A DNA stretch of 64,000 bases from contig NC_044573.1 of NCBI RefSeq assembly GCF_901933205.1, positions 57,047,993 to 57,111,992 of the forward strand. Direction: 5' to 3'. A program made the translations under genes and the position numbers. This document shows positions 1-64,000 of this stretch, piece by piece (position 1 is the stretch's first letter; each line of letters opens with the position of its first letter). Below the pieces are notes generated by a model. That model was not told the origin of the DNA. It ran no database searches and saw only the letters and a list, made by a program, of their open reading frames with translations. Source of the DNA: Camarhynchus parvulus (lineage: Eukaryota > Chordata > Aves > Passeriformes > Thraupidae).

Positions 1-3000
1 GGCTGGTATCAGGTGGTTTGTTCATGGCTTCAGGGCTGACAAGCTTTCCTATTTCTGCCTGAACTGCACCCTGAATATATTTTCCCCTTCAGTAGTCACA
101 GAACTTGTTGGCTGATTTGAATGAAATTTGACAACCTTTGGATATACTGTACCTGTGAAGTTCCTGCAAGGGTCACAAGAACAGCTAGTGGAGGGGCCTG
201 TGAGTGAGGCTCAGACCTTCAGAAACTCTGAGTATTAGCTGCAGAAAGGAAGAGAAGTCAGATAAAAGCAACGAGTACAGAACATCAAGTCAGTCTTCTT
301 ACAGAGATGAATCTTTTGGCTGATTTAACAGAACAATATTAAGATTTTCTATCCCCTCTCCTTGTACTTTTTCACCTTTCAGTTCTTCTCCAGAATAATG
401 TTCTACCAGTAAGAACCTTTGAGGGTTTCATCCATATCTTGAATTCTTTCAAATCAAAGAGTAGATTCAAAAGCTATGGAGAAACATATGCATACAGCTC
501 ACTAAGATACAGCCCATTAAAAAAAAAAGGCTAAAAATGTGACTGACAGAAACATGCCAGTAATTCTTGGATAACTCCTAAGGTTTTGGGTTGTTTGTTT
601 TTTTTTTTCTTCTCACTGAATTATTTCATTTGCAATTTTGTCTAAACCCAGGTATTTCTCATGGGCAGCTTATAGAAGTGACCATATACATAATGGTTTA
701 TGTATAATATAATTTTAGGTTTCTCCTTCTGGCATGGCCCTTCTCTGTTTCTTTCTTATCCAGCTGTAAATTTCTGAAAACTTTAATCTCCAAGTTCACA
801 GAAGGGCTACCATGCACAAACTCAGAGTTGTTTCCTAGTCCTGGGATAGGCTCCTCACAGGATGCAGTGGGGAGCCCTGCAAGCAACAGTGGACAACAGC
901 AGAAGGGACGACAAACTGATGGAGTGCTATCACAACCAGGCTAGAACTCCTGTATTCCAAATCTACTTACAGGTATCAGGTACTTTCACTTAGTATTCCC
1001 AGGCTTTAATTTACATTAGAAAGGCTGTGTTAGTGCTCTTCCTTCAAACACACTGAGTGGACATTAAACTTTTCTTCAGTACCATGACTGATGTTGGCAT
1101 TTATGTGGTTGTAAAATGTTCTTTTAACTAGTGCTCAGAGGAGTGCCTGAAGCAAAGATTTCTTTCTCTGAAGTTTAAATTCCCCCAGGCAAAGAAAGGA
1201 CAATTCAACCTGTGTCAACTGACCACAACTCAGCTGGACATAACCCTAACCCTTTACCAGAAACATAAAGATGTTTTTCTCGACCAGCTGTTTTAAATTA
1301 CATTTTGAATGCAGTCTGGTCATGTTGGGATATTCTTGGAATTCCAGCTAGATTAAGTTATTAAAGGGAGATGAGCAGAAAGAGTTCAATTTTCTTGATT
1401 CTGATAGGGAACAGAAATGAGATGGGCTCCAAGTTGCTCATCTCTGCCAGGGAGCTAGCATGAAGAGTTTGGGCTTTGTCAGATGGGCTAATGGCTGAGA
1501 AGGACTTTGTGTGACTTTGTTTTAAAAGTTTACTTGGTTAGTGATGTTCCCTTAATGGCCAAGAGAATTGTTTGAATTCCAGCATGATCCAAAGACGACA
1601 GTATACTAAGTGTTGGTTATAATAAGTGTTTCAGATTTTTGGAGAAAAAGCTCTGTATAAAAAAACCCCACCAAGTAATGAACCTTGAAGACCCCTGACA
1701 ATGAGGAATTCCAGCCTACAAACTACAATCCTTGCTGAAGATAAAGGAAAAAAAAAAAACCACCCTCAAGATCCTCTTTTACTATCTTTAGGAGAAAAAC
1801 ATTTTTCCCACCCCAAATCTGGTTATTGCTGTGATCCTGAGCACCAGGGGAAGATACACAAAGCAGGTTGCTGAGAATATCTAGCACCTTCTGCCAGTGG
1901 TCTACCCTGTCATTGTCCTGCTTCTAACTGGTGACGAGGTTCTGACACTTCAGAAAGTGGTAGGTGGATAGGGAATTAATCAAAATATATCTTGGAGGCA
2001 GGGAGAAGGAATCCTTTCATAGCCTGAAGGCAATCATGAGAGGTACTCACTACTGATTGCAGGCTGTGATTTAGAGTTTCTTCCACCAAAGGACATTTAT
2101 CAGTGATTGGATCTTGTCACGTCTTTGTCAGTAAAAGTTTAAAAGCTCTCTACTCTCAGATATTCATCCTGTGTGCTAACACTTGTACAAAACACCCAAA
2201 CCACTTCATGTTTCTTCTTTTGGTATAAATTGTGGTCTTTATGTCTCCCTTCCTACAGTCTGCTTGGCAGCCCACAATCCAGCATTGCGGCTCCCCTTTG
2301 AAACCTCTGCAGTCTTTCCCCGGCCTCCCTTGACAGCAGGGACCAGAAGGGCCACCCAGCACACAGCAGTGCTAACTAATGCCATACCCCTCTGCTTCTG
2401 CTTTCTAAATAGCTGTCAAACACTTCTGACAGAGCACTTAAAGCACCCACTAAAGGCAGCAGCAATAGTGCTCCTGAAGGTAAAACTCCACTGTGCTCCC
2501 AGCTACTCACTCAGAATTCAGGAGGCGCAGGGGTTCAATCACTGTGTTTGGCACAGGCCCTTTGGGCAATCTGAAAAATTAATTTGACCTTCCTGTGCTG
2601 CTGTCATTGTTACCTCATTCCCATTTCTGTAGGACATGTGCAATTCTTGCACTGTACCTTTCCCACCTGGTGTATCTGCAGGCACATCTGCTCAGACCTT
2701 CCCTGCTCTGCCTTCCCTCTGAGTCAGATGAGTGAAAGCCTTCCCCAGGCTGGAAGATGTTAGGACGTGTTACTGAGGGCTCTGCCCATGCTAGTTTTTC
2801 CTGCTTCCCCATGGAGAAAAGAGGCGCGTCAAGGAGTTGAATTTACTGTTGTGAATCTGGAATCCTCGTGCTGAAGTCTCAAGTATCACATTTCTCCTGT
2901 CCAGCATCTGATTCTGTCCCAGCTACAGTGAAACACCAAACCTCCCATAACCATCCCTTGCCCTGCATTGCAAGCTTTTAGCTTGCAGTGAGTTTAGTCT

Positions 3001-6000
3001 GAAGTCCTGTGTGCAATGAGACTTTAAACTTACTATTAATTATATGATCCTCTGGTAGTGCTGTGGATTTTTTACAGCTGGGTAATAAAATCATTATCTC
3101 CAGGTGGAAAATCCTAAAGCCTTTGTCTTTAATAAAAATAATAAATAATTATATAGTGAGCTACCAGTCTTCTTTCCCACTATCACCATTAAATGGTGGA
3201 GCAGTGCTAAATTTATGTCGGCAATTTCACAAGATGTTAAAATGATAGCTAACCCTCTTGACATATGTGATATAAATTAGCCATATGAGATTCACAATAT
3301 TCTTTCAAAGTATGGGCATATCCAGGCACTTCTACTGCACAGAAGCAGGAATCATGTAATGCTTCCTATGGCTGGCTCTGACTTCCCTACAGTCTTGCTG
3401 TAGAATGTAGACTTCTCTACGTTCTTGCTGTGTGGGCTTCTGTGGTAACATTACAGCAGGGTTGCATCCCTACACAGAGGGGATGATAATTAAAATGGTA
3501 AACTGGTGAAGGAATGTGTAAACTAGTAAAATTCTAGGGTGAAGGTTTCAGTATTGTTCCTGGAGCAGGACCTAAACTTGAATATTCCTTTGTTCATCAA
3601 TTTAACCATTTATTTTTTAAGGTTTAAGCCTGGGATTTTCTTGTTTGATTTCTCTGAACAGTCAGCCACCAAACAGTCTCTGTGATGCTTGTTCTTGCAA
3701 ATATATGTCTAGACATAATTTAGATTAATTCTCCATAATGAAGCTGTCAGTTTGAATATATTACAATGCAAGTGCATAATGTGCAGTTGAAATGAGAACT
3801 CCAAACAAGCTTTGCTCTGGCTTACCTGGTGTGTCTTAATATACTGCAATTATTCTACTAGGACAAAAAACAGGGAACATGTCTCTTCCTCAGTTAAAAG
3901 GGGAAGTTTTACAAAGTTGTGTGGAATTTAATTAATTCAGATTACATTTATTCAGAGACTGATCCTGCAGTTTTCCTACAGGCTTGCTCTTTAATGGCTA
4001 CCCATCCTGTTTGAGCCTTCTTTTTGAAAGGGTTATGGAAATTTTAATGGATTTTTGATGCTTGTGTCAAGGTTATTGTTACAGAACATGACACAGTATT
4101 ATAGTCTATTAAGTCTGGGCAAGTTCCCCTCTGAAGACAATTTCATTGCCATACAGCTAGAGACTGTGTTCCTCCCTGCCACATATGCAACACACATTTA
4201 TGGAAGAGACAATGACAGCCCTCTGTAGGAAGAGAAAATGGGACTTTCTAGGACTTGCTGCCCCAGGCAATTCATCACATGGCAAACACTGTCCACAACA
4301 AAGGTTCATGTTCCTTGCACCTCTTGAAAGCTGTGAAAGAAGTAAACAGATATTAAGAAAAGCACAGTCACCTTCAGCTGGGGTGGAAAGTCAGACCTTC
4401 CTATTGCAAGATCTCTGGAAAAGCTGTCAGAAATGGAGGGCAGGGAAAGGTCTGGCTGGAAATGGAGGGCAGGGAAAGGGCTGGCTGCTCTTTACTCCTA
4501 CTGTCCTTAAGAGGATAAACTCCATATACCTTCTCTGACAGTGGGTGGGGTTGCAAAGGGAAATGTCTGATTTACCTAGCCATTTTAACCCATAGCTAAA
4601 ACCATTCTGCCCTAATTTTATATATAGAATCACAGAATTATTTGTGTTTATCAGGCTTATTGACTGATATCTATGCATAGATATGCATATATGTATGTGT
4701 GAATGTTTATCTACACCAACTCTGCTCTATACTATGATTTAATTCTCTGGGCTTTCATGGGAGATTTTCAGTTCTCTCTACTGGCACCCCAGCTACTGGA
4801 GTATGTGGCTTGGCAGCTCCCAGAGCTGTGTCCATCTCAAGCTACACCTTAGGAACTGATAACTTGAAAGTGTGATAGAAGCAGAGATGTAGTGAAACTT
4901 CCAGCCACCTCTTGTCCATACTACATGTCATGTCCTAGAATAAAAATAAGTTTTCATATCAGCTACCTATTTGGGAGAAGGACAAATTTCACACGTTCAG
5001 ACAAAATTAATTCAAGGCACATAAAAAATGAGATTACAAGCTCCAGGCTCCAAAGATGTCTGTACTGTTTACAAAGAATCTCAGACTTAGGAATCTGGTC
5101 TTGCACTTTGACCAAAGTTCTTCAATGTCCTTATATCATCCTCCTCAGAAGCATATGGTTCAAAAGGTGTGAAGGTCAAAGAAAGAACAAGTTTAACCTG
5201 CACCTGGTGAGCTTCTCAAAAATTGTTTTTCTTGGAAAAAGCAATGAATTCTGTTCCAAATTCATTCTGATGGCATGAAATCACTACCGGCTTTGCAGGT
5301 ATGAATCTAAATAAGCAGTGCATGCCAACCCTGCAGTACTGCAGACTTGTCACCTGCCTGCCTACCTAAAACCCTGCAGGTAAAAGAGCTACATTACCCG
5401 GAACATTTTGTAAACCATTAATCTAACTTTTCCTTGCAAGAGAGGTTAGTCTTACAAATGCTCTTCCCCTCAACTTCCAACAATGAACAAATCATCCTAT
5501 TAAGTAGCCGCTTTCAGGTTTTCATAGGCCCCTTAAACATTTTAATTGAACTTCTCAAAAATTCCACCCAGTGTTTGGTCAGTTGTCTTCAACTTTTTGC
5601 TCCAAGTATTCCAGTAATTGTGGAACCACAGTAACATGAGTGCATTAGAAATTCTACAGGAAATTAAAGAGCTGTGTTATATTACACATAAAGTGAAGGT
5701 CTAATCAGATTACCACAGAGACATTTAGTTATAAGTTTTTTGTTTTTTTTTTTCAGACATAGAGCATTATCACTGTCTAAATCATAGAGAATACTCCCAA
5801 GCAGTCTAAATTCTAATCCTGAAGATCACTTCTGAGAAATTATTTTAGTTAAATACATTTTAACATGAAATGTCATAAAAGCCTTCTTTGGTTCAAAATG
5901 AGAAAAAGGGAATTTTTTGGGGGTGCTTGCTGACATGAGGAGGTACAGGGATCCATGGGGTCCAGGGATGGATCCGTAATCAACTAATGCACTATGTAAA

Positions 6001-6559
6001 TGTGCAACCCTCTCTTATTAAATCCAAGTTTGAAGAGAAAAAAAAAAAGAATAAATGACATTAAAAGAGTATTGGGATTTTTTTTAGTCTATTCTTTTTA
6101 AGTTCTCAGATACCTGGCAAGCAGCATCAGAAGTAAAATTTTCACACAATTTATTTTCTACACCTTTCCTTCACCAGGCCAATTCTACACTCAAAATGAA
6201 ATATGTCATATCAGCTCTGGTCCTTTCTACAGCTATGCAATTACTGAACAACAAGCTCAAAGATATTTGCAAGAACAACAGTCCTTGCCTGGTTTTCCAC
6301 AGCTGTTTCTGCTCTCGCCTCCCATAAGACACTTGACAGAATAATTACCAAGCATGACAATATATCAGCTTGATACTCAGACATGACTTTTACATCTCTT
6401 GGCATGCCAATCCAACACAAGATGCAGTGGTAGCCAGAGTGGGAGTTCCCATAGACAGAGTTTGTCCCAGGACACTGAAAGAGTTAAAAACCACACGGCA
6501 ATCTTTCCATACTATCACAGGCAGTTAATCTCACTTGAAGGAACACATTTTGCCTGCAG
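1..6559. other. Intergenic flank, no gene recognised
   Basis: Unique AT-rich sequence. Apart from the duplication at 4431 I see only short A or T runs and an imperfect repeat of ACTTCCCTACAGTCTTGCTG near 3378-3430. Frames up to 134 codons are present but lack family resemblance, exon signals or consistent codon use. Confidence 0.6.
4431..4488. repeat. 29-bp tandem duplication
   Basis: Two adjacent copies, 4431-4459 and 4460-4488, nearly identical, each starting AAATGGAGGGCAGGGAAAGG and ending CTGGCTGG or CTGGCTGC. They create a duplicated peptide-like pattern on the minus strand that is not a gene. Confidence 0.9.
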
Positions 6560-6960
6560 ACATCATAGCCTCGGGGTGTGAGCAGGAGAGGGGTGAGCGG
6601 CAGAACAGCAGTGGCCGAAGGGCACAGGGGAAATGGCTGGGAGAGAGCCGCCAGCCGCCTCCCCAGGGCCCCAGCCCACGGGTGACCTCCTCATCCAGGG
6701 AAGCAAAGCAGCACCTGACACACTCTGTCCCCGCATACCTCTCCCCCACCCCTGCACAATGCAAATGAGGCCATTCCCCGAGCTGGATTGCTGCGGGAGC
6801 AGCTGTCAAAATGCCCAGCGGCTTCAGTGACACCAGTATTCACCAGTATTTCTCAAAGAGGAGAGATGCGTCTACTGCAGGGAAACCGTGATGATGCCTC
6901 CTGGCAACGCTTTAAAGCCCCCTCCCCGGGTTCTGCCCTGCAACCTTTCTTCTGCTGATA
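6560..6960. other. GC-rich patch in upstream flank
   Basis: A sharp rise in G+C relative to surroundings, with several frames open on both strands, as expected where TA-containing stops are rare. It has a TTTAAAGCCCCCTCCCCGGG segment (6911-6930) but few CpGs overall. No peptide here resembles a known family. It could be an unannotated promoter or a conversion-driven GC patch. Confidence 0.4.
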
Positions 6961-6999
6961 CAAGAACCATGTATGCTTCGATGCCTTCAAAGCACACAC

Positions 7000-7400
7000 A
7001 CAGAGTGCTACAGAGAGATTTAATTCTCTAGAAGGTGATTGTGAAGTACTCGCTAATTATAGGAACTGCATTAAAGTGTTCCCAAAGAATATATCAGCCT
7101 AAGGGCAGAAAGAACTATTCCCAAGAAATAACATATTAGGCTACTGGGCTTTTTTTTTCTGCTTGGTGAACATCCTCCAGCAATGTGCATTTACTTTAAA
7201 ATTATTTATCTGAATGCATTTGAATTGATTATTGTCACTACCCCTCTATCGCAGGGAATTATGCTGCATAATTGTAACTGAAGCTGTGCTGGCTGGTTGG
7301 AAGCGGTCACACAAGATGCAGATTTTATTCCCTGAGTGAAGAATGCAAGTATTTCCATAGCAAAGTATTCATGTTTAAAGTGAAGTCTCCTTGAGTGTGG
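7000..7400. promoter_or_regulatory. Candidate conserved regulatory element, upstream flank
   Basis: Contains a perfect 17-bp palindrome AATTATGC-T-GCATAATT (7257-7273, POU-like half-sites), ATTGATTATTG just upstream, GCTAATTATAGG near 7051 and an AAGCGGTCACAC segment. It lies about 18 kb upstream of the SGK1.1 start. The palindrome is seen directly; regulatory function is inferred. Confidence 0.4.
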
Positions 7401-7698
7401 GTGTTTATAATTCCAGATTCCTTTAGAGCAAATATTTGTGTCTATAAAATTCATTTGCAAAAGATTTGACAGGATGTGTGGATGTGTACAGAAAATAAAG
7501 GTCAAAACCATGAAAGTGTACTGAAAAGGATAAAAGTAAAGTCCTTGAAGTATGGTGTGTGAGTGTTGGCATGCATGTGCTACAGGTAACAGCCGTTTTA
7601 AAGAAAATATCCATACCTGTGTAGATGTAAATGTGTGGTTAAAAAAAATATGAATATGCATTGTAGGTTGCTGTTTCTGTACTCCACAGAGAGAGATT

Positions 7699-7724
7699 GT
7701 GTGTGTATGTGTGTGTGTGTGTGG
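7699..7724. repeat. GT microsatellite
   Basis: Imperfect (TG)n run with one TA interruption, next to a second TGTGCACATGTGCAC alternating purine-pyrimidine segment. The His/Thr-rich minus-strand frame starting here is a product of the repeat. Confidence 0.9.
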
Positions 7725-8703
7725 ATGTGCACATGTGCACAAAGGAGAGGGAGAAAGAAAATGAGGGGGAGAGTGGGAGGAAGATAGCTACAGAGCCAGA
7801 ATTCTTTTTTTTTAATCTCCCATCAAGATGATTATAGTGTCCTTAGAAATGAGAGGGCTCTACCAAAGATTTTCAACTTCAAAGAAAAGTTCTCGGTGAA
7901 AGCTCATCCTCTCCATCTCTCATTAGTAGGCAGAAAAGCCTTTAACATAATCTAGCATAGAAAAGCAGAAGAGTGTATTTCCCTCCCAAATCGAGGAAAA
8001 CATTTCACAGGCATGTGATGGTCTAAAGAAGAAAAAGAAGCAGCAAGACTTTTAGACGACTATGAATACAAATTTAAAAATATTAATGCAGCTTGGAGCT
8101 ATTTAGGGGCAACCTTTGATATACAACTCCTGTGGTAGCTTCATTTCTGGTGTCAGCGTCCTATTTTTTCTATAAATTTGGGTTGGATTTTTTTTTAATA
8201 TCTGCATTTTATTTCCCCAAATAGACTCTGTGTGTGTGCAGGAGGGAAAAATCTCTCTTGCTTGCCTGTGTCTAGACGTGGACAATGGCTCCATGTGTTC
8301 TGTCATGCCCTAGAAGCTCCCAGCCATCTGCTGAGCATGCCTGCAGCTTTGGCACAGAGTCTGCAGTTGCAGGTGTGCACTGAGGCAGATCTCATGGCTG
8401 CCCACTGTTATCTGTGCAATCTGGGTTGAATCCATCCTGCACACCCGGTGTGCAGCGAGGAGGAGGATGAATGTCTGAGCAGATGAAAAGAAACACAAAA
8501 ATCACTGAGCTCCAGCTTATCAAATCACAGCCAGCAGCTCTCACTTCACAGTACTTATGAATGGATCCTGTTTCAAATTAAATTAATCATGTAGAATAAT
8601 ATTATCATAATTTTAAAAATCCTATGCATTTAGGGCCAAACCACAGCTTAAGAAGTTTACTTTGTTCAGTACATCAGATCCTAGAGAATTTCCATGACAT
8701 CTT

Positions 8704-9510
8704 GAATCATAGAAGAGCTTGGGTTGGTAAGGAATTTTAAAGGTTACCTAGTTCCAACCCCCATGCAATGTGCAGGGACATCTTCAGCTGGATCAGGTGG
8801 TTCCATGCCCCATCCAGTCTGGCTTTGAACCAGGGGTGAGTCATCCACATCTTCTTCTCTCCATATCACATGCTCCAGTGTGCCACCACCCTCTCCCAGT
8901 GAAGAATTTGTTCCTACTCTCTAACCTAAACTTACCCTCTTGGAGTTTAAAGCCATTTCCCCTAGTTCTGTTACTTCATGTCCTTGTGAAAAGTCCCTCT
9001 CCAGCCTTCTTGTAGGCCCTTTTTAAGTACCAGAAGGCCACTATGAGGTCTTGTTTGGGCCTTCTCTTCTCCAGGCTGAACAAAACAATCTCTCTCCTTT
9101 CCTCAAAGGAGAGCTACTCCCCCAATCATCTCCATGGTCCTCCTTTGGTCCTGCTTCAACAAATCCATGTTCTTGTTACATGGGTGGCTCCAATTAGTGT
9201 GGGCTCCAATTGTGGGGTCTCACCAGAGTGGAGCAGAGGTGCAGAATCCCCTCCCTCACCCTGCTGGCCATGCTGCTTTCAAAGCAGCCCAAGACAGGTC
9301 TGCCCTTCTGGACTAAAAGTGCACATTGCCAGCTCATGTGTAGCTTTTCAACCACCAGTACTCCTAATCCTTTTCATCAGGGTTGCTCTCAATCTCTTCA
9401 CCCCCAACCTGACCCATTTTCAGGGCCCTTACTTGGTTTTTTTGAGCTTCATGAGGTCCATGTGGACCCATTTCTCAAGAGTCTTCTCTAAGAGATTCCA
9501 GTGGTCAAGT
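8704..9510 (-). mobile_element. CR1 LINE, 5'-truncated, 3' part in antisense
   Basis: Reads on the minus strand as the 3' region of an avian CR1 non-LTR retrotransposon. It begins with the reversed CR1 tail (GAATCATAGAA, then TTGGGTTGG and GTTCCAACCCCC). It continues through CATCCAGTCTGGC, CTTCTCTTCTCCAGGCTGAAC, GTGCACATTGCCAGCTCATG and CCCCCAACCTGACCCAT to a GCTTCATGAGGTCCATGTGG block near 9447, all in CR1 order. The left end is sharp; the right, 5'-truncated end fades between 9490 and 9520. Many substitutions show it is old and dead. Reading frames on the + strand across it are antisense to CR1 and meaningless. Confidence 0.93.
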
Positions 9511-12500
9511 TTTATTAGTTTCTCCAGTTGTACTTTTTTTGTTTTCTTTCCATATGCCTTGCAAATGGATTTTGTGGCAGCTTTCTTTTCGGAATATTTT
9601 ACAATCCTTTGATTTAATTACCTGCATTTCCATGTTATTATCTGGAGGTAGAAGCTACTATTTCGTGACAACAAAAATAAAGACTAAAGGAAGTAAGAAA
9701 AAAAAAAACAAACCTCTTCCATTTTCTTCTCGTCCTTCAAGGAAGACTCACCTAGCACAAATGGAAGTTGCAGGTCCATTTGCTGCCAGAGCCAAAAGCA
9801 CAAATCAGACACTGATGCTGACATAATGAGCAATTCTGTATGCCTGGGAAACTATCATCCAGCTAGTTTGCATTGCAGAAGATTCAAAGGTATTTAATGG
9901 ACAAATATGTGTCTAGAGATGCTAGGTCTAAGGCACTCCTAATCTGTGTCAAGTACGAAATCAACTCTATAATATTAGATGGCAAGTCTCCTGGCTTAAA
10001 GCAGTGTGCATATGAAAAGTTTCTTTTCCCTGTTTTTCAGTATCATCCCTGTGATTGCCAAAATATATAGGAACTGTAGAAATTTTATGTGCCAGAAAAA
10101 AAGAATGAGGAGTGGCAGGTTGGTATACTGTTTGTAGTAAATTAGCAGATCTATAGAATAAATTTTTATGAAATATAACCAGAAAATACATGTTTACAAA
10201 GACATGTGCCTTGTAAACATGCTGGGACTCCCAGCCTATACTGCCCCAGCTTTTGCAGCACTTTTGCCAATCACCTCACAAATATAAGCTGCATAATTTC
10301 AGTAGTTAGTATCTGAAACATTATGAGAGCAGAACAGTAGCAATTTACATCTCTTTTAGATCAAATACAAAGCCATAAGGACCCCAAAAAAACCCCCAAA
10401 CCCCAAACAAACCCTATGAACTGAACACCTTAAATACTATATAAGATGTTTACTACATTTACAGTTTGTATAAAAATGCAACTTTATGTTGTAAGGCCAT
10501 AAAGAAACAATATTTTCTTTGATTTCACTGTGGTACATGAGAACTCCTCAGTGTCAGTGATACCCAGAGTGAGCTTGTCCATAGGCAAACTGCTGAGTAT
10601 TCTGTCACTCACCATTAGCAATTATCTCAGTATGTTTACAGTGTAGTAATACAGCAATTCTGCTGTAGGCTAGAAGAGATAAATGATACCTCTGCTCAGC
10701 CAACAGCTCTTTCTTGTAATAAATTACAGGCACTTATCAGTTCCCAAAATATTCCTTAAAGACTTATGAAATGAAATTTAAAAAATATAAGTAACCCTAA
10801 TTCTTCAGAAGTTACTCCAGACTGACAGAACACTATACATCCATTTAATTTCAAGTCTACAAATTTAATAGTGGGGCTGGCAGAATGAAAAAGGATTTCT
10901 TTGAAAAACATTCCATCACAAAGGTATTCATTTGAAATGAATCAATTACTACAGCACTGCAATGTCCTCTTTCACTTGTTACCATTAGGCAACTTTTCAA
11001 AAAACAGTGGAAAAATTTAAAGTTATGGTGTAGAAAGCCAAAAAGAAAATGCAATAAAATACAAACAAGCTTTTTTTTTTTTAATCTGTACTTTTTTATT
11101 TCACTTGGTGTTAAATGAAGATAACACAAAATAGAAGGAGAGGCATTAAGTTCTTTCCTGCCAAAATAATTCAATATGACATAAGCACTGAAATTAGGAT
11201 TTTTTTAAATTGCAACCAAAGATCCCTCAGAAGAGGTAACCCTAGCCCAAACCTTTCAAAAGCTGGGCAGTGGTGAGGGGAGGGGATCCTGGAGGTAAGC
11301 TCCTTCATTCACTCTTGTGAGTGTGACCTTCTCAGGGTTCAGCTCATGATTGCTTGCTTTGAATTTCCATAAAGCTGGTCAATGATGAAGAACTTTATTT
11401 TTCATAGCTCCAGGGGGAGTGCCTAAAATTGACATTGAAGCTAAGTGCACTAGATTAAAAGAAACAGCTGTATGTTATAAGTCCCGAGTCACATTGTTGT
11501 ATCATCAGAAAAACATTCTGAAAACAAGAAATCTCTTCTGAACTCTGAAGAGGTTTATGGCTCAGTATTTATCATCACTAAGTGGAATTTCCATGCATAA
11601 TGACAGGAAACAGTCAAACTTCTGCATATTTCACCCAGTCACAGACAGAATTTGGATTCTACTAAACATAATGCAGCATAACATAATTTCTGTTCTGGAT
11701 GAAGCTTGAAGAGATGCTGATATTTTCTGCTATTACTTTTGTGATCTTTATGGTTTCTGCTTGTCCTCACATCTAGATCTGTATCAGGTGGAAAACTCCT
11801 TTTTCATTTCAGAGTTGACCCGGCTTTAATTGATCTAAAATTTGCATGCATGGTCCTGATGTTGATGTGATTAAGGTTTCACCTTTTCACAGTGAGCACC
11901 ATCTAATGCTAGAGGGTCATACAGCTTTAACCTCAAATACACCGAACCTTCTTACCTCTTGACTCTGTATCTCAGAGGAGGCAGTACTGAGAAAAGGTCA
12001 GACCGATCTGTGTCAGAATTAAGGGGTAAAAGCTGAATGACAACTTCCACTCAGAATTCACTGTCTCTGCTTTAACATGTTTCAAATGGGCAATCTTGGA
12101 TAGTGATGCACGGATGTGCATGCTCAGCCTCTAACATGCTATGCCTCCTGTTATAATGCATGTTTGATATAATTTTATCATATTTAACATAACCTCAAGG
12201 GCATGGCAAAACCTGTGTAAGAGAGGCATCTGTGCTGACAGCAACTTGAGTGTAAGTGTGCAAAATCTCATCTTCTTTAATAGCAGGGTGGCTGGCTGCA
12301 GGTGAGCCATGGTATATGCTAAGGCTACAAAGCTGAAGGCATCTGCCTTTGGATTTGGCTGTTAATGTGCTGCTGCTGACTGAGCTGCTAAATTATTGTT
12401 GTCTTTGACTCTGTCATGAAGATGCCTTTGTGACTGTGTGTTCTTCTTTGCATGCAGTTCCATACCATTAAGATGTTCCAATAAGGTAAATATCAATGTA

Positions 12501-15099
12501 TTTTGATTTTATTTTTTGCCTGATTTCCCAACTGGTCATACAGGGAATATTAAAAGCAGCAATTGTGGAGATGAAGAAGGCATTAAAATGCTTTTGGCCA
12601 CAGACTGGATGCTTGCAGCCTGAAGGAGACTGTTGTGGTGCTCCTCTCTAGGAAAGAGTAGACTGAAAGCATGAGTCAGATAGAGCCATTCCTTCTCTGA
12701 GAAACTAAGTTAAGAATATGGAGCATTAGGAGTCCAGGTGGTATTCAGGACACTTCAGGGTCCCTCTACAGGCTATCAGATAATGAAGTGGATAGTTTCT
12801 CTTTTAATCACACGTTAAGCAACTGTTCCATTTCCTTTTTGCATATGCTACACAATCTATGGGTAATAGCTGACTTATTTCTAGTTTATTTCTCAGAAAA
12901 GTGAAGCAAGACAGGGACTGACTGGGCTTTGGTTTATCCTGTGTGCCAGCTGCCAGAGTCTGAGCACCTACATTAACTTGGACATGAACATCCCCCACAA
13001 TTACACCTCATCCCATGGCCTCCCTGCCCTTCACTTGTCCATCTGCACTCAGAAGAGATGGAGGTCACCAGTAACTGATTTTCTTAATAGTTCTCATCAG
13101 TTCTCACAGTGCCCAGAAAGCATTTCTCTCCCTCAGAAGAGCCTTGCAGGGAGATTTGAAAGGTCATTTAATATAGAGGAGTATTTTCTATGTAGCCCCA
13201 ACTCAAGCCTGCCCAGATCCTGCAGAAAACTCTATCAATTTGCTTGCTTGTAGATAAACTCCAAGGTTTCCTATATAGATCATAGACACGGAGACCTTGG
13301 TCCAAGTCAAAGTTCGGTTAATTCATTTAAGTGTAGAAATCAGCAGAATCTGTCAGCAACAGACAAGGTGACCCTAACTGGTTCTTTGATGATTTGAAGT
13401 TATTGTTCCTTTCCTTGCTAGATGCCTGAGAGGATCAGAGTTTGCCCTAAAAGCATTATTGTGTGGCATTGTGACCTCTGAACTGTCCTGCTGAACATGC
13501 ATAAGCTCCGTTAATTAGTGATAGATATGTATCAGTATGTAAATGATTCCTGGCTCCGCATGTCCATCTGCTCTGAGCCTTGCCACTCACCAAAACGAGT
13601 GACATGGTGCCTGCACAGATTCAGTGACTGTCCTGCCAGCAGTAATTAGCTGGTGAGCAGATGAAGAATGAGTTACATTACAGCAACTGTCAAGAGTTTC
13701 ACTGTGCCACTGGCCCAGAGGCACCAGCCACTTGCATTTGGTTCTCTTGTACTTGTGAGGACCTTTCCATCCAAGGACCTTCCTTGCAGTCACTTTGGAT
13801 AGGTCTGCATGGCCTACCCAAAGGGAGATTGCTTTGTCAAACTTTGAGTAAAACAAATGTGGAACAGCCATCACTCATGGAGCTCAAAGCCAAGATGCAG
13901 CACTGGAGAGCAGTGCTGGTTCAGGGCCTCCAGCATCTGCCAGCCAGGAGCCCTGGCCATGGTTGTGTCTTGCCTCAACACACAGCACAGGTATTGCCTC
14001 ACTCTTGACCAAAAGTCTTAGTCACTTGGGGAACAGGCAGCTCTCCTGCTCATGACAAAATCCTGCAAAATTGAAGCTGATACAGCAGATGGCTGCCTCT
14101 GATTCAAGTCTCAGCTGTGCATTGAACTCGTGCTTTTATGTTTAGGTTTGGTTCGTGATAAGGATCTGAAGGTCAAAGTTTTGCTTTCATCATGTAGTCC
14201 CTGCACTGATTTCAGAGCTGTTACTGAAGAGGCAGATTCTTTTTGGCCATGACAGCACTGTAGTCTTAACTAAAAACATCCAGTTAAGCAGTGAGTAGAA
14301 GAGAAGCCGAGATTTGCTATTCTGCTAAACGTGATATGAATTTTAACATTCCTCTTAGCATGTGAGAGAGAAGAGGTCAAAAAGTAATATATTAAACCCT
14401 TTTTTTGTAGGAGAATCAGTCAATTACTTGTGGTTCCAAATTAATTTATTTAAGATCAAAGGAATGACATTTAAAAAATCATGGAACCAGCAACTAGAAA
14501 ATCAAAGGATTTGCACATGAAATACACACTGATGGATCAACTGTCTATTGCTGGATGATAGAGAGAGGCCTAGCATCACATAATAACTGGTTTTGTAATG
14601 TAATAAGGTCTAGGGAGAAAAAAAGGGCAAATTGTTAACTGTTTTAAACTCACATCTGTCTGAGAAGAAATGTGAAAAAAATATGCCCTCGGATAAAGAA
14701 TTTGTAAGTTTGGATAGGTTTCACAACACTGACATTGCCTCAGGACTCCTAACTAAAACCAATGGTACAGTATGCTGAGATAATCAAATGTTGACATCTG
14801 TGGAAGAGCTGAATGCAAAGCAGGTCTCTGATCTACAGGAATTTTTGAGATTTCTAAGCTCACTCAGGACAAAAAGAAAAGGAAAAGAAATTCTGTGTGA
14901 TGTTATAACAATAAAAAAGACTGTTTTAGTCAAAACATTACTTTTTTTCCCTGATGACTGACTTTTATTTTTTAAACTTTTTCATGATACAGTAATGAAA
15001 ATTGCTGCAGGAAAAAAAAAATGTCAGAAAAGAAGACTTTTGCTTTAAAGAACCAAAAAGAGGTATTTTGACAATTTCAAATTTAAATTATCCTGGGAT
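9511..15099. other. Intergenic flank, no gene recognised
   Basis: Unique sequence holding the quadruplex tract at 10382. A short homeodomain-like segment CGTTAATTAGTGATAGATATG near 13509-13529 is the only other stretch with enhancer-like texture. Confidence 0.55.
10382..10414 (-). other. G-quadruplex-capable tract
   Basis: On the minus strand there are four G-runs of 3, 4, 5 and 4 bases separated by loops of 7, 3 and 7 bases, which satisfies the usual G3+N1-7 quadruplex rule. It is an A/C-rich simple tract on the + strand. Functional significance unknown. Confidence 0.6.
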
Positions 15100-15620
15100 T
15101 TACTAAAACCAACTGCCTTCTATGAATATCTTCCATTTTGACATATGGAACTTTGTAATGAAAAGTGTTTTTTACTGGAAATGCTCTAATTAGTTTTACC
15201 TTTCTTTCTTTTCATGGCACTGTCTGACATATGACATTGTAATAGGAATTCTCTTTAGATTCCTAAAGTATTATCTGAATAATTTTCTATATGTTAATTT
15301 TGTTTATGATATATTAAAATCACATTTGCTAATTATATTTTTCCAGCATCATCAGATGTCTCCATGTTTGATCAAGAATACAGTTGGACATAATCCATTA
15401 GAGTGTGTATCTCGGCACTAATGTTATTTGTTAATGGATATTTTTGACATTATCTGAACCAAGACATTTATTATAACTGATCAAAGGATTTCCTTAGCCT
15501 ACCTGGCTAAGGAAACTGAATCTGCATCAACTGAAAGATGCAGATGTATTTACTCTAAATTCAGCCTCTGCATATGCTGAATTACTGAAATTTCAAGGAG
15601 ATAAATATAAGACAAACGAA
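15100..15620. promoter_or_regulatory. Candidate conserved regulatory element with hairpin
   Basis: AT-rich, non-repetitive stretch with CTAATTAG, TGCTAATTATA and TTGTTAATGG homeodomain-type sites. It contains a perfect inverted repeat with 11-bp arms (15489-15499 and 15505-15515) around a 5-base loop, and a second shorter pair ATTCAGC/GCTGAAT just downstream (about 15559-15582). No coding sequence recognised; function inferred. Confidence 0.35.
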
Positions 15621-18600
15621 GAACCATCAGAATAAAACACAAATCACAAGAAGAAATTTGAAAACAGATTTTTAATGGCATCAGACTTCCATCCTTGAGA
15701 TTTTCAGAAGATTGCAAGTCCTATGTAGGGATGAACAGACTTTTAGAAGCACCAATTTTTCTAGCTGAGAGCACTGAGACCTAAAACAGTGACATATTTT
15801 GTTCAGCGCAGAACTCAAATATTTAGAAGTGAATGCCTGTGTCACATGGACAATTTATAACACGAGGAGTAGAACATGTCATTAGTATCTATAAAATGGA
15901 AGCATAGGAAAAGCCTCTACATAATCCAGGTTAAAATGGTTCCACTTTTCAATGGTTCATATAGTAGCTTTCTCACCCAGAGGTATGTCACACATAAAAA
16001 TTCATTAGTAATGCCAGCTAAGTGCTAAAGGACATTACTGCTGAGGCCCACAACTGTTACTCAGAAGAATTCAAGTCTTATTGTGAAAGAGTGTTTAATA
16101 TGAAAAGGCTGAAGTCATCTGGCAAAACAGCTTTATCTAGGGTGTTAATTTTCTCATATCTTGAAAACCTGTTTCATTTTCAGAAAAAGATGCCCAGAAA
16201 GTGGCCTGACACATTTTCTTCACACTTTCAGACTACAGAGAGTTTATCTTGAGGAAATTGAATACTTCTCACTCCAGTGATGTGAATATTTACTTCACAG
16301 CTCTGTCCTGATATCAGTGACACAGAAACAACACCCTTGGTCTCAGCTGCAAAATCCCCCTGCTTTGGCCCACAATTGCACATTGTTGTCAGTCACTTCT
16401 TGCCCATATCTATTGGCATCAATTGCAAATACTTCTTCCTTCTCTGTAAAATGTGTAATTGCCCTTGGGTTTCTAAGGAACTAAAGGAGTTCCCTCCTAT
16501 GCCACCTGATAGCTACAATATTCCTTTGTAATAGGAGAAGACATTGGAAAGGCTGTAAAGGAAACAGAAGTGATAAACATCAGCTTATTACTATGTATTA
16601 TTCTATGAAGCTCTCAGACCTGTAGGCGCAGGACTTAGAAATCCAAGATAATTGGATCCCTTCTACAAACAGTTCAGAGTCCTAAACCACCCTTTCACCA
16701 GTACAAACATATACGAGAAATATCAACAATTGTAACATTCAAACTTACGCCAATAACTTTCACCTGGAGGTGATCTTCATGGATGAGCATGAAGCAAAAC
16801 ATATTACAGTGGGGAGAAGGTCATGAGGAAGGTCATTCATGTATTTAATTACCTTGGGAACAAGTTTGTGAAGGTCTTTTCCATGATGCCTTCTCATTCC
16901 AGATGTTCAGGGCAGGCACGCTCACACTTTGTAGGCAATTACTAAATAAACTTCAGTAGGAAGTCACAGAAGCACCTTCTGGAAGGGAAGAGTGACTTTC
17001 TGTTACAGGAAAAGCACTAGAGGACATGTCAAGTGCAGAGTACTTTCGAGTAAAGTAAAAAGCATGAGTTGGTATTTCCTCTGGGATTCTGCACAGAACG
17101 TTCAGGACTTACCAGGCTATCCAAAACACTGCGTTTCTGTTAGGTTTTTCCCACTAAAGAAGAGTGTTTCCATTGAGTTTGTCCAGAATTTCAGAATTAG
17201 GCAATATGAACCATAGTTCTGGGGAAGCCTAAAAATGTGTGAATACACAATGCTAGTCAAGAAATATAAAAATTACTGCAGACACAGACAGAGTCTGAAA
17301 ACACAGCAGAAGCCTCAGAAAATGGAAAATTTTCTCTGCTAGAACAATTACAGTGTAATCAAAGTTTCATTATAAATGAAACTGCAATTCCCACATTGAA
17401 CATATGAAACAATTAGTGACTTTAATTTGCCTTGCTATAAAGGGAGTTTTGCTATAGCAGAGTTTACTGTGACAATAGAATCGAGTGATTCAGTCGTAAC
17501 ATTACCTGAATGTTTTCCAATGGCCTGTACACAAATATTTTTTGATACAAGCATCTTTTGTCTTCTAACCACCAAAAGCAGAGTCTTCTGGACAGGCAAC
17601 TTATCCCCCTTTCCTCCTGCGAATGTGTCACATGCTCTTTTTAGCCCCACTACTGCTTAGCCCAGGTCTTACAAGCAGGCAGAGATTGTTTGGCAGCTCT
17701 GGAGCTATAATGCAAAAATCAGCTATCCTCAGTTGCCCTTTTGCAGGGATGGATGATGATGTGGCTTATCAGAATGTGTCAGTGTTACACTGCCTTGGAG
17801 AAATACCACTTGCAAACACTCCTACACAGACAGCTCATACCTTGGCTCTGACTGTGATGGGAAATGGTGGAGCTGCAAGTTTGGGAGAGAAGCAATGGAG
17901 ACTGAGTAGATCTTGGCTCTGTCTCCCCTACATGACAACTACTGTAACTGTACTGCACGTGGGTTGTTGAAATTGTTAGGTATTATGAGCCAGCATTAAT
18001 AAGCTATTTCTCTGAGTCCCTCTCCCCAACCAGATGAAGGAGAGAATGAGTAATTGTGACTCATCTGATGCTTTTGAGAGATCAGGTTTCTTCAGAATAT
18101 TTCTAAGTTGATGTTGGTAACATCAAAATATTTTTCTCATCCCTGGGCCAGAGAGTCGCAAGCCAGACCATTTTAGATGGACTACATACTATTGTCTACA
18201 AAATGTTGATTTTGTACCATCGTGTCTTTCTTCTGCTTCTACATGGCAAGGCAGAGTGAAACAAAGGAATTTCAGGTGCTAAATTAAATGTAGTTATTTA
18301 CTTGACTGAAGTAGCTGGAAAACTTCCATTCTACTAAATTGCTTTTTTAAAGAAACAGAGGGAAATGGCTATAGTTTAGGGAGTGTGGAGGCCCTGACCT
18401 AGAATAGGCGAAGAGGAATCAAAAAGGGGACATCTAGAGATACTCCCACAAGGGCCAGCTGGCTAGGGAAAGGGAGCAAAATCTGAGGATGGCAATCACT
18501 GGTTTTGGTTAGGCAATCCAGTACAATTTGTGTCTAATGGCTCTGTGATATGAGTGAAAAAGGCAGCTGAGATAAAACAACACCCTGAAAAGTAAGTAGA

Positions 18601-21600
18601 TAGTAATAGTAGCTGATCTGCAGACAAAAAGAATTCCTCCAAAAATGAAGGACAATGAGAGCTCACACCTAACTGCTGTGACAACCAATAGATTTTCTTT
18701 TTTTTGCCTGGAGGGATGGTAGCTGTAATTCATTTCCCCACCTGCTAGTCAGAGTGAGCAGATTTCCACAGCATGAGAACTCAAGCATGCATGCTGAGCC
18801 TGCTGAGGAAAATGAACAGTATCTCCACCCTGACAGCAGTGGCAAATGTCCTAGAGAAGTGTGTGTCCTAGATGTGATTGTTTTTTTCTTTTTTAAACAA
18901 AAATGCAGGTATTTGAATGAACCTGCAGTAGGAAGCTCAGACTACAAAATCCTCACAAAATGACAACATCCTCCACAAACCATGCTTATTTGTAATGTCA
19001 TCTAAACCCAGTAACAATTCCACATTTCAGTTGTCAGTGGTGGAGGATTGAGTCAAAGTCTTCTGTGGGTGGCTAGGTATTATTAGTGATTTTCAGTCCT
19101 GGATTTCCAGGTCCAGGGCAGCTGCTAACCCAATCTCAAAACACCATGGATTTGTTAAAATCTGTCCCAGCTTGGACCTTTACCAATTTCTGTCCACTCA
19201 GAAGCCGTATGTTTCATAAATCCCCATCCCTGTAAATATTATGACACAGCTCTATCCTGGTGGATAGCAAGGGCAGTGAGTGAAATATTCTCATGGTAAG
19301 ACCTTTATTTTAGTTTTAATGGGTTTTTTTGATTTGTCATTTGTGAAGGTATTTTGCAAGGGCTTTTCTTCACTGCAGGCTTCCTTCTCCCCGACAAGCT
19401 CTATCTGTTGCCTGGGATAACACACCCAGCAGCAGCTTGCAGGCAGCTGGGAAAATCCCAGTGCTGCTGGCTGTGGCAAGGAGTGCTGTGCCAAGGCCGG
19501 TGCCAGCAGTGGCCTGGGTGCCCTGGGTGAAGCAGGGAGAGATCAGGGACTGTGGCACAGAGAGCTCATTCAGCCCCGGCAGGTGCTGCTGTGAAGGCAC
19601 TGCTGGGCTTGGAGGGAGGTTTTGCTTTGTGAATGGCTTCAAGGAGTGAAAAAAGAAGCCAGGGAAAATTATTGACTCAGTAGAGTTTCCATAAAATTTG
19701 ATTTCCCCCCCCTAATGCTTTTTGGCTCTCTATCTCTAAAAACCTTACAGATCAATCAAGATACAGTCAGGAAATCTAATTAAGGGCCTACAGTAATAAT
19801 GATGACCTTCCTCTATCCTGCTTTTTTTTTTTTTATATATTGGACTTCTCTGGGAAAAACAGTGTCGTGGCACAAACAAAGCATTACTGTCTATTCCAGT
19901 GAAATTTTGCTTGCTTTAGAACCAGATCTCCTCTCTCTCTCTTTTGTGAAAGTCAGTTTTATTTCATTTCATGGTTTCATGTATCATTTTATTTTCATTC
20001 CTCCTCTAAGTAATACTCGAGGAAATGAGATGCCTGAAATAATCAAACAGTGAAAGTCAAGTATGCAAAAATTAAACTCACTTAGGCACTTTAGCTAAGC
20101 TGACTGATCTTGGACATGGAAATTTTCGCAGTTTCAATTCTGCTCAGGTCAGCAGCAAGCAAAGTTCATTATTTTCTGATGATTGTTTTGTGGCCTATAG
20201 GATATAGATTGATGTTTTCTTCCTGTGGAATAGGTTTTATATTCCCTGCTCTCTGTAGGCTAGAAATGGGAACTACATACAGTAGGACAGAAGGGGATTT
20301 CAGCTCCCCTATGAAATATGGAACAACTGCTTCCAGGCCTGGAAGGATTTCAGACCATCAGACCTTCAAATTGCTTCTGATATCGTGTATGAAAAGAAAG
20401 TGTTGTAAGCCATTTTTAAGAAGTTTGAAGTGCTAGGGGAGGAGCTAGATTTCCTTTTCTATTCAACCAGCACAAGCTGTGAAAGCCTGGGTATAATCAA
20501 GTGGGTCAGGTGAAGGAAAGAATGGAGTGCTCTGGCAGGGCCCAGCTCTAGCTGTGCTATATTTCTGGACAGCACTGTATAGAAGGATCTTCATCCTTCT
20601 TTTCTCCCAGCTGAGGAAACACCCCTACCCACTTCTGACTTACTACAATACTGTGTTATCTTACTGCAGGAAAGTACCATAACTTCCCTAGGATCCTAAC
20701 CTTAGTTTTTCCCTAAGAAAACTAGTGCTAGTTTTGAAGTACTAAAGTGCTAAAATGCTTTTCTTTCTTCCCAAAAATGTTATCAATGTCAGTCTTTTAT
20801 TGCTAGGCATTGTATCTCCAGCTTTAACTTCTGGTGGCTGTTTGTGGGGGTTGTTGCCATGTCACTCAGTGCCCCCCATTCCTCACCGTGACTGGGAGAG
20901 CACAAGGCAAGCATAGGGGAAGAACTGTGGGGAAATTTGGCTGACATGCTGCACCATGCAGTCCATGAGGTCTTGAGCTGCATATGATCAGGGGCAGGGT
21001 TGGCAAATACAAGTAGAAACTGGGGGAAAAGTGATGCTTGTGAGCAATACAAGATGAAGAACATGTGAGAGCTGGCCCAAGGATAGTGTCCACACAACAG
21101 GATTCCAAGGTGGATATTGACAAGGCCAATGCTAGAGGAGCAACCACAGAAGTTTGAAGAACTGCTCTAAGGCAGTGCTGAGATGAAAGTCATATGGACA
21201 CTCAACTAGACATTTCTGGACATAGAAAATGTTCAAACACCCATTCTGCTCTCTTCAGTTATTGTTCTTACTTTCTGAGCTGGTCCTGGGGTACTCTGGT
21301 AAACGAACTGTGCCTTTCTTCACCATTGGATACCAGGGTAAAATACCAGTCATGGGTGTTGGAAGCTATCCACCTTTCCCTGCCCACAAAGGAAGTGAGG
21401 GAAGCAGTACTCACAGACTGAGCAGCTGTGTAAGAACCCGTAACATTCTAGAAATGATTTGTCACATGTGGCTTTGGCCCCTGCCAGAGATGTAAGCAAC
21501 TTGGAAAGCACGGCAGAGGGAACCACAAAAAAAGGCTGCGATACTAAAAACAGTGACTGTGATACTAAAAACTGTGACTTCATACTGAGCATTCATCTTA

Positions 21601-21639
21601 GTCAGTGGGAGAAAAAGCTTTAGTCTGTTAAGGTTGCAG
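15621..21639. other. Intergenic flank, no gene recognised
   Basis: Unique sequence. A G+C-rich patch at about 19420-19630 keeps frames open on both strands without resembling a known protein. The duplication at 21540 lies near the right end. Confidence 0.55.
21540..21581. repeat. 21-bp tandem duplication
   Basis: Adjacent copies 21540-21560 and 21561-21581, both beginning GATACTAAAAAC and containing GTGACT, differing at a few positions. Confidence 0.88.
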
Positions 21640-22300
21640 CTAATTAAACTCGTCAATGTAATCTACTTGTTCCATGATAAACCCTGGATTGATTTACCAC
21701 CTGTTATCTGTGACATTACACTTGTAAGCATTTAAAAGCAAGGCAAATTATTGGTATGCTGTGTTCATAAGAGGCACAACAAGAGAATGAGAATTCTGGT
21801 CCAGGCTTAGTGTCCTTTGCATATTATGTCAGCCAAAGGTTACATTATTTATTCAAGAAGATGTTCAAGGAAACCACCTTCATGCTCTCCCTGTGGGGCT
21901 GCCTCACAGGGATTCAAATGCTGCCATGTGTTTTGCAGTTCTCCAAAATTCTGTAGCTGGAATATATGTGTATTTCTCTCCTGACTGCCCTAATAAAAAC
22001 TTATTTTATCACTGGGGGACTATGTGACAATTTAATGGGAATGGCTAAAGGCTGTTAAAGCTTGAAGTACCTGCAGGACTTGTTTAAAGTATTTGGTATA
22101 TCTGGCAGTCCACCAAGCTGATGAAAGCCCTTGATGTTTCGTGACAATCACAATAAAGCACAGCTGAGTGGGTTGTCTTGGCTGAAATTCTTATTTTCCT
22201 ACTCAATTTTTATGCCTTTTTATTGAAGTTTAATGCAGTGAACATGGAGTTTTATGCTCATTTAAGGTTTAATTATGAAGCCATGCTTTTTGCATCATAA
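21640..22300. promoter_or_regulatory. Candidate conserved regulatory stretch 3 kb upstream of the SGK1.1 promoter
   Basis: Non-repetitive, with GCAGCTAATTAAAC, GGATTGATTTACC, an octamer-like CTTTGCATAT (about 21815-21824), and paired TTTAAGG/TTTAATTATG motifs. Texture resembles deeply conserved developmental enhancers. I cannot test conservation from one sequence. Confidence 0.3.
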
Positions 22301-24859
22301 AAAAAGTCAAACACTTTTTCTTGTAAAAGTATCTCTGGCTTTAAATCTTTGGATTCTGGTGTAAAAACAAATATGTGGTATTCCCCTTTTCCTCCTCTTT
22401 TAGATTTTGATCTCTTATGCTAGACATAAGCTCTGCAGACACTGAGTTGCACTCTGATACCTGTAGTAAAAAGAAAAATGTTTGCAAATAAACTTCTTGG
22501 AGGCCACAGAGCCAATGGGATTTCAACTGAGAAGAATTCTAATCAAAATATGGATATCCTGAAGAGGCCAAGGAGGGCTCTGTGTGATTCAGGGATAGTG
22601 TCCTAGGTCATTCCCCTTGCAGCAATACATCTGCATTGAAAAATAACTCCTACAGTACTTTAAAGCTATCAGGCTACTTTAAAAGCAGCTGGAGTTTTTT
22701 CTCTCTAATGGAAATTAACATAAGCACATAGTTTGTTCAGCTGAAAAAGGCAAACACCCAAAGAAAATAAACAGCAAAAAAGGTCTGGAGGTCAAGGCCC
22801 TGGCACCAGGACTCATGATATCCTCACAGGGGCTGTCACCACCCCCAGCAGCCTGCAGGGTCCTGGGTTTAGGAGGCTGGAAGGAGAATGGCATTTCAGT
22901 CAGCAGCCTGGAAATCTTATGGAGGAGGTAGAGACAACACAAATGCTTTTGTGAAAGAGAAGGCAGTGCCTGCAGGAGAAATATCTGAGGCTGAGAGACA
23001 GATCAAAGCTGTGGCTGAATAGATCAAAGATCTCAAAATTAAATGTACGTGCATAGCAAGCTTCCTGGTTTGCCTGAATGAAAGTCATTCTTTTGACAAT
23101 CATTTTCTTGCATTTCAGATTAGCCAACAAAGCACATGGTGCTCAGAATAGTGAGAGACACCACCAGTAGAAATTGGGCACTCGCCGTTGTCTACATCTC
23201 TAAGCACGAGAATATAGCTCTGGCAGCTCTAAAGCACAGCAGAGGATTAATGAGAGATCAGTGAGACTGAGGGATTGGCTGCAAGGTGGAGGAGGGTGGT
23301 GCTCACTTCAGGGAAGCCTGGCAGAGGCGTATTGAGAAGTCCATATTTTCTAAAAATCTCCTCAATGTCCCTCTAGCTAGGCACTCTGAATTGCTGATTG
23401 GTTTTGAAGGGCTGGGCTGAATTCCTCCTTGGCAAAATCCATTAGCCCCAGACAGAGGAGCAGAGTGGAAAATTCCCTCTGTCCTTGCTCCAGTGACAAT
23501 TAGTTATATATAGTGAAACAATTCTGATGAGATATTGGCTTTTCAGCCCCTTGCTTCAGACAGTCCTGTAAGAACACCCAAAATCAACATTATGTCTTTT
23601 GTGCTGCTTGGACGTTGAACTGTAGCTTCCCAATGAGTGTCTTCATTTGTGACCTGGGATCAGTCTGTACTTTCCCCTCGTAATTTTAACCAGAATTTTT
23701 AACCTGAGCCCAAGAAATAGTTCTCAGACTATTATGGGGCTGCTGTGACTACTGCAATTAAAGACAAAGGAGAAAGACAGAAAAGGACAGGAAAGGAGAG
23801 AAAAAGGATGGGGGAAAAAAGGGAAAAAATGGGGAAATAAGTATGGGGAAAAGAGGTTTTGAATGAATGCTGTGGTACTACATCCTTAAGAAATTCCAAG
23901 TCTAAGATGAGTGCAGCCAAATTGTTTATAAATAGTGATGGAGAGCTAAAGGTACAAAGCTGGGAAATACATGTTGTTGACTTGTAAAAAGGTCATAGCC
24001 TACAATCTGCTCTGGCTAGGGTCTCCAGCGAGTTGCACAGGTCCAAAGAACTAGGATGGGATATACAGCTCTAATTATTAAAGGATCTTCAAAAGAGGGG
24101 ATAAAAGGGACAGGGAAGAGTGACACAATATCTTCAAAGACTACGGAAAATGGCTTCCACTGAAAAATGTGAAATGCTCAGTCTATTTACCTAAACATAG
24201 AGATGATTTACATTAGAGCAGGATCCTTATATATATATAAAATATTCTTTATATTACTGGGCTGACCAATCTTGGAAGTTATGGCTCGAATGAGAAGCTA
24301 GATCAATATTAGAAATTAGGTGCTTTCTTGAAACTGATTTTTATTAACCTGGAACATAGGCTGATAGGAGCTCATGAAAACCCTACTTTATTTTCCAAAC
24401 CTTTCAGGAAAATGTACCTTAATTAAAATATACTTTACAGTTTAGTTAAACACATATTATTGGATTCACTGGACTTGGTGACATTTAACTCAATTGAATT
24501 TAATAAAAAGGAAGCTAAAAAAGGTGCCTTTTCAAGATTCTTTCCTTCCTATTTCTAATGAAAAAACCCTTCAGGTTTTAAAAGCTATATATCCATGTTT
24601 CTACAGAAATATCTGAACAAATGTGTCTGTGTCTGCTTGGTTCACATTTATCTGCACCACAAATAAAAAATGTACTTTATAGGAACTGTGGGTTTCCTTT
24701 AAGCTCATTGAACTCTCTACAGCATGTCCTGTCACATAACCCAGTATGGCATTGATCATTGGATGGGCTTTCTTCCAAAGTACCACTGTTTAAATCAGAA
24801 GAACACAGGAAAAACATTTTTTTAAATTGACCTGTGTTTCTTTTCATCTTATTCAAAGA
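22301..24859. other. Immediate upstream flank of the SGK1.1 promoter
   Basis: Unique sequence. A moderately motif-rich segment at about 23350-23560 (CTGATTGG, ACAATTAG, a TATATATAG box) might be regulatory. A purine-rich AGGAGAAAGAC-type tract occupies about 23760-23860. No gene seen. Confidence 0.5.
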
Positions 24860-24992
24860 CTGTTCACATATAAAATGACAGCTACCCCTGTCACTCTCCC
24901 ATGGGAAAGATATTGCCTTTCAGCACTTCTTTCCATGAGCCTTCCTACTATCCTTTGTATGGTTATTTGTGTTCGGCTGCTCTGCCTGTGCA

Positions 24993-25002
24993 TCTCTCCC
25001 TC

Positions 25003-25036
<34 letters not shown>

Positions 25037-25072
25037 TCCCCCCCCTCCCTCCCTCCCTCCCTCTCTCTCTCT
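24993..25072. repeat. CT/CCCT polypyrimidine microsatellite
   Basis: An uninterrupted pyrimidine run of about 80 bases: CT repeats (25006-25034), a C-rich block, CCCT units (about 25042-25061), then CT again to 25072. On the opposite strand it is a GA-rich purine tract. It sits about 515 bp upstream of the SGK1.1 start codon. Long reading frames across it on both strands (for example a Glu/Arg-rich one on the minus strand) are products of the repeat. Such homopurine-homopyrimidine tracts can bind GAGA-type factors or form triplex DNA and are length-polymorphic. Confidence 0.95.
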
Positions 25073-25522
25073 GCTGTTGCTGAACTGCAGCTCCCACTGA
25101 AATTTGCACAATCAAAACCAGCTCTCATCTCAAGCAGCAGTGACTCGCACCACCTGAAGAAGGAGAATAGCAAATTGAGCACGGTATCTATCCTCTGTGC
25201 TTGTACAGCATGTGGCACCAGTAACTCTCGCAGGATGGATGGACCCGGGTTTCTGTGAGCCCCACTTAGCCTGAGCTCTGCTGCCTCTGATCTGAGAGCT
25301 GTCACGGGATTTTACAGGAGTATATGTATTTAGGGGATGGTTTTAAGAAGCTAATAGAGAGCTGCATCTGAAAGCTGGGAAAGGCTGCTGCTGCCAGTGC
25401 TGCTGCTGCTGCAGTAGCTGGTGCAGGAGGATGAATGTGTGAAGGACAGCTGCCTGAGCCGTGCCGGTGAGCCTCCTGCCCTGCTCTGCCTTCATCTGCT
25501 GAAAGAATACAGAGGAAAACAG

Positions 25523-25531
25523 ATGCACTGA
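25523..25531 (+). other. Minimal upstream ORF (ATG-CAC-TGA)
   Basis: A two-codon reading frame in the presumed SGK1.1 5' leader, 55 bases before the main ATG and in a different frame. Such minimal uORFs can reduce or condition translation from the main start. Three more leader ATGs lie upstream: 25431 (three codons and stop), 25337 (five codons and stop) and 25324 (fifteen codons and stop). Whether they are transcribed depends on the unmapped start site. Confidence 0.45.
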
Positions 25532-25586
25532 GCAAGTGCCACACTGGCACACTGGATCTATCACTGTATACCCTTCACTGTGGAAA

Positions 25587-25655
25587 ATGGTCAACAAAGA
25601 CATGAATGGATTTCCAGTCAAGAAGTGCTCAGCCTTTCAGTTTTTTAAAAAGAGG
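25587..25655 (+). CDS. SGK1: SGK1 long neuronal isoform (SGK1.1), coding exon 1
   Basis: First coding exon, 23 codons, of the long isoform of serum/glucocorticoid-regulated kinase 1, an AGC-family Ser/Thr kinase. The peptide starts MVNKDMNGFPVKKCSAF and ends in FFKKR. It matches the human SGK1 isoform 2 N-terminus as I remember it at all 23 positions. The start is the ATG at 25587: it has a strong context (A at -3, G at +4), and the frame is closed upstream by TGA at 25500-25502 with no in-frame ATG between. The exon ends at 25655 with AGG followed by the donor GTAAG, in phase 0, matching the phase-0 start of exon 2. Family knowledge: this N-terminus replaces the hydrophobic, degradation-promoting one of canonical SGK1. 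Its K21-K22-R23 cluster helps bind PIP2, giving a stable plasma-membrane kinase that acts on neuronal channels such as Kv7 and ASIC1. The catalytic exons are outside the window. Confidence 0.96.
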
Positions 25656-26631
25656 GTAAGATTTTCCTTTAATCCTTTCTTTTTTCTTTTTTTTTTGCTT
25701 TTTCTTTTATTATTGGTGCATTTCTTACTTAGCCAGAGCAGAGAGAAAGTCATTGAAGAAGGAAAGTGCTTTACATTGGTCTCCTACTTTACAGAGCCCA
25801 TGGCATGGGCAGTTCTACTGAAGAGCAAGGGCAAGAGCAGTGTAGGTGAAGAGGAGCAGGGCAGGAGAACGAGGCTGGGGGCTCCAAAGGCATTACATCA
25901 GCACTCTTTGCTGTGGAATGTGTGTCTCTGTCACAGCTGACCCCAGGGCTTGACGCAATACAGGCAGCTATTCAGGCTGGGATAATGCACTCCAAAGCAG
26001 AGTGCAGGGATGTTGCAGCTTGTCTCTGACTTGCTCCTCTACATCCACCTAGGGTTATGACTCCCTCCACACCTTCCATTTACTTTCCTAAGTGTAGCAT
26101 TACCCTCATCCATTCATCATCTCACAAAGTAGGGAAAAAAAGAGAACAAAGAAGCATTTGTGAGCTCAGGAAAACACTTCACAGCTTGTAATTTGCCTGT
26201 AATCATAATTCATGCAGGAGAAAAGAGTTAGACTGAGCTACACCTGAATTTGATTTTATTTTATATTCTTTAATTTAGATATATCAGTATTTAGAAAATA
26301 TTTGCTATGCCTTTTATTTGATGATTTCCTCAAAGAAATGCAGGTGTAACTCTATCTCATCACTTTAGCTAAGTCCTTTCTGTTTCTTTGACTCTTTTCT
26401 AGTGACAACACTGCACAGTCTTTATTTAACTTGAGAAACAAAGTCATTTCCATGTGGCAGCAGGACAGGTATTCTGGATAAGTCTGGGTAGACCCAGACA
26501 GCAGAAGCAAAGCATCAGAAAGAGATTGTTAGCAGGGACTACACTGTGGAACGGATTTCCTGAGTGATTAAAAGGACAACCCTCTCTTTAAACAGACTGG
26601 AGTAGGAGCAGATAAGCTGCTCCATTCACTC

Positions 26632-26676
26632 ATTAGTTCATTCATTCATTCATCCCCATTCATTCTCTCTCTCTCC
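26632..26676. repeat. ATTC-type tetranucleotide and CT microsatellite
   Basis: Imperfect CATT/ATTC repeats followed by a short CT run, in SGK1.1 intron 1. Confidence 0.85.
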
Positions 26677-29600
26677 ATTATGCCAAGGATATGGTCAGTC
26701 CTTTTAACCCTTCAGGCAAAACAAAATGAAGCCTACACCAGTAACTAATTTGTAAACTGGGGTCAAACCCTTTCAGGCACCAAGATGCCACATTTAAGGG
26801 CAGATGTAGAAAATACTGGGTCACTCAGGGGAAAAAAGGTGCAGTATTAGCCAACAATTGTTGTTTCCAAGGTGGTTTGTAGAAGCCTCAGACTGATAAC
26901 TCAAACAGCACATAAATTCAGCCCATAAAAATGGTTCTTATCCCAACATACTTCTTATTTAAGTCCATTGGCACATGTATGTCTGATACTCAGCTTACCA
27001 GCAAGGTTATCTGTTTTGGGTGTTTTTTTATAAGTGCTTGAAGATTTTACTATAATTGTATTATTAAAGAGGAAAGTAACTGGCTTGCAATTCCTGTATA
27101 AGGTTCCTGTATTGGCAACTGTCTTCTATCTGTTTAGAGCCACTGAGAAGTTATCACTGGAAACCTCTACCTAATTTTGTTCTAGAAGAAGGGAAAATTG
27201 TGATTTGTGGGTTTTTTTCCAGACCTACACTGATAATCAGTGAATTTTCTGTTGAAAGAGATTGTTAATTGTAGTCATCATTGAAGAAACTGGCATACAG
27301 ATACAGTCCTGGACAGTGGAACAGGACAAACAGCTGCCTTTGGTTTGTGGTTTTCACTTTAACAGATGTTGCCTTTTTGCTGCTGTGATGAAGATAGACA
27401 AAATCAGTAAAACCAATTTAGAGACACAAAGAAGGGAGTTCTCTCCCTATACTTTTCTGTTAAGAGATAAATGTGTTCAATGATGTTTCTCTTACCCCTC
27501 TTGCCTTCCTTGCAGAAAATCCCCATTGTTCAATGCCAGTGTTTGAAATATACGCAAACAAGAAAAGCTGCATGCTCATAACGTGTTGCTGGCTCCCAGA
27601 AATATATCTTGCATTTGCTGGACTGGTGACATGTCACATATTAACTATTGGGAAAACAGGGAGAGATGATTCAAGAGTTGATTTGGTCCCCTGCCAGTGA
27701 TCTGGAGACTCTGGCTGAACAACCACCAGAATCCTGCATGTACAGAAGCACACATGCAAGGTTTCTTGGTCTGAGTGTGGTGTGTGGTGGAGCTTTTTGA
27801 TGGTTTGCATCCCCACAGCACCAGTGCTCCATAACCAGCACCCCAGTGGATGCATCCTCCATCCATCCGGAGCGGGAGGCAGCTCTTGCACGGCAGAGAC
27901 CAGCAGTCCTGGCTGCTGGGTGAGGTGCTGCTATCCCTCCTTACTGACAGATGCCTGAAGTCCAGAGAAGGAGATTTGTTATCTGGGTACTGCACAGGCT
28001 TCTCCAGACCCCCAGATCACAGGGTCTGTGATGAAACAAGGGGTGGGGCTCTGATCTCTCCAGTTTGAAATCCCTGTGTCTGTCTCCTCAAAAGCACACA
28101 TTCCTAGTACAGGTGATTTCCAAGTCTAATTCTAAAAAATCCAAATCAATGTAGAGTAAAATACACTAAATTTTGGGAAATGCTGCTACTATTTTTTTTT
28201 TTTTGGAAGAAAGTGCCAGATGTATCTTGATTGTTGTCATTTCCCATTGAGCCTTATGCTCTCATCAAATTGCAATCCTGTTTGTTGCTGTGTCCAAGAG
28301 TGCAGAAAGGACTGGCAGAGCTGTGTGGATTTAGACTAGGCTAAAAGTGCATTCAAACATTGACTTGAATTTGGGGAACAGATTTTTTTTTTTTAAGCCT
28401 GGTTTATTCTCTGATGACAAAGTACTGGCCCTCTGGGATGCTGCCTGCTGTGTCAGATGATTCAGGGTATGGACTAATCATGTCCAGAGGTCAGAGAACA
28501 GGAAGGAAAGGCTGAAATTAAAGGGCAGCACACTTAATTAAAATAAAAAGGGAAATAGAAACTATTTGTTTTGCTGAATAGCCTGTAGCACTCACTTCTG
28601 GTGGGGTTGGAACAACAAAATAGGGACTTCATCCACTTAAAATGGGTGCAGCTTGGAGAAAACTAATGGATTTACAATGCCTGTCTTTTTTTTCATTGTG
28701 AGAGATGTAACCAGTACTTGTGCCTAGAATCAGAAGTTTTAATGGTTAAATATTGGGTTTTAATTAAAGATGGCACAAATCTAAAAAGAGAAGGGGAGAG
28801 AAGAAGATGGGCCATATATAAGTACAAGGAGGAAATCTGAAGTTATTCCAATGAAGATAAATTATAAACATCATTGTTCAAATAATATTGGGCCATGGCA
28901 TAAAAGGATTACCTCCTGACAAGGTTGGGAGGTTAAAAGACATTGTTATCTGATGGCACACAATTACCTTCATTTTTACTACCTTCCTTTTCCTTGTCCA
29001 CTGACATTGCATACTGGGTACTGGTATAAATAACCCTTAAAAAGCTCTGGCTATACATGGCTGGGAAATCTTTTTTTCATATACTAGCAGCAGTCTGACT
29101 TTCCCAAAGTTAAATAAAAATGGTTTGTTAATTGGCAGAAGTCACATCCTTCTGTTGTGAGGGGCTTGCAGGTCTCATCCTTCAGAGCTGTGCAGGATGC
29201 CCACACAGCAGGATGCTCGCAATGCAAAAGAGCATTGAATGTGGTAAACCTACAAATATGCTATTCCTCTTCAGCCAATGAGATATCCCAGGGCAGAGGG
29301 GCCTTTCGTTTTCACCTACTGCCATCCCTGCCAGATTTTTTTTTGGCAAGTGAGTGTGTGTGGTATTTGCACTGCCTCTTCTGTTGCACTGGCCTACCTT
29401 ATGAAGATTTTGGATAGTATTTTACCGTATACTACCTCCTTCATATTAAAATAACATGCCATGTCATATATCACAACACAAACCAACACGGTTAAACCAG
29501 GCTGAGTGATGAGGAACCATCCCTGCCACTTAAATACTGTGCTCATGATATGGTAACCTCAGTGAATATGGAAATTTGTTATCCTCTTAGGTCTGGTCCA

Positions 29601-31259
29601 AGACCAAACACAAATTTATTCAGAATGTGAAGAAGATAAATTACTCAGAAATGGGAAAAGAAATAGTTGTCTTCCATAAAAGAAAAAAAAAAAAAGAAAC
29701 AGGGCATGTCTTAGAGAAGAAGTTTATTGCAGGGATTAAGGATTTGCTAGTCTGAAACCTGATAAGGGAAAGAATATCCATAATCCTTTTTCACTGAGAA
29801 AATTTACATTAATTAGCAATTTAGGTCAAGCCAAAGTGAACGCGCAAGAATGAAGAGAAAATAGCAACCTTTGTTTCCATGCAGTTTTTCCAAACAAGCA
29901 GTTTGTGGAAGCCATGTCCTGCTCCTCTCTTTGTTGATATTTTATGGCACTACATACCAACATACATTCCCCATACATGAGCTGAAAAGACCAACCCGTA
30001 AACATCATTGTGCATGCAGATGACAGCCCAGGCTGCACTAGAGCTCAAGGCAATACATGGGTGAGGGGACTGCAGAATTACCTGAGTGCCATTTTTAGGG
30101 CTACAGTAATTGAGTGATACAGAAAGCCCTTGAATGCAGTACTTCCAGCTGAGTTCCTACAGATTATGGTCCCTCTGGTAGATTGTGCTGTGGGGGAATT
30201 GCTCTCTGCTCTGCCACTCTTACAAATCTAGAAATTAATTTAAGGGCTGGAGATACATTTTATTTAGGGTAATTGGGAGCTTACCTAGAAGAAAATGAGA
30301 GACAAAATGTCTATACCATGGGAAAATCTCAGGAAAATCTCAGCTCTGTATGGGATGACTGATTATACTGCTGCTTTTCTTAGCTGCTTGGGCCAATGTC
30401 ACAAAAGTACATATATTTTAAAGCTGATTTCCAGAGACAAGGATCCTGGGTGACTACAAGTAAGGCAAAGACTGGCAGCAGAGAATTTTTTTCCCATCTT
30501 GCTTGTTCTGTGTGAAGAGTTGCTGAGCATCTATGGCTTTTCTCAGCATCAGCCAAAGCTGTAAGCTCCTTGCCCACCACAGCCCCAAATGCCTTCATCA
30601 GTCTATAACCTGAGCATTGCAGACCACAACTACCATGGGGCTGTAAGGTAACTGAGATGAAGGTGGCCTTATATCTCTGTCAGGCTTCAAGCCTGCTGCA
30701 AATGGTCATTGAGCTGACCAATAGTTTTCTCATCTTCTGCCTATCGACTGTTTCCTGATAAAGCCTATTAAGTAAACACATGGGATGAAACATGAGAATG
30801 GGTGAGAAACATCGTAAGGCCCCAGTACTGGTTTTCCATTAAAAAAATTGTTTTGTTCTGTCTTCCCATTAAACCAAGATGAGCTTTGGGTTGGGATCAC
30901 TGCTAATATTTTGTTTTTCAGCTAGCATACAGGAAAAGATTTATGACACAAAACTGGCAACGTTTAGACAAGAAAGTATCTGTGAGTCCCTTGTTCAAAA
31001 TTAAAATATGAAAGTGCTGTTAAAACTAAAGTGTAATAGCTTGGAATAAAATGAATAAAAGGAAAAAGAAATAGGGAAGAATAGTAGAATGAGAGAAAAG
31101 GAGAGAAAGAAAAAAGATCAAGAGAGAGGAAAATGTTATTTCTTATTAATTTCTCCTTCCTCTAACCTCTTCCATTCTCCTTCATAAAAAATGTAATACT
31201 AGAAAGTACATCCATACTCCTTAAACTTAATCTTGATCTTCTTTCCTAAACACGTCTCA

Positions 31260-32010
31260 TATTCCTCTCACAAATTTGTCAAGCTAATGCTTGAAGCTGC
31301 CCAGTCCTCTTCCAGTTTTGGAAAAATCCCTCTGCTTGAAAATTTAGAAATCCTCCTTTCCTTTTCAGCCTAGTTTTACACATGACCAATTTATTCCCAT
31401 TTGCTCTTTTACTGACACATAACAATAACTTATATAGATCGTGCCCTTCCCTCATCTATACAACCACTGGTGTATTTATAGAGAGCAGTCATTTCTTCTT
31501 TCAGCTGTCCTTGTCTAGGCTAAAGAAGACAACTTCCTTCAGACACTTCCTTTAGGGTAGACTTTCCCTTGCCCAGTAACTCTAGCAGACAGAGGCAGCT
31601 GTCATATTTGCTGGCCAAGAGATCTTTTTGAGGTTACCAAAGCATCCATACGGTCCTCTTTCAAAGTTCTTTCTCGTGGAGTCTGCTACACACTTCCAAC
31701 CTCCCTCCCGCTCTTTTCCCCCACTCTAGTCCTCTTTTGCTATGCAGATCTATGTGTCACTGGCAAATTTTCTGAGCATTTTCTGTATCAAACCCATCTC
31801 CAGTAGTAATATTCTTTTTGACAATACACTTTTTGCTTGGTCCTTTATCCCATGATTATGTTTGTAAGACTATTCTTATTCTCCATTTTAACTTATTTCC
31901 CCTGAGTTATCCCTGTGTTACTGAGTTACCAAAGACCATATGGATTAGATTATCCACATTTGCCTCATCAAAGGAAGACATCAGGCAAGTTTGGCATACT
32001 GCTAAATGCA
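31260..32010 (-). mobile_element. Ancient CR1/L3-like LINE relic, antisense
   Basis: A diverged block that I read as an old amniote-age CR1-like element in minus orientation. Landmarks in order: a TTTATAGAGAGCAGTC block (31477-31492); TTGTCTAGGCTAAAGAAGAC, equivalent to the CR1 antisense 'CAGGCTGAACA' block; a TGTGTCACTGGCAAATTTTC block near 31755, where CR1 has its 'cell-fate' TGTGTCATCTGCAAACTT motif; then GATTAGATTATCCACATTTG and CTCATCAAAGGAAGACATCA near 31945-31983. It has far more mismatches than the CR1 copies above. The right end may run to about 32300. Confidence 0.55.
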
Positions 32011-35000
32011 TGTTGCATATTATCTCATTTTCTACTGAACTCTTTAAAATTTGCTCTCCCTTCAGATGTGATAGTTTTGTTTCTGTTCACATAGTCCCAT
32101 AAGTTTTTTTCTTCTATGCTGTACATCATTGTCCTCCTGGAAAACTCAGAGCACAGAATTCATTTAAAGATTTACTCTTTATCTTACCTCACTCTTTCTG
32201 AGAAATTGACTTCTTTATTTTTTTTATTTCAGATTCTGACTGGGTTTTTCCAAACATGCTCTCAGCTCTTTTGCCACTTTCAGGTCCTCATTATCCACCA
32301 TCACTAAATACAAATAGCGATTCGGGGAGGTTCCTTTGAGAGCCTGCTCTGGCTCATTCCTTTCAAGATCAGATTAGATATTGCTTAAGCCGCAAGAGTG
32401 CTTTGGTCTGCCTTCATTACATGCCTTCAGAGCTGAGCATGGCTTCTTTTTGGGGAAGGGCCAGCTGTGAGATCTCCCAGTCTTCTGCCAAGCGCATATT
32501 GACAGTGTTTTAAATGCCACAGAGTGTGGAGTCAAATTCTTAGAGCTATTCTGCCCCAGACACAATGTTGTCACTGCTCCCATAACTCAGCTCAGCAGCC
32601 TCAGTATCATTTACCCTTAGTCTAAACATCCAAATTGTCTGAAAAACATTGTGATGCAAGAAAACATCAGCAAGAAGAACAGCACAGAGGGCTTTGGACA
32701 CTCTTAGCTGTGTGGTAACTGGTGATGCAAACTGAGATACTAAGAAAGGAGACAGCTGTGTCTGCTGAAAAATCAATGTGATTCCTCTGCCAAATGAGGA
32801 GATTGATAAATATGAGCTGCAGGGACTGGGAAGGACTATGGGTTTGCAGCAACTCTGTGTATATGTTACCCTATCTGCTAATTAAAGACATGGCTTTGAT
32901 GAGGGTTACAAGCTCAGGGGAGGTCAAGGGTTGTGTCCATAGAGAATGTAATCAGAGAATTGAAAGCAAGGGGAAAGCTTATATCTTTCTAACAAATTGG
33001 CTGATGTAAAAAAGAAGAAAACAGGAGGACAGGAACCATCTCTGCAGAAAAACATGTAAATGGAGATGCTAAGGCAGTGGAAAGCCAAGCAAAACCTAAA
33101 ACAACAAAACTGTGTTGCAAAATCAAATCAATAACACAGAACATTTTTTTTCTAAATGGCACGTTATCACAAAATAATTGCTAGTGGTTGTTATTTACAA
33201 CAGTTGCTTTTATTGCAAGACTATTAAATATAGGGAGTAAGAAAAAAATAGCTCCAAAAGCAATAAATCTTAATGTTTATTGAAGACTGTACTGAGAGAT
33301 TTCCAGATCAGCTCACATGCAATTAACCAAGACTCAAAATATCCTTACAAGGTAGAATAATCATACCCATTTCACAGGTAAGTGCACAAAGAGAAAATAG
33401 GCAACTCAGTCAGTTAGACAAACTCATATCCAAAACAACAGTTTTTCTTTCTTTCCTGACCCTTACTCTAAGTTTTCACCACTAAAATAAAAATTTCCTT
33501 TCCTTGAAAGAGCAGTAGCAAACATCTGCTTGGGTTTGTGTGGCTGAAATTTATGCAAGCATTTTAAGCAGCTTAACAGCAGCAGCACCAAAATAATTTT
33601 TTTCAAGTGGTCAGAAGTCTTGCTGACATGGCAGTGGCATCAGAAGATGCTAGATACTGTGTTAAGTTGACAAGTTATTATTTCCAGTCTACTCAGCTCA
33701 TTAAAAGATTGCAAAAGGAAAAAGCATCATAAATTGAGATTCTGCCTGCCCTGCAAAGTCAAGAGTGCCAAGGGGCATGTTTGTCTTATAAGTGTCTTCC
33801 AGCATGACCAAGCCTGCTCTCGTACCGTGGCCCATCAGGAAATGGCTATAGAGGGGACAGCCTGAGACTGGAGCCCATAATCCAGCAGTTATTTCACTGC
33901 TTTTGTGTCTCCCACAAGTAAACCCTAATAATCAAATTTCTGCATAACATCAGTAGCACGGATGGTGAGCTGTGCAAGGCATGGGGACAGCCTCTTTTTG
34001 CTGTAGGTGTGCACTGATGTTGGTTTGGTGTCCGCCACCAGCAGCAGCAAACTGTTTAATGTCCCAGCTCCAGTGAAGGAGGAGGTATGTGTGCAGTCAG
34101 ATGCTGCAGCTCAGTAGTCAAGGGGCTGCTTTTCCAGATGCCAACAACCTGTCTGCTTGTGCTCTTCAGGGCCACACACATATTTGTACACTGGGCAAAC
34201 CATGCCGTGGGCATTCAGTTGTCCTCTGAAAGGATCCAGAGGACTACACATGGTAAAAATCCCTGTCAGGCAGGCAGTGCACATTCGGACTTTTCTGAAA
34301 ACATTCAATATTCAAGAGGAGGAATGGGAACCCTGCCTCCACTGCCCCACTGCCAGCTGACTATTGGTGTGATACAGAGACGGGACATGACCCTGGGGGT
34401 CCTATTCTGGAAAGGCTCAATTTGCACCTACCCAGATCAGCACTCTTTCAGCATCCCTGTGGGCTGGGACCTTTTCAGGAGGTATTTTAAGGAGCTACCT
34501 CACACCAGTACTGGGTGCAAAAAGAGTATGCAGGAAGACAAACTCATTGCAACTCAGGCTCCTGTGTAACATTTGACCCTCGGAATCTACCTCAACTAGA
34601 TCAAGAAGCATCATTTGGCCAGCTGTCTAGATTGCAAGCTCCTCAGGGTAGAGAAAAAGGGACTGAGAGCGCCTAAATAGTTTGGATTCAATTCTCAATT
34701 GAGACTTCATGGACAAAAACAAGATAGTCAAAATCACTGACTACTGTTGCCATCAAAATTATTTTTATATGACTGATTTGGGAAGAGCTGGCGGCTTTTG
34801 TACTTATAGATGGGAAAGATATCTTTTATTTTGTGCTCTGTTTTTATATTTGTCTTCCTTCAGTCAGTTCGCATGTATACTTTTTACTGGGGATGTTAAA
34901 AGTTTTCAAGTGGTAGCCAAAATAAGTAAAAAAAGTTATTAAGAAAAATGCTTGAACTGCAGGTCAACAATGCAAATTTACATGTATTGCAAAAATTTAC

Positions 35001-35869
35001 CAAAGAACTGGTCCATAAAATGGCTTGAAATTCTTTCCAAGCTAATTAATTAAGATTAGTGAAAAAAAATATACAGTTCTTTCAGTATCTTTTGTTTTCT
35101 GAAAAGATCCCTGCAGTATTCTAATGAAAGACTGTTAAGCTTTAATGGCCTAAACTGTAGGTTGGTTGGAATTTGAATAATTTATTGCTAGCTTCAAAAT
35201 TAAAATTTTGAGGCACACTGACATGGTTTGACACACTCTGATTCATCCAAAACTTTGGATCCCACATTCCTTAAGGGTCAATTCAAAGGAGGGCTTCTTG
35301 TAAGGACAGCAGCTGTAACATCAACTTTTCTGGTTGGAGTGTTGGACTAAACCTCTATGCTGTGGGAACAAAGTGACTGTGGGAATCCTCTGTGTAAAAC
35401 CTTTCTGACTTAGGCTGTGATATAAAGAAAACTCATGTGAAGAGAAGATAATGGAAGGTAATGCTGGAGGAGGACAGCCCATGAAATACAAACCAAAGCA
35501 ACCTTTAGCTCTGTAGTGTGACCTTTTCTTCTCACCCCAACAGACTAGAGGTGTGATTAAAACCACAGTTGCTGTGCCTCAAGGTTTGGTGTTCAGTTTG
35601 CATCCTGGCTCCATGTCATCTTCTCTCCTGCTCCACAGATATCCTAACCCTTTATACAGTGATATCACTGACTTCAGACTGATTTCTTTTTCATCTCAGA
35701 CACTGGTATAAAAGTTGATTAATAACCAAGCCTTTTTATTTAGCACTACTAATCAGGGATGGTCTTGAACTCCCAAAAAACAGATGAACATGAATGTTGC
35801 TCAATGCTTTGCAGCTCTGTGTTATCATTATATTGCAAGGGTTCCATGTTGCTAGAGTTTCATACCTCC
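32011..35869. other. Intronic sequence without recognised elements
   Basis: Part of SGK1.1 intron 1. A 160-codon frame at 34087-34569 on the + strand is long by local standards but resembles no family I know and lacks a convincing acceptor; listed under rejections. Confidence 0.5.
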
Positions 35870-36080
35870 TTGACGTCTCTTATAAGCAGCTCCTCTAAGC
35901 ACTGACTCTTCCTTGTCCTCACAGTAGCCAACTGTCTCCTACCAATCCACTCTTTTATAACACTCTTCTTATTGGCTACAGCTGTGGCCTGTTAACCACA
36001 GGCCTGCTGCTCGTCTTTAGTAATTGGTTCAGCTGCAACTCTTTAGGGGATAAGATTACATTCTATACCACCTTCATTTA
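35870..36080. mobile_element. LTR-like patch, CCAAT-rich (hypothetical)
   Basis: A distinct stretch with two TATAA-like motifs (CTTATAAGC at 35879; TTTATAACAC at 35954) and three CCAAT boxes in alternating orientation (CCAATCC near 35943, ATTGGCT near 35971, ATTGGTTC near 36023). It also has a symmetric TGTGGCCTGTTAACCACAGG segment near 35984. Such spacing of promoter motifs is typical of solo endogenous-retrovirus LTRs in birds, but I cannot name a family or see target-site duplications. Confidence 0.3.
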
Positions 36081-39000
36081 CCCATCATAGTGTATCCCCC
36101 GACAGCTCTGTAGATGGGCATCCTAAAGATGCAGCCATCATCCAAAGATGTCTTTAGCGCTACCAAGACCTTTAGAGAGGTGGAGAGACAAGAAGAAACA
36201 CAGTCACCAGGATGGAATCTAGAGTGTCTCTTCATTATCTTGGCCCTGACACTTCTCTTTTAGCTCCTGCATTTCAATTTGACAGTGTCTCCCCAGTGTG
36301 TAACATCAGGAGTTACAATGTGGTGGAGATGGGGGATGTATGTTTTTGATAAGGAGATTGTGAGATTTGATTCACCCTGTCAGAAAGAAGCATTCATTAG
36401 TGTCCATTCTTTCCTAAGCCTATGGTGTCCATGCGTGCACCTTCCATCAGCTCCCTGTGAGAGGACGAGGTCTCATTTCAGATTCAAAAGTTCCTTTATT
36501 TTTTATGTCTCTTCTTCTGTACTGTATTTTTTTTTCTTTTTGTACAGTGGTAAGAGAGCAAAGGTCTGGGATATCTTGCTTGGACTAAATAAATTATTTC
36601 CTTCTCTATTTAAGATTAATTAAGAAATGTTGAAGGGATAAAGGTCAGAGCTACTCTGAGATTGTTCATTCCTTTCCCCAATTATTCCATATATACTAAG
36701 CCTGAAAGAGCTGTAATTAGATATGAGACAAGCCTCATGAGGTTCTCTTTCTGTGCAGTTCCAAGCAAACTAGCAGTCATCCAGAAGTTAAATATGTAAA
36801 TAAATCATCTTCTTTTCAACAAATTTCTTCTGTTCATCATACTTCTCCCTTCTTTCTCTCCAAGGGCTAACCAACCTGGACCTTTCCCATATAGTAGCCG
36901 GTGTACTGAATAGGCCCATACAGAGCTGAAGGGAGAGATTGCTGCTTCTCCATTGCAAGCTGCTAGAGAGCCCAGCCTAGCAGCGTGCTTTGTGAAGCCC
37001 TTGGAGTAACTTGTGTGAGCCTTGGAAAACTCCAGCAGCTTCTGCACCAAAATATCTTGGCACATTTGTGTTTTTATATGGGATCCAGACAACCACACTG
37101 GGTTTCTCCACTGTAGGTATGCCACCTAAAAATTGATTCACCTGCCCTACCAGGTGAATCAAAAGCACGTGTGCCACATGCCCAGGTGCTCTGCAAATGA
37201 GAGAAATTATTTGCAAGGATGGAAAGGAGAGCTGAGATTGGTGATTTGCTGATTTTCCAAAAACTGTCTGTAGTGAAGAAGTTACTGGCCAAGTCCACAA
37301 TGCTAGGCTGTCATCTGATTTCCCTTATTTCATGGTCACAATACTAGGAAAACTATTCAATCCATTTAAAAACCTGTCTGTCTCAGGTATTATCTTCTTC
37401 TACTTGCCTTCTTTAATTTCAATTTACTTTCTCCATTTCACTTATTCTTTGACACAGTAATTTATATTGGTGACTAGCAGTCCTGTAAAAGTATTTGCAC
37501 ACCAAATTGAAACCATGTAAATTATCCTACCTGCAGGGTATTCTTAATATTTTCTCTGATGTCATAATTATTGTTTAACCTGCTTGGCATTGAACCCTCA
37601 AAAATGTTGGCATTCTCAGAGGAAAAATGTGCTAGCTTTCAGAAGCTTTTGCCCAAAATGACTTCAGAATATTTATTTTTTATTTGCAAGAGTTAAGCAA
37701 AAGAAAATCTACACATAACAAAGCATAAGGAATAAGAGATTCAAAACAATCTGCTTCAGTCACAGTCTTCCCAAAACCAACAACCTACACATGTGGGAGA
37801 CTCCAACCCACAAGCTGATAAGTCAGCATTGGTGACTTACACTTCAGCTCATGTTTCTAAAACAAAGCTCTTTATTGCCTTCATCTTGTAAATAAAATGA
37901 AGACCACAAGGAATAAATGCTGGATAATATGTTTCTTGCGTGTGTGAGTGCGCCCCTGGAAAAATGCTAAGCTAAGAAAGGAAATAATGTGAAGGGCAGA
38001 AAGAAAGCCTCCCTTGTTTCATACTTCTTGAGTGTGTCTGGTTTGCGTCTGTTACTATGTTTTTCACTTAAGAACACTTATTTCTTTAATACATATGAAT
38101 GACTGGTTTTGACTGGCAGTTTGAAAATGTGGTTTTACTCCAATTAACTGTACTTTTTGTCTGTACTTAGCCCTTCTTAAAACCATATTTCTCCAGCTAT
38201 TTTAAAGCAGGAGCAAAAACAACACATGGAACAATTTATTGAAATGCCAGGCAGGTTTGACAGGTGCAGGAGAAACTGCTTAGCTTCACAAATTGAAACA
38301 GCTGCAGTTTTATAGGTGATGAAATTGCATTGGGATGGGGTTTCAGATTTGTTAGTTCATCTTGTGTTTGCTGTTTTGTTTTTGAAGCATTGAGTCATTT
38401 CCCCCTCTTCAAGGAGGACTTGTAAGACCTATTTCTCAAATGGAGGAGGCATCTAGTCACCACAGAGTGATGGGAAACTTGGTGAAATTCAAGCAGATTT
38501 CAGAGTAGATTGAAATGTAACTAGAAAATAGTTTTCTCCTCATGGGATTATAAATAAATGTTGCTGGCAGCTTTTGGAGCAGGAAATGCTATAAACATTT
38601 GGTCCATTTTTCAGATAGCCTGAGCTAAGATTTTATTACATATATCTAAAGAATATCATGCGCAGAAAAATTTGAATCATTAACCAACAAATTTTAACCT
38701 CAAAAGAGTCTCTTATATCAAGGAGGTTTACTTTCAGTCTGTACAATTGCTAGACAATGATGTATGATTTAGTTTCAAATTATTCAGGACCATAAGTTCT
38801 CCTACAGTGTCAGAGTATGTATCAAGTGGTCTGCTTTCCATAACTTCATTTTATCATCCTAGTGGAGAAAAAATCAGTGATCAAAATCAGTGAGTGATCT
38901 TATAAGAATTGGTCACATTTGGCAATGAATTAATTTGTCAAAACACTTGAACTATAAATCCTCCTCCTAGCTTAAATCCCTGCTGATAATGGTTTTTTAA

Positions 39001-39114
39001 GTCATAACTTCTTGTACGGTTTGGAATAAAAAAAAATCTTTTAGATCCTGATGGAAATTGATTGGTGTTTTGCACACTGCATCTCAGCTGGGATGCCATT
39101 TAGAAATGGCTAAT

Positions 39115-39238
39115 TTGAGTGGCATGGGACTTTAAGCAACCTAGTCAAGTATAAGGTGTAGAAGCCCCATGGCAGAGGGCTGAGAACTAGAGGATCTTTA
39201 AGGTTTGTTCCAACCCAAACCTATTCTGTGATTCTATT
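39115..39238 (+). mobile_element. CR1 LINE tail, short sense fragment
   Basis: The last 120 bases or so of an avian CR1. GGGACTTTAAGCAACCTAG and CCCCATGGCAGAGGGCTGAG lead to AACTAGAGGATCTTTAAGG, TTCCAACCCAAACC and the tail ATTCTGTGATTCTATT. The left boundary is uncertain by about 20 bp. Located in SGK1.1 intron 1. Confidence 0.92.
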
Positions 39239-40061
39239 ACTCAGTATCTCCTTTGACTTGGAAAAGAAAAGCAAGGACATTTGCCTGTCTGTGTTTGCCA
39301 GGCTGATAGATGACAAGATCATTCCAGAGTGCTCAAGTGGGGCTTGACCAAGGCTGTGGCAAGTCCCCCATGGCACTGCCATGCCACACTACACACGGGC
39401 CTGCATGGCAGAAGTCCCTGCTGCCAGGTCCCAGGGACCTGTCAAAGGCTGATCTGTAAAAAATTACTGCCATCTTTCACCAGGAGCCCCTCTGGGAATA
39501 CTGAAGCTTTCTAAGGTGTATGGTCTGTCTCACAGCTCTGTGAATATTTTGGCATATGTCTCTCACAGGGCCAGAAGGACCAGGCATCCTAAATCAGCTT
39601 GTCTAGTGGTCCTGGTTGCTTTAAAGATTGACAAAAAATTAGGATGCTCTGCAAAGTTATATAACAAATTAGAAGGGTCACCTTCTGCCAAATCTAAAGG
39701 AGATTAGTGAAGTGTAGAGTTAAGCTCAAATTTGAAATAGAGAAGTTATTAATTTCAGGCCACACAAAATATGCTTCCCTGCTCTGACAGTACGAAGCTT
39801 TTGAATAGTTAAGGATGACAACTGAATGGGACTTGGTGCTGTAACCAGTCATCCATAATGTTCTGCCACTGCAGTCATTACTCTTGCACTGCAGTTAAAC
39901 TTTATAATGCTGGGCTATTTCAGCCGAGATTACTGAAGGATTCAAAATAACCATTGCATCAAGAAACTGAGATGGAGAAAATGTACACTGAGGTATCTTT
40001 GTTTTGCCTGGAATTTTTTCATTCACCTACCTTTGCTGCCATTCACATCCAAGCATGCATT

Positions 40062-40103
40062 CCTGTGCCTGGATCAGATGCTCCTGTGCCCAGATCAGAT
40101 GCT
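40062..40103. repeat. 21-bp tandem duplication
   Basis: Copies 40062-40082 and 40083-40103 share CCTGTGCC and AGATCAGATGCT/GGATCAGATGCT cores, differing at two positions. Confidence 0.88.
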
Positions 40104-41429
40104 CACCCTGCAGACTGATTTGAGGCTTGACTAATAGATGTGGGATGTGGTGTTTATCAAAGCAGGAGTTAAAATAAATGTTGCCTGGCCTTACTGACAA
40201 TTGGCATTGCTCACATGAAACACAGAATAGAGAAGGTACCAGCAAGCAGCCTCAGACTATTTGGATAGGATTTCGGGTTGTATTGTTTGTGTTGTTTTTA
40301 TTTGATCTAGATGAAAAGCACTTTTAACTTGGTAGCCTGGAAAGATTACACTTGCACATACACAATAAAGCCCATTTTGTTTTGTTTTGCTCTTTGACAT
40401 AATACGCAGAGGGTGTTTATACACCAGAATGGACAATGAATCTATTGTCCCATCTCGTGTAGTAACAAGTGCCATCAGTGCTTGCAATTGATCCAAGAGC
40501 TCTTACCTGATTCCAACACATCAGTTATTTATTTATTCACAGAGAAAAGAATCCCATGACACTAACAATTGTTATCAAGGACAACATTGGAGGAAGCAAA
40601 AGAGGAAAATCCTAAGAGATGCCTATTCAGTTATTTAGAATTTTTTGGTGCCATATTACAAAAAATCAGTGTGAGGGCACAGCAAAAGTTAATTTAGGTA
40701 TTAATGTGAGATGTGGGTTTTACAAACTTTCTCCTGCACTACTGGAGCTGCCAAGAGCTTTCCCATTTACTGGAACAGGAAAATCAACCACGCAGTTTGC
40801 AGTGTGCCCATTAACAGTAGATATTTGCAATACTAGTGTGCCTAAATTTTCTGCTGCTCTTCATGCCTTGAACTACATGATTTACAACTTGTTCAGCAGA
40901 AATATTTAAACCCATATTTAGGAGATTCCAAATTCTTTGAGTCATTTTGGTACCCATCAACTTTTGGGATTAGTGCCTGAATGCAGTCACATGTTGACAT
41001 ATATTTTTTTAAGAATCTTGCCTTTGCTGATTTTCTTCTGTGGCCTGGAGACATGCCATTCACACTTAAGATCATAAAAATCTGCCTTATTTACTTGATG
41101 TGTTAACATTGCAAGTGATGCAAGCGATGACAACAAGAAGTACTGAAATATTTGCTGCGCCTTCCCTTGGATAGATCTGATTTCTGCCAGATGCTGTATA
41201 TTCCCTGCAATACCGAAGTGTGCTGGGGCTCCTGTGAAGAACGTGGTAATTCCCTGCACTTCTCCACCCCGAGCTGTGGCAAATCTGTCCTTCCCCAGAT
41301 CCCCCTCACATGCAGGTAACATTTTTCCTGGCAGAGCTGGAGGACTAAACTCTCCTTGAACCCAGGGCATGTACATCCAGCCTTGGACAGAAACAAAGTG
41401 CTCTGCTATTTGGCCTCTGTCTGCTTTTT

Positions 41430-41960
41430 AGCGAGCGGCTTCTCGGCGTTGCAGGGAAAGCAGCAAATGATGACTGTGCAGCGTGTTGCCCTTCACTTTC
41501 CCTTTTAAAATAAAATGTGATTATTAATCAACAGAGTGGTGTGTTTCAGAGATCTGCAGGGAAAAAAATAGCTCGAGGTGATTTGACAAACTGATTCTTT
41601 TGCTGCGCCCGCATTTCCCATGGGACATGACAAATTAAATGTCAGAGTCAGCTAGAGAGTAGTGCTAGATCTCAGTCGGGGCATTAATCAGCCTGCCTCT
41701 CGTTTACCACTTTCCACTCAAGTAGATGACTGTATACAGTTTGAACAATGGAGCTTTTCATTCCCTAATCTACCTAATTGTAATTTAAATAGGTTTCCTG
41801 ACAGTCGCCCTCAAGACTTCGGGGGAGATGATTCCGAGAGCTCTGCGTCCACCTCGGGTTTACATAATGGATGAAAATTCAAATCTTTGTTCGGGGTGCA
41901 ATTAGATAACGTCAGGAAAAGGAAAGAAGGGATCAGATGAACAGCAACCGGAGAAGGGGG
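41430..41960. promoter_or_regulatory. Candidate conserved enhancer in SGK1.1 intron 1
   Basis: This stretch stands out from the AT-rich intron by retaining many CpGs and a dense set of transcription-factor-like motifs. There is a perfect 13-bp palindromic homeodomain/HNF1-like site TGATTATTAATCA (41518-41530). There is a SOX-type AACAATGG (41744-41751) and clustered TAATTG/TAATTT sites (41775-41790). A ready-open frame at 41662-41874 is present but lacks splice sites and family resemblance, so I regard it as incidental. Enhancer function is inferred; cross-species alignment would decide it. Confidence 0.5.
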
Positions 41961-43327
41961 AATGTACATTTGATATCAGAGGAAGGCAGAACTCAAACAC
42001 AGGCACATACACTGACCTAGATCACACTCCAGGCGTTTGGTATTGTCCGGCAGGGAAAAGAATATCCAGAGACTTTGAAATTCAACATGCAGAGTAAAGG
42101 AGCTGACTAAGAGCCAAAATAACCCATAACTGATGCAAACAAACTTTCATGAATAATGGCATTTAAGTACAGAAAAATTCAAGGGCACAAGTGGTTTATT
42201 CCAATTTCCCACAAAAATATGAAAAAAAAGCCTGTCCAAAGTTTAAGAGGGAGAAAATGCTGTTTCACTGAGCACAGTGCTGCACAGGCTGTCAGATTAC
42301 ATTTGATACTATTGTGTTGATGGGTGTGATGTTTCATTGAGAACTGCCTGATAGTACTGGACCTCCAAGCAGTTTTTTCCAAAGTTTTCCTCAAGCCATT
42401 CCATCATCCAGTTTATGCTCAGTCCTCAGCAAATGTCTTCAATTTTAAATATCTAATGGCCTAGCAAATTTGTCTACAATCTTATGCTGTTTTTCTTTCA
42501 CACAAATATTACTCCAGGATGTGTATCTTCCCACCCTTCTAAAATCCTTCTAAAATCCACAGGCACTGGGGCTTAGTGCAGTGGAGTGACTGCCACATCC
42601 ACAAAGGGCCTAATCTTGCAAGACGTTATGTCCCTGCATAACCTGCTTTTTCTTTTCTTGTGTATTCATCAGTTCTGAAGGTCAAGCGTTCAGCTGTGAA
42701 GCCAGCAAAGAAGCTCGTCGTGTCCTGTGAAGCACCAAGTTTTTCGGAGCCTCCAGTGACAGGGAGGATGCTCCAAGATGGTCACTGGTGCCACTGGCAT
42801 CTTTTTTCCTCTGAGCAAGAGCCACATCTGCATTGGTAGAGGCCCCAGGGAACAGGCTGGTGTTTCTCTCATGGAAAATATTCCTCATAATTGCAGTGAT
42901 GGGGACTAGCTTATGGATAACCAATTAAAGTGTAGAATGTGCTGAGTCGACTGATGCCATTGACAACTGAGCCATATCAAATTAAAAGCTTTATTTGTTT
43001 GCTATTACATAACAGGAAAAACCAGGAGTGAAAAAAAACCCTGGAACTTGGCAAATCTCATTTAATCACATCTGGCAATTTTAAGTCTAAGATTATCACT
43101 GTTGGATATCATGTTTTTAGAAAGTAAAGCAAACAAAGAAACTTGAGAAAACAAGGCTCAGAAAATAAAGAGCCTTTAAAAAAATACTTGTGCACCTTTC
43201 AGCAATGCTACAGGCCATGCTTGGGAAAAGGGTATTTAGAGCTGCTCTCTAGCAACAGTCATATTTCAATTTAGTTTGGGATTAGGGAAACATGGCTACA
43301 GATTAGAAGGGTGCAGAACACTCCTTT

Positions 43328-43365
43328 GAACTCACTTTTCTTGAAAGAACTCACTTTTCTTGAAA
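43328..43365. repeat. 19-bp perfect tandem duplication
   Basis: GAACTCACTTTTCTTGAAA occurs twice head to tail (43328-43346, 43347-43365) without mismatch, so it is recent. Confidence 0.95.
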
Positions 43366-43995
43366 ATTTTCATCAATTTTGTTTGTTGTCATTGCAAGAA
43401 ATGCCAAAAATCCCAAAGAATTTTAACTACTTCCAGAGCTCCTTTGGTGGTCCAACAAAACCACCAATAGAAAAAAAAATTAAAATGCGGCAGGGTGGAG
43501 AAGTGTTTACTCCCAGTCATGAAAGCGAGTGTGAAGTTGACTGCATTTGTTCTAAATAATTCGTTCTGTCTCAATAATAAACAATAATAAAAAGAAAGAA
43601 AAAATGTCATTTGACTTGAAAATGTGAGATTTTTGATTTTGGAAAAGTTGAAATTATTTGCTTTGAAAATCTCAAAACCCTTCATTTTAAGAAATTATTC
43701 ATATGAGTAGTTATATTAAAGCTGATTATCTCAGACACATTTAGAGTCTGCTGCTTATACTCTACAATGGTGGATGAAATTACTGGGCAAAATTAAGGGG
43801 CCTTGCCTTGGAAACAAAAGTTCTGAAGTTGTCAGAGGAAGTTCAGAGGAAGATTGCTTCCTGCAGTTAGGAGCAGGCTCTAATTTATTTAGTAGTAGTG
43901 GATATCTTGATGAGAAAAAAAAAAAATAATGTGTTTGAATAATAAAATACTCCTTACAGCACCACAAAGAATTATGCACCTAGCACATTGCTGTT

Positions 43996-44349
43996 TGAGC
44001 CTTGGGGAGACCTTACAGCATCTTCAAGTACCTGAAGGGGCCTTATAGGAAGTCTAAAGAAAGGCTTTTTACAAGGGCATGTAGTGACAGGAGAAGGAAC
44101 GAATTTGAACAGAAAGAGGTTTAAATTAGGTATTAGCAAGAAAATTTTCAGTATGACAATGGTGAAGCTCCGGAACAGATTGCCCAGGGAAGTTATGAAT
44201 GCCCCATCCCTGGAAGGGTTCAAGGCCAGGCTGGATGGGGCTTGGAGCAACCTTGTCTTAAGGAAGGTGTCCCTGCTCACAGCACGGAGATTGGAACTAG
44301 ATTAGCTTTAAGATCCCTTCCAACCCAAATCATTCCATGATTCTATGAT
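43996..44349 (+). mobile_element. CR1 LINE 3' end
   Basis: About 350 bp of avian CR1 in sense orientation, 5'-truncated. It starts at GCCTTGGGGAGACCTTACAG. It keeps the conserved order GGAACAGATTGCCCAGGGAA, CCCATCCCTGGAAGGGTTC, AGGCCAGGCTGGATGGGGCT and TTGGAACTAGATTAG, and ends CATTCCATGATTCTATGATC, the 8-bp CR1 tail repeat. It lies inside SGK1.1 intron 1 and is among the better preserved CR1 copies here. Frames across it on both strands are remnants, not genes. Confidence 0.95.
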
Positions 44350-45239
44350 CACATAATGCCCTAAATAGCAAACTATCATCTGCTACTTGTTAATCTTAAT
44401 TTGTGAAATCAGGGAAGAAACTCTGAGAAATTTCTTTAAAATTCTTTTAAGTTTTGTGCAATCCAATGTAGGATTTTTTTTTGCGGAAGTGAATTAAAAA
44501 TAAATGAATATTTGCACTTTGAATCCCTTAGTGACATTTAAGATAGCCCAAGTCAAACAGACCTATAGATCTAAAGCACTTGTCTAATGTAAATGTAAAT
44601 ATTAAAACCTCAAAAAATCTTTGAAGTCTATTAAGGTTAAAGCTAGACAAAAGCCTATAGTGTAGACTTACATTCAGTGACTAATACATATACATAACAT
44701 TTCAATAAACTTAACTGAGGCCCCCGGAAAAGTAATATATAATCTACAAGCATCAATAGAAACCCAAGAACGGCATAGCAATGGCCAGGGAAATTGGTTT
44801 TCTTCCAAAGTCTGATCTTGACCTTGCTGCTATGAAGTTGCTGCCAGTTCCTACTTTCAAATCAGTGTTTTCAATGACTTTGGACATGGATATATGTTGA
44901 AAGTCAATGGTGAATCATTGAATTTTCTACACTCTTCTGTGCATTTTACTCAATGTTATTTCAAAAACAAATGTAGGGTTTTTCTGCAAAGGGATACTGA
45001 GGAGCATTAGTCTGAATTAGTTGAAGAAGTGAAATTAGAGGAGTTGAATGTCATTGAAGTCCTCCTGAACCTCTCAATTCAGAATAAAACCCAAAATTTT
45101 AACTTTGATAAATGGAGTAAACGACTGAAGAACTAATTAAACCCACTGCAATTCTGACCCAAGCTGCCCACACAGGGCCTGGATGTGCATTTACGTGACT
45201 TGTGACTGGAGAGCAGACTTTAGCACATCCATGTAGGCA

Positions 45240-45400
45240 AGCCCTAGGAGCAGCCCAGCACGCCAGGCGTTGGCAGAGCTCCTGGGCACAGCCACAGCCC
45301 AGCCCCAGCGCGGCTCCCCGCGGGCGCTGCCGGGCAGGTCTGGGCGCGTGGGCAGCACCCAGGAGCGCCTCACTCAGGGGCAAAGGCTGCACGGGAAAGA
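45240..45400. other. Isolated CpG cluster in SGK1.1 intron 1
   Basis: Twelve CpG dinucleotides between 45261 and 45393, including CCCCGCGGGCGCTGCCGGG, inside otherwise CpG-poor intron. It is 3.1 kb upstream of coding exon 2. It is too short for a classical CpG island but could mark an internal alternative promoter or a recombination-linked GC patch. Short open frames on both strands reflect base composition. Confidence 0.7.
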
Positions 45401-47199
45401 AAACAACTTCCCTGGGCTCAGCTGTGCAGGCCCTGGGTTTCTATTGACATTTGTTGATTGTACATTGCTTTTCAGAGTGACTCAGTTAAGTTTATTGACC
45501 TGTTACGTGTGTATTGCTGAGTCAGCACGGCGTCCTGGACTGGATGTACGTGAACCTGGACTTTGTCCGACCTAATGAAGATAAACTACTTTTAAAGTTC
45601 TCCTCTGACAGTGCATTTGTGGGTGTGCTAACCTATTGGAACTTTTTCCAACCATTACAAAAAAACCAAACCCAACAATCGTGCTGCTTCATTCAGTCTC
45701 AAAGCTGGATTCTCCAGAAATTTTTTCACTTTAGTTTCCCCAAAACTCTGCTTCATTCAACAGAACAACAATATGACCAGAGTTTATACTGTTAAACAGT
45801 GTTCATGATCATGCTTATTTTTCATCTCTCAGTACAGGCCATAATATATAAATAATACGGACCTATCATGTGAAAACTTTGGTTTAGCCCAACATTTTTA
45901 AACAGCAATAAGTAATCCATAAAAAAAGGTGTGTATCTGGCTTAAAATCAGGAGTCAACTCTGAATAAATAATAAAGAAAGAAAAATTCTTCAGAATTCA
46001 GATTGAACTCAGGAACCACTTGCTGATGCTACAGAGAGAAATGCCATCTACATTCTGGTGTGTGCAGCTTCTTAAAATGCACTCTGTGTTACTTTCCCTC
46101 ATCATTAAAGTACCAGTGGTTAATTTTTAATTTATGAGCATGATACTGCAGAATGTATATTTCATTACCATTAAAAGGTACAGCTACAAGATCATTCAAT
46201 AACAACTCATTTTGGTGTATCAGGAGCACCCAGGTCACATTTTGAATGCTTTTTCATACACAAGAAGGCTAGAGGTATGTAAATGGAAACACAAGAGAGT
46301 GAAAATACAGGTGAAGTTACAATAGAAATTACTGTTTAACTGTATCACTGCAAATGTCATTAATTTGATATCACAAAACCAAACATCATAGGGTCTTAAT
46401 GAAACCTTAGATCCACATTTACATGTGAATTCCATATGCAATTGAGAACTCTCAAGCAAAAGACTGGCCTATGTTTCCTGAATTTTTAAGGAAGACTAAA
46501 CCTGCAGCTCATTGCAGCCCTGGTCCTTTTCTGCTGTCAGTTTGGTTCTTTATTCATGTACATTTCTGCACACTGTGTGCTCCAATACTAAAATGACTGA
46601 AGCTGCAGGATGTTGAGGAAAAAAGGCAGAACCAGGTCAGAAAATACTTAACTGACCACCAGGTATATCTTGAAAAGAACAAATTCAACATTTACTTCTT
46701 TCAGAATCACATTAAATATATTGACTGTTTCCTGTAATAAAACTACACGGGGAAATCAAGCTTTTTTTTACCATTAATATAATAATTATTTTCAACACAA
46801 CAAAATCTGAAATTAGATCAAGGCACATAACCATGTATTTATTTGGGGAGAGTAATATATTTAATGATGTGCTTAACAATCACAGAATCAATTATGCTTG
46901 GCAAAAATATATTTAAAAAAAAACTTGCCTGGGTTAAAAGATCAGTTTCTATACATTTGTTGAAATTAAATCTGAAAAAAATAACCCCTCCCCCCTACAA
47001 CTTCAACCCATCAACCTGAAGCTAAAGCAGTCTGGATATTTTGTGGGGATGCTCCAGAGCATGGAGGTAGAGGGTAATATTATCCACATGAACTGACATT
47101 AAAAAATGCAAATGGGGAATGTTCTGGAAAGTGGCTCATTTGCCCACAGAAGGAAATCTATTTGCTTGGTTTCCATAGAGAGGAAAGAGAAATTTTCCT

Positions 47200-47520
47200 A
47201 ATGTTGAGATTTCCGGCAGGTTAGCAGAGCAGGCGCTTTGCTCATGGAGGAGTCACCAGGAGAAGGCCAGTTGGAGATGTCTCATTCTGTTTGTTTATCA
47301 TGCATGATCCTGGTTACCAGTTGCTGTGATATAGATTTCCACGGTTAATCAAGTACTTGCCATCCTGCTCGTGACTAATGTAAGATAAAATGGTGGTTTT
47401 TTTCCTAATGTAAAGCATCCTCTAATGGCAAATATCATCTCTTAATGAAGAATGGAGCTGCTGAGGCCAGGGATCCCGGAGGAAAGAGATTGCATCCTGT
47501 CAATAGGAGGACAGCTGGGC
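47200..47520. promoter_or_regulatory. Candidate conserved enhancer upstream of exon 2
   Basis: About 1 kb before coding exon 2. It contains a forkhead-type GTTTGTTTATC (47289-47299) fused to a perfect 12-bp palindrome ATCATGCATGAT (47297-47308), then GGTTAATC (47343-47350) and further AAGTACTTG and TAATG motifs. Motif density and low simple-repeat content suggest selection; function is inferred. Confidence 0.4.
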
Positions 47521-48467
47521 TGTCAGCCCTGGCTGCCTCAGCCTTCACCCTCCAGGCTGGGAGAGTGTGTCCTGAGACATCTCTATCCCTCCTTTGCATT
47601 CAAACGACAGAGTTCTGATCAGATTCATTGCAAATAGACCACAGCTCACATAGTGGTCTTTTTGCTTTCACAGTGCAAAATAACTTGGAAAAAGAGCTCA
47701 GAAGGGTCTCTCCTCACTTAATGTCTAAGAAATCCAATACTGCTGATTCACATCAAAGAGACAGTCACAGAAGTGAAAGGAAAAGCAAACAAAGTGCACA
47801 AGGCTGACACTGTGCCCTGCCAGCACAGTGCATTTTGCTCGTAACCAGTGCCCTTCCTACTGCAGTGCCCTGGGTCCTTGCTGGGAAGATGCAGAGATGA
47901 GGAGAAGCCAGGGGGAAGGCAGGTTAGAGGAGTCAGGGTCAAAATTTGGGGCAGGTCAGCAAGAGAAACTGACTTTTGAATGGAGTGATAGGAGGCACAG
48001 AAAAGGCTGAGGTAGTTTATGAAGTCAGAGATTATACAGGAGATATTGCTGTTGAAAGAAAGGACTGCAGAAAGCAAGTCTTACAATTCTATTCCTGCAA
48101 AACCAGTCTGTTTTTTCTCATGGGGAAATTGAGCTGTTTAGACTGGAAGTACTTGCTTTGGGTAGTTATTGCTCTCTTCTTAGCAGTCTACTGTGTACTT
48201 CAATATATTTATAAAGCCTTTATTTTGTAGATAAACTTATGGCAGAGTTGCACAAAGCAGCAAAAAATTCTCAGCATTAAGAGCCTGGCTATGACGATGT
48301 GTGTTCTCCCTGATTTACTTGGTACTTTTTCCTACAGAAAATTGATCCTGATCCTCATATCCGATTATTTACCCCAATCTGCGCTACTGTCCTCATTGGA
48401 AACCCTGTTCTGCCATCCCAACAGCTGTAGAGCAAAGAGAGTCCATAATCTGCTTCTGTGTTGGCAG

Positions 48468-48683
48468 GTACGAAGGTGGATTAAGAGCCCGATGGTCAAC
48501 GTTGAGAAGCATCCACATGCCAGCCTCAAATACCCGGGGCCCACTGTGATGAATTTACCTGCAGGGGATTCAGAGCTGGAGCCTCCCTTCTGCCAGACCT
48601 GCCTGAGTGACCACCCTTTCCAGCGAGGGATTGCTCCTCAGGAGGCCGAGTCCTGCTCCTGGGAGAGCCAGAGAAACAGCAAA
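48468..48683 (+). CDS. SGK1: SGK1 long neuronal isoform (SGK1.1), coding exon 2
   Basis: Second coding exon, exactly 216 nt (72 codons), residues 24-95 of SGK1.1. The acceptor is a pyrimidine-rich stretch ending TTGGCAG at 48467. The donor is AAA followed by GTAAGC at 48684. Both ends are phase 0, so the exon is symmetric. The peptide begins VRRWIKSPMV, continuing the basic run from exon 1 (FFKKR then VRRWIK). It carries SLKY, a CQTCL motif (Cys65 and Cys68), FQRG and ESCSWE, all shared with the human isoform 2 sequence I remember. Human also has 72 residues here; by recall about 41 of 72 are identical, so the linker evolves much faster than exon 1. In human the next exon begins VREPCNHAN; I did not find it in this window. 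Skipping this exon would keep the reading frame but remove half the basic patch. Confidence 0.95.
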
Positions 48684-49639
48684 GTAAGCCGCTCTTTCCT
48701 CCCCACAAACTCCATTTACATGTTTTGTACTGATAACAGGTCTGTACTTAAAATGGTCCTGTATTTAAGAGATTGTGTGCCCCTGGAAGAGAAGGGATGT
48801 TCCAAAACCTGAAACTCTACTGACCAAGGCTGTTGTGCACATCTGAGCTCTGCTTTCTACCTTGAAATTTGGTGCCCATGGAAAACAAAAGAATCTTCAC
48901 TAAAGTGCTGTGATGTACTCTCATAGCATTTGAACAGATTAGTAGTAATAATAAATATTATTTCTCTGTTTCACAGAAACTGGGGTGAGGATAGGTGATA
49001 TTATCTTTCCAAGATAATGAAAAGGACACAGATTTGCTCATTTTTTTCCCTTCTGTCCAACAAGTACAAGACCACGTTCATCCCCTCTAGCCCCCAAACC
49101 ACATCTAGCTTTCTTTTTAGAAATCAGAATTTGGCTCAGGGAGTTTTCCCAAACAGGAGGTAAACTATTCAGGGGATCTTCTAGCAGAAGGGAAACCCTG
49201 TTTTGCCTCAAGTCATGTTAGTATGTAATAGATGACAATATTCTTCATCTAGTGCTGGGCAGTTACACACAGATGTGAAGAAGGGGCTTTTCTGAGGCCG
49301 ACTTTGGACCTTTTTTTCATTGTTCAGCTCCACATAATCCCTGTGGAGAAAAGCCATATGCAGAAGAGAAAGTTTTCCACAGAGTCTGTCATCCCTGACA
49401 GAATTATCCTTGCCTGGAAATGGTGTGCAAAAAAAGGAGAGAGTTGTAGAAACATAAAAGCAAACAAATAAGAATCTTTCCAAGTACAAAGCAGAGCAAA
49501 TATGACAAGGCATTTATCAGAGCCTTAGCATACAGCTCACAGCAGAAACATTTTTTTCAAACTACATTTGCTGCATTTTTAAACAGGGAAATCCAAGCAG
49601 CAGGTAAAAATGGAAGTCCTGTGCACTTCTGAAACCCAG

Positions 49640-50250
49640 CAAAGGCATTGTGGTTAAACATGTGCAAGTGAAGGAGCTAATTACTCCTCCATTTTACTTC
49701 ATTAAGAAGATTAATTTTGCTCAGGCTGAAGCATTAAAAAATGAAAGCACCAAAGACGCAGGATTCTGCAAATCCTTTGCCCTGCTGTAAATCACATGTA
49801 CTCCTGTAGAGCTGTAGGGCCTCACAACTGATTTCCATTAGGTTTCACATGGATGTGGGGTAGATTTGGCTGAATGCAGATTCCCCTGGACCTCTCTCCT
49901 TGTCTCCTTTCTGCAAGCAGTGGAGAGGCTGCTTACTCAGCAGCTGGAATCTGCAGCAAGCGAGATATTTTGCACGCTGCTTTAAAAGCATCATTATCTG
50001 GCAAAAGACTTCTTGGATAAAGCTTTCCTGCATAAGGAATCTTTTAAGTAAGTTAAAGCACAGAGTCCTTGATGTGATCAAATGTAAGGTCACTGCCTTT
50101 TTCTCTACAGTAGAACCAGGAGGAAGCTTTTAATAATAAAGGCTGAAGGAGTTCTGTGTGTGACCTTTTCAAAGTTTAAAGAGAGTTTCTGGGTGAGATT
50201 CTGTTCGAGGATTACAAGTGGCACAAGCTGCATTAAGTGTGAAATAACTC
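49640..50250. promoter_or_regulatory. Candidate conserved element in SGK1.1 intron 2
   Basis: A non-repetitive stretch about 1 kb after exon 2 with TAATTACTCC and GATTAATTTTGC homeodomain-like sites, GATAAAGC and AGATATTTTGCACGC motifs, and moderate G+C. It ends just before a GRE-like palindrome at 50274-50288. No coding potential was recognised. The enhancer role is an inference from motif texture. Confidence 0.35.
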
Positions 50251-50273
50251 CCCTCACTTTAAACCAATGAACT

Positions 50274-50288
50274 TGAACAGACAGTTCT
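50274..50288. promoter_or_regulatory. Glucocorticoid-response-element-like palindrome
   Basis: TGAACA-GAC-AGTTCT matches the steroid-receptor consensus AGAACA-NNN-TGTTCT at 10 of 12 defined positions. SGK1 is a classical glucocorticoid and mineralocorticoid target. A match this good also occurs by chance at appreciable frequency in 64 kb, so the site is only a candidate. Confidence 0.3.
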
Positions 50289-51606
50289 GTATTTCAAGGA
50301 GAAGAGAACGTGATCTCTGTTAAATCAGCAGGGAGCTTGGATTGTGACAGTCATCTCTCCTGGATAGCTCTTGTTCCTTTTTCTCCACTGCTCTTCCTTT
50401 GTTTTTTCAGTACTGCAACCAGGTACTGGTATCATGATTATAGTTCCTTTGTGCTGTGCTCAACACCAACCCATACAAGGGTCCTCCTGACCCTGTTCTT
50501 TTGATCAAGGGCAAATTAACTCAAAAACAAATCAGCTGTAAAATATTATTAAAGGCTTATTCTAGGCAACATGTTTTTCTGACAGGCTTCAGGCTATTCT
50601 GATCAGTTTGAAAGAGGCCTTATAAAAACCAACCTGATTAAAACACATCACCCAAGGGGACACGTGTCTGTATTCCTATTCTTATTTCCAGTACAGAACA
50701 AGGGAAAAAATCATTACTGCTTGTTTTCTGTGATTGTAATTATGTAGTGGACTCTTTAAAAATTGACATAGCATAAATAAGATTATTTTGAAACTAAAAT
50801 TATTTTAAATAATGATTTTTTTTCTTAATATATGCCCTCATTTCCACTTCCCCAGGCTTTTCTATTAAGGCATGTGCCAGCTGGAATTTATAAAAATTAT
50901 TACTGATGTTACCTCTATTAAGTCTCCTCTCTTATTTGTATGATAGTGTATAATCTCTGCATTTTTATTAATTTTTTTTCTGCTTTGCTTACAGTAGACT
51001 AGATAATTATCAAGCATTGCCAGAAAATCATGCTAATTTTCACATGACTGGCTTACATAGGTATATTATTGTTTTTTGTAACCGATGTGGATTAGTTATA
51101 TGGGAGCTTATATCTGCTCTACTAGTGTAACAGCTGAAGCCCTAAGAGCTTGGACCACTGCCAGGGTAGTGATTTACAATAACCAAACCTCTCTTTTCCA
51201 TGTCTATCTGCACAGTTCAGGTTGCACATAAGTCACTGGCTTGATGAGGAGGGTAAATTTGCTTTCAAAATAAATTACCATGCTGTGTAATGAACCTCGT
51301 GTGAGTAAGCTGGTTTTGAAAGAGCAGGCAACCCATCTCTTAGAGTTGCATTGCAGTCTGCTAAATAGGGAGAGGCAAACCTGGTGAAAATTGGGTGTGA
51401 TTTAAATCTCTCAGTTGAGGGTTTACCAAGCTGGGTTATAAGAAGCAAATCATACTCACATGCACACACACACACTCATATAAAATTCTTTTATGCTCTA
51501 CATGACCTGTGTATTCCACTTGCACTGCATTGTTATGCCCTTGTTTCAAACCTTTCTCTAAATAAGCAAAAGATAGGACCTTGTTAGTGAGCTCAAAATA
51601 TCTTTC

Positions 51607-51625
51607 TTTTTTTTTTTTTTTTTTT
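51607..51625. repeat. Poly-T tract followed by CCTCAG
   Basis: Nineteen consecutive T followed by CCTCAG, a near-ideal 3' splice acceptor shape at 51631. No recognisable exon follows: the frame downstream lacks family resemblance. Confidence 0.8.
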
Positions 51626-54600
51626 CCTCAGAGCCAAGAGCTAGGTTCAAGGCTTGTTCTGTTCTTTCCTCTTTGTCTAAAAAAACTCCTGCTGCCCTAT
51701 CCATCAGCTGGTGTCTGTCCTGAAGCACCACAGACACATCTCTATCTAGGAGACCAAAGCCTTGAATGTCTAGATCTGTCTTTTCTTTGCACAGCCAAAC
51801 AAAAGCCCTGTGCAGCCCCTAGCTAAGGGGTGGGAGGAGGGAAAGGGCGAGCTAAGTAAGCCTTTACTCCATTTAGGCAACGTGACTTCAGCTGGCTGGG
51901 AGTGTGTCCAGCATGGCCACAGCTATGTGACAGACGGGGCACTTGGGGGTGCTGAGCAGGGGGCTCGGCCCCAGCAGCCCCAGGAGGGGCCATTGCCACA
52001 TCAGGGACCACATTTGGATCTCTTCACCCTCACGTCTGTGGGGCAGGAGATGGGAAAGAGATGGAGTTGCCTTGTCTTCCTCCACCCATGGCAGTCCATC
52101 CATGCCCACTGTCTTCTGTGAAAGAGCAGCAGGAGAATCTTAATTAGGGCTGCAGGGAATTCAGGGCTGCCACGTTTTTGGAGAAGTCCTTAGCAGCTTA
52201 GTGGAAGTTAATTACTCTCACGGACACTTTTTGGATCATGTTATTAGATCCATAGCAGGAATTTATTTTGCTACTGGAAGTAGCAAATAGAGTCTTTCAA
52301 GGCTTGTGTGTATAGAAGAGCTCTTGAATTCAGTCAGATTTCAGCACTTTACCATATTTCAAGTCTTGCTTCAGAGATCAGGAATGCTGAAAGAAATGCA
52401 CCCAAGCCAAAGGCTGGACAATTATTTGAGATAGTTCTAATTACAAATCTCTCCCACAAATAACATACAGCTTCTAGAAACTTGCATTTGAGATGGAGTA
52501 AGAATATGTTTCAGATGAAACATTTTGCATAAAGAGGCATCATAAAAATTAATGTCTTTTAATGGACTAGGAAAATGTGGAGATGAGAAAAATCTGACTA
52601 GCTCTCCATAAAGAAAGAGTTTGGTGACAAATCTGAGTGGGATTTTTAGGAAAATATGGTTTTCTCACACATTTTAGATAAATAACCCTCCTACATTTAA
52701 TGATCCGCCTTGGTAATGAGGCACCCTGTGATTTACACCCTGGTAAGTGCTAGTTAATACATTAACATATGCACATATACAACAGAGGAAATGAAAATCC
52801 TGAAAGCCCAGTACAGGACAAAAATACTCCTGGAACCAATACATGTGAGAAGTGCTGCAAAAAAACAAAAGACAAATTGGAAAAGAAAAGTAGAGCAAAA
52901 AAAGGAAGTTTGGGTAACAGAATTACAGAATTGTTCAGTGAAATCAAGTCTGGAGAGGACAGTGAGAGGCTCCAGCAAACCTAGGCAAATTAATAACCTC
53001 ATGGCAGATTACACTTGATAGAGGCAGAAACACAGTAATGCACTTTGATGGAATAATTATAACTACTCAATACACCCTGTGAGTCTTGAGTTAAGTGTGA
53101 TTATTCTAGAAGGCAGCCTGGATGCCACAGAAAGTAGCTTGGCTCAGGTCAGTCCCGCACGCAGCAAAGCAGACACTCTATGCTTGCATTTAGGAGTACA
53201 GCCCTCCATCCACTGAGTCTGCTTCTCTCCCTTATGGAGTGACATGGGGAAGGATGTGAAATAGAAGCATCTACTGTGGGTGAGAGCAGCAGTACCAGGG
53301 CAACACATGCCTCTGAAAGGCCTTGCAGAGCAAGCTCTCTCTTTTTATTCTTCATTTATATAATGAAATCCACTTTGGAGTGTCTGTCAGAGACCCTGGT
53401 AAGTAGGATCCTTTGGAAAGATGCTGTTAAGGAGCAAAGGACAGACAAAGAGGCAAATGGTCCCTGAGCCTATAGCTCAGACTGACATTGGTGTGAGCTT
53501 TGTTGTCTTGATGGCATGCCACATGCAGTGATTTAGGAAAGACTTATGAAGATTATCTTGATGAGTTTAGGCTTCTCTTTTGTCCCTTCTTGTTCTTCTT
53601 CCGAGAAAAGGACCTGGCAGAAAAAAAATATTGTTAACATCATTCCAGAAAAATTATGGTGCTTTATTTGCTAGCTCCATGATAATATTGAAAAGTAGAA
53701 ATACGTCTGGAAAGAGAAAATTAAAAACAACTGAAAAAATCCCATTTAAGCAGAGAAACAGCAAGAAAATCTTATATAAAACATTTGTGGTATAAAATAC
53801 TTTACATTATAAGAGGACTTTAAATATAAGAGCTACAGGGATATGCAACTGTCTTCCAAAACAGAAGAGTCAAACTTAGTGGCATCTGGCTGAAGTCTAA
53901 TATATTCATGCATAGGATGTTCCTGCCCTACAGTGGGTTACTCCAGATTCCAGGGTATGTTTTGCTATGGCCCCTAAGACTGGAAGATGGGGGCTTATCT
54001 CATTGAGCTGGGAAACTGCCCCTTGTGTTCATAAAAGTGACATACAGAGAGATAATCTATCAGATAACCCTTTTTCAGTGCTCCATGTTATACTGAGAAG
54101 GACACTTGCAACATAATCCTAAGGAAGAAAATGTTAAAACCAGTAAAGGAAATAGTTCTATACTACATGTGACTTAACTTCAGAATCCACAACCACTGGA
54201 ACTCCACAGCTTCTCTCACCATTTTTCATTTACAAGTAAATCCAGACATGATATGCTGCTCCAGTAATGTATTGTAGCACTGTCTAAAGATTAAAGAGAG
54301 TTTTAGAGAATAAAGTGGCTCAAGATGAGCAATTAGAACAGTAAAGAAGGTATTTTGTACTTCTCTTCATTCTGCAGTTTTTGCTTGTAGAAAGTCTGTC
54401 TTTTCTGGATCATCACAACTCAAAGTTGCAGCTTAATCCTAAGAATTGACAGTCTCTAATGAAAAACCCATTTTTCACCAGCAGAGCTTATAGCTATTTC
54501 CTAAATAGTTGTTTCTAGCTGACTACTCTAAAGCTCTTTCAGCTAATGATATAAATGTGTCACTAATGAGGTTTTGATGGAATTTGGAATTGAGTTAATT

Positions 54601-54751
54601 TGAATACTTACCTCCCCCCATAAGTACAGGCTTACTTACCTGCCAATAGGTCTCTGTGCTTTTGGAATTTGATCATCTGTATATATGAAGACCAAGCACT
54701 CAAACATTATTTTATTGCAGATGCTATAGCTTTAGCAAAATGAAACAATCA

Positions 54752-54785
54752 CAGATTTCTCTGCAGCTCAGATTTCTCTGCAGCT
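54752..54785. repeat. 17-bp perfect tandem duplication
   Basis: CAGATTTCTCTGCAGCT occurs twice head to tail (54752-54768, 54769-54785) with no mismatch. Confidence 0.95.
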
Positions 54786-57227
54786 GTGAGTATCAGCTGT
54801 GAAAGCATCACAGGAGTGAGGTGGGAACAGGCTTTGTTTCAGGGATTCAATCTAAATGCAGTACGTAGTTACATGGGTTTGTAATGGATTGATATAGGGT
54901 TATTATGGATAATATTTATTTAGACAAGTCAAAAATGTTTAGCACAAAGGCATTTTCAAATGGAAATGGCAAAGCATAGTTTATAAATGCACAGGCTAAA
55001 ATTATGTGTAATTTCAGTGAATGGGAAAGACTGAATAGCAGACAATTGCCTGTGGGGGGTTTTACAGTCCCAGCTGACAAAGAGAATGTCTATACAGCAC
55101 AGAGCATATAAATCAGCTCCATGGCTCAAAGAAATTATGGGATACATCAATCATCTGCTTTACAAATACGCAGTGAGGCACTCAGTCATTTGTACATCCA
55201 TCACAGGTCTGTTCTAGTGCCACAGACTTAGTAAATTAATTGGACAAGTCAATATCAAAATCTAAAAACATGTTCTCCTTCTTTTTGAATGCGGGTTCAA
55301 CACTACTGAAGATAATTAAAGGATTTTTTATTTTAAAGAAACTGTCAAGTGTTTTCCCTGAGGATAGCTACAGCTGGAAAATGATTTATTATTCTTTCCA
55401 CGGGTTTTCCATAATACCTGAACTGGAAATGACATCCTTTTCTCTCTCTTTCTTAAGTTATTTTTTCTTTTAATATGGTTTTTATCTAGCACCTTTTTGA
55501 GCCAGAGATTCAAATGACTTTGCTGACAGTCAGCAAGATGAGAGAAAAGTATTCCTTCCTCCACTGGTGGTAGTAATCCAAAAATACACAGCAGAGTGGG
55601 TATGAGGAATCTGGGCCAAACACAGTCGACCAAATTTCTGTTTAATTTTGTTCTATCATGCAAGACAGACAAAACTCATTTCTGATTGTCAACTGGTCAG
55701 CCACATGAGGCCAAGAGATTTTCTCACTAGAATTGAAGAATGTTCGGCATTTTTCCAGAGTCCACCTTCTGGTAATACTTAGTATCTGATATCAAAGTGG
55801 ACAAGACCAGTACAAAAAGCAGTTAGTTTGAAATAATTTTTTCCCCAGTCAGTCAAATGCTGTGCTAGATTCCTTTGGTCTACGAAGGTTCTATTCAGCA
55901 GGAGCAACTGAAGTTGCTCTTCTCAACTAGAGTTTGATTTTAATGTTTATTGCCCATCTTGTAATCATTGCTTCAGCTCATTTTGAAGATAATCCCGTGC
56001 TTCGCAGTAGATAAACAAAGGAGTCTGTTACGTTGTGTGACAAGGTCATAAAAACAATCTGACAGGCAATTGATACTTCTCTCTTAAAGAGTAACAGCAC
56101 TACAGATAAAACAAACTCTTTCATATATGTGTTAAGACCACATACAGACAGCTAAAGATCAGATCTGCAAAGTAGCTGAGGGCATCCCCTGGGCAGTTTG
56201 TGTCCACCCCTCCCCACCAAAAGACCTCCCATGGCCTGCCTAGGCTGTGCTTTTGAGTATTGACAAGGGCTGGTCTTGTACGCCCTTTCTCTCTAAAGAA
56301 ATTAATCCCTGACCCCGAAACGTGCTTCTTAAAGAAAACTTAGTTTCTTCCTCTGGCTCCTCTGTGTGCCCTGGTGTGTCTACCTACTCCTGGAAATCCC
56401 AGACCAGACAAGACACCCCACGTGCCTTGGTCAGTGCTAGTAACACAGTGAACAATTTTTTTCTCATGTTAGCACTGGAGATGTTGCATTCCTTTGCAGT
56501 TTATAAATAGGCATCACTATTTTTCTGTCTAGAAGTTCCAGATAACCTCTTACGTACAATTTTCCTCTTCGCACTGAGAGGTTATAATTGGCAAAGAACT
56601 CCATTGTAAACTCATGTATTCTGTAAATCCTATTATATTAGTCAATACAGTGCCTACAATGCTGCTCATTTAAGGTAATTTAATGGAATCCACACCTCAG
56701 GACTCCCCAGTGTCTCTTCTCTTAATACAGTGTGCTTGCTCTATGTCTAATTATAGAGTTTCCATTTTGTGAAATCTTTTCATCCTTCTGAATAGCTAGC
56801 TCAGGATGTTCTAAAAGAGTTTCTATAATGCACTCTCTAGATTTGACAGATGCATGATAAATCAACTTTTTTGACCATTTGCATTAATGGAAATATAATT
56901 ATTTTCAAAGCAGCAGTGCAGCTGCACAAAGACTTTGTTTGGCCTATACTATATGACACCATATTAACATTTACCTTTAAAACAAATAGAAACTCTGCTC
57001 AGGCTCAAAACAGTCACACTCTCTCAAAATTATTTTGGAGCCTCCCTGAAAAGACATTATTGTTTTTAAAATCCCGTGGTAGTTTTGCATAAGTTGGAGA
57101 ATTAATTTCATAGGGGGGAAAAAAGTCAAATTTTTCTGAGAGAGCTTAGGGGAATTGTGGAGTAGGTGTCATCTCATCTGATGTCTATAGAAGTCATATG
57201 AATCTGGAAGGACTCAGGCCCATGGGA

Positions 57228-57283
57228 ATTCCATAGATTAGAAATGCTAGTTGAAAGGAACTTAAAATGAATCTAACCCTTTT
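57228..57283 (-). mobile_element. Possible degenerate CR1 tail
   Basis: CCATAGATTAGAAATGCTAG followed by TTGAAAGGAACTTAAAATG and AATCTAACCC resembles the reversed CR1 3' end (catagaat, ttggaagggaccttaaa, atctaacccc). The match is short and decayed, so chance similarity is possible. Confidence 0.35.
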
Positions 57284-57792
57284 ACTTAAGAAATCCTTAA
57301 GTGTGAGCTGTCATGTGAAACCATATGGGTTTTGCTTTCCTGTGAAACTAAGATTTTTTTTGCAGATAAGTGGACTTACAGACAGAAGTAAAACCAAAAC
57401 AACGTATAAATGTGTTAATTCAAATAAACATTTGACATGTGGTGTGGTAGCACTTGACAACATCTGCCTTCTGGAGCAGATTCTATTGCCTACAGTTACA
57501 TGATTAAATTTTGCACACACCTAAGTGCTTCACAATAGTGCTAAGCAAGCAAATAGAAAAGACAAAAAGAGGCTAGATTTATTTCTCTAAGCCACGAAGA
57601 AGGATTAAGAATGGTCTTGAAGAGGATGTGGTAGGATCCACCCTTGCCCTTGAAAGATAAGACAAGCTGATGGAGATGGGGTTCCTCCCACATATTATTA
57701 CTGAGAGTGTGAAGTGGAAATCAGAGGACTACGATTTAGATAACTGTCAAATCTGTTAGGTGGGGAAGACAAACACCTCTCTGCTCCCAAAG

Positions 57793-57818
57793 CATCTTCT
57801 AACTACATCTTCTAACTA
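57793..57818. repeat. 13-bp perfect tandem duplication
   Basis: CATCTTCTAACTA twice head to tail (57793-57805, 57806-57818). Confidence 0.9.
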
Positions 57819-58828
57819 CAAGTAACAAGCTTGTCCAGGTGTAAATGGAGGATGCTGTGAATGCCACCTTTTGCAGCTGCATCACTGTTAGAGCATACAC
57901 AAAACCTTGTAGCTTGCTTGAACCCTGGGCAGCCTTCCTGAAACCCCTTATTTGAGTATTAAGGGGTTGTGGGGTGAAGTGCAGGTGGGAAGGAAAGCTA
58001 CAGTTCCTGCCTGCTTCCTGTAGATCTCATTCTTGAGAGTGGCCAAATTTTGCCATCAGCGATCCAGCTCTATTCCAAGCAGACTCATGGAAGGCAGGAG
58101 AAACAGGTCTGATTTTTATAGGTTGGAAGGACCTGTCAAAACTGGAGCATTTGTTGACAGGCTTGGTCTATTAGATAGAAACAGGGATTGATGCTCTTGA
58201 GAAGCTTTTCAAAAGCCACTCTTAAAAGGCAGGAGTTAGATAGCTGATGCTGATATTTCTCCCTCCTCGATTGTCAAGATATTGGCTGTTGTTACTGTGA
58301 AGCACCTAGTGCTGCTGAAGAGGTACCTAGACACCAAAAGTTACAGATTACACCCTAGAAGGTTGATGTCTAAAAGCTAGCTTTCATTAAGATTATGATG
58401 TTTGGTTTCTTAAGGATTTTTTTTTAATCTAGCCCTCAGGAATTGAAGCTCTTTGAGAGATAAAGATATTTTGGCTTAAAAAGCTCTCCTTTCATCAAAA
58501 CAATTCCCCAACCCCCAAGATACATTTACTGAAAGAAAAATATAGCTACATGCAAAGCCAAATGCATACAGAAATGCAACACAATCCTTTTTTCTACATA
58601 ATAAATGACAGCTACTGAGGGAATGGCTACAGATGAAAAGAACAAACTAGCTTTCTTTTCAAAACACCAAAGGGAAACACACGGAACAATGAAACTGTTG
58701 AATAAACTCTGTCAAGATAAATATCATATATCTGAAAAGTACCTTTACAATCCAATTACTATAACTGGAAGAATTTCAGACATCTGTGTACTTCAATCAC
58801 CAGGGTTTGGTGGGGTTTTTTGTGTTTC

Positions 58829-58848
58829 TTTTTTTTTTTTTTTTTTTT
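58829..58848. repeat. Poly-T tract
   Basis: Twenty consecutive T preceded by T/G-rich sequence, in SGK1.1 intron 2. It may be the poly-A of an old minus-strand insertion, but no element is recognisable next to it. Confidence 0.8.
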
Positions 58849-59436
58849 GTCAAAATTGGAAGTCCAGGGTTTTTCTGTTTAGTTTTTAGTTCCAGCTGTC
58901 TCTGAGGGTGGCTTTTGTTTTTCAAATTCAGCATGTCAGCTAACTATGCTTATTATATTTCTGATGTGTCAAAACCAGCATTTAATACCAATATTTGGAT
59001 TGATTCTGAACATTGATACTGTCGAAGTTCCACCCTGATAAAGCACTGCTTAATACTTTCTGCAGCCTATAGTTTTGGGGTGGACTCTGAAGATCAGGAT
59101 CTGGGGATTCATCCCTAGAAGGCATAGATACACCATAAATGATTTTTTATGCTCAGGCAGTTCCTCCATCACAATGTGCCTCTTCTAGGGTCCTGTGCAT
59201 TATAGGCACAACTGGAAGAAAAAACTCAAGTGCAAATCTGTCATTTCCTGCTCTAGGTACAGCCACTGCCACGGTTTCAGTCCAAGGCTTTGTCTGCATT
59301 TGGTGGGGCATTTCACACCCAATTGAGAAGACAATCTAATCACAGATCTGGCTCCTCCGTGCCCTCTTAGGCTTGCCTGTGGTGGCAATGTTTGCAATCT
59401 TTGGCCCCTTTGTCCTCTTACAGCTATGGAATTGCT

Positions 59437-59482
59437 GCAGTAGTCTGTGAATCTGTGTCGCAGTAGTCTGTGAATCTGTGTT
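59437..59482. repeat. 23-bp tandem duplication
   Basis: Copies 59437-59459 and 59460-59482 share GCAGTAGTCTGTGAATCTGT and differ only in the last bases. Confidence 0.93.
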
Positions 59483-62400
59483 TTTACCACATTAGCACAT
59501 GCTGAAATCTGTACTGAATCTACGCTTGCCCCAGTCTATAACTGCAGGAGCACAGGAAAAAGGCAATTTGGACACTTTCCAAGCCTGTTGCTGCAAAACT
59601 CAGATTGTATCACCGCCATGGATGCCACTAGCAGCCTGATTCTTCCTTACATTTCATTCCAGCAATACTGAGAAGAGGGGAAATAAGACCGGTAGGAATA
59701 TTTACGGATATATAAGCCTATACAGCTTCCTTTATGAACTGTCAGCAGGTCATCAGAGGACATTGTTCCTTTAAGTTTTGCAAAGAACTTTAAGGAGGAA
59801 AATAAAGGTCTGGTGCCTTCATAGAACATTCGTCAATATTACTTTTCTTTCGATGAAACTGCTGTGTATGCTTAGTTTTGATTTTTCAGTGTCTTGGCAG
59901 CAGTCTTGTGGTGAGGCTGATAGTAACAGACTTGCTCAATTCTGTCACAACCTCAAAATCTGTTTGGCTCTAACATGATTGTTGCCAGTTTTGGGTGGGT
60001 TGGGATCATATGCTATCATTTCACTAAGAATGTTGTTTCAATTTCTTTGAGGGAGAACCATAGGCTCTTCTTGGACCAAAGCCACAATTCATAAGTCAAT
60101 TAACCCTGCTGATGGTCTTAGTGATAAAGATGGACCAGTGCTTATGTTACATCTGCTTTAAAGTTTTGTGGACAGCTGGAAAGGAAAAGACCTACATGCT
60201 GAATAAATCTTTTGGAGGAATGGAAAAACTGAATCTCTGACTCTAACCACAAGTGGGAACTTTCTTAAGAGAGATATGTAGCTATGAACCAGCATTCCCA
60301 CTTCTGATTAGGAGTGCAAGCAAATACTTGTACTTTGAAAGCAGGAGCAACTGTTTTTCAGAGTTGCAGTGACTGTTGACACTTACAGGTGTGTTAAATA
60401 TTTTCCTATTTAACAAATCCCATTTTTCTTGACGCTATGACCAGAGATAAAGTGAATTGGAAGAGAAAGTATTAACACATCCAGCAGTCCTGTTTTGGTG
60501 CTTTTATGATTTGAAATAAGCAGTGAAATGTACCTTGTTCTTTCCTTACCTCTCAAAACATGGCTAAAGACAGTTCACAGCAGCAGAGGCTAAGGACCAA
60601 CACCATGCTCAGTGGACATGCAAGCGGCTGGATGTTTAACATTTAACTTTCAGCCAGCCCTTTTGTGCAAGATCAAGTCTTGTTAACGATGACAGCATCA
60701 AACTGTCAAATGTTCAGAACTATCACTGTTTGCAATTACAAAGCCAGACTGCAAGGACCATGCAGGCCCTATTAATTCCTTCCTTACAATCTGCATTGTG
60801 GATTGCAAAATTTGGTTTAAATCTGATTTAAACCAGGTTTCAGTCAAACAGGATATTGCTGCATGGCTGACCAGTGCAAAAAACATCCATCGAGATAAGA
60901 ATGATGTTCATACAGAACTTTATGGTTTAAGTCCCTCGATTTAGTTTTTGGGTAGAATGAAGTTTTAGAGTTTCATTCTACCTAATGAGCTGCATGAGTT
61001 ATTCAGCCACTTTTGTCTCCCGTCAGGAGAGCCAGAAGAAACCCACTGATAAGAGCTAATCATACCCTTCACATAGCAGTAGCCTATTCATTTAAGTCAC
61101 TTCAGTGTCTCTACCTGAAATGGTGAATAATAATCACCGCCCTCATTATCAGGCCAGCATCACTCACCTCCACCACCTCTTGCAAAATATGGGTGTAGAA
61201 TAACACGGGCTTGTCATAGTTGCATATGATTCCACTTCAAGTTTTGCACTCACACAGCATACAACAGTGGCATTATTTAGACATCCATTTACATTTCCTA
61301 TACAGCTTTCCTTCATTTCTTCCTCTGAGCATTTATGCAACAACCATTGCAACTATAAATTAACATAAGTAAAAAGGTACATATTTTGCTAATTTACTTT
61401 CTTTCCCTGAAGATATTTGTAACAGAGGTCTCAGTCCTGAAGGTAGAGTGAGATTTTTCATTGTTTTAAACAGAGAACAAGACTATTTCTTCACTATGTC
61501 ACTGAGTTGTCAGAAATTAATGGAAATATAATTTCAAGTATAGCACAGGTAGACAATGACTCTCCAAAACCATTTTGCTTCTAACCAGCCTCATTTCCTT
61601 TCCATTTTCAGGTCAAATGATTCCTTAGCAGTGAATAAGAAAGGGAGAATGATCAGGCACTTTAAAAAGAAAGGGTCAAACCTAAGTACAGTAGACAATC
61701 TTTTCTGGTAATAATATGTTCTTGACCTTGGTGCCACAGGACTGAGCTGCAGTATTATGAAAATATCAACAGTTCCCAGTCAATAGGACATTGAAGCTGT
61801 CCCTAGAGCAAGTGACATTTGGCTTCCTCAGGGTATGAACATCTCAGGCAATGGGAATGCATCAGGGCAGTTGGTGAGTGCACCACACACTTGCTGCTGG
61901 TGGGTCCAGGTACATTTCAGCTCCTCCTGCAGCCTCACCTTCTGTTCTTCAGTCAAGCATATCTGCCCTGTATGAAAAAGTTTATGTTCCAGACAAGATT
62001 AAAGGATGTGCCAGCCAGCATCCTTGTACACAGGGACTGAGATGACTGTAGGGAGCTCCCCGCCACTGCCAGCACCAACACTGCGCAGGGCTAGGGGACA
62101 CGAGAGGGATTAGGCTATGGTGGAAAAAGAAACCTGATGAATACCAGGAAGATTTATAGGTCTCACAGAATCCCTCAGGTAAATTGCTTCTGATTTTCTC
62201 AACAGCTGTAAATCTCAGCTCTGATATGTGGACCCTGCACACATCAGAGCTATTATCCTTTACCTCTTCTCACCAAGCTGCCAAGACCTGGAGCTGTGCT
62301 GCAACAAAACTAATTATCCAGGACAAATTTAGCCCTTTCCCCGAGTAATTCACCCCTGTTTCTGAGCAAATCCTATATACATGAAGTTTTGAGGGCTTGC

Positions 62401-64000
62401 TAATCCTATTGGCAGGATTTCAGATCCACTGTCTCACTTAACCGAGTTTCATTTCCCTTTGTACCTGAATACATGGCAGAACTACAAGCCTTGGAAAAAG
62501 GATCCCCAAGTGCTTGATAAGCATCAACAAAAGAGGCAGAAAAAAAGGGTTTCCATGTTGGTATAAACTCCACTGTATGTGTAAAGTGATTGTCATACTT
62601 ATGTAAGAATGTATTAGGGGATATCACTTCATCATGAAAATGAATTGGAGGATTGGAAAATAAAGCCTATTCCAGATTCTTTGAACTGAGATTTGAGTTT
62701 GAACAAACCTTCAAACTCTGTGCTATTTAGATTTTCCATCTGTAAAATTGAGATAATCATCCAATTAATCCTTAGGCTCAGTACTTCAAGATGCCACATA
62801 TTATCAATTTTCCCTGCCTCATGGAAGGCATACATCACTGCATGAGTGGTCACTGCTTTTCTTTCTTCTCACATACAGAAAAATACAGAACAAAGCAATA
62901 TTGCAACCAGTTTTTTATGCTAGTGCCTAGGACAGAGTGAGGATATAGTCTAGAAGGTCTGCAAACTGCCTACACAATAAGCACATGTAGTATCTGAAGC
63001 AAAATCCAGGCATATCTTCTCCTTGGCAATAAGTGCTGTGTGACTGAACAGCCAGAGAACAATTATCACTGTGGGCAGATGTGATTGCTGCCGAGACGTC
63101 TCACTTGCTCATCCATGGAAAAATGCTCCTTGCTCAGGCCAGAAGAAATTGAAAGGAAGCTGGGAGCATGCAAGGTTCATTGATTATTTCTGAGGGTTCA
63201 CAACCCATGGCAGAGAACTAGTTCAGACAGATTGGGAAGTGTCTCCAGCATTTGCCCAAATCTTTAACCAAAGTTGAAGTGAATTCAGGTAACATTCACT
63301 TTCCTGCATTAACTGTTTGTAAATGAGAGTGGGATAATGTGCAAGTGAATGACTTTGCTGTGGTTAGAGATGGCAAGGACCAGAAAATACAGTCTTATGA
63401 CACTTTGAGTCTGATTCCTGGGAAACAAGGAAGTATAGCCTTGGAAGGTATCCATAGGTCTGAGGGACATGTGAACATGTGGGAACTCTGCCCACTCAAC
63501 ATGCCTTGTTCATTGTGAGTGTTGTGTCAGCTCCATATACAGATACATTTTTATGCCACTGTTTACTTTAAAGTTAAATTCAACACTCAAAATTATTTCA
63601 GGCACATTTTATAATTTTTATTATAGCATACAAAGCATTAGTTTCTTTGTGACAGTTAAATTGTAGTCTTTAGTTTGACCTCCTTAAGTCTACATAAAAA
63701 GAGAAAAATGGCAATAAGTCCCATTTTTGGATAGTCTAGACATGATCTATGTTTCTATTACACCTTGTCTTATCTTGGAAAATACAGACAATGTTAATTA
63801 AATGGGAGGTTTTTTTCTGAACTTGATTTAGGATATAGGTACATATTATTGTGAGTCAACTGGAAGGGCTCAAATTTATAGCTCTGTTTGCCACTTTGTA
63901 GGAACTGTGTGTGTTTCTCCCTTGTGTCAAACAAAAGATTGTTTAAGCCTGGATGAGAGGGCCACGATGATGACTTCATCAAAAACAAATTTGAGAGGCA

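What the first reader, a model, noticed from the sequence alone, without database searches (positions are those of the whole stretch)
25587..48683. The window carries the N-terminal exons of the neuronal SGK1.1 isoform, easily missed by ORF-based annotation
Two short phase-0 exons (23 and 72 codons), 22.8 kb apart, join exactly into the SGK1 isoform 2 N-terminus. The exon 1 peptide matches the human one I remember at every residue, and exon 2 has the same 72-residue length as human. Bird annotations often start SGK1 at the canonical short first exon, so this distal promoter may be unannotated.
Basis: partly seen in the sequence, partly recalled or inferred. Interest (0 to 1): 0.85.

Follow-up and report, generated by a model that had tools for sequence, protein, structure and literature searches.

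The report
Distal exons of bird SGK1.1 kinase
This stretch of finch-like DNA holds the first two of three exons that give the enzyme SGK1 its known membrane-binding front end, a form already recorded in other birds and in mammals, so the find is real but ordinary.

Summary
Exon 1 (25587-25655, 23 codons) and exon 2 (48468-48683, 72 codons) are phase 0 with good splice sites. Joined, they match a Camarhynchus (Geospiza) parvulus protein at 100% and the start of full-length SGK1 kinases of other birds. Exon 1 is letter-identical in 60 of 73 proteins collected.

Two corrections. First, full-length bird SGK1.1 has 120 isoform-specific residues, not 95; a third, 25-codon exon was not found in the window, so intron 2 is probably longer than 15.3 kb. 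Second, the isoform is not unannotated in birds: 526-residue SGK1 with this N-terminus is held for Ficedula, Athene and Aegotheles, and a 496-residue model for Anas.

Among short proteins, 18 of 18 rows naming a bird call it uncharacterized or hypothetical (that search could not see full-length kinases). The C. parvulus model equals the window's translation and runs past donor 2 into intron 2. I read such models as truncated.

Verdict: ordinary, already known. Brain expression and promoter use were not testable.

The parts
25587..25655 (+). SGK1.1 coding exon 1, 23 codons from ATG, MVNKDMNGFPVKKCSAFQFFKKR, ending at donor AGG|GTAAGA
   Evidence: Translation and borders; exact 23-residue match in 60 of 73 collected proteins
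25656..48467 (+). Intron 1, 22,812 bases, GT...AG
   Evidence: Follows from the two exon borders
48468..48683 (+). SGK1.1 coding exon 2, 72 codons, phase 0 at both ends
   Evidence: Translation and borders; aligned without gaps to other birds and Oryx
48684..48812 (+). Start of intron 2. In the C. parvulus database model it is translated as a 42-codon tail ending at TGA 48810-48812
   Evidence: Window translation equals P0003 in full, 137 residues; in other species the tail differs in sequence and length

Best explanation
These are the first two of three isoform-specific coding exons of SGK1.1 (SGK1 isoform 2), in a passerine bird, most likely Camarhynchus parvulus or a near relative. A transcript starting upstream of 25587 splices exon 1 to exon 2 across 22.8 kb, then to a third 25-codon exon beyond the window and to the shared SGK1 exons beginning AFMKQRR, giving a 526-residue kinase. 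The junction of exons 1 and 2 falls inside the basic-aromatic stretch FQFFKKR|VRRWIK, which most likely binds membrane PtdIns(4,5)P2 and holds the kinase at the plasma membrane, as reported for the mammalian isoform. Shown here: the exons, their splice sites, their conservation, and full-length bird proteins with this N-terminus. Inferred: promoter use, brain expression, and membrane binding in this species.
For: Exons and splice sites. 100% match to a C. parvulus model (P0003) and 95% identity over residues 1-120 of the chimeric query to full-length Ficedula SGK1. P0065 has the Pkinase and Pkinase_C domains. Residues 9-28 are invariant in 19 of 19 aligned sequences from coelacanth to finch. 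One 2829-base assembled contig of unnamed source encodes the whole 526-residue spliced protein (P0070), which fits a spliced mRNA. The mammalian N-terminus is reported to carry a PtdIns(4,5)P2-binding cluster of hydrophobic and basic residues (PMC4425028, passages); here 11-residue stretches starting at residues 17-22 have helical hydrophobic moments of 0.68-0.81.
Against: No RNA evidence from this species. Exon 3 and the kinase exons are not in the window and the own genome could not be searched, so their linkage here is not shown. No CpG island near exon 1 (observed/expected at most 0.20). Of the 18 bird rows none is named SGK1. AlphaFold2 gave no usable model (mean pLDDT 32.9).
Confidence: 0.96

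Rival explanations
1. The exons form a separate short gene that encodes only the 'uncharacterized' protein of about 137 residues, unconnected to the kinase.
For: Stand-alone models exist for C. parvulus and 17 other bird rows; Ensembl-style tails run into intron 2. The closest relative with a comparable tail, Junco, keeps 36 of 42 tail residues and the same stop.
Against: Full-length bird kinases carry the same N-terminus. In 17 chosen proteins compared with P0003, exon 2 keeps 48-70 of 72 residues (16 with the whole exon; 52 of 64 in the other), while tails are 17-56 residues long with differing ends and sequence. A perfectly placed splice donor sits at the point where conservation stops.
Confidence: 0.02
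2. The exons are relics: the reading frames survive but the distal promoter is no longer used in this bird.
For: No expression evidence was available; no CpG island upstream.
Against: Both frames and splice sites are intact, and exon 1 is identical to that of most collected proteins (60 of 73).
Confidence: 0.02

Closest known systems
SGK1.1 / SGK1_v2 (SGK1 isoform 2, NM_001143676) of mammals
   Same: Exon 1 peptide identical in the mammalian full-length proteins P0069-P0072; 23 + 72 residue layout before a third segment in Oryx
   Different: Expression and lipid binding are reported for mammals only in the passages seen (PMC4425028)
Full-length bird SGK1 of 526 residues, e.g. Ficedula albicollis (P0065)
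   Same: 95% identity over residues 1-120 of the query; same start and junction
   Different: The window holds only 95 of the 120 isoform-specific residues and no kinase exon
Camarhynchus (Geospiza) parvulus 'Uncharacterized protein' A0A8C3NNQ0_GEOPR (P0003, 137 residues)
   Same: Letter-identical to the window's exon 1 + exon 2 + 42 codons of intron 2
   Different: Not named SGK1 and not joined to the kinase: most likely a truncated model of the same exons

Membership tests
SGK1.1 (SGK1 isoform 2) | N-terminal exon 1 peptide MVNKDMNGFPVKKCSAFQFFKKR | tested here: met
   Identical at 23 of 23 residues; exact in 60 of 73 collected proteins
SGK1.1 (SGK1 isoform 2) | Exon 2 continuing VRRWIK..., phase 0, about 72 residues | tested here: met
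   72 codons with consensus splice sites; aligns without gap to bird and Oryx proteins
SGK1.1 (SGK1 isoform 2) | Third isoform-specific exon (25 residues) before AFMKQRR | tested here: inconclusive
   Present in bird full-length proteins but not found in the window; sequence beyond 64000 could not be read
SGK1.1 (SGK1 isoform 2) | Spliced to the SGK1 kinase domain | tested here: inconclusive
   True of related bird proteins. In the window no kinase exon; own genome search did not complete
SGK1.1 (SGK1 isoform 2) | PtdIns(4,5)P2 binding of the N-terminus | not testable with these tools
   Only the motif and its amphipathic character were seen; binding is reported for the mammalian form (PMC4425028, passages)
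SGK1.1 (SGK1 isoform 2) | Expression mainly in the nervous system | not testable with these tools
   No RNA data available

The most novel reading that the evidence does not exclude
The distal SGK1 transcription unit makes, besides the kinase, a kinase-less N-terminal fragment by ending in intron 2 or in an alternative last exon. Such a fragment could compete with SGK1.1 for membrane PtdIns(4,5)P2.
Probability: 0.08. Interest if true: 0.45.

Novelty: already known. Interest (0 to 1): 0.12.

Why it matters
It matters mainly for annotation. In several birds, the matching finch included, a database model stops in intron 2 and leaves the SGK1.1 start as a detached uncharacterized protein, so isoform-level expression in bird brains could be misread. 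The 20 residues across the exon 1-exon 2 junction that do not vary in 19 aligned sequences from coelacanth to finch also show that the membrane-binding start of SGK1.1 is old and strictly kept.

Tried and rejected
Third exon in the window: a recalled human exon 3 peptide gave a best E of 0.068 at 46014, upstream of exon 2. Five relatives' exon 3 peptides gave a best E of 0.032 at 9096-9188, upstream of exon 1; beyond exon 2 the best was E = 0.061 on the wrong strand. All rejected. Rfam at gathering thresholds: 0 matches. Other coding content: 10 of the 39 ORFs scanned with Pfam, one match below its cut-off (15.6 bits against 27). AlphaFold2 model of Ficedula SGK1: mean pLDDT 32.9, not used, no fold search made (one search repeated its collection). 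PDB sequence search of the 95 residues: two weak RBM22 matches, best E = 0.036, treated as chance. Six paper searches: in the listings I saw no title about SGK1.1 in birds, but four of the lists were short cuts of long result sets (20 of 394; 12 of 164; 8 of 3,013; 5 of 52,173), and the two founding papers (PMC2393749, PMC2653283) are not held. I make no claim that it is absent from print.

Full report
Observation. The two exons are present as described. Window 25587-25655 translates to MVNKDMNGFPVKKCSAFQFFKKR and 48468-48683 to 72 residues. Borders are AGG|GTAAGA, TGTTGGCAG|GTACGA and AAA|GTAAGC, all phase 0. Intron 1 is 22,812 bases.

What it is. The joined 95 residues were searched against about 5.8 billion proteins: 62 proteins with E <= 1e-3 among 64 candidates. 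The tool only considers proteins of 0.55 to 1.75 times the query's length, so full-length kinases could not appear. Six of the 62 rows are named SGK1 or serum/glucocorticoid regulated kinase 1, all mammalian; most others are uncharacterized or unnamed, and one (P0028, Manis) bears an unrelated name. The best, P0003, is an 'Uncharacterized protein' of Geospiza parvula, taxid 87175, now Camarhynchus parvulus, Thraupidae. All its 137 residues equal the window's exon 1 + exon 2 + the first 42 codons of intron 2 up to the TGA at 48810-48812. The window is therefore most likely from this finch or a near relative (inference).

Link to the kinase. A second search used a full-length chimera (window 95 + Geothlypis exon 3 + recalled human shared part; residues 1-120 scored): 11 proteins with E <= 1e-3 among 23 candidates. 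They include 526-residue SGK1 of Ficedula, Athene and Aegotheles and a 496-residue one of Anas. The Ficedula protein has the Pkinase and Pkinase_C domains. One of the 11, P0070, comes from a 2829-base assembled contig of unnamed source that encodes all 526 residues, as a spliced mRNA would.

Conservation. In the 73 proteins P0003-P0075, the exact 23-residue exon 1 is in 60, its 15-residue core in 67, the junction peptide FFKKRVRRW in 58, and the shared kinase part in 10. The six without the exon 1 core start in sequence before exon 2 or inside it. In 19 sequences that I chose from those 73, residues 9-28 do not vary, from coelacanth to finch. A third search from the coelacanth N-terminus returned 11 proteins of 11 candidates: coelacanth, frog, four birds, three mammals and two from unnamed sources. 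No ray-finned fish appeared, but the search needs shared exact words, so this is no proof of absence.

In P0065, 120 residues precede AFMKQRR: 23 + 72 + 25. The last 25 (in Ficedula MKEPQSKGDSLPKPEPRTLWGGEDT) are a third isoform-specific exon. It was not found in the window, so intron 2 is probably longer than 15.3 kb. The third segment is not the same everywhere: the Gorilla model P0072 has a different 25 residues there and the coelacanth one is longer.

Annotation. Of the rows that name a bird, 18 of 18 are called uncharacterized or hypothetical. I compared 17 chosen proteins whose sequence runs on past donor 2 with P0003 (9 named birds, one crocodile, one turtle, six of unnamed source). Exon 2 keeps 48-70 of 72 residues in the 16 with the whole exon, 52 of 64 in the other. 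The tails are 17-56 residues long and mostly differ in sequence and end. The exception is Junco, whose tail keeps 36 of 42 residues and the same stop, against 69 of 72 in exon 2; for a close relative this is still lower than in the exon. I read the models as truncated by read-through. Full-length SGK1.1 is nevertheless held for several birds, so the isoform is not unknown in birds.

Mechanism. The exon 1-exon 2 junction splits FQFFKKR|VRRWIK. Helical hydrophobic moments of 11-residue stretches starting at residues 17-22 are 0.68-0.81, the highest of the 30 stretches computed. [quoted passage not shown] PMC8662703 (passages) reports PIP2-dependent increase of Kv7.2/3 membrane abundance. The same action in this bird is inference. 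The AlphaFold2 model was of no use (mean pLDDT 32.9).

Most novel reading. Four proteins from short assembled contigs of unnamed source join exons 1 and 2 but lack the kinase (P0029, P0037, P0051, P0053; longest contigs of 918 to 1550 bases). Five proteins share an ending that begins GII after exon 3 (P0037, P0044, P0045, P0051, P0053); two of these are models of the monkeys Trachypithecus and Rhinopithecus. A kinase-less product is therefore possible in mammals. For this window only an AATAAA at 48950 could be added, weak with 54 on the + strand of 64 kb, and the tails are poorly conserved. I give it 0.08.

Limits. No RNA data were available. The founding SGK1.1 papers are not held.

Noticed in passing
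P0037, P0044, P0045, P0051, P0053 (proteins): Short mammalian proteins share a possible alternative last exon beginning GII after SGK1.1 exon 3, without the kinase.
   Followed up: partly
P0058: A Myotis brandtii model joins exon 1 directly to exon 3, skipping exon 2; exons 1-3 being phase 0, such skipping keeps the frame but removes VRRWIK.
   Followed up: no
P0028: A pangolin protein with the SGK1.1 exons 1-3 carries the unrelated name 'Signal Recognition Particle Subunit Srp68', probably a naming error.
   Followed up: no
window 25540-25586: The bases just before the ATG, read in frame (GSITVYPSLWK), resemble those before the same ATG in P0063 and P0075 (GSITVNSLLWK), so the 5' leader next to the start may be conserved.
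   Followed up: no
window 24993-25072: An imperfect TC repeat (40.5 copies) lies about 500 bases upstream of exon 1.
   Followed up: no
window 48530-48680, exon 2: Residues 62-86 of the joined peptide weakly resemble the splicing factor RBM22 (E = 0.036), probably by chance.
   Followed up: no
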